Positions 1-35,512 of a DNA stretch of 35,512 bases are shown here, piece after piece. Below the pieces are notes generated by a model, which saw nothing but the letters and a program-made list of their open reading frames with translations, was not told where the DNA came from and ran no database searches. This stretch comes from a virus. Position 1 is the first letter of the stretch. Each line of letters starts with the position of its first letter. Location of the stretch: positions 1 through 35,512 of the IMG/VR virus record IMGVR_UViG_3300010158_000183, one strand, 5' to 3'. A program made the translations under genes and the position numbers.

Positions 1-599
1 CATCCTTCATTGTACAGTAAGGAAACATATAACTTTTTGTCAAGCTGTTTCTCCATTACTGTCTTTGCTTCTTTGATTTCTTTTAAAGTTTTTTCATCTC
101 GCATTAGTTCTCTATCTAAATTTATGTAATCAAACCCTGCTTGAAATAACGAAGCTACTTGTGCAGGAGTTTGCACACGGTTTAAAATTGTATTCTTTAC
201 AAATAAATCAGGAAACTCTTTCTTTAAACCGAACGCCAACCAAGCGGTATTTGGTATGGTAACAATGTCTACTCCGTTATCATACAGTGATTTAAAATGT
301 TTTACAAATGTTTTATAGTTCTCGTAAGAAGGGCTGAGTGTAATGTCATTAAATGTTGCACTTAAGGGAATACGAAATTGTTGACTGATTACCAGTGCGT
401 TGTTAATAACTATAGAACGTTCTTCCGGTACAATGATACCCCCCATGGCATCGCTGTCAAAAGGAGGAATACGACTGGTAAAATATAAATCGCTAATTAA
501 ATCTCCGCACTCTGCTAAAAAAGGAAAAACGTCTTTTTCAATTTCAGTGGGATTTAAACCCGGCCACAATGGGAGAGAAAACTGTATGTCTGACAGCAT
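1..599 (-). CDS. U32-peptidase-like TIM-barrel protein (3' end cut off by the window)
   Basis: An open minus-strand frame of 199 codons starts at the ATG at 597-599, one base after the stop of the upstream gene, and runs off the left edge without a stop. A weak GAGA-type ribosome site precedes the ATG. Residues 108-180 read like the middle of peptidase U32/PrtC-family barrels: a beta strand DNGVDIVTIPNTAWL, then an FPDL helix end, then GFDYINLDRELMRDEKTL, which resembles the family's G-x-D-x-V-x-L-x-R-E-L strand-helix step. The last readable residues are LYNEG followed by a TG-initiated codon, compatible with the NEGC start of the Cys-rich site in some U32 proteins. Known U32 members act as proteases or as iron-sulfur hydroxylation/RNA-modification partners; the substrate here is unknown. 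The family call is an inference from motif memory. Its place beside fibre genes hints at a virion or host-surface related role, but that is speculative. Confidence 0.45.
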   Translation of the reverse strand, partial: MLSDIQFSLPLWPGLNPTEIEKDVFPFLAECGDLISDLYFTSRIPPFDSDAMGGIIVPEERSIVINNALVISQQFRIPLSATFNDITLSPSYENYKTFVKHFKSLYDNGVDIVTIPNTAWLAFGLKKEFPDLFVKNTILNRVQTPAQVASLFQAGFDYINLDRELMRDEKTLKEIKEAKTVMEKQLDKKLYVSLLYNEG

Positions 600-600
600 A

Positions 601-1236
601 TTAATCTCGCTGAACTAACAGTGTATCTCTAGTTGTTTCCAATAATGCCGATAATGTTTCTTGTTGACCTATTGCTTGAGCAAATATTAGTTTTTGCTGA
701 TCAACGGGTAAACAACTAATCGATTCGCTAAGTCCTTTGGTGATAGTTCCAAAATTTACAAGATCAGCGAACACACTTCTCGCTAATTTTTCGGTCCAAA
801 AATCACTTTCTTGTTGATAGTAAAAATTATTGTCGCTTAATTTTTCAATCGCATTATCGATGCCGCCGAAGTCATTATCGATAATTTCATTAACAATCTT
901 TAAAAAAAATTCAGATTCTTTGGTTACCTGGGTTCGATGCAACTGCATTCGATTAATGTTTAATTCAAACTTTTTTATATCAACGGCTTTTAATTTTTTT
1001 TCTAAACCGGTTAGCGATTCTAATTCTAATTCTGCTATTTGTTTTTTTATTTCAAGTTCCTCTAGATCTAATGCACTATTTGCCAATGTTTCTATTCTAG
1101 ATTTTCCTTCGATAAATGCTTGTCTTAATTTTCTAAATGGTGTTATGCTGTCGTTTACAACAAATTTTTCCATTTGGAATACGCTCATACCGTTAACAAT
1201 GAGCGGGTCTAGCTTCGAAAATATTTCAATATTCAT
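601..1236 (-). CDS. Coiled-coil protein of unknown function (211 aa)
   Basis: I do not recognise this family. The start at 1236 is supported by an AAGG element about 7 bases upstream, and the gene lies 15 bp after the preceding gene and 1 bp before the next, so it belongs to the fibre-cluster operon. Residues about 40-100 are rich in Glu, Lys, Leu and Ile with heptad-like spacing (LEELEIKKQIAELELESL), predicting a coiled coil. The C-terminal half (residues 120-211) is helical and acidic and ends in an Ala/Leu/Thr-rich helix. There is no signal peptide or membrane segment. A fibre-assembly chaperone or a minor trimeric virion protein would fit the context, but nothing in the sequence proves either. 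Confidence 0.7.
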   Translation of the reverse strand: MNIEIFSKLDPLIVNGMSVFQMEKFVVNDSITPFRKLRQAFIEGKSRIETLANSALDLEELEIKKQIAELELESLTGLEKKLKAVDIKKFELNINRMQLHRTQVTKESEFFLKIVNEIIDNDFGGIDNAIEKLSDNNFYYQQESDFWTEKLARSVFADLVNFGTITKGLSESISCLPVDQQKLIFAQAIGQQETLSALLETTRDTLLVQRD

Positions 1237-1251
1237 TTATATACCTTTATA

Positions 1252-1722
1252 TTAAAGATCGTAATACAAATTATCTGCGATATATTTTTTTAATAACATA
1301 TCGTCATTTAAACTTTTTATATCCAAAACTATCTGTTGTACAACAGAGTCATCAAGATTTTTCATTCTTTTCTTATCAGGTATCCATACGTTTAACGCAA
1401 GCCATTTTATTAAACTGATACGGAAATTCATCTGATCTTCAGTATATATTATAACACGCCTGCGCTTGCTGTCAAGCTCATTACTTAAATTAATTTCTTT
1501 ATTTGTTAAGCCTAAAACTTTTTTTCCATTAGGAAATATATGATATTCTAAATTATTATGGTATTCTGTTGGAAATTCTACTACAAAATCTCCATTAGGC
1601 TCAACTGGACATTCTGCAATATAAAAACTATTTTCTATAGCATCTATTACAAGAAACCCATCTGGCTGGGATACATCGTGGTCGAATATTCCAGAACTAT
1701 TTTTTAGTATCCATTGTTTCAT
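1252..1722 (-). CDS. Small protein of unknown function, possible fibre accessory factor (156 aa)
   Basis: The ATG at 1722 is preceded by a strong AGGGA ribosome site, and the gene starts one base after the stop of the 344-residue adhesin-like gene. Residues 1-75 look beta-rich (SFYIAECPVEPNGDFVVEF). Residues 95-156 are helical with two Trp residues (IKWLALNVWIPDKKRM). No catalytic motif, signal or membrane segment is visible. Many phages place a small fibre-assembly chaperone directly after the distal fibre gene, and this gene has that position; the role is positional inference only. Confidence 0.7.
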   Translation of the reverse strand: MKQWILKNSSGIFDHDVSQPDGFLVIDAIENSFYIAECPVEPNGDFVVEFPTEYHNNLEYHIFPNGKKVLGLTNKEINLSNELDSKRRRVIIYTEDQMNFRISLIKWLALNVWIPDKKRMKNLDDSVVQQIVLDIKSLNDDMLLKKYIADNLYYDL

Positions 1723-1723
1723 A

Positions 1724-2758
1724 TTAAAATCCCTGCATCATTTGTCCAGAACTTTGTGGAATAACCAAATCGTTCATTACAGTATGTACATCGGTCGCTA
1801 GAGTTAATCTTTCACATAGTGCATGCTGTACGTGAGTAGGGGCACCGTCAGTACCAACCCCCATATATCTTCCACTGGTGTCTGGATATCCTGCCATCAT
1901 AAATCCAAAATTAGAATTATTTAAACTATGGCTTTCACCGAAATTATACACATAAGAACTAGCCAGTGCGTATGATGTTAAAGAAGCACCTGAAAGATTA
2001 GCCCGGACATTACTGTATCCAACATAGTATCCATGATCGTTGCTAACGCTCATACCACAGGCTACCTGCTCCATTGAATAAAATCCGCCTTGACTAGTGA
2101 CTGAATAAGTGCTATAGTTTAATGCAACTAAATTAGTAACAGGATTAGTAGCATAGCCATTAACAAGAAATGCCGCATATTGATTATTAAGTGCTTGCCT
2201 ACTTGTAGAAACCGGGTCTGAACCTAAAGGTCCTCGATCTATAGGAGTATCGGTGGACAAATTAATCTGTATGTAATCAGTAATGCCGTGGCCAATATCT
2301 TGTGGAGTGGTATTAGAACTAAAAATCCATGCTTGTGAATAAACGTTGAGATCTACCGCGGTGGAATTGTTTGATACAAGCGTATTAAATGAACTAGCCG
2401 CAGTTGTTGTAAAATAACTAAATTTTTGAAATCGATACGTGTTATCGACTGAAAAATATCCAGCAGTATTTCCACTAATACCTGCAAAATATCTTCTATT
2501 AAAACCTGTGTCGTAAATTAATCTGCCTATCTGTGTTATAGAATTAAATGCCTGGATATGACTCCATGCATATTCTGCTCCTCGAACAACCCCGTCTGGC
2601 GGATAAGTAGGTCCTGCTGGATTTCCTGAATTTCTGTTTCCGGGAATAGTTCCAGTATAATATCCACCTTGTAAATATCCTATCGATCTTTCGATAATTC
2701 CTAAAGCATTAAATCCCGGAGCACATCTTCTATCACTAATTGTTCTAATTAATCCCAT
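1724..2758 (-). CDS. Putative tail-fibre/adhesin protein with repeated beta units (344 aa)
   Basis: The start at 2758 has a clear AAGGAA ribosome site 5 bases upstream. The protein is rich in Ser, Thr, Asn, Gly and Tyr and poor in charged residues, as in distal fibre or receptor-binding proteins. From about residue 85 to 315, roughly five loosely similar units of 40-60 residues recur. Each has a hydrophobic aromatic strand (RRYFAGISG, SQAWIFSSN, YAAFLVNGY, HGYYVGYSN, FGFMMAGYP) followed by a Thr/Ser-rich strand ending near Tyr. This recalls kelch-like propeller blades seen in other marine phage fibres, but the blade count is uncertain. It follows the collagen-like fibre gene after 9 bp. A receptor-binding role is inferred from composition, repeats and position. 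Confidence 0.6.
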   Translation of the reverse strand: MGLIRTISDRRCAPGFNALGIIERSIGYLQGGYYTGTIPGNRNSGNPAGPTYPPDGVVRGAEYAWSHIQAFNSITQIGRLIYDTGFNRRYFAGISGNTAGYFSVDNTYRFQKFSYFTTTAASSFNTLVSNNSTAVDLNVYSQAWIFSSNTTPQDIGHGITDYIQINLSTDTPIDRGPLGSDPVSTSRQALNNQYAAFLVNGYATNPVTNLVALNYSTYSVTSQGGFYSMEQVACGMSVSNDHGYYVGYSNVRANLSGASLTSYALASSYVYNFGESHSLNNSNFGFMMAGYPDTSGRYMGVGTDGAPTHVQHALCERLTLATDVHTVMNDLVIPQSSGQMMQGF

Positions 2759-2767
2759 AATTGTTCC

Positions 2768-4534
2768 TTAAGAAAAAGACGTTCCTTTAAATGTAAACAC
2801 AAAGTCTGAGAATGTAGCGTCTACAGAATTAACTGTATTATCTATTTGGATAGCAAGTTCGTCAGCTATGTTAAAAGTTACTGAACTTGGAGAGCTAAAT
2901 GTTCCATTATATGAGCCTGATGCAAAAGTAATTATGCCAAACGGTGCATTATTTTTTAATATTCTAAATAAAACTGTGCCAGTTGGGGGGACTTTACACT
3001 GAGCTAAACTTCCTGCAAAATTTGCATCAAATGTAAAGATTCTTACAGCTAACATTCTCATAACAACTTCGTTAGCAAGTGGTTGGCCATTAATAAAATT
3101 AGATATGTCGTACGTTGACGGGCCAGAAGGCCCTTGTGGGCCTTGAACTCCCTGAACTCCTTGTGGGCCTTGAACTCCCTGAACTCCTTGTGGGCCTTGA
3201 ACTCCCTGAACTCCTTGTGGGCCGGGGGTAGGAGGATTGTTGTCAACCCAAATATTATTATAATATATGTAAGTTCTTCCAGTAATACTATTATACCATA
3301 AACTTCCTGTGTTAACAACAGAAGGCGCAGTATCACTGATATAGGTGTCAGGCCCTTGAGGACCTTGAGGACCTTGAGGACCTTGAGGTCCTTGGGCGCC
3401 ATCAACTCCAATTCTTCCGTCAACACCCGATGGGCCTTGAACTCCTTGCGGGCCTTGAACCCCCTGTGGCCCTCGAACTCCTTGTGGGCCTTGAACCCCT
3501 TGTGGGCCTTGGGGACCTAGCACCTTGACATTAGTATTACGAAATCCGCCAACTAGACCTGTTCCGTCGTATATCCATAAAAGTCCGGTATCGATAGCCA
3601 CCCAACCATCACCAATCATTGGATGCGGGTCAATATTGTTAAAATATTCTATTGTTCCAGAAGGAATTTGACTAATAATATTAAAGGGAACTCCGTCTAA
3701 CCCACGAGGGCCTTGCGGCCCTCGTGAACCGATAATACCGCTAGGGCCTCTCGGACCAGACGGGCCAGTCGGCCCTTGAGAACCGGCTATTCCCTGGGGT
3801 CCTAATGCACCGGTCGGCCCAGATGGTCCAGTCGGTCCTGTTGATCCCTGAGAACCTTGCGGTCCCGAAGGGCCTATATCTAAAATACCGTTACGATAAA
3901 GAGAGCCTGTATAACTAATATCTCCATAAATATTCAATCCTTGCACCACGGTGGAGGTAGTAACGGTTGATAAAGATTGGAATTGAAACGTTTGATAAGT
4001 AGATGAATCTATAGTAAATGCCGAGTTTGATATTAGCCCAAGCGTAACATTATGATTTTTTATAAAAGCTAAATTTTTAGTTTGTTCATTTCCCGGAATA
4101 TCTTTAATAATAAGATTAGATAATTTCCATCCTGTACGAGAGTTCTCTTCTGCGGTAGGACCAATTATATTATATCCGTTATCTAATTTAATTTTTAATT
4201 GATTCGTAGTGATATCAAACCATAGATCCCCAATTAATTGATTATTATCAGGGCTCGAGGATACCGTAGCACCGCCAATGGGGGTCCACGTATCCTTATA
4301 TATTTTTAATCTTTCGGTTTTATTATCGTACCATAATTGTCCGGGTAACGGACTTCTTGGATTAGAATCTCCTGCCGAATTTGATAACAATCTTATAAAG
4401 TTATTGTTAAAATATTCACCGTAAGAATTTACGTCTCTTCCCACTAAGGTAAGTGAGGTTGTATTTTGATCAACAGTACCGTTTGCTAATAAAACTAGCG
4501 TGGTGCCGTCAGGGTTTAAAATATTATATGACAT
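2768..4534 (-). CDS. Collagen-like tail fibre protein (588 aa)
   Basis: Residues 1-130 form an N-terminal domain shared with the next fibre upstream ([33 protein letters not shown]), probably the baseplate-proximal attachment part. Three Gly-X-Y collagen-like blocks follow at about residues 220-282, 339-396 and 436-473, rich in GPQGVQGPQ. Short G-x-LW-x-D/N units with a tyrosine-rich strand interrupt them ([24 protein letters not shown]). Residues about 490-588 form a beta-rich C-terminal head ([14 protein letters not shown] through [10 protein letters not shown]), a type of domain often found at phage fibre tips. Collagen-like Gly-X-Y repeats in phages form trimeric rods. The protein is taken to be a trimeric fibre that presents a C-terminal receptor-binding head. 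The gene starts one base after the stop of the upstream fibre gene. Confidence 0.85.
3132..3221 (-). repeat. 27-bp tandem repeat in the collagen-like fibre gene
   Basis: Three identical 27-bp units (3132-3158, 3159-3185, 3186-3212) plus the first 9 bp of a fourth encode the nine-residue unit GVQGVQGPQ three times. Perfect identity at the DNA level, including third positions, points to recent slippage or recombination, so copy number may vary between related phages. Confidence 0.92.
3354..3396 (-). repeat. 9-bp tandem repeat encoding GPQ units
   Basis: Three exact CCTTGAGGA units are followed by two diverging units (CCTTGAGGT, CCTTGGG). They encode GPQ triplets in the second collagen-like block of the fibre. 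Like the 27-bp array nearby, the units are multiples of three, so expansion or contraction keeps the reading frame. Confidence 0.88.
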
Positions 4535-4535
4535 A

Positions 4536-6311
4536 TCAGGTTTTTATAATGTAATTAATCAAAATCCCCTCTGCCGCCGTTGAATGTCTCATATCGGGAA
4601 GTAAAAAAGAATTACCAGATCCTCCAAATTTATGTAGTATTACAGTAGATAAATTTTGATAATCGGCAGCCAATACTGATCTTCCGTCGCATAATAGCCA
4701 ACCAGGCGGAGGAGTATCACCACCGTAAGGCATTATCATTCCCGGTAAAAAGATATTGTTTGCTATTTGAAATAATTCTAAAGGATTCGTGGTATCGTAT
4801 GCTAATAGATTTGTAGTTGTGGTATTATTATCTGTTTTTGATTTGAGGTTTCCTATAGCAGATCCAGATAATCGAGTACTGATATTCTTTCCTAAATTTA
4901 AACCTTCCAGATCCCTTAGAGATCCGTCACCGTTAAATTTAAATTCATCTGATGTTACTGCACCCACAAGCTGAACATGGGTATAATTTGATAATTTAGT
5001 TGCGGCAGTTGCGCTACCTGTTAAATTTCCATATAGATTTGCAGTCGGTGTTCCTAACTTTTCGGCATAAACAGCTCTAAATCTAGATGTCGAACTACCG
5101 ATATCAAACCTATTATCCCGAGAAATGTTAGCTGTACCTGGTAATATATCTGTAGAATACAGCTTTCCGGTTATCTGTACATCGCTAGTAGTGTAAATTT
5201 TTCCTTGATTAGTAATATTACCTGTAATATTTAAATTTCCGCCTGCAGAAATATCATTCGTAGCAGTTAGAGAAGTTACAGTTTGATTACCGGACACAAA
5301 TACATTATTTGTTATCTGCGTTTGATTAGATCCTACGGAAATTACATCAGATCCGTCGATGTTTAAAACAATTTTTCCGGCCGATGCACTATTGGAAATT
5401 TTTATATTATTTTGTAAAAATACCATCTGTGCTGTTTCTGAATTGTCAATAGATGAAAAAATTAATCCGCCCGCTGGGCCATTTCTTAAATTAATTTTTC
5501 CAGTAACCACTTGACCGGTTCGACTCGAATCTTCTTTCCTTAAAAAATTTCCCGCGGCAATAATAGTCTTACCTTGAAATTGGGTGTTATCGGTACTAGA
5601 GATATCTAAATTTTGAGCTACCAAAGATACTCCGTTTATAATAGCACCCAAGGTTAAATTAATTCCTTTGGTAATAGGATTGATTCCAAATCCGCTAATA
5701 GCTTTTTTAGGAGTGAAAGAATCATTAGAAATAATAGCTACAACTTTTCCATCTACGTAATTTTCAATCACTAAGTGATCAGCTGGAGGTATATGATTAT
5801 CAGTTTCGGTCGTTGGGAAACTGCCTGTTGTTGTAAGTGTGGCTACTATGTTACCGTTTTGATCAACTGACAGATTAGTCGCAGACGGACCAATTAATAT
5901 CCATTCATTTTGACTAAAAACTTTAATTTGATTAGCTTTAGTATCTACCCAAAGATCTCCGTTCTTTAAACCAGAAATGTTTGAGGTTTTAGGATCAGTC
6001 GGCTGCTGATAAATTCCATTAGCATTAGGCCAGCTAACTGAACTAGCAGTGCCGTCCATAATTTTTAATACTTTATTATTTAAATCGCTAGTATCGTACC
6101 AGAGCTGCCCCTCAATTGGATTTTGTGGAGGGGTAGGACTAGCAAAATTTTCTAATAGATGAATAAAACTTTCAGCAAACTTTTGACCATAGTTAGGATA
6201 TCCTTTTCCAACCAACGATAAGCTGGTATCAACTGCATTTATACCCGGAGGAAAATCAGGAATCGTAATTGATTCTTTAGTCGGATCTGAAAAATTTATT
6301 ATCAGTGGCAT
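4536..6311 (-). CDS. Tail fibre protein with C-terminal phage tail-collar domain (591 aa)
   Basis: Residues 1-150 carry the same N-terminal domain as the collagen-like fibre ([33 protein letters not shown]). The middle is a long beta-rich, Asn/Ser/Thr/Ile-rich shaft (about residues 200-500) including [20 protein letters not shown], a pattern common in fibre shafts. The C-terminus (about 520-591) has PGMIMPYGG, then [13 protein letters not shown] and FLLPDMR, which are hallmarks of the phage tail-collar domain found in short tail fibres such as T4 gp12. It probably acts as a short fibre or fibre tip binding the host surface. It starts one base after the upstream 220-residue gene, with a GGAA ribosome site. 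Confidence 0.85.
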
Positions 6312-6312
6312 A

Positions 6313-6975
6313 TTACATTCCGGCAGTTAAACTTTGGATACGCACAGTATATTCTATTTGAATCATCCTGTTTAAAGATTTTTGCACGGGGTGAAAAATA
6401 ACATGGGTTAATAAATCGCCAGTCCCTACACCGTTGGCACTATATGCTTTTAATCCTAATTCGTCAAATATAAAAGAATCATTGGCAGTAGTACTGTTGT
6501 CAAATGCGCTTTGACCTGCTGGTTCTCCAAAATCTAACAAACAATTTACTAATACATCTGCATATGATGTACCTGCTACGTGACGAACTTCCATATAATT
6601 TCTTGAAGGGTCTAAATCAGTAGCCTGTTTAGCATCAATTGCTTTAACATACTGTTGGTTATATAAATCGGCGCTAATACCGACGGTATTAGGAGTTAAG
6701 TAAGTAATAATTCCAGTTTGATCTACTCGTGTTCCTCCGTTACCGAACGCCATGTCTACAATGAATCCAAAGCCTTGATTGCTGATACTCTGCGCCATAG
6801 CTACAGCAAAATTTTCATAATGGATAGCGTTACGCTTGTTAATAAAAACTTCTTTAGTCAAAGGATCAAAAATTTTTATATGCCCTTGTATACTAAAGGC
6901 GCCGCGTTCGTTGGGTTTTGATGGTGGTTTCATGTTAGATTCTTTCGGTAAAAATTGTGTATTTTTGTTGTCCAT
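6313..6975 (-). CDS. Virion structural protein linked to the fibre cluster (220 aa)
   Basis: The body (residues 24-220) begins ERGAFSIQGHIKIFDPLTKEV and ends with a beta-rich segment LNRMIQIEYTVRIQSLTAGM. I remember similar proteins next to fibre genes in marine T4-like phages, but I cannot name a T4 counterpart. No signal, membrane or catalytic motif is seen. The ATG at 6975 has no ribosome site and lies only 5 bases after an ATAAATA box. An alternative ATG at 6933 (Met15) has only a weak GAAAGA upstream. If 6975 is right, translation may be leaderless. It is the first gene of the fibre cluster, separated from the giant gene by 81 bp. Confidence 0.7.
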   Translation of the reverse strand: MDNKNTQFLPKESNMKPPSKPNERGAFSIQGHIKIFDPLTKEVFINKRNAIHYENFAVAMAQSISNQGFGFIVDMAFGNGGTRVDQTGIITYLTPNTVGISADLYNQQYVKAIDAKQATDLDPSRNYMEVRHVAGTSYADVLVNCLLDFGEPAGQSAFDNSTTANDSFIFDELGLKAYSANGVGTGDLLTHVIFHPVQKSLNRMIQIEYTVRIQSLTAGM

Positions 6976-7056
6976 AGTGATATTTATGCTAGATAAAAGT
7001 TATGGTGCTATTCTATATTTATTACTAAATTAGATAGTCTAAAAAAAATACAAAAG
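6976..7056 (-). promoter_or_regulatory. Candidate late promoter region before the fibre cluster
   Basis: This 81-bp gap is the longest within the minus-strand block. On the coding strand it contains AATAAATA (7023 to 7016) and CATAAATA (6988 to 6981), each one base off the T4 late promoter TATAAATA. The first would give a leader of about 35 bases for the gene starting at 6975. The second would put the start of transcription almost on the ATG. Such boxes occur by chance in AT-rich DNA, so this is a positional inference. Confidence 0.45.
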
Positions 7057-10000
7057 CTATCCGTGATTCCCTCCATAGTACCAAATATCAGGCAGTTGAG
7101 CAGACTTTGCCTGTAAAAATCTCGCCTGTAAACTTGTTCCGGTATTTAAATAATTCCAATTTGAATTATATGTAGATTGTTTCTTTATAATCACTACCTT
7201 AACATTTGCCTCTATACCCTCAGATATGTTTAAAGTCAATTGATGCGTTGATGTATTAATACTAAACTCTGGGGGGTGATAGTTCAATCCTCGATAAACG
7301 TAGCCTTTTATTGCATCGGCAGCTAAAGAATTTTCGTATATCCACACTTGGTTCGTTTCGATGATACGGAAAGCGTCCCCTAATTTTGCATCAGACGGTA
7401 GTAAGCTTATAGTAGCCGTTGTCATGATATTTTCCGTAGAAATTAAATTATTATCGTATGATAACGAAGTGTCTTGGACAAATATTCCCGACTTTCTAAG
7501 AGGTCTTCCTCCATAAAATACCATTAATTGATCGACGGCAGGAACATTCATTTCTAATGTTTGAGAATTATTACCGTACCCATTTAATTTGATTGATCCT
7601 TGAACGCTCAATTCATTAGATGCATTAGACGATGTGTCGTACAAAGAAAAACTATTAACACTAATTTTTCTTACAAAATAGGTATTTTTATCAACTAATC
7701 CGTTTATAGGAGTATTTCCATGAGAAGAATATAGTACTGCTTCTCCTGTTAAAAATCCGTGATTGGGTACTGTAATAATTCCATTACCCAAGTTGATTGA
7801 ACTAGTGGAAATTGTTATCACATGATTTCCTAGCACTATTCCATCGTTTAATGTATCAGACTCCGAATGAATTTGATAGGTCGATGTTGTAGAGGTTGTT
7901 AAAAACGACTGTCGCAATACGGTTTCTTGGAAGGGCATGGTTTGATCATTATTTTGATCAGTCACCCGAGTGCCAACTTCGAGGTAAGTGCTTGGACTTG
8001 TACCCAAAGTTCCTCTGCGTAATTGACTTAATACATTACCGTCGATTCTATAGAATTCAATTCTTTCCCCTTCAATTATTATAACGCCGGGTATTTTTTT
8101 AGAAATTATCGGTCTGGTTAAAACTAGCGCATCATCGACAACAATTTCAGTGTCTGTAACTTTTAAGGCCTGTGCTAACTTAGTAGAATTTTGTGCCGAT
8201 AATCTCTTAAATGATGTTCTATTAAAGATATCATTAAACATCCTAAATCCTACGACCCGAGCATTTAATCCTTGATCAGTTATACTAATAACTTCCACTC
8301 TATCGGCATCCGTTAACTGGTATCTTTCACTCAATTGAACAGTAAATCTATCATTTAATACAGTATAGTCGACTGTGTTAATTAAAGGAATTCCATTTAA
8401 AATTATCCATATATAATTGTTGTTTAAAATAGGTCTTGCAGTTTTAAATCTTCCTACACTGTTTCCAGAATAAGTTGTAGTTTCGATCATCATATTGTCA
8501 TGATTAGTATAAGTTATTACATTTAATTCAGCGTCTACATCAAAATTTGACAAAGTTACTTGAGATCCTACAATATCATAATCATAAAACCCTTTAGGAA
8601 ACCATAAAATAGCAACAACATCATCGATTGCTAAAAGTCGATCATTAATAGTTACGGAATTATTATGCGAGTCGACAGTAAAATCAGCATCTTTAAAAAT
8701 TTGTCGACCATTTATATAAACTCGTACCGTATCCGGGTCGTAAGAAACATTAACATCATATATATAAAAATCTATTACATCGCCTGCCTCTAAAGGAACT
8801 GCGGTCGTAGCGTTGAAATATATTTCATTTTTAACATAGTCAATATCTTCTATAATTACACCGGTATTTGACCCGAATAGCTTATTACTTGTTCCTACAA
8901 GTACTCTTCCAATTTGGTAAATTTCTGCGAAATCCTTTACTGATTTTACCTGTATACCATTGGACCCTGCAGGGATTGCAGTAGTTATATTTTGAGTTAT
9001 AGAACTATAGTCTCTATTTTGCGGAAACCTATTTTGCGGATCGATTAGAAATGTAGAAATCCGACGATCAGTGATGTTATAATATGTTACTGGCGGAGGT
9101 AACATAATTTTAAACCCTGTTCCGGTGTTAATTTCGACTATTGCTTGTACTGCCTCTGGAAGAATAACCTTTGGAGGATAAGTCAATGTAGCCGTAGATG
9201 TAAAGCTAGAGGCAGTTATAGTAAACATCTGTTGGTTAATTTCATTAAATAATTTGTAGGTATTTCCAAAGAAAAAAGAATGTATGTTATTATCGCCGTT
9301 AGGTAAATTATAAACTGTAGTAGCGGCTCTATTATTATTCGTGCTAACTGGTCCTAACTCAAAATAACAATAGGAAACCGTTGATGTAGAGTGAAAGCCT
9401 AAAGACCGCTGTTGAATACTTTCTCCGTTTACATACACAATCGCATCTTTTACAGTATTAATATCCGATAAACTTTGTACTTGTCCGATAGGTTCATTAT
9501 TTGTAAATGACTGTGATGCGCTGTCTATTACACCCCTATAGGTGCCAAATGCTTCTCCCCCGATGCTTATTATTCTATAACCGATATTACCGCCACTTGA
9601 TTGCGGAGCAATTATCAAGGTGTTATTAATCCAATCGATAGTAAACTCTGTAGAATCCACGTATTGAGTAAAGTCTGTATTATTACTGTATGTAAAAATT
9701 TTATTTTGATAATATACAGAAATACTTGCCGGATTAGTTGGTTGAATTGATAGTTTTATCGTGGTAATTGCATTGTTATTTAAAGGAGCATAACTCGAAA
9801 TTACGGTAGGAGCACTTCTATCATTTATAGTGTAAACATTCAAAGAAAAACTATCCAAAGTATTTCCGGGGACTAGTTCTTCAGGGGCATGCCCGTAATC
9901 TGGAGTAAAAAATTCGCTACCGTCAATACTAATCCCTTCCGGAGAAATTAAATTAATTTCCTCCGGATTGATTCCAAAAGGATTTGAAATACCGACGTTG

Positions 10001-13000
10001 TCGAAGGTACCGCCGATAATGTTACTATCGTATAAAGAAGAGTTCGAATCAAATGTCCAAAATTCCACTATGTCGCCTATATCTAAACCTGCAACTAACG
10101 GATCGCTTAAAAATATTCGAGATGTATCGTGGTCAATACTAACAACTGTTACATCAGTTGTAGTGTTAAGTTTATTTTCGGCATTTGTTTTACTAATAAT
10201 ATTAACCAACTGCCCGATTTTAATATTTTCTGTAGTATCTACTTTTATTTCATTATAATCAATAACAGAAGTAAGGGTTTGTAAATCATTACCGCGTCCG
10301 CGTAAATCACAAAGCCCTATCATGCTTGTTTCATTGGAGGCATTAGCTAACGTATTGTATAAAGAAAAATTATTAGAGTCAATTATTCTTACAAAATAAA
10401 CACGACCGTCAACTAAGCCGTCTATAGGAAGAAAACCTTGAGCGTTGTATAATACAGTCGTACCTGTCAAAAAACCATGATCCTGTATTTTAAAAATTTT
10501 AGTCTTTAAATTAATTGTATTAGTATAAACTGTTACAGAATTATCTAATTTTGGTGCAGGAATTTTTTCTACGACTCTAGATAAATTATAATAATTAGAA
10601 TTATCTGCAAACACATCTTGACCAAAATTAGAGTTAGATTGATCCCAAATTAATACATAATTAAAAGGTAGTGATTGTATATTGGTTTTAGGAAAGTCTA
10701 TACCGGTCATTAACTGTCCTAGCTCAAGCCCCGGCATACCAGATGTTGCAGTATAAAAATTTAAAATTCTTTCAGTTGCATTAAATAATTCTATATTTTT
10801 ATTATACGCAACCGACAATCGTTGATTAAACTTCGGTGTATAATTTAAAAATACAATTTTACACAATTTTTTTAAATATCCGTTGATATTCTTAGTGAAA
10901 AAATCAATTTTAAAATCTGATAACAATACATAAGACCCATCGAGTGTTACCATCATTTTAGATTTAGTTGTATCAGCTAGCCATGATAATTCAAAATTTG
11001 TAGTAAATCCGTCACATATAAAGGTGTCAACAGTAGCTGTCGATTCAAATGAATTATTAGTAGAAATACGATCAAATTTCATTCCTATTAAATTATTACG
11101 GACAGTACCGTTAGCTAGACGAGCATAAGCAACAGCAGGCTTCACGTTCGGATCGTTACTATGTATAATTACTTTAGGAGGTTTTAGATAATTTTTTCCA
11201 GAAGACAACACAATTATTTTGCTGATCTGTCCTCCGGTAATATATGCTTTTGCAGTCGCTCCGGATCCAAAATCGCCGTCGGCAGTTTGTAGCTCAACAG
11301 TTGGGGGAGTAGCATAATTACTTCCGGGATTTCCAATATCGATGCTGTCGACGTAAAATTTATAATTTTCAGCCCATGCTTTCCAAGGATATGTATTTAA
11401 AAAATTATCGTTAAGAGTTATGGGTTGGTACGAATTAGTCAAAGTATTATAGATTGCGGGTAAATCAAAATCCGTAGTAAAGGTCTGCGAAGGGTCTACA
11501 TACGTATGATTGGTTGTGTAATTCCTTATCTGAGTATGATATGGTTTTACTTCGGAAATATAATTAATGAAATAAGACGAATCTTGTAATTTATAAACAG
11601 GTCGCTGATCTAAGTTTCCGGCGTAATTTGTTACATTTATGAAACTTGTTTTAAATGCCCAGTCTAATAATTTTTGTTCTGTCAGCGCATATTTTACTGC
11701 ACTAAAGAAAAACAAATTCCAATTGACTTTTAATTCTCCAACAAATATATCATTTTTTAATGCGTCAATGATATTTGTTAATTCTATATCAGCTGTTTGA
11801 TCAAATAATGTTTGATCATAATTAAGTGTACTGAATCCTAAATTTCCAGAAGACGATGACCATAGAGTATCTAGCAACTGTATTGTCCCATTTTGTTTAA
11901 AAACCAAATTATAATTATTACTAAAGTTTCCAGCATCGGGCTGTGTTTTTTCTAAAATTATATAATTTCCGTCACTACTATTGTTTACTTTAATATATTG
12001 GTTAATTTGTGCATCCACTAGAGAAGAGAGATACCCTAAAGAAGGAATAGTGGCCGAGTATGGTGTATACTCATTAAACGTACTACTTTTATAATCAACA
12101 TACTTCCAATAAAGACTAGTATTATATAATTGTGTGCGTATCTTAATCCACTGGTTAGTTAATTTATCCCAGGAATACATGGCCCATTTTCCGTTGCTGT
12201 CGGTATCGGTTAAAACTAGTACAGTATACGGACGCACTGATAGAATTGGCGCGGTTGTATAATTGTTGCCTGGATTTTTTATGTCAGCAGATATAACCTT
12301 ACCATTTAAATCAATCTCAGTAGTTATTATAGCTTCGGTTCCTAAATCATTAGAATAAATTGTAACTGTAGGGGGAATCTTATAACCAAATCCTTGATTA
12401 ACTATTTCAACGGTGTTAATTTTTCCATTCTGCACTGTGCAAGATATTTCAGCCTGTACTAGTCGAGCAGTTTTTATAATATCTCTTAACACAATATCCT
12501 CTACTACTTGATCATAGGTATGAGAATATTGATCTGGATGCGGCTGTTCAGATTTTAATTTGTCGAAATTATAATTTCCTGTAAGTTGATTAGAAATTAA
12601 AATTTTATTTACAAAACCAACTAGATTGCGTAGTGCTTTTTGCCTATCAATAAACATGCTTTGTCTAGGACGAATGTCGATACCATAGGCCATTCTTTGA
12701 GATAATTTAGGATCAGGCACCGGATTTCCAAGACTATCGTGCCCTAATAAACTGTCGATTAATTTTTTTTCTAATAAGGTATTTGGGCGACTATCTACAT
12801 TTCCTTCTTGTAACAACAACCATTCTGTATGTTTGTTGATTATATTATTAGTTTTATCCAATGCAATATTTAAATTAATATTATTAGAAACTAACTCTGT
12901 GCCAATATTAGCTAAAGACAACGCCGATGGAGCGATTGGTGATAAAAATTTATAGCCATAACTTACCGGATCTGCAATAAGGCTCGCTACCTCAAACGAA

Positions 13001-16000
13001 CTTTTTCTTCTATTTTTTGTTGCAGGTATAGTAATTTTATTTTTAACCCAATAATAATAATAATTAGTTAAAGACCCCGACGAAGTATAAACTTGTTTTA
13101 CCGCCATTACATTTCCTGTGGGATACTTAGGCTGTCCACTTATACTTTCTACCAGTCCAGCAGTAGTATCTGCTATTACACTCCATTCGTTTGGCAAATA
13201 TTTTGTTCCCACCCATTCATAAACATCGATAGTTGCTCCTGGGAACAGTTTCCCCCAATTATTTTTTCGATATTTTAATTCTCCCTGTTCGTACCACATG
13301 TACTTTACTGTACTCAAATCCCACCAAAGTTCCCCAACATGATCGTCGAGCCAACTGATATTTGTATTAACATTTACACTTGCAGTTCCTATAGAATATA
13401 TTGCAGGGTCATACGATGATATATATTTTAATTCTTGTTTAGCTACTCCTGGAATTTTTCCCTTAACCGGGTCAATTATATCCAAATAGTCGACTATTTT
13501 TTCGCTAAATGTGTCTATTAAAGAAATTTTTTGAAATTGATTTACGTCTACCAGATCCGGTTGTTCTCTTAATTTTTGCCAACTGCCGATTGAAGGATTA
13601 ATTTTTTTGAACTGATAAAAAAGTCCATTCTGATCAGGCTTCCATTGGTCGGCTAAAAACGGGGACCCTACGTAAACATTATTATCGTCGACTTGTAAAC
13701 TAATACCGTATTCTGAATTTGTAACGTGATTAGTAGGATTTAATTCATCATCTAAAGAAAAGCTACCATGAGGATCTTTTTTATTGTAGACATACACCGC
13801 ACCTGAATTTCCTAAAAAGTCAACCAACACCGTTTCGTTAGTATCGAATGTTACCGAACCAAACGGTGATTTACTATCAAATGTTGTATGTTGCGGGGTA
13901 CTTCCCGATCCAGCGGATATTATTAAATCACTTGCGTCACTATTGCAATCGATCGCTTTACCAAATTTCATTCCTCTTCCTTTATAAGGATTGGTAAGAA
14001 TCTGATTAAGTATAAAAGTTCCAGAGTTATTAATAAAAATTAAAACTCTTCCGTACGATCCATCAGAATGTAGATAAGATGGTGCAGATACAAAAAGATA
14101 TCTGCCGTCAGGACTTACAGTGATTGCCGAACCAAATTCATCTCTCTTTGAAAATCCAAAATCAGACCCGTTAATAGTTTGAATAGGATCTAATTTATTA
14201 GCCAATTGCTGATATATAGATACGAACCCGGTGCTTATTTGTGAGCCAGGAGCACTAATAGCTATAAATTTTGCATCATCTGATCCGCTTATACTATAAC
14301 CCCATAGCGATCCAATTGAAATAGAATCCGTATTCTGCGGCAAAACTACTCCTGTATAAGTTATTTTCAAAGACTGTTCCGAAGAATCGACCATGTATGA
14401 ATACACTGCACCGGTTCCTGTTGTACCTGTTGCAGGAGCTCCTACTAATAACAGTTTTACATCTGAATTTCTCTGCACGAAAAGAGATGACCCAAATCGT
14501 TGATAATTTGACGAATTATCAGGACTTAATAATACAAATTCTGTTTTTTGAGATAGCGTCTTGGAAGATTTACTACTTATTTTTACTAGGCCCTCTTGCA
14601 CTAAAGTTGATATTGTCCCGTGTCCGGTTGAATATCTCAACCCCCCTTCTATAGAATCCGAAACTGTTGCACATGCTCCCGGAGCACCAACAAATAGTAG
14701 TCCAAAATTTGTACGGTTGAAATCGATATCGTCATAAATCATTGCCTTACCAGTTTCGATAGGATAACGAGAGTGGTGATAAAATACCGAAGCATATCCA
14801 TCTTGGTTAATATCATATTTGAAAAATAGTTCAGGTGTTGTTTTAGAAACATCATACACATAAATCTTTCCGCTTGCTGTGGTCAAATTTGTAACAATTG
14901 GTTGTATTACAGTATTCCCACTCCCGCCTAAGTTACCTTGAATTTCCGGACTAGTGTCAATTGTGCCGAGACCGTAAGGAGCTGCCACCATCAAAACATT
15001 TGAGTTTTTTCTTTTAGAAATAACTCTACCAAATTCTACTGTCGAGGAATCACTATTTTGTATTGAGCTAATAGCATAATTTTTAACTTTTTGATATACT
15101 GCCCAACGGCCGGTTCCGTCGTCGTCGATCCATAATTTTGAACCGTACGGTAATTTTAATAATCTATAATCACTAGGTATTTGAGAAAGTGTTGGAAATC
15201 GCTGACTAATAAATTTAAATAACAATCCCGGAAATACTGTCGAATTCGTACTGTTAATAGTTGACAACGACGATAATACCGTGATTTCTCTAGATGTAGG
15301 TGTATCAAAAATTCTATAAATTCCGTCAACTTGAGAATTAAAATGAGAACAGAAAATTATATCGCCAACTTGTAAATTATGAGTAATGTCTGTAGTAAAA
15401 GTAATTGACACTCCTCGAGAACTTACATAAGCCCCAATTATCCTCACACCTGTATTTTCATATCTTAGAACATCCCAGTCCCCATCGGCTTTAAAACCTA
15501 ACCATACAGTTATTCCCTCTGGAAGAGACGAATTAGCAATATCTAATAGACTATTTTCATTGTAGGCAGTAGCGGTAACATCATCAATTCTAACATACCC
15601 TGCGGTATTTATTAATAAACTATCTGTACCTGTAGTCGAAAATACCGAGTTTACGTTAAAATCTTTAGGCATAATCTGTAAATCGCTCGAAACAACATGT
15701 ACAGTTAGATCATTTTGTTCTATAGGCTTTGTAGAAACAAAATTAAGAAGTTGAGGACTTTCTAAAAACGTCCCTTCTATTAGAGGAAATTCAATTTCAT
15801 TATATGTAGAAAAAGACCCGTAACATCCGACTCTAAATGCCCATTCTTCTGAATAGTCTATTTGCCCTTGCAAATTATATAAACTTGCTTTAGAAAGCTT
15901 TGATATAGAATTTTTTGTACCTTTTTCTCTAATGTAGCCTTGATAAAATTTGTACTGTGCTATCGGACTACTAAAAATGTTATTTAAATTTGGACGAGGA

Positions 16001-19000
16001 GTATATCCAGTAAGATGCTGTGCCATTTTTTCTTGACCGGCATCAAAATTATCTATATTTAAATTATAAAAATCTGGAAACTGACCAATTTTATAATCGA
16101 AATTTGGAATCAACCCTGCAACAGGTTTTTTATCTAATAGTATCCACCCTGCCGATACATTAAATGTTGCAGACCCGACTATATCCTGTTTTGCAGAATA
16201 ATACTTTCCGTTAACACTAACAGTATCTGCATAAACATAATCAATATACGGTTTCCAGGTATGGATATTAGCTGTATCGTAAACAAACCCAGGTGCCGAA
16301 AAATCTCCTTTCCATCCGGAAGTTCTTAAACCGGATAATTTTACACGCAATTGCCTATATCCGGTTTCAATATCAAATATTGTATCATTAAACAAGCTGG
16401 TATTCTTAAACACCATACCGTGTTCTTTTTGTACCGGTCTCAATATAGCAAAATAAATCCCCTGAGTAGTATTATTTGTAGAAATAGTACAAATTCCGTC
16501 TGCTCTATTTACGGAAAGATTTTTTTGTGAAAATGGTTTTCCGTCTGCTCTTAAAATACTATACTCATGAAAACTATCAAACAAGTTGTCAACGACCGCC
16601 ACGTTAGATTTAAATTTAATTTGATTAGCAAACGGACTTAGAGTTATTAAACTATTTTCAACCCAGTGTTGACTTGTCCAGAATAAGAATTCTTTAGCAG
16701 AAAAATTCCAATTTAAAATTTCTCCTAAATCTACATTATATTCATCAAATATAAATCCTCGACTTTCTAAATAATGTCCATATCCTATGATAAAATCATA
16801 AACCTCTTGGATTGTTGAAAATTCAGTCCCGTATGGTATTTTTGTAATTTGTGTTGAAAATCCAGCGGCACGCTGTACTGTGACTCCTCCGGTGATTGGC
16901 AGTTCCGATAATTGTACATATAAAGATTCATTAAAAGAACTTTCCGCTGTGTGACTAACTTTTACTCTATAATATTTGTTCTTGTAAGAAACAAGCTGAC
17001 CTTGAGTATAAAATAGTGTAGTTGGTGCAGTTTTAGCCGAAGTTGTGTCAACTGTAGATAATCCAACCGGTCCTGGAGATGATGCAGAGCTCCAAGTTAC
17101 ATATGATTCCGAAATTCCGCCAATCGTAAGGGGAGGGGTGGAATTATTTCTTGTCGGAAGATATACATTAAAGAAACCTCGATATTGATCGTAACCTTTA
17201 ACAGAAAATTTTCCGTTTAATTTCTGTATAACTATACCGCTTATATTTGCAGATCCTACCGGACTACTAGAATTTAAAAATAAAGAATAATCCTCTTGAG
17301 GTAATATTGCTCCAGGGTCAATCGATGTTGGGCTATAAGCATCAATAAGAACAGTCATATTGTTTTTGTTTATAAATCCGCCGACTTTATAAAATAGATT
17401 AATATTAAAATATTTTAAATCTTTCTTTAATTCTTTTATATAATTAGTAGATCGTTGCTGCCCATACTCTGAGACATACACACTATAACCGTTTGTTAAT
17501 GCGCCGTTATCTCCGTAAATTACCACATTTTTTGGATTTAAAAATTGATGGTTATCGCCGTAAGTCCATTGTTTAGCAATATTAAGATTAATTCTACTAG
17601 GATCATATAATAAAGAAGAATAAACCGCAGGTTTAATCAATGCTAGTAGTCTTTGAATAGCGAATGGATAAAAACTACTTCTGCGCCACGCGGTTTCTAC
17701 TGGACCTTGGTCGCCAAACACGAAAGGCCGTCTTATAGAATATGCTGTAGTGTTAGACAATAACTGATCAGGAGGAATCAATTCGCCATATTGATTCACC
17801 GGTAGTATTTTATTTAATCCCGGTCTAGCATAAATTGGGTTACCGCCGCCAGTTTCTACATAATCCCATAATATTTGATTTCCGGAAGTGTAGGGAGCAG
17901 GCCCATATGTAGATTCCCAGTCATTTGGTTTTTGAGATAACCCTAACATTTCCCAAGGATGAGTGTGCGGGCGCTCAGTATCGTATAATATTTTATATAT
18001 GTTTCTCCAATAACCAGATACAGGTGTATTACCGTTAGATTCAACCGCTCCTGTATAATTCCAAGTAAATGAATTAAATTCATCGAAGGTCGGATTTGTA
18101 GAATAATCTATACCAAAAATTCCAGCCCATTTAATAAAGTCTGCTTCTAATACCTGTGTTACGTCGAATGTCGAGTATTCAGAATTTCTAAAATTACCGG
18201 GCAACACCGAGTTTATGTCAAATAATTCCGAACGATATGCGGCTTTAATGTTATTATAAATTCTTTTTTCTAATTCTAAAATAACTTCGTCTCTGTAATC
18301 ATTATAGGCAATTGTAATGCTACCATCGTGTCCTTGGATTACTTTTTGAGGAGTAATATAGGTATTGTCAACATATATACTAGGTACAAATACCGGATAT
18401 AAACCTAATTTAGACGGAGTAGGTGGTATATAACATTTAGATGTATCCTGATAATCATTAATTGTAATAACATCGCCAACCTTCAACTTAATTAAAAATT
18501 CAACAGACGAATCAGTTGGAATAAATTTATAGTCAATATTAGAAATTAATTGAACACCGTTAATATACACTAATACAGATCGCAAATTCAACGTCGAAAG
18601 ATCAAAAGAATTTGTTAAAGGATATACCGTATTTCTAGAATCTGTTACAGTCCATGTTCTAACAATTTTATCTTGGCCGTATCCTATCATGTCTGATAAA
18701 GAATAGGAGTCTACATTTTTTTTATTTTGATTAATATTAGAAATAGCTATGTCAACCGCCGAAACGTAATCTATTTGATCGGATTGAGATGCTATTTGTT
18801 TTAAAAAAGATAATTTAAATTGATTATACTTTTCTCCTGCATCCTGAACGGCATCGATTAAATTATGATATTTGTCTCCAATAAAAAGAAAAGCAAACGG
18901 TAAAGGATTAGCATTTGAAATTAACTGAGTTCCTTTATAGACTGCCAAATCTCTTAGATTGTTCAATCCGGGGTAATTTCCAGAAAAATTAGAAGATGCA

Positions 19001-20970
19001 TTGATCATAGTTTTGACATGATCTGTTATTTCAGTTTCTGTCATAGACCCAATCGGTCCGTTAAGAGGATTGTTTGTAAGAGACAGGGGTATTTGATAAG
19101 AGCCACGCAAGGTTGGTACGGCGGTGGTATTATAAATTTTAAATAAAACATTTGAGTAAACAGGTAACAAATTATTAAAATTTACAAAATAATTTGCAGA
19201 TGTTGTTGTTGTAGAATAATCTAATTTAGATAGTTTAATATTATTAACATATACATCAAATTCAAACTGGGCTTTTACTGGATTAGAAATTGCAGTAAGT
19301 TGAATACTTGCAGTCGAAGCTATAGTTGTTTGAAATTGTAAAATAGGTATTTGAGGTTTATCTAATTCTTGCCAGACATTCACAAATACATCGCCTGTCA
19401 AATTAAAATATTTTAAATAAGTTGTAGACGTAGGTACATTAGTTAAAATATTATTATTCGAAATCGTAATTATGCCTGTCATAAAATAATTATTAAACAG
19501 GTAACTTCCAACTCCGACACTATTTTTATATAATAACGGAAAACCTAACACAGGATCAATCGGACCTGTTCCGACAGCATAATTAAATAATTTGTTTCCA
19601 GAAAAATCTGATTGATAATGCATACGGTCGCTGTAGCTGTTTCCTTCATTATCAAATAAATCAAATAAAGGAAATTCGTTTAGAGCCCGGTGTTGTTGAG
19701 AAAAAATCCATCGGTTTCCATCAAAGTGCCAACTTGTTCCTAAATATGTCTTTCCATAATTAACTATAATAGAAGATTCAATAGGTGGCCTCTGAACTTC
19801 TAATAGTTGAATTTGATAAACACCATTTACTTTGGTGAAATTAACTTCGTATACAGTTCCTCTAACTTCTTGATTTTTATCTGCATTAAAAATTATTTTA
19901 TTACCTTGTGCTAAGGGAACGCCGTCGACAAAATAACCTTCTGCACCTTCTACTATATTAAACGCATCTATAGTATCTGTATCGATAATGTCAATTTTTA
20001 AAATGCCTACTGTACCGAAATTATATAATTTAAGATTGGCATTAAATTCAACAATAGGTCTCTTTGCCCGGGCACTTGCATCATATACCGGAACAGTTCC
20101 GTTTACGGTAGCACTAGTGTTTATTATTTCTTTATGGACCCATCGATTGTATCTCGACCAAGGATTTAAATCTCGACTAGCACGATTTATAGTAATATAT
20201 TCTGGAAACTCTGAAAGAGAATTAGCATTATCAAAAGGATAGTGATCAAAGGGAAGTGTATCAAAATTTTCTAAAAAATCTTTGTTTATTATAATAGAAG
20301 CAGTCAGCTGATCATAATCTACTAATACAATAGAAGTGCCGACTCCTTCGACAAAGTATGTTTTATTTTGATAGTTTTTTGGAGAGACATGGGATGAAAA
20401 TTTAATTTTCATCCCATTAGATAAAGACTGTTGTTCCGTTGACCCTATGTTTGTTATGTAACTAAAAGTGTAATTTGATTTTCCTATAATATCAGTTTCA
20501 ACGTTTATAATAGAGTTAAAAGAATCGATAAAAATAGTTTCAGGACCTGTAGGTAACCAATAATATTCTTGATAATTTGTAAACTTATCCCAGCTGATAT
20601 GTGGGTTATAAGAATAGACCGAAGATCCATATAGCTTATTAAAATCTCCAGGTAATCCACTTTGTATTAAAATTGTATTAGTTAAATCGTCTATTCCGAT
20701 CGCTCTTTGTATATTTTGTAATTCATCATACACAACTAGCGCGGGATTGAACTGATAATCTCTACGAAATTCCAGTACTTCCGAAATATAATTATCTGTC
20801 AAAACATTATAATTTGGAGATAGTCTGCTACCTATAAAACCGCTAATGCGCTCTAATTGAGCCGGTTGTATTAATTGGTCAAGCGTACTAGACAAAAACT
20901 TTTTATTTTTATCTGTTTGAAAATACTCGGGTAGTAAATTAGATGAATTAATTTTATTATCGTTAGACAT
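7057..20970 (-). CDS. Giant multidomain baseplate/tail structural protein (4637 aa)
   Basis: One uninterrupted 13.9-kb frame starts at an ATG at 20970 with an AGGAA ribosome site, one base after the gp6 stop, so it sits where T4 has gp7. Residues 1-160 (LPEYFQTDKNKKF, FRRDYQFNPAL, YEYYWLPTGP-like text) resemble the start of large structural proteins of marine T4-like phages, as I remember them. Internal modules include: a Y-V/I-N-G beta module repeated near residues 794, 4077 and 4188; a conserved region near 900-1180 (RPHTHPWEMLGL); an FG-GAP propeller at about 1975-2445; GxxYxxPPxVxI units near 2855, 2900, 3210 and 3255; HGFLTG units near 3490 and 4395; and a RGTLGT unit near 4320. There is no transmembrane segment or obvious enzyme site. 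T4 gp7 has 1032 residues, so this is over four times larger. It probably replaces several wedge or fibre proteins; homology to gp7 is not shown. Confidence 0.85.
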   Translation of the reverse strand: MSNDNKINSSNLLPEYFQTDKNKKFLSSTLDQLIQPAQLERISGFIGSRLSPNYNVLTDNYISEVLEFRRDYQFNPALVVYDELQNIQRAIGIDDLTNTILIQSGLPGDFNKLYGSSVYSYNPHISWDKFTNYQEYYWLPTGPETIFIDSFNSIINVETDIIGKSNYTFSYITNIGSTEQQSLSNGMKIKFSSHVSPKNYQNKTYFVEGVGTSIVLVDYDQLTASIIINKDFLENFDTLPFDHYPFDNANSLSEFPEYITINRASRDLNPWSRYNRWVHKEIINTSATVNGTVPVYDASARAKRPIVEFNANLKLYNFGTVGILKIDIIDTDTIDAFNIVEGAEGYFVDGVPLAQGNKIIFNADKNQEVRGTVYEVNFTKVNGVYQIQLLEVQRPPIESSIIVNYGKTYLGTSWHFDGNRWIFSQQHRALNEFPLFDLFDNEGNSYSDRMHYQSDFSGNKLFNYAVGTGPIDPVLGFPLLYKNSVGVGSYLFNNYFMTGIITISNNNILTNVPTSTTYLKYFNLTGDVFVNVWQELDKPQIPILQFQTTIASTASIQLTAISNPVKAQFEFDVYVNNIKLSKLDYSTTTTSANYFVNFNNLLPVYSNVLFKIYNTTAVPTLRGSYQIPLSLTNNPLNGPIGSMTETEITDHVKTMINASSNFSGNYPGLNNLRDLAVYKGTQLISNANPLPFAFLFIGDKYHNLIDAVQDAGEKYNQFKLSFLKQIASQSDQIDYVSAVDIAISNINQNKKNVDSYSLSDMIGYGQDKIVRTWTVTDSRNTVYPLTNSFDLSTLNLRSVLVYINGVQLISNIDYKFIPTDSSVEFLIKLKVGDVITINDYQDTSKCYIPPTPSKLGLYPVFVPSIYVDNTYITPQKVIQGHDGSITIAYNDYRDEVILELEKRIYNNIKAAYRSELFDINSVLPGNFRNSEYSTFDVTQVLEADFIKWAGIFGIDYSTNPTFDEFNSFTWNYTGAVESNGNTPVSGYWRNIYKILYDTERPHTHPWEMLGLSQKPNDWESTYGPAPYTSGNQILWDYVETGGGNPIYARPGLNKILPVNQYGELIPPDQLLSNTTAYSIRRPFVFGDQGPVETAWRRSSFYPFAIQRLLALIKPAVYSSLLYDPSRINLNIAKQWTYGDNHQFLNPKNVVIYGDNGALTNGYSVYVSEYGQQRSTNYIKELKKDLKYFNINLFYKVGGFINKNNMTVLIDAYSPTSIDPGAILPQEDYSLFLNSSSPVGSANISGIVIQKLNGKFSVKGYDQYRGFFNVYLPTRNNSTPPLTIGGISESYVTWSSASSPGPVGLSTVDTTSAKTAPTTLFYTQGQLVSYKNKYYRVKVSHTAESSFNESLYVQLSELPITGGVTVQRAAGFSTQITKIPYGTEFSTIQEVYDFIIGYGHYLESRGFIFDEYNVDLGEILNWNFSAKEFLFWTSQHWVENSLITLSPFANQIKFKSNVAVVDNLFDSFHEYSILRADGKPFSQKNLSVNRADGICTISTNNTTQGIYFAILRPVQKEHGMVFKNTSLFNDTIFDIETGYRQLRVKLSGLRTSGWKGDFSAPGFVYDTANIHTWKPYIDYVYADTVSVNGKYYSAKQDIVGSATFNVSAGWILLDKKPVAGLIPNFDYKIGQFPDFYNLNIDNFDAGQEKMAQHLTGYTPRPNLNNIFSSPIAQYKFYQGYIREKGTKNSISKLSKASLYNLQGQIDYSEEWAFRVGCYGSFSTYNEIEFPLIEGTFLESPQLLNFVSTKPIEQNDLTVHVVSSDLQIMPKDFNVNSVFSTTGTDSLLINTAGYVRIDDVTATAYNENSLLDIANSSLPEGITVWLGFKADGDWDVLRYENTGVRIIGAYVSSRGVSITFTTDITHNLQVGDIIFCSHFNSQVDGIYRIFDTPTSREITVLSSLSTINSTNSTVFPGLLFKFISQRFPTLSQIPSDYRLLKLPYGSKLWIDDDGTGRWAVYQKVKNYAISSIQNSDSSTVEFGRVISKRKNSNVLMVAAPYGLGTIDTSPEIQGNLGGSGNTVIQPIVTNLTTASGKIYVYDVSKTTPELFFKYDINQDGYASVFYHHSRYPIETGKAMIYDDIDFNRTNFGLLFVGAPGACATVSDSIEGGLRYSTGHGTISTLVQEGLVKISSKSSKTLSQKTEFVLLSPDNSSNYQRFGSSLFVQRNSDVKLLLVGAPATGTTGTGAVYSYMVDSSEQSLKITYTGVVLPQNTDSISIGSLWGYSISGSDDAKFIAISAPGSQISTGFVSIYQQLANKLDPIQTINGSDFGFSKRDEFGSAITVSPDGRYLFVSAPSYLHSDGSYGRVLIFINNSGTFILNQILTNPYKGRGMKFGKAIDCNSDASDLIISAGSGSTPQHTTFDSKSPFGSVTFDTNETVLVDFLGNSGAVYVYNKKDPHGSFSLDDELNPTNHVTNSEYGISLQVDDNNVYVGSPFLADQWKPDQNGLFYQFKKINPSIGSWQKLREQPDLVDVNQFQKISLIDTFSEKIVDYLDIIDPVKGKIPGVAKQELKYISSYDPAIYSIGTASVNVNTNISWLDDHVGELWWDLSTVKYMWYEQGELKYRKNNWGKLFPGATIDVYEWVGTKYLPNEWSVIADTTAGLVESISGQPKYPTGNVMAVKQVYTSSGSLTNYYYYWVKNKITIPATKNRRKSSFEVASLIADPVSYGYKFLSPIAPSALSLANIGTELVSNNINLNIALDKTNNIINKHTEWLLLQEGNVDSRPNTLLEKKLIDSLLGHDSLGNPVPDPKLSQRMAYGIDIRPRQSMFIDRQKALRNLVGFVNKILISNQLTGNYNFDKLKSEQPHPDQYSHTYDQVVEDIVLRDIIKTARLVQAEISCTVQNGKINTVEIVNQGFGYKIPPTVTIYSNDLGTEAIITTEIDLNGKVISADIKNPGNNYTTAPILSVRPYTVLVLTDTDSNGKWAMYSWDKLTNQWIKIRTQLYNTSLYWKYVDYKSSTFNEYTPYSATIPSLGYLSSLVDAQINQYIKVNNSSDGNYIILEKTQPDAGNFSNNYNLVFKQNGTIQLLDTLWSSSSGNLGFSTLNYDQTLFDQTADIELTNIIDALKNDIFVGELKVNWNLFFFSAVKYALTEQKLLDWAFKTSFINVTNYAGNLDQRPVYKLQDSSYFINYISEVKPYHTQIRNYTTNHTYVDPSQTFTTDFDLPAIYNTLTNSYQPITLNDNFLNTYPWKAWAENYKFYVDSIDIGNPGSNYATPPTVELQTADGDFGSGATAKAYITGGQISKIIVLSSGKNYLKPPKVIIHSNDPNVKPAVAYARLANGTVRNNLIGMKFDRISTNNSFESTATVDTFICDGFTTNFELSWLADTTKSKMMVTLDGSYVLLSDFKIDFFTKNINGYLKKLCKIVFLNYTPKFNQRLSVAYNKNIELFNATERILNFYTATSGMPGLELGQLMTGIDFPKTNIQSLPFNYVLIWDQSNSNFGQDVFADNSNYYNLSRVVEKIPAPKLDNSVTVYTNTINLKTKIFKIQDHGFLTGTTVLYNAQGFLPIDGLVDGRVYFVRIIDSNNFSLYNTLANASNETSMIGLCDLRGRGNDLQTLTSVIDYNEIKVDTTENIKIGQLVNIISKTNAENKLNTTTDVTVVSIDHDTSRIFLSDPLVAGLDIGDIVEFWTFDSNSSLYDSNIIGGTFDNVGISNPFGINPEEINLISPEGISIDGSEFFTPDYGHAPEELVPGNTLDSFSLNVYTINDRSAPTVISSYAPLNNNAITTIKLSIQPTNPASISVYYQNKIFTYSNNTDFTQYVDSTEFTIDWINNTLIIAPQSSGGNIGYRIISIGGEAFGTYRGVIDSASQSFTNNEPIGQVQSLSDINTVKDAIVYVNGESIQQRSLGFHSTSTVSYCYFELGPVSTNNNRAATTVYNLPNGDNNIHSFFFGNTYKLFNEINQQMFTITASSFTSTATLTYPPKVILPEAVQAIVEINTGTGFKIMLPPPVTYYNITDRRISTFLIDPQNRFPQNRDYSSITQNITTAIPAGSNGIQVKSVKDFAEIYQIGRVLVGTSNKLFGSNTGVIIEDIDYVKNEIYFNATTAVPLEAGDVIDFYIYDVNVSYDPDTVRVYINGRQIFKDADFTVDSHNNSVTINDRLLAIDDVVAILWFPKGFYDYDIVGSQVTLSNFDVDAELNVITYTNHDNMMIETTTYSGNSVGRFKTARPILNNNYIWIILNGIPLINTVDYTVLNDRFTVQLSERYQLTDADRVEVISITDQGLNARVVGFRMFNDIFNRTSFKRLSAQNSTKLAQALKVTDTEIVVDDALVLTRPIISKKIPGVIIIEGERIEFYRIDGNVLSQLRRGTLGTSPSTYLEVGTRVTDQNNDQTMPFQETVLRQSFLTTSTTSTYQIHSESDTLNDGIVLGNHVITISTSSINLGNGIITVPNHGFLTGEAVLYSSHGNTPINGLVDKNTYFVRKISVNSFSLYDTSSNASNELSVQGSIKLNGYGNNSQTLEMNVPAVDQLMVFYGGRPLRKSGIFVQDTSLSYDNNLISTENIMTTATISLLPSDAKLGDAFRIIETNQVWIYENSLAADAIKGYVYRGLNYHPPEFSINTSTHQLTLNISEGIEANVKVVIIKKQSTYNSNWNYLNTGTSLQARFLQAKSAQLPDIWYYGGNHG
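7560..10500 (-). repeat. Duplicated HGFLTG module in the giant protein
   Basis: Two segments of about 75-80 residues, near 3490-3565 (DNA about 10280-10500) and 4393-4470 (about 7560-7790), share HGFLTG, then VLY, then PI(D/N)GLVD, YFVR, NxFSLY(N/D)T and NASNE. They end in G(R/Y)GN(D/N)xQTL. They are clearly paralogous, while third positions differ at many sites, so the duplication is old. A weaker relative (THNLQVGDIIF) lies near residue 1870. The coordinates span both copies, with unrelated sequence between them. Confidence 0.8.
13650..15045 (-). other. FG-GAP (integrin-alpha-like) beta-propeller inside the giant protein
   Basis: Residues about 1975-2445 contain about seven FG...GAP-type units: FGRVISKRKNSNVLMVAAP; FGLLFVGAPG; RFGSSLFVQRN...LLLVGAPA; WGYSISGSDDAKFIAISAPG; EFGSAITVSPDGRYLFVSAP; KFGKAIDCNSDASDLIISAG; and EYGISLQVDDNNVYVGSP. 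Several are followed by GxVxxY strands, and DINQDGYASV near residue 2050 resembles a calcium-binding FG-GAP loop. These are hallmarks of integrin-alpha-type seven-bladed propellers, which bind protein or glycan ligands. Confidence 0.75.
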
Positions 20971-20971
20971 T

Positions 20972-23900
20972 TTAATTTCCTACGTTAGTGATTATCATTG
21001 TAGAATTTAATTGACTAGCAGTTATTGCATCAATAATTTCAATGTTATCAATCGTTGTTCCGCTAATAAAAATTTCATTGCTAGCACAGGTTATTTCATA
21101 TAAACTTCCAAAATTATTAATTACCGGAACTATTATAAAGTTAGTAATATTGGGAGTCAGTAAATTCATTACATAAGTTGACAATTCACTAAAATTAAAA
21201 GTTTGACCAAAGTCCCAATTTTCTAAAGAAAAGAAGTAATTAATAGCATTAAAAATTTGTGTTTTTATTTCGTTATCACTTATCGGAATCGCAGGATTCC
21301 TTACTGCTTTAAACGTCGCTTGCAAGTTTATATCTGCTAAACTACCAAATAATATTTTATAAGACACAGGGTGATAGACTATCTCGTCACTTATTGTTTT
21401 AATTTGATTTAAAGAAGAATCAAAGTTATTAGATAAATCCTGACTAGTAGGGGGAAGAGGCGCTGGACCAACTTGCGTAGCTAACCAACTTCTGTAAGAA
21501 TTATCATAACTAGCAGTTAATACATAAATGTCCATGATATTGCTTTTTCCTGGATCTATTCTTCTTTCTTTGCCGCTATTATGAACGTAATGAAATTTCA
21601 ATCCGCCTCGGCCGGGGTATCCAAAATAATCCGGCCGAAATATCCAGCCATTGCCGGTATCGTGAAATTGTTGTGACGAATACTGTTTAACTACGTTTAA
21701 CGACGGGTCACTAAAATAATATAGATGCCCATCTTTGGGGTCAACTACAGTTTTTTCATCCGTGGCAGTTGTTGCCGTAATCGGTGTTGATGTTTGGTTA
21801 ACTACTTGATATCTAACCCCGTCTGATAATTTTTGAAAATAGACATAATTGCCAGAGCCTCCGACAATTTTTTTAAAGGTATCTGGTTCTGAAATTACTC
21901 CAGAATTATTATAATCATAAAAACTAACTAATACTTTAGATGGATCAGTATAGCCGTCCGGCTCAATAATATAGTTGTCTATCTGTAGCGAATAATCTTT
22001 GTTTAAGCTGTTAAATGTTGCAGGATCTGTATTGAAAGAAAGAATATCTATTTTGTCTTTCAACACAGTGTTTGTAATATAATCAAAATTTACATCAGTT
22101 GGATCAATGTAAAATCCTGTTTCGTTTTCGCTTTCAAAAATGTAATTAGTAGATCTGTATTGTACCAAATATTTATTTCCTTGCCAAATAAATGCAATTA
22201 ACCAACTCGAATCTAAATTAGCAGAAGTGGTATTTCCTTGGTAATCTAAAGAAAAAGGTTTTACTAAATTTAAATTTACATCAGATATAATATTCCAAGT
22301 TCTAGTAACTTTATCAAAACTTAAACCAAAGTTTTTTTGTATTAAACATAAATTAACCAATTGCATTTCAAAAGTGTAAGAATAAACTGTATTAAATGCA
22401 GGAATTATTTCAACAGGTGCGTATCCACTAGGCACAACATTATTTAAAATAATAGGCCCAGTGCCGTCATTTAGTGGTCCTTTGCCGGAGTTACTACCAT
22501 TTCCGATAACTTGAACTACTTTAGACCAAATATAGTCCGTTCCTTCCAGATTTTGAAACTTAATTAAACAACCAAGAGATACATAAAACAAATTAGTTGA
22601 TATGCCTGTACCTACACTAAGAGCTAACAGATCTGCCGCAGATTGATTTTTAAAATACCCTCGAGAGCTACCAGATACCTTGTTTACCTGTTTCCATATT
22701 AAATTTAAATAAACAAGGTCTTCTCTCGGATATCGATCAAGATAAAATGATCGCATAGTAGTTGAAGAAATTAGCGGCTCTACTTGTTTTTTAATCACGG
22801 TTAATATATCGTTTTTATTCCTAAATGTAAATTCAAAATTTGCTTGATACTCATTTTTATAAAAAATTCCATCAGATGCAAATATATTAGTTTTACTATA
22901 TTTGCCACTAACGTCAAGAAGATCAAAATATTTACTTGTTCCGCTTACGACGCGAGCTGTAGATTTTATTTTTAATATATCAGTAGCAGCCGTCAATGGT
23001 GCTATGTTGTAATCTTCTCCGGTGACCATTCTATTTTGGGTATAATACGATTGCGGGGCTTTTTGTTGTATACTAATATTTGATTCAGTCGACGAGCTGT
23101 TTGAAACTGTATATTGTAGTCCCAATACTAATGTCAATGTTTGGGATTGCCCATTTTTATTCACGTAAGGAATTGATACTGATACACCGGCCATTTGTTC
23201 TGGTTTAATATTATAAGTAAGTCCGTTACTTTGTCGATATAGTAAATTAAAAGTTCCTTTAGGTAGGTTTCCAAAACTACCATCGGCAAAATTTAAATCA
23301 ATTTGATCTTGATCTCGTGTTGTGATACTATAGATATTTCGTTGATCAATGTTTAAACTATTATAGATGATATTATTTCCAATTAAATTAGGAACAGCAG
23401 TCCATAAGTTATTGTAATTATTATTGTTATCTAATTGCCATAGCCAAACATCGGTATTATTAATATCGGTAATATTAATGCCAATTAGTTCATTAGGAAC
23501 AGGACTTGTTATAGTAAAATTAGATAATCCCAAAGAACCTTGTCGAAAATGTACAAAAAATCCTGTATTACCGCTACCAGAGCCTTGATTATCATTTTGA
23601 TATAAAAAGCTAAAGTTATTACCAGGGCGTGGAGGAACTTCGTATATTGCAGTTGCTTGACTAAATGTACAAGGTACTATTTCAAAGTTTGTAGGAATAC
23701 CATTTATGGTTTTATTAAAGGAAAATACAGGAACGTTAGTATTTTTACTATTAATAATATACTGTTCTGTTAATATACCATTTATAGTTTGTCTACCAGA
23801 CGGGGTGCCGAATATGTAAGATCCGGGCATACTAGAATTTAAAATACTTAAGAATTGATTATACCAATTTTTATTAGTAGAATCGTTCCATCCAACAACA

Positions 23901-24316
23901 GTGTTTGCTAAATTATTTCCAGCCGAGTCATAAACATTGTCGGTAGTAGTGATGGCGGTTATTTTAAGAAAACCGCTGGCGGGTGTATTTCTTTTAGGAA
24001 CATAGCTGATTAACTGAGCGAGCTGTAATATGCTATCTCGTCGACTAGCAGTTTCCAAAAAGTTTTCGCGTGCATTTAAATCAATACGAAAACTTAAATT
24101 TTGTCCTAAATACGCAATTAAGTCAATAAGAGCTATATATTCGCTACTTTCGAGGTAATCATTGAAATCTTCAGGATAATTTTGCTGAAGATACTCGATC
24201 ATTACTCTTCGAATAGTTTCAAAATCATAACTTTGAAAATCGGCGTTACGATAACTTTGGTAAATCTTGGTCCAATTTTCTGTTATTAAAAGTTTGTTGT
24301 TAGTTGATGGAATCAT
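20972..24316 (-). CDS. 6: Baseplate wedge subunit gp6 (1114 aa)
   Basis: Residues about 55-115 contain the gp6/baseplate-J signature (YIALIDLIAYLGQNLSFRID, then LNARENFLETASRRDSILQL, then SYVPKR). The C-terminal part, from about residue 985, has the J-like end (YKILFGSLADINLQATF, DNEIKTQIFNAI, FSELSTYVMNLLTPNI). In T4, gp6 dimers join neighbouring wedges and form the inner ring that transmits the conformational change of the baseplate; T4 gp6 has 660 residues, so this version has large inserted beta-rich regions in the middle (about 300-950). The position between gp25 and the giant protein matches the T4 wedge cluster. The ATG at 24316 has no evident ribosome site; a 57-bp gap with a hairpin and an ATAAATA box lies upstream. 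Confidence 0.9.
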   Translation of the reverse strand: MIPSTNNKLLITENWTKIYQSYRNADFQSYDFETIRRVMIEYLQQNYPEDFNDYLESSEYIALIDLIAYLGQNLSFRIDLNARENFLETASRRDSILQLAQLISYVPKRNTPASGFLKITAITTTDNVYDSAGNNLANTVVGWNDSTNKNWYNQFLSILNSSMPGSYIFGTPSGRQTINGILTEQYIINSKNTNVPVFSFNKTINGIPTNFEIVPCTFSQATAIYEVPPRPGNNFSFLYQNDNQGSGSGNTGFFVHFRQGSLGLSNFTITSPVPNELIGINITDINNTDVWLWQLDNNNNYNNLWTAVPNLIGNNIIYNSLNIDQRNIYSITTRDQDQIDLNFADGSFGNLPKGTFNLLYRQSNGLTYNIKPEQMAGVSVSIPYVNKNGQSQTLTLVLGLQYTVSNSSSTESNISIQQKAPQSYYTQNRMVTGEDYNIAPLTAATDILKIKSTARVVSGTSKYFDLLDVSGKYSKTNIFASDGIFYKNEYQANFEFTFRNKNDILTVIKKQVEPLISSTTMRSFYLDRYPREDLVYLNLIWKQVNKVSGSSRGYFKNQSAADLLALSVGTGISTNLFYVSLGCLIKFQNLEGTDYIWSKVVQVIGNGSNSGKGPLNDGTGPIILNNVVPSGYAPVEIIPAFNTVYSYTFEMQLVNLCLIQKNFGLSFDKVTRTWNIISDVNLNLVKPFSLDYQGNTTSANLDSSWLIAFIWQGNKYLVQYRSTNYIFESENETGFYIDPTDVNFDYITNTVLKDKIDILSFNTDPATFNSLNKDYSLQIDNYIIEPDGYTDPSKVLVSFYDYNNSGVISEPDTFKKIVGGSGNYVYFQKLSDGVRYQVVNQTSTPITATTATDEKTVVDPKDGHLYYFSDPSLNVVKQYSSQQFHDTGNGWIFRPDYFGYPGRGGLKFHYVHNSGKERRIDPGKSNIMDIYVLTASYDNSYRSWLATQVGPAPLPPTSQDLSNNFDSSLNQIKTISDEIVYHPVSYKILFGSLADINLQATFKAVRNPAIPISDNEIKTQIFNAINYFFSLENWDFGQTFNFSELSTYVMNLLTPNITNFIIVPVINNFGSLYEITCASNEIFISGTTIDNIEIIDAITASQLNSTMIITNVGN

Positions 24317-24373
24317 AATTTTTATTTTGTTATACCTATTTATTTTATATTTTATATAGGTATATTATTTTGT
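24317..24373 (-). promoter_or_regulatory. Gap upstream of gp6 with candidate late promoter box
   Basis: The 57-bp gap is almost pure A+T. On the coding strand AATAAATA (24344 to 24337) differs from the T4 late box TATAAATA by one base and would allow a leader of about 15 bases for gp6. The box partly overlaps the left arm of a perfect 9-bp inverted repeat. Neither element is proof of promoter activity in such AT-rich DNA. Confidence 0.4.
24331..24364. repeat. 9-bp perfect inverted repeat between gp25 and gp6
   Basis: TATACCTAT (24331-24339) and ATAGGTATA (24356-24364) are exact reverse complements around a 16-base A/T loop. A transcript could fold into a weak hairpin with two G-C pairs. There is no T-tract typical of a terminator, so an mRNA-processing or stability element, or a protein-binding site, is as likely. 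Confidence 0.6.
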
Positions 24374-24802
24374 TTAGAGGCCCACATCTTGATTAAAATT
24401 TAATTTTATTATAGCCGACTGGTTCGTATTTTTTAATAATACTGTTAATTCTAACAAATATCCTTGTTCGTATTCGTTTAAATTTATTTGTGTAACGGTA
24501 ACCCTCGGATCGCTATTGCATATTTGTGTAACATCGTCAACTATTGCTGTTCTTACTGAATCAGTTAGAGGTTCCATTAATAAATTCCATATAATACTAC
24601 CAAAATTAGGATTCATTACCCGTTCCCCCTTCTTGGTATTAAATTGATTTATAATGTCTTGCGTGACAATATCAAGATCGTACAAACGTGTATCAGGACT
24701 ACTATTGTTTATAGAACTAAATCCCCTGTAAAATTGACTTTGCTGTGTAGTATTTTGAACAGTATTTGAATTATTTGTGATTTCTAAATTTTTATATGGC
24801 AT
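24374..24802 (-). CDS. 25: Baseplate wedge subunit gp25 (142 aa)
   Basis: The protein has the gp25/GPW family signature: DLDIVTQDIINQF at residues 42-54, then GERVMNPNFGSIIWNLLMEP at 59-78, and a C-terminal beta strand pair with LELTVLLKN. The length is close to T4 gp25 (132 residues). In contractile tails gp25 is the conserved wedge core that anchors the first sheath disc to the baseplate. The EPR-like core motif appears here as GERVMNP. The ATG at 24802 has no ribosome site and is preceded at only 7 bases by an ATAAATA box. It lies between the spike gene and gp6. Confidence 0.92.
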   Translation of the reverse strand: MPYKNLEITNNSNTVQNTTQQSQFYRGFSSINNSSPDTRLYDLDIVTQDIINQFNTKKGERVMNPNFGSIIWNLLMEPLTDSVRTAIVDDVTQICNSDPRVTVTQINLNEYEQGYLLELTVLLKNTNQSAIIKLNFNQDVGL

Positions 24803-24845
24803 GATATGATATTTATTTTATAAAATTCTGTACATATTACTATGA
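24803..24845 (-). promoter_or_regulatory. Gap upstream of gp25 with ATAAATA box
   Basis: On the coding strand this 43-bp gap has AATAAATA (24817 to 24810), one base off the T4 late consensus, ending 7 bases before the gp25 ATG. Used as a late promoter, it would yield a nearly leaderless gp25 mRNA. Chance occurrence is possible. Confidence 0.35.
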
Positions 24846-27449
24846 TTACAACATACTCTTAACTGATTGTGCAAGGGGACCATAACTTGCTGGATGTAAC
24901 GGATACGGGTCTTTAGCAGTAGGGGAACTGGCTTGAAAACTTACTGTTCGATCACCGTTTGATGCCGCAAAGTTACTTACTACAGTAGCGGCGACCGAAA
25001 AGTTTGGTAATATCCAAATATACTTTTTGGCCTTTAAGGCTGATCGAATTTGTCCTAACGTTTTTGTAAGAGTATTTTGTGCTGCCGTAGTTTGACTCTT
25101 TGGCTCTCTTTGGGCAATATCATTAGATCCTGCACTAACAACTACAGTATCGTACCCCACGACTGGGGGAACCCAGGTAGTTAATATCGTTATAGATAGT
25201 GACCCTGTACTAGCACTAACTACAATACCCGGTATCATTTTTTTCAATGCATCGCCGGTTCCCCAAGCAATACTATCTCCAACAACTGCGACGCGACCCG
25301 ACGATGATGTCGGAGTAGTAGATGAACTACTTCCTTCTGGTAAATTACTTAAATCGTCTTTCCATCCAGCGTTAGCAAGATTTTGTTGGACTAACGGAAT
25401 CCATCTAGCGGCTACAGTAGTATAGTCAGCTTTAGTAATATAATGTTTATTTTCTTTATCTAAAGTATGGTTCGCGTTATATGCCTTTCCCGTGCTCAAA
25501 TAAGCACCGGTTCCTGGTAAGCCGTAAGCTTTCCATGTCGATGATTGACCTATTCCCGCTGGACAAAATATTATTGAATATATGTCAGAAATATCTAGCT
25601 TTCCTTTTTTACCTAAATTCATTGCGTTGTTTTGTCGAAAATATTCTTCCATAACCGGCATTTGTTCTACTCGACTTAGTGTGGCCATTTTTTCTATTGT
25701 ATATCCAAATTTTCTAGGACTAGCAGAGGCAGCGGCTGTCCATTGTATAAGTCCATAAGCAGGACCGTTTGGATTATAAGATGACGGTTTACAATTTGAT
25801 TCTTGATAAATGACCGCTAATAGATCTACAGGAGAGCAATTTATTTTAGCACACAACGATTTTATTAATTTTAGCCATTCAATATCTTTTGCCCAGTCTA
25901 AAGCTGGTTTTCCGTTAGGTGGCGGCTGTCCTGTATTGGCGGACGGAATTTTATCATCTTGCGGATTATTAACCGAGGTAGTAGAATCTGATGGAATCGA
26001 GGAATCGGTTAAATCCGGAGCATAACGACTAGCATCGGTGTTTTCGTGCTGGTCGTATGGTTCGTGCGTCGGCACTCTTTGCATAATACTTGTTATAGAA
26101 TCTGCTTTGTAAAATGACGAATTTTCCCATCCGTTAGAGACCGATCTATTTGGTAGACTAAATCTAGATAAAGACGATTTAGGAGGGTTAGCAGAAGTCG
26201 GTGAATTTCCAGATACTGAATTAACTTGCACTTTAGAGCCATTAACAATTAACTGCCCCGATGCTTGTGCCGAAAACTGACCACCTGCACCTTGATTCAT
26301 ATTAGAAGCAGTACCTAAACTCATATTTCCCTGCGACGAAATACGAGTTTCCCCTCCAGATAATAAATTAATATTTTCCTTAGTGCTCATTGAAATTTCA
26401 CCGTTTGCAGTTACCCAAAGATATTTTCCTATTTCTGCTTGTATATGACCGCTCGCACTGATATTAATATCCCTACCTGCTTCTAAATTAATATCTCTAT
26501 CGGCACGGAAATTGAAATCTTGTTCCGAGTGTATACTAACACTGTCAGCGGCGTATATATCAATTTTGCCGCCGCTTGTTAATTCTATCCATGCGGTTCC
26601 TTTACTATTAGCAATATAGATTAAATCGTGGCTATTATGTAATAATATTTGGTGTCCTGTTCTTGTTCGTAGACGTACTAATTCATTTTGTCCATTAACA
26701 TCGCCGTCATCCATTACAAATGTTGTCCCCCCTAATCGACTTACAGGAATCGTACGTACCTGATCCTCAATGTAGCCAATGGTGCCCTGTTGCGCATCTG
26801 CGCCTTGATCAACAGGACCAGGCGTTGATATGCCAAATACACCACTAGGTACCTCTCTTCGAGCAGAACTGGATGTTACTCCTCTAACTGTATCTAACAA
26901 AAGTCCCTGTTGTAATAATCTATCTGCAAAGGGATGTATAGGTTTTTGAAATGTTTCAACATTTGGATTACTTAACGATTTTGATTTTTTATTAAATTCT
27001 ACAACAGGAAGTAATTCGGTACCGTATTTTCTTTTTTGATCCTCGGTCATAAATGTTTGTTTGCTGGCTGCAATACCCGGCACCATATGATTTTGAAAGG
27101 TATCTTGCACGCATCCTATCCAATATCCTTGATTAGGATCTCCGTCAATAAAAACTACTAATACGCGAGTACCAATGTCTGGAGGAACCATCCACATGCC
27201 GTAGCTTTTTTGACAATGTTGCCAATTTGTTTCGTCGTTCCCTTCAAATCGAGCGGAAGTGACGCCATAAAAAGGACTAAGGTAATTTACAATATAGGTG
27301 TCAGCTTGGTTCAGAACATTATTTGAGATACCTTTAATTAGTGCTACTTCCAATCTGCCCATAAAGGTACTATCTAAATGATTAGTAATTTTTGCTAAAA
27401 ACGGGCCTCGAGATAGAGGCAGGTGTCTTCTTCTAGTTTCTAAAGCCAT
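24846..27449 (-). CDS. 5: gp5-like baseplate central spike with transglycosylase and SGNH-hydrolase domains (867 aa)
   Basis: Domains in order: a gp5-type OB fold at about 15-135 (FLAKITNHLDSTFMGRLEVA, YGMWMVPPDIGTRVLVVFID, GYWIGCV); a beta-helix spike at about 250-420 with regular eight-residue-like repeats (GKIDIYAADSVSIHS, RDINLEAGRDINISA); a Ser/Pro linker; a lysozyme-like/lytic transglycosylase domain at about 516-696 with candidate catalytic Glu550 in VIYQESNCKPSSYNPNG; and a C-terminal SGNH/GDSL hydrolase at about 714-867. The last has GDSIAWG (Ser726), GSNDI (Gly774, Asn776) and DPYPLHP (Asp847, His852). T4 gp5 has its lysozyme between the OB fold and the helix; here the enzymes follow the helix. 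The protein likely punctures the envelope while cutting peptidoglycan and removing acyl or acetyl groups. It starts 3 bp after the stop of the hub-like gene. Confidence 0.88.
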   Translation of the reverse strand: MALETRRRHLPLSRGPFLAKITNHLDSTFMGRLEVALIKGISNNVLNQADTYIVNYLSPFYGVTSARFEGNDETNWQHCQKSYGMWMVPPDIGTRVLVVFIDGDPNQGYWIGCVQDTFQNHMVPGIAASKQTFMTEDQKRKYGTELLPVVEFNKKSKSLSNPNVETFQKPIHPFADRLLQQGLLLDTVRGVTSSSARREVPSGVFGISTPGPVDQGADAQQGTIGYIEDQVRTIPVSRLGGTTFVMDDGDVNGQNELVRLRTRTGHQILLHNSHDLIYIANSKGTAWIELTSGGKIDIYAADSVSIHSEQDFNFRADRDINLEAGRDINISASGHIQAEIGKYLWVTANGEISMSTKENINLLSGGETRISSQGNMSLGTASNMNQGAGGQFSAQASGQLIVNGSKVQVNSVSGNSPTSANPPKSSLSRFSLPNRSVSNGWENSSFYKADSITSIMQRVPTHEPYDQHENTDASRYAPDLTDSSIPSDSTTSVNNPQDDKIPSANTGQPPPNGKPALDWAKDIEWLKLIKSLCAKINCSPVDLLAVIYQESNCKPSSYNPNGPAYGLIQWTAAASASPRKFGYTIEKMATLSRVEQMPVMEEYFRQNNAMNLGKKGKLDISDIYSIIFCPAGIGQSSTWKAYGLPGTGAYLSTGKAYNANHTLDKENKHYITKADYTTVAARWIPLVQQNLANAGWKDDLSNLPEGSSSSTTPTSSSGRVAVVGDSIAWGTGDALKKMIPGIVVSASTGSLSITILTTWVPPVVGYDTVVVSAGSNDIAQREPKSQTTAAQNTLTKTLGQIRSALKAKKYIWILPNFSVAATVVSNFAASNGDRTVSFQASSPTAKDPYPLHPASYGPLAQSVKSML

Positions 27450-27452
27450 AAG

Positions 27453-30400
27453 TTATCCGCTGATTAATTTTTGTAAAGGACTCATTGCCGCTGTTGAACC
27501 ATACTGTGTCACAACTGAACTACTTAAAACCGCCGAACTAGGATTTCCTATAAATCCACCCGTGGCAGCATTTATACTTGCTTGGGACGATTCAAGTGAT
27601 CCTGCATAACCTGTTAATCCAGGAAGTCCTGATGTATAAGTTACAAGTCTATTTCCTTGAATAACACCGTCTGCTCCAAATATTTGACTTTGTAAGGCGC
27701 CAAGTGTTATATTCATATTGGCATTTTGTTGTCCAAGTGCGTTAACTCCATTATCAAATAATACTGTGTTAGTACCCGGAAGGGTAAAGTTATTTACATT
27801 ATACGTAGCACCTCTATTAGAAAATTCGGTTGCATCAGCAGGTGCGGAAGTATATGGCGCATTGGTAGGCAAATTAGGTAAAGTATCAGCTGTAAGAGTA
27901 TCTAATAAAACCCCTTGTGCTGAAAATGCTTTTAAATCAACATCTTGCGGAATCGCATCTAAAATACCTGATATCTGCTTTGAAATAAAACTCGAAAAAG
28001 GATCAGATAGTCCTGACAACTGCGAAGCATTTATTCCTAATTGATTCGATAACAGTGACGGACTTATCGGATTTCCCCCTAACACCGATGTATAATAGGA
28101 AGCCGGTGCGTGACTTGCTAATCCACTTAGACCAGTCGCTAGTGTGGCATCAACTGATTGATTAGCGATAGCAGAAACTAGTCCTATAGTTTTAGCGTAA
28201 TCTTGAGGAACCATATTTAGTGCTTGGTTAATTTTTTGTGACGCAAGACCCGACAAGTATAACTCAGGATTTATACTTAAAATTTGATCAGCTTTTTGTA
28301 AAGCAGTAGACGCCGCTATTATACCTTTAAGAGCTTTCTGAGAATTGATTCCTATTCCTGACCCTAATATACCCGAGCGAGCAACTATTTTGCCAGCTTG
28401 TTGAGAAACTACCTTACTAGCAAGTGCAGAAGTTAGTGGAGGCATGCCTAAGTCTCTAAAAGCACTATTGGCTAAATTTCCGCTAATAAGTGCAGATTGT
28501 CCAGTGAGGTAATTATTATTTAATAAATTACCCATATTGATCACATTGGCTGCTGTTCCTAATCCAGCATGTCCTAATCCGATTAAACCCGAAGCTTCCA
28601 TTCTAATACCCGATGCTAACTGATCTACACCACCGGGAATAGCACCGCCAAATAGTGCCGAACCGTTAGCAGTTTGCATTCCTATTCCACTAACTATTGC
28701 ACCGCTTACCTGAGTCGATTCAAAATTTGTAGTTCCTCCTAATCCACCAAGTGCATTTGTAAAATTACTATCATTATTAGGAAGCCCTCGACCTAACATT
28801 GATTTTAAATTAAAGGTATCTGCACCTGTGCCGTTTGCAAATGCGGCAAGGGTGCCGTTAGACTGGGCAATAGATTCCGGACTTAGCGGTCCTGTTGGAT
28901 TTTGTTGATTATTTGGATTAGGAGTGGTCGCAAGAGCACTTGAAAAACTGGCCGATGGAATTTTAATATCGATAAATTGACCGGGTCGCCGCATGATTGT
29001 AAGTACTTGTTTAAAAACTCCGTCTTTAAAAGTACTGTTTGCTTCATTTACTCTATAAATCCCACCAAACGGTACTTTCTTTGTATCAAAATACATAGTT
29101 CCTCCGTCCTCAAACGAACCATAGTCTATAGGATTGTTAAAAGTGATTGCGATCTGCAATTCTCCTCGATTGACTCGGGCCTCTCCATCGGAGGTAGTAT
29201 TGGTCTTTGAAAGGTCCACTGTTGGATCATAATTGCCGAGGCCACCGGTCGTAACATAGTAAGGATCTCCAACAATTTCAATTTCTCCGCTAGTTAATGC
29301 GGTCGAAGAATGTATTATAGCCTCATGAAAAGTTCTTGCCATTATGTAATAAGGATCGTCTTTAGTTGCTCCTGCATTAGGGGTACCCCTGCCAGCAGTA
29401 ACGCTTGTTTGAGCATGTGTTACTTTTATCCCAGCAACAGGTGTTTGACTCGCTGAAGTTTGTTCAGGATTGCCATCTTTAATTTTAACTTTTCCTTCGC
29501 CATTGCTTGTTGCATTATCAATTTTTGACTCTGCATCAGTATTACCAAATCCTTTCCCTACTGCTTCAAAAAATAAATTATTAAATTCTAATTTGAAATT
29601 TAAAATATCGACATTTTTTCCTGTATATATATAATTATAAGATCTTCCAACTTGAAGATTTAATTGATTATAATTAATAGGTAATGACGCATAGCCCGGA
29701 ATACAAGAATAGTGGACTTTATAAGGGTAGACAACATATTCAAATTCTTGATAAGGTTTTTTAGAAACCTTATCAATTTCCTTAAAGTCTTTTACATTTA
29801 TTCTAATCATAAAATAATCTATCATACCGTCACTGCCGATAGACCTCGGTAAATCCTTAAATTTATTTTTAATATATTCACTGTCTCGAATCACCGACGA
29901 AATAATTTCGTGTATGTTAGAACCTTCAGTCGCTTGAACTTGAAAATCGCTATTATAAGGATTGGGTTTATTTTTTTCAGGTTGTTTGATTTGATCTTCC
30001 GGGGTTGGCGTCGGAGTAGCGTCAGAGTCTTTGCTATGATATGCATTTTTTTTAGTTGTGCTACCGGGAGGCAAAAATGAATAATTTCCGCTATCTTTTA
30101 AACTTTCTCCCATTTTAGATTTAGCAATTTCTTGATTTTTTTGATCTTTATTAAAGTTTAATCCTGTTTTTGGATCCCAATCAGGAAAACTAATTTTGTA
30201 GATATCGTGCTTTATTACTTCTGTTTCTCTAGAATCTTGATCAGATTGAGCAGTTTGTTTGTTTAACTGATCCATAAAATTTTTTAAAATTTCATAGACT
30301 GTTTTACCTTTCATATTAATAGTCGATTTGAGTTGATTAGGATTAGCCATTGCTCGATCGCTTGGGGGAGTAAGACTACATTTATATACTGTACCTTTTT

Positions 30401-31319
30401 CAGTGACTTCAATATCAACTGTACTGAATATAATAGGAAAATACCTAGAACTACCGGGTATTTTTTCTGGGGCAGGAAAATCCTGATTTTTATTGTCAGG
30501 ATATCCCCAGAAATCAAGCACCAAAACAAATTTTGCAGTCTGCCACCCTGGATATCCTGCAGACACCGCCGATACATGCAGTGCTTCCAAAAAACCATTT
30601 ATGCTATAAGGTTCGACAACAGTAAACGAAACATTAGTAGCTTGCGAATAACCAGTTTTTTCGCCGGTTGTTAGCAAACTATGAATTTCTACCTCATCAA
30701 TATACATGTCAAATCTACCGGGACTATCACTATTAAACGCTGAGGCAATTCCTGAGTTAAGTCGTAACGTGTCAATATTTTTTTGCGAAGCATTTATTTC
30801 TTCTTGGCTAGCTTCGTATGCATTTTTTAAATTATTATTTGCTTTAATTTGCTCGGTGGTAGGACCCGCCGCTGAAGCTATTCCGCCGGCTCCTTTACCA
30901 CCAGATTTTAAAATTACTCGTTTTAATTTTTTATTTCTATAGGTTGAGGGATCGTTTACTTCGTCTATACTCAATGCAGCCAGTGTAAAATTATAAGTGT
31001 AAGATCGATACGAATTTAAAATATTTGATCCCGTAACTGTGCTGTAATTTAACTTGTTAGAATAAAAAGTTGATGTATCCTCAGTAGTGGTTTTATTTGA
31101 AGTGACTTCTGTTTTTCTATCAACCCCCGGAGTAGTAGCCTCACTGTTATTAGAGGAGGCTTTATCAGTTTTTGGTGATATAGTTTTAGACGTATCTACT
31201 GGTTTTGATACAATGGGTGTAGAGGGATCTACTTTAACCGGTGGTGGTTTTATATTAATAGGTGGTGGTTTTATATTAATAGGGGTTATATCTATAAAAG
31301 GTTTTTGATCTATCGGCAT
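27453..31319 (-). CDS. Baseplate hub-like structural protein (1288 aa)
   Basis: A start at 31319 with an AGGGA ribosome site abuts the gp53 stop. Residues 1-85 are a Pro/Lys/Thr-rich leader including a duplicated INIKPPP. Residues about 100-330 contain YRSYTYNFTLAALS and FWGYPDNKNQDFPA. Residues about 459-590 (VQATEGSNIHEIISSVIRDS, VHYSCIPGYASLPINY) and 660-800 (GEIEIVGDPYYVTTG, ITFNNPIDY, GIYRVNEANSTFKDG) look like hub domains of the gp27/gpD type that seat the spike. Residues about 830-1150 are Gly/Ala/Ser/Leu-rich. Residues about 1187-1201 repeat a motif found in the neighbouring 290-residue protein. The order hub-spike-gp25-gp6 supports a baseplate hub role. The gp27 relationship is an inference; T4 gp27 has 391 residues. 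Confidence 0.7.
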   Translation of the reverse strand: MPIDQKPFIDITPINIKPPPINIKPPPVKVDPSTPIVSKPVDTSKTISPKTDKASSNNSEATTPGVDRKTEVTSNKTTTEDTSTFYSNKLNYSTVTGSNILNSYRSYTYNFTLAALSIDEVNDPSTYRNKKLKRVILKSGGKGAGGIASAAGPTTEQIKANNNLKNAYEASQEEINASQKNIDTLRLNSGIASAFNSDSPGRFDMYIDEVEIHSLLTTGEKTGYSQATNVSFTVVEPYSINGFLEALHVSAVSAGYPGWQTAKFVLVLDFWGYPDNKNQDFPAPEKIPGSSRYFPIIFSTVDIEVTEKGTVYKCSLTPPSDRAMANPNQLKSTINMKGKTVYEILKNFMDQLNKQTAQSDQDSRETEVIKHDIYKISFPDWDPKTGLNFNKDQKNQEIAKSKMGESLKDSGNYSFLPPGSTTKKNAYHSKDSDATPTPTPEDQIKQPEKNKPNPYNSDFQVQATEGSNIHEIISSVIRDSEYIKNKFKDLPRSIGSDGMIDYFMIRINVKDFKEIDKVSKKPYQEFEYVVYPYKVHYSCIPGYASLPINYNQLNLQVGRSYNYIYTGKNVDILNFKLEFNNLFFEAVGKGFGNTDAESKIDNATSNGEGKVKIKDGNPEQTSASQTPVAGIKVTHAQTSVTAGRGTPNAGATKDDPYYIMARTFHEAIIHSSTALTSGEIEIVGDPYYVTTGGLGNYDPTVDLSKTNTTSDGEARVNRGELQIAITFNNPIDYGSFEDGGTMYFDTKKVPFGGIYRVNEANSTFKDGVFKQVLTIMRRPGQFIDIKIPSASFSSALATTPNPNNQQNPTGPLSPESIAQSNGTLAAFANGTGADTFNLKSMLGRGLPNNDSNFTNALGGLGGTTNFESTQVSGAIVSGIGMQTANGSALFGGAIPGGVDQLASGIRMEASGLIGLGHAGLGTAANVINMGNLLNNNYLTGQSALISGNLANSAFRDLGMPPLTSALASKVVSQQAGKIVARSGILGSGIGINSQKALKGIIAASTALQKADQILSINPELYLSGLASQKINQALNMVPQDYAKTIGLVSAIANQSVDATLATGLSGLASHAPASYYTSVLGGNPISPSLLSNQLGINASQLSGLSDPFSSFISKQISGILDAIPQDVDLKAFSAQGVLLDTLTADTLPNLPTNAPYTSAPADATEFSNRGATYNVNNFTLPGTNTVLFDNGVNALGQQNANMNITLGALQSQIFGADGVIQGNRLVTYTSGLPGLTGYAGSLESSQASINAATGGFIGNPSSAVLSSSVVTQYGSTAAMSPLQKLISG
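31240..31281 (-). repeat. 21-bp perfect tandem duplication at the hub gene 5' end
   Basis: Two identical 21-bp units (31240-31260, 31261-31281) encode two copies of the heptapeptide INIKPPP near the N-terminus of the hub-like protein. A third, partly matching stretch (INIKP-like ITPI) precedes them. The identity implies recent slippage. Confidence 0.93.
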
Positions 31320-31619
31320 TTATATCCCTAAAGAATTTTTAATTGATGTAATTTTTGGTAGATAAATTTTTAATCCAGAACGCATGCTATAAATTGGATC
31401 AGTGACTACGGACGGATTCCTAACAGCAAATACCCACCATAGGTCCACATTTCCGTATAAATCATACGCTAATAAATCAGGTCGGTATTCATAATTTTTT
31501 GTTACAGTGAATAGTATGTCGTCTTTTTCAGCAGGAATACTCCTATAAGTCAGTATGTCGAGATATCCATTATTATTTTGAGTCGAATAATAAGGACTAG
31601 TATTTTTATAAACAGTCAT
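31320..31619 (-). CDS. 53: Baseplate wedge subunit gp53 (99 aa)
   Basis: The small protein matches the gp53 pattern: YLDILTYRSIPAEKDD at residues 19-34, then YRPDLLAYDLYGNVDLWWVF, RNPSV and DPIYSMRSGLKIYLP. In T4, gp53 (196 residues) bridges adjacent wedges and completes the hexagonal baseplate; this is a compact version covering the conserved LysM-like part. Its ATG overlaps the stop of the upstream gene as TAATG, with an AAGGA site, so translation is probably coupled. The product acts with gp6 and gp25. Confidence 0.9.
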   Translation of the reverse strand: MTVYKNTSPYYSTQNNNGYLDILTYRSIPAEKDDILFTVTKNYEYRPDLLAYDLYGNVDLWWVFAVRNPSVVTDPIYSMRSGLKIYLPKITSIKNSLGI

Positions 31620-32491
31620 TATATAAATCCTTTTGTATTCCCATTTAAATAGTCTGTAACGTTATAATTTAAAATTTCTTGTCTGCTGTAAATAGGTATA
31701 CAAGTAACCGATATCTCAGAAAAAACTGGTACTGTTGTTTTATTATAAATGCCAGTGCTGGTTTGTTTGCTTATAGAAAAATAATCGACAGTATTCGGAA
31801 GGGTTAATTTAAAATCAGCTATAGCCACAGGAACGTTTTTAAACATATAATCGCCGTAGGCATCTAATCGACATAGAGGAGGCGGACTCCCTGCATCTTG
31901 ATCATTTCCCCATCGCATTTTAGTTAATGCTTTAAGTAAATGAACTGTTGCTATATAAACTCCTGCATCGTCGTTGTTTTGTACGCTAAATTTTCCTGTA
32001 ATGTTTATAGGACTAGCCGAACTATACTTGTAAAAATATTGAGTATAATTACTGTGCATAGGATTTAACGATTGATATTCTGCCTTATAGTTTTGATCAA
32101 TAATTGGCGTATAAGGAAAAATAATTGCTCCTAGATTTACCAATTCTGCATTATTACCTGATGTATAGGCAGTAAAATAATTTGGAGGAACACGAATTTT
32201 AACACGAGTATCCTGAGCTAACATTCGTCCGTTACTATCTCTAACATTGACCTCAGGTTTAACCGAAGTGTTATCTGGCATAGCACCTGCGCCAACTTGC
32301 CCGTCGCGTGTACCAGATGCAGGCGGCTTGACGATCGGAGGCGGATCAGTTGGTGTTATCTTCGGCGGAGCGGTAGTCTCTTCCCAAAAATTATCTACAG
32401 TTTGATCACCATAGGTTACTGTCATAAAAGCGTTTTGTTGACCGAGTGAATTTATACCGTTATCGAATAATGTTTTAGTGTACGAAGCCAT
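31619..32491 (-). CDS. Baseplate/tail-tube junction protein, gp48/gp54-like candidate (290 aa)
   Basis: This is the first gene of the minus-strand virion block, with a strong AAGGAA site upstream of the ATG at 32491. Residues 7-22 carry the LFDNGINSLGQQNAF motif also present near the C-terminus of the hub-like protein. A Pro-rich linker follows (35-60). The main domain (95-290) has GAIIFPYTPIIDQNYKAEY, INITGKFSVQNNDDAGVYIA, then PPPLCRLDAYGDYMF and VDYFSISK, and FSEISVTCIPIYSRQEI. I associate this pattern with small baseplate proteins capping or initiating the tail tube in T4-like phages. Family membership is a recollection and not certain; a structural baseplate role is well supported by neighbours gp53 and gp5. 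Confidence 0.6.
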   Translation of the reverse strand: MASYTKTLFDNGINSLGQQNAFMTVTYGDQTVDNFWEETTAPPKITPTDPPPIVKPPASGTRDGQVGAGAMPDNTSVKPEVNVRDSNGRMLAQDTRVKIRVPPNYFTAYTSGNNAELVNLGAIIFPYTPIIDQNYKAEYQSLNPMHSNYTQYFYKYSSASPINITGKFSVQNNDDAGVYIATVHLLKALTKMRWGNDQDAGSPPPLCRLDAYGDYMFKNVPVAIADFKLTLPNTVDYFSISKQTSTGIYNKTTVPVFSEISVTCIPIYSRQEILNYNVTDYLNGNTKGFI

Positions 32492-32509
32492 TTTTGATTA
32501 ATTTCCTTT

Positions 32510-32574
32510 ATGATAAACTCGTAAATTGTTCTTTAGCTATATTTACCATATAAATAAACTGCTGAGTTTATCAT
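32510..32574. repeat. 11-bp perfect inverted repeat in the divergent region
   Basis: ATGATAAACTC (32510-32520) is the exact reverse complement of GAGTTTATCAT (32564-32574), with a 43-base spacer. One arm touches the leader of the minus operon, and the other ends 2 bases before the -35 box of the gene 55 promoter. This is suggestive of a regulator binding at two sites. Confidence 0.75.
32549..32556 (+). promoter_or_regulatory. T4-late-type promoter box TATAAATA
   Basis: An exact 8/8 match to the T4 late promoter element recognised by gp55-bearing RNA polymerase, oriented toward gene 55 with a leader of about 65 bases. If used, it would let gp55 transcribe its own gene late. Exact matches are expected a few times by chance in 35 kb of AT-rich DNA, but this one lies in the only sizeable noncoding region upstream of gene 55. 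Confidence 0.45.
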
Positions 32575-32576
32575 GG

Positions 32577-32604
32577 TTGACATCTAATAATTCCATGCTA
32601 CAAT
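32577..32604 (+). promoter_or_regulatory. Sigma70-type promoter for gene 55
   Basis: TTGACA (32577-32582) is a perfect -35 hexamer. A 16-base spacer leads to TACAAT (32599-32604), preceded by TGC as an extended -10. Transcription would begin near 32611, giving a very short leader containing the AAGGA site. This fits expression of gene 55 by unmodified host polymerase before late transcription. Confidence 0.75.
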
Positions 32605-32626
32605 ATAACATAAGGAAAAAATAATA

Positions 32627-33547
32627 ATGACAACGATTCCAATGTTACCAAAAAAACAAAAATATCTCAATAATAGGGATTTATTACAAGAAATACACAA
32701 TAGTAAATGTACATATTCTAGTTTTACTAAACAAGAGCACAGTCAATACGATATTATATTAACCAGTTTAGATAAAGTCAATATTCGAACAATAGCAGAA
32801 GCAAAACGTGCTCGTGCTAAACGTATCGGATTATATGCATTTGCAGAGGCGCGGGCCAACGGTGATAAAAAAATTAAACTTTTAGAATGTACACCAGATT
32901 ACAAAACTATTGCAAAAACAGACATCATTATTAGAATTATGACATTTGATCATATTCCCTTAGCACCGGGTCGTAAGAAAACTACCAAAACCCGAGCCGA
33001 TAGTCATGATAAAATAAATTTCCCCCCGTTTCAGCATTGGAAATTTAATGATGAAGATGAATTAGTTTGTGTAGGTAAAAGTCACTGGAAAGGCGGAATA
33101 AAAACCGGTAAATTTTCAAAAGATCATGGTCGCATTACAGAAAATCTTGGACGTATGTATATTAAGTTAGCAGAGAGATACGCACAACGGAGCAATTGGA
33201 GAGGTTATACCTATATCGAAGAAATGAAAGGCCAAGCTATTTTACAGTTAAGTCAAATCGGATTGCAGTTTGACGAATCAAAATCAGAAAATCCATTTGC
33301 CTATTATACTGCCGCAGTCACTAATAGTTTTACCAGAATTCTCAATATTGAAAAGAAAAATCAAAATATCCGAGACGACATGTTAGAAGACCACGGACTA
33401 ACACCGTCAACTACTAGACAAAATAGTCAACTCTATGCCGACGAGATCGCTCGACAGGCAGGATTGTATAAAACATTACGTATGCCAAAAAGTGATCCAG
33501 ATCTTGCAGAAGATGAATCTGGCACAGATGAAGAAATTAAAGGTTGA
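32627..33547 (+). CDS. 55: Late-transcription sigma factor gp55 (306 aa)
   Basis: The C-terminal half (residues 168-262) has the gp55 core: ENLGRMYIKLAERYAQRSNW, then RGYTYIEEMKGQAI, then LQFDESKSENPFAYYTAAVT and NSFTRILNIEKKNQNIRDDM. This matches the sigma2-like region of T4 gp55. Residues 13-22 (YLNNRDLLQE) match the T4 N-terminus (YVNNKELLQA). Between them lie about 130 extra residues (30-165) not present in T4 gp55 (185 residues), with basic stretches (RAKR, PGRKKTTKTR) and FPPFQHWKF. The acidic tail (EDESGTDEEIKG) could contact other proteins. In T4, gp55 replaces sigma70 on host polymerase and reads TATAAATA boxes with gp33 and the gp45 clamp. The AAGGA site lies 10 bases before the ATG. 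Confidence 0.9.
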   Translation: MTTIPMLPKKQKYLNNRDLLQEIHNSKCTYSSFTKQEHSQYDIILTSLDKVNIRTIAEAKRARAKRIGLYAFAEARANGDKKIKLLECTPDYKTIAKTDIIIRIMTFDHIPLAPGRKKTTKTRADSHDKINFPPFQHWKFNDEDELVCVGKSHWKGGIKTGKFSKDHGRITENLGRMYIKLAERYAQRSNWRGYTYIEEMKGQAILQLSQIGLQFDESKSENPFAYYTAAVTNSFTRILNIEKKNQNIRDDMLEDHGLTPSTTRQNSQLYADEIARQAGLYKTLRMPKSDPDLAEDESGTDEEIKG

Positions 33548-33573
33548 GTTTTAATATTTTACTGTGCTATACT
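33544..33573 (+). promoter_or_regulatory. Sigma70-type extended -10 promoter for gene 47
   Basis: TTGAGT (33544-33549) overlaps the end of gene 55 and is followed after 18 bases by TATACT (33568-33573), with TGC as an extended -10. This is the same TGC plus -10 layout as upstream of gene 55. A start near 33580 leaves a leader of about 38 bases before gene 47. Confidence 0.55.
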
Positions 33574-33617
33574 ATCTAGGTATGAAAAATTAAAGGATTT
33601 ATATCCAAGGATGTCTA

Positions 33618-34631
33618 ATGGGATTATTTAATAAAGTAGCCGCGTTTACCGATTTACACATCGGATTAAAATCAAACAGTACTATCCATCTCAACGACTG
33701 TGAAGAGTTTATTGATTGGTTTATAGAACAAGCTCAAGAACAAGGTTGCGAAACCGGAATTTTTTTAGGTGACTGGAGTCATAATCGAAACAGTTTAAAC
33801 TTAGTAGCACTAGACACCAGTATCAGATGTTTAGAAAAATTGGGTGCCGCATTTGAGCAATTCTTTTGGTTTCCAGGTAATCACGATTTATTTTATAAAG
33901 ACAAGCGTGATGTGCATAGTTCGGCATTTGGTCGGCATATACCAGGTGTAACCGTAGTCGAAGGTATAACCACTTTAGACAATGTTACATTAGTTCCGTG
34001 GCTAGTAGGTGATGAGTGGCGAACAATGAAAGACGTGGCTAGTCGATATGTGTTTGGACACTTTGAACTTCCTAGCTTTTATATGAACGCTATGGTGCAG
34101 ATGCCAGATCACGGTGAGCTTCGGCGAGAAGATTTTATAGCACCGGAGTATGTTTTCTCGGGACATTTTCATAAACGACAAGCTACAAGAAATATACATT
34201 ACATCGGTAATGCATTTCCACATAATTTCTCAGACAATTGGGACGATGATCGAGGAATGATGACACTAGAGTGGGGCGGCGAACCCCAATATTTCAATTG
34301 GCCTAACTGTCCAAAGTATAGATCAGTTAAGTTATCCGAATTAATAGATCGTAAAGATGATATTATGCGAGGTAAGATGCATCTTAAAGTTAATTTAGAC
34401 ATTGATATCAGTTACGAAGAAGCAAATTTTATCAAAGAAACTTTTATTAACGATTACGACATTCGAGAAATCAGTTTAGTACAAGATAAAGTTAACATGG
34501 AAGGCTCCTATGATGACAATCCAGATGCAAAATTTGAATCTGTTGATCAAATTGTAACAGAGCAACTTGTTAATATTGAATCAGAGCAGTTTAATAAATC
34601 AACCTTATTAGAAATTTACAATAATCTATAA
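33618..34631 (+). CDS. 47: Recombination endonuclease subunit gp47 (Mre11-like, 337 aa)
   Basis: The protein shows the Mre11/calcineurin-like phosphoesterase motifs in order: TDLHIG (Asp12, His14), GDW (Asp52), GNHD (Asn88, His89, Asp90), FGHF (His148) and SGHFHKR (His183, His185). Length is near T4 gp47 (339 residues). With gp46 it forms a Mn-dependent nuclease that processes ends for recombination-dependent replication and degrades host DNA in T4. An AAGGA at 33607-33611 serves the ATG at 33618. An out-of-frame ATG at 33611 opens only six codons. The stop abuts the gp46 start (TAAATG), so the two subunits are probably translated together. Confidence 0.95.
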   Translation: MGLFNKVAAFTDLHIGLKSNSTIHLNDCEEFIDWFIEQAQEQGCETGIFLGDWSHNRNSLNLVALDTSIRCLEKLGAAFEQFFWFPGNHDLFYKDKRDVHSSAFGRHIPGVTVVEGITTLDNVTLVPWLVGDEWRTMKDVASRYVFGHFELPSFYMNAMVQMPDHGELRREDFIAPEYVFSGHFHKRQATRNIHYIGNAFPHNFSDNWDDDRGMMTLEWGGEPQYFNWPNCPKYRSVKLSELIDRKDDIMRGKMHLKVNLDIDISYEEANFIKETFINDYDIREISLVQDKVNMEGSYDDNPDAKFESVDQIVTEQLVNIESEQFNKSTLLEIYNNL

Positions 34632-35512
34632 ATGTTTAAAATACAAAATATCACAATTAAAAATTTTATGAGTGTAGGAAATGTTTCTCAAGCGGTTACG
34701 TTTGACCGAGAACATTTAACTTTAGTACTGGGCAGTAACCACGATCTAGGCGGAGATGACGCTGGGTCTAGGAATGGTACTGGTAAAACAACTATTATCA
34801 ATGCACTAAGTTATGCGTTATACGGACAAGCACTCACTAATATACGAAGAGAAAATTTAATTAACAAAACCAACGGTAAAGCCATGTTGGTAACTGTTGA
34901 ATTTGAAAAAGATGGAAATAATTATCGTATCGAACGAGGTCGTAAACCTAATATTTTAAAATTATTTATTAATAATCAACAATTAAAAGATGACGGCGAC
35001 GGTGATGACGAAAGTCAAGGTGATTCAAGAGAAACACAAAAAACCATTGAACAGATGTTGGAAATGTCGCATACTATGTTCAAGCATTTGGTTGCGTTAA
35101 ACACTTATACTGAACCATTCTTATCAATGAAAGCCGGTGATCAGCGTGAGATTATTGAGCAGTTATTAGGTATAACTCTATTAAGTGAAAAATCAGAAAC
35201 ACTTAAAGAACTGATTAAAGAAACCAAAGACAGCATACAAGTTGAAGAGTTTAAAATATCAGGAATTAAAACTGCTAATGAAAATGTACAAAAAAGCATA
35301 GACAGTTTAACCATTAAAAGTTCTGCGTGGGATTCTAAAAAGGATCAAGATATCGAAAATCTAGGTAAAGCAATAATGAAACTAGAAAGTGTAGACATTG
35401 ATAAAGAACTATCCCTACATCAAGAATTAAAAACTTGGGATGAAAATAATAATACGTTAACCAGTTTAAGAAAACAAAAGGCTACATTAGAAAGTGCAAC
35501 TAGCCAAGCTGA
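34632..35512 (+). CDS. 46: Recombination endonuclease subunit gp46 (Rad50-like), 5' part
   Basis: An open frame of 293 codons begins directly after the gp47 stop and runs off the right edge. The N-terminal ATPase half matches T4 gp46: NFMSVGN at residues 11-17, Walker A SRNGTGKTT at 46-54, INALSYALYGQ, RRENLIN and IERGRKPN. EPFLSMKAGDQREIIEQLLG precedes the beginning of a long coiled coil (from about residue 180, rich in Lys, Glu and Leu). The loop before Walker A is longer than in T4 and acidic (HDLGGDDAG, 37-45). The first Gly of the usual GxNGxGK motif is Ser46. The ATPase drives gp47 nuclease activity. The zinc-hook and C-terminal Walker B half are outside the window. Confidence 0.95.
   Translation, partial: MFKIQNITIKNFMSVGNVSQAVTFDREHLTLVLGSNHDLGGDDAGSRNGTGKTTIINALSYALYGQALTNIRRENLINKTNGKAMLVTVEFEKDGNNYRIERGRKPNILKLFINNQQLKDDGDGDDESQGDSRETQKTIEQMLEMSHTMFKHLVALNTYTEPFLSMKAGDQREIIEQLLGITLLSEKSETLKELIKETKDSIQVEEFKISGIKTANENVQKSIDSLTIKSSAWDSKKDQDIENLGKAIMKLESVDIDKELSLHQELKTWDENNNTLTSLRKQKATLESATSQA

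Follow-up and report, generated by a model that had tools for sequence, protein, structure and literature searches.

Organization of the gene cluster

The window analyzed here is a complete IMG/VR virus record of 35,512 bases, yet it represents only part of a phage genome; because it is a 35.5-kb contig, absences from it weigh little alone. In the order of minus-strand transcription, its genes encode a 290-amino-acid (aa) protein, gp53, a 1288-aa virion protein, a gp5-like hub, gp25, gp6, a giant protein, a 220-aa protein, a 591-aa tail-collar protein and a collagen-like fibre protein. The gp53 gene (positions 31320-31619, minus strand, like all features of this series described below) matched PF11246 with 21.9 bits (cut-off, 21), and the gp25 gene (24374-24802) matched PF04965 with 41.8 bits (cut-off, 27.2). 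The gp6-like baseplate wedge subunit (20972-24316; 1114 aa) was assigned to phrog_10646 'baseplate wedge subunit' with E = 5.5e-290 and is 33-35% identical to gp6 of phages PA5oct, Atu_ph07 and RaK2. Profile matches to the gp5-like hub (24846-27449) revealed an OB fold, a lysozyme/SLT-type region (aa ~535-600) and, under the Pfam cut-off, a C-terminal GDSL/SGNH-like hydrolase region (aa 723-811), an unusual combination for a hub protein.

Downstream of the giant gene lies the gene for the 220-aa protein (6313-6975), which is conserved in relatives and 36-51% identical to counterparts in PA5oct, Atu_ph07, Phosso, SCTP-2 and Vibrio 2.275; in PA5oct, the entry for this protein bears an ESI-MS/MS note. 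The fibre protein (2768-4534) has collagen-like GxY repeats, and its gene contains tandem repeats at 3132-3511 with exact 27-base copies and raised local GC. A protein at 3-599, incomplete at the window's left end, belongs to no Pfam family. To the right lie plus-strand genes that, by reading, resemble those for the late sigma factor, gp47 and gp46; RaK2 has these neighbours too.

The giant gene (7057-20970) encodes 4637 aa with a computed mass of 518.6 kDa. A sequence-only reading of this DNA had described an intact 13.9-kb frame occupying about 40% of the window right after gp6, and this description is accurate. The ORF starts with ATG, has no internal stop, covers 13,914 of the 35,512 bases (39%) and begins 1 base after the gp6 ORF. 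Its AGGAA-type ribosome site overlaps the 3' end of gp6.

Relatives of the giant protein, with 32-76% identity, are encoded at 41 IMG/VR loci, in most of them by one uninterrupted frame. When the window gene was aligned with that of relative L024 (4478 codons), differences at the first, second and third codon positions numbered 1042, 690 and 2008, and at 1315 positions a different codon specified the identical residue. This pattern is that of protein-coding constraint. In the close relative L030, the gene is broken by an in-frame stop (L030:20381) within conserved sequence, which is a sequencing error or a recent mutation. We considered a natural split into two genes at this site and rejected it: the frame is unchanged after the single stop, and the ATG that follows encodes an internal methionine in that frame, so that L030 does not look like a genuine two-gene split. 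That the giant frame is an assembly artefact or a chance frame, for which the broken L030 gene could be cited, is refuted by the many independent intact homologues and by the coding constraint, and we give it virtually no credence.

A known family of giant virion proteins

In the PHROGs comparison, the giant protein matched phrog_10938 'virion structural protein' in four stretches (E = 0, 1023.6 bits). The PHROGs category of this family is 'head and packaging', not tail. By tblastn, homologues were detected in some 60 phage records, among them those of PA5oct-like Pseudomonas phages, Atu_ph07, Phosso, SCTP-2 and RaK2-like and 121Q-like phages. Their lengths are 3857 aa (PA5oct gp355), 4449 aa (Atu_ph07 gp180), 4555 aa (Phosso), 3807 aa (SCTP-2), 3326 aa (RaK2 gp465), 3340 aa (CBB_236), 3323 aa (121Q gp582) and 3138 aa (RAS14), the RaK2-like homologues spanning 3323-3341 aa. 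These named homologues share with the window protein its giant size, core homology in segments of 23-38% identity and the same place after gp6; their C-terminal modules differ. Nearly all are encoded immediately 3' of gp6, and the adjacency was seen in PA5oct, Atu_ph07, RaK2, Phosso, Vibrio 2.275, GAP32, CBB and 121Q.

Judged by the profile match, the giant protein is a further member of an already catalogued jumbo-phage virion-protein family of about 3,100-5,000 aa. The comparison of gene length with related phages, suggested as a check by the earlier reading, showed that its length is not exceptional: closed homologous frames in the IMG/VR relatives encode 3425-4877 aa, the named homologues have 3138-4555 aa, and several relatives have frames of at least 4987 aa, the fetched DNA ending inside the frame. 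The window protein is thereby confirmed as a large but ordinary family member.

That the protein is structural, also claimed from sequence, is supported by the phrog_10938 match and by homologues in virions. CBB_236 was found in virions with 21 peptides (PMC5259590), and the PA5oct gp355 record bears an ESI-MS/MS note. In phage phAPEC6, gp245 (381.88 kDa) was represented by 17 virion peptides and adjoins the baseplate wedge protein (PMC7247149); this protein is tied to the family by mass and gene order only, the computed mass of the 121Q homologue being an equal 381.9 kDa. AP-J-162 gp58 (4455 aa), published as a 'structural protein', has a gene number adjacent to that of a 1198-aa baseplate wedge protein and is 49.6% identical to Atu_ph07 (PMC11242549); we liken this giant to the window protein by description. 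Thus, virion presence of the family is known from homologues, and the window protein is predicted to be a virion component.

Two further records deserve mention. In SCTP-2 (L004:5621-14911), the gene preceding the giant homologue encodes 3096 aa, and its product had no blastp match to the window gp6 at E < 0.01. In Klebsiella phage K64-1 (NC_027399.1), the giant homologue is annotated in pieces, with up to 11 hypothetical proteins per match, probably through a fault in the annotation or the sequence.

Conserved core and variable modules

An alignment of 51 sequences divided the giant protein into two conserved and two variable blocks. Part 1 of the conserved core (aa 1-1960; 15091-20970) has an occupancy of 0.82-1.00, and part 2 (aa 2463-3440; 10651-13584) contains invariant W, P and G residues and an EVKPYHTxIR motif. 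Between them lies an optional cassette (aa 1962-2462; 13585-15087), and the protein ends in a variable array of beta modules (aa 3441-4637; 7060-10650), which was recognized by the alignment and by profile repeats and is 289-1288 aa long in relatives. Identity to L024 is 74-75% in the core, 66% in the C-terminus and 58% in the cassette. Thus, between these two proteins the cassette and the C-terminus evolve faster than the core. This cassette architecture of the family is under-described.

Two AlphaFold models, covering aa 790-1961 and 2300-3480, are both mainly beta, and neither had a match in the PDB at E <= 0.001 by Foldseek. At least five classes of repeats were found by profile self-comparison of the giant protein, and none by blastp self-comparison. 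The many repeated beta modules proposed from the sequence are therefore real.

The optional cassette was identified by motifs, Pfam and fold as an FG-GAP (integrin alpha-like) beta-propeller. It comprises about 500 aa in the window protein and up to 1041 aa in relatives L019 and L048; it measures 3 aa in L043, 5 aa in L040 and 56-58 aa in the RaK2-like homologues. The window cassette contains 6 copies of the FG-GAP motif (mean of 0.2 in shuffled sequences). FG-GAP_2 matched all 26 of the 26 cassettes, with a best E of 1.3e-20 and an E of just 0.015 for the window's own. By VIA, the modelled half (aa 2300-2473) resembled integrin alphaM (Z = 12.4, 136 aa, rmsd 2.7). FG-GAP repeats are present and an integrin-like propeller fold is predicted, the match to a solved structure spanning the modelled half, aa 2300-2473. 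The repeat motif of the integrin alpha-subunit propeller is thus common to aa 1962-2462 and its fold to the modelled half, whereas the phage propeller is inserted in a structural protein. FG-GAP motifs occur in the window protein and most freshwater relatives, in contrast to the named jumbo phages, in whose insert none was found. In a narrow literature search, no paper came up that reports an FG-GAP propeller in this position.

Core part 1 contains two domains resembling CBM5/12 (chitin-binding type 3). The first (aa 1312-1351; 16918-17037) was detected by Pfam (E = 1.2e-4; 22.4 bits, under the cut-off of 26.2) and by comparison with chitinase A1 (1ed7; E = 9.6e-4). The second (aa 1566-1613; 16132-16275) is a repeat of the first (E = 1.6e-6), and its model matched by VIA the Milano baseplate chain 8fqc_P1 (Z = 7.2, 45 aa, rmsd 1.2) and chitin deacetylases (Z ~6). 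In the same part, a beta-barrel module (aa 1836-1923; 15202-15465) resembles barrels of phage endosialidase and E1 enzymes (VIA Z, 8-9.4), and a VYINGxxL-DY beta module (aa 795-842; 18445-18588) recurs near aa 570-628, 3739-3792, 4079-4123 and 4182-4232 (profile repeats, best E = 1.8e-8).

Core part 2 contains a pair of GxGYxxPPxVxI modules (aa 2839-2914, 12229-12456, and aa 3206-3271, 11158-11355), related to each other with E = 5e-12 in the profile self-comparison. The beta domain at aa 3310-3395 (10786-11043) resembles residues 187-250 of CBA120 TSP4 and also fits T5/DT57C neck-portal chains, the matches covering 64-67 aa with a VIA Z of 10.0-10.1 and an rmsd of 1.4-1.5. In the C-terminal array, two HGFLTG modules (aa 3476-3577, 10240-10545, and aa 4382-4484, 7519-7827) match with E = 4e-19, and aa 3573-3647 are repeated at aa 4004-4078 (E = 2e-5), all by profile self-comparison.

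Relation to gp7 and probable place in the baseplate

T4 gp7 has the same gene position after gp6 as the giant gene, and the claim of a gp7 position holds, the giant gene following gp6 by 1 base in a gp53-hub-gp25-gp6 wedge cluster. T4 gp7 differs in being 4.5 times shorter (1032 aa), in being followed by gp8-gp12 and in lacking significant similarity to the giant protein at the sequence or profile level. The PHROGs search gave no match of the giant protein to phrog_964, the T4 gp7 baseplate wedge family. The profile search of slices that the sequence-only reading had called for, with gp7, gp8 and gp10, yielded no match to the T4 proteins by hhalign: probabilities were below 1% for T4-family gp7 and, among the matches listed, below 1% for gp8 and gp10. 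A cyanophage gp7 was matched with a probability of 97%. We rejected this match as homology to the gp7 core because its well-aligned columns sit in the mobile GxGY module; another match to a cyanophage, at aa 4101-4450, likewise appears to be a shared beta module and not the gp7 core. Chains of T4 gp7, gp8 and gp10 were absent among the Foldseek and VIA matches listed for the two models (aa 790-1961 and 2300-3480), which is uninformative. Thus, the giant protein is gp7 by position, and descent from T4 gp7 is not demonstrated by sequence.

Giant proteins at this position are known from cyanophages. In P-HM1, S-8S53 (3891 aa) and S-SSM7 (3007 aa), gp7 or the baseplate wedge initiator is giant and is encoded directly after gp25-gp6; cyanophage genes with these annotations after gp6 encode 3007 to ~4446 aa. 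The proteins have GxGY, HGFLTG and other beta modules in common with the window protein, whereas nothing in it significantly matches their N-terminal gp7 core. In S-8S53 and ACG-2014e, the giant gp7 is followed by a separate gp8-like gene, and S-SSM7 (L058:11989-27039) has two adjoining giant genes, both named gp7. Since the phrog_10938 family and these cyanophage giants are known, neither the giant size nor the position is in itself a novelty.

A separate gp7 and gp8 were sought elsewhere in the genomes of PA5oct, Atu_ph07, RaK2, SCTP-2, GAP32 and CBB and in 353-kb and 259-kb relative contigs. No match to phrog_964 was found in these eight records, and the positive controls T4 and S-8S53 were both detected. 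The gp8 profile phrog_438 and phrog_26741 gave short matches, almost all within the giant gene. They apparently reflect a shared beta module, which for the gp8-profile matches appears to be the GxGY module.

The T4 wedge requires a third chain besides the gp6 dimer. Genes for gp53, gp25 and gp6 all lie beside the giant gene, and gp7 is therefore the wedge part otherwise unaccounted for. We consider it probable that the phrog_10938 giant structural protein stands in for gp7 in the baseplate wedge, its core being either a gp7 descendant or a gp7 replacement. Its PHROGs category, the lack of significant similarity to T4 gp7 and the Foldseek result for the two models speak against this role. The two-block core (aa 1-1960 and 2463-3440) would pair with the gp6 dimer, like gp7 in T4, probably with one chain per wedge and six per virion, adding about 3.1 MDa to the baseplate. 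The FG-GAP propeller, the CBM5/12 domains and the C-terminal beta modules would face outward, where they may hold fibres or touch host-surface glycans. Such outward contacts would explain why these modules come and go or are exchanged, whereas the core is retained.

Compatible with this role in the wedge is a true, hugely expanded T4 gp7 homologue, with a helical core near aa 1627-1700 and the rest as insertion. We entertain this origin tentatively. It agrees with the gene position and with the behaviour of a candidate helix-KGT-helix stretch (aa 1627-1700; 15871-16092) in a comparison of 74 slices with gp7-core profiles built from the Ochrobactrum phage gp7 (631 aa) and T4-like and cyanophage gp7s and extended with IMG/VR relatives. 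Three overlapping slices containing this stretch ranked 1-3, with identical alignment; the single-test p was 7e-4 and the column-shuffle p 6e-5. Throughout the family, the stretch has a conserved FYxGxIxxKGT motif with a basic/hydrophobic helix after it, and the AlphaFold model shows a helix-KGT-helix-strand order there, in agreement with the gp7 alignment. However, p rose to 4e-3 with a larger gp7 profile, the first rank is nonsignificant after correction for the 74 slices, there is no direct profile match, and pLDDT in the stretch is mostly 30-55. A short HMM of the block scored at most about 0 bits, at scattered positions, with no single homologue higher. The comparison of the 74 slices was partly post hoc because the motif had been noticed before. 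The KGT stretch is a lead for gp7 homology, not a demonstration.

Another explanation holds that the giant protein is an unrelated peripheral adhesin or fibre-docking protein and that a different, unrecognized gene provides the gp7 function. Its adhesive content (CBM5/12, FG-GAP propeller, TSP4-like and endosialidase-barrel-like domains) and the absence of gp7 homology in the slice comparisons would fit such a protein. Against it, a conserved core of about 2,900 aa adjoins gp6 in nearly every relative inspected, this conservation exceeds that expected of a host-range adhesin, and no alternative gp7 was found in the relatives. We regard this explanation as unlikely.

The sequence-only reading had suggested a fusion that absorbed gp8, gp9, gp10 and gp11. 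Profile searches bore out its observation that none of gp8-gp11 is recognizable among the genes of the 35.5-kb window, and the TSP4-like beta domain at aa 3310-3395 also speaks for it. But no slice matched the T4 gp8, gp9, gp10 or gp11 profiles (for gp9 and gp11, nothing exceeded a probability of 15%), what the gp8 profile matched in relatives seems to be the shared GxGY module, and the propeller and a large part of the C-terminus are missing from short relatives (RaK2-like homologues and L043, with 3425 aa). The absorption is very improbable.

If the giant protein takes gp7's place, the central chain of the wedge may be a modular host-interaction platform, in which an integrin-like propeller and lectin-like domains are slotted into a conserved gp7-like core at fixed points; we advance this idea with some reserve. 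Were it true, recognition modules would evolve within the baseplate scaffold rather than in separate fibre genes. In the jumbo phages examined, gp6, gp25 and gp53 have been assigned (e.g. CBB, PMC5259590), and gp7 has not. The phrog_10938 family, found in dozens of viral contigs, is the evident candidate for gp7 in these phages. Natural variants exist with and without the propeller (L043, L040 and the RaK2-like phages being without it), and wedge architecture and cassette function are therefore directly testable.
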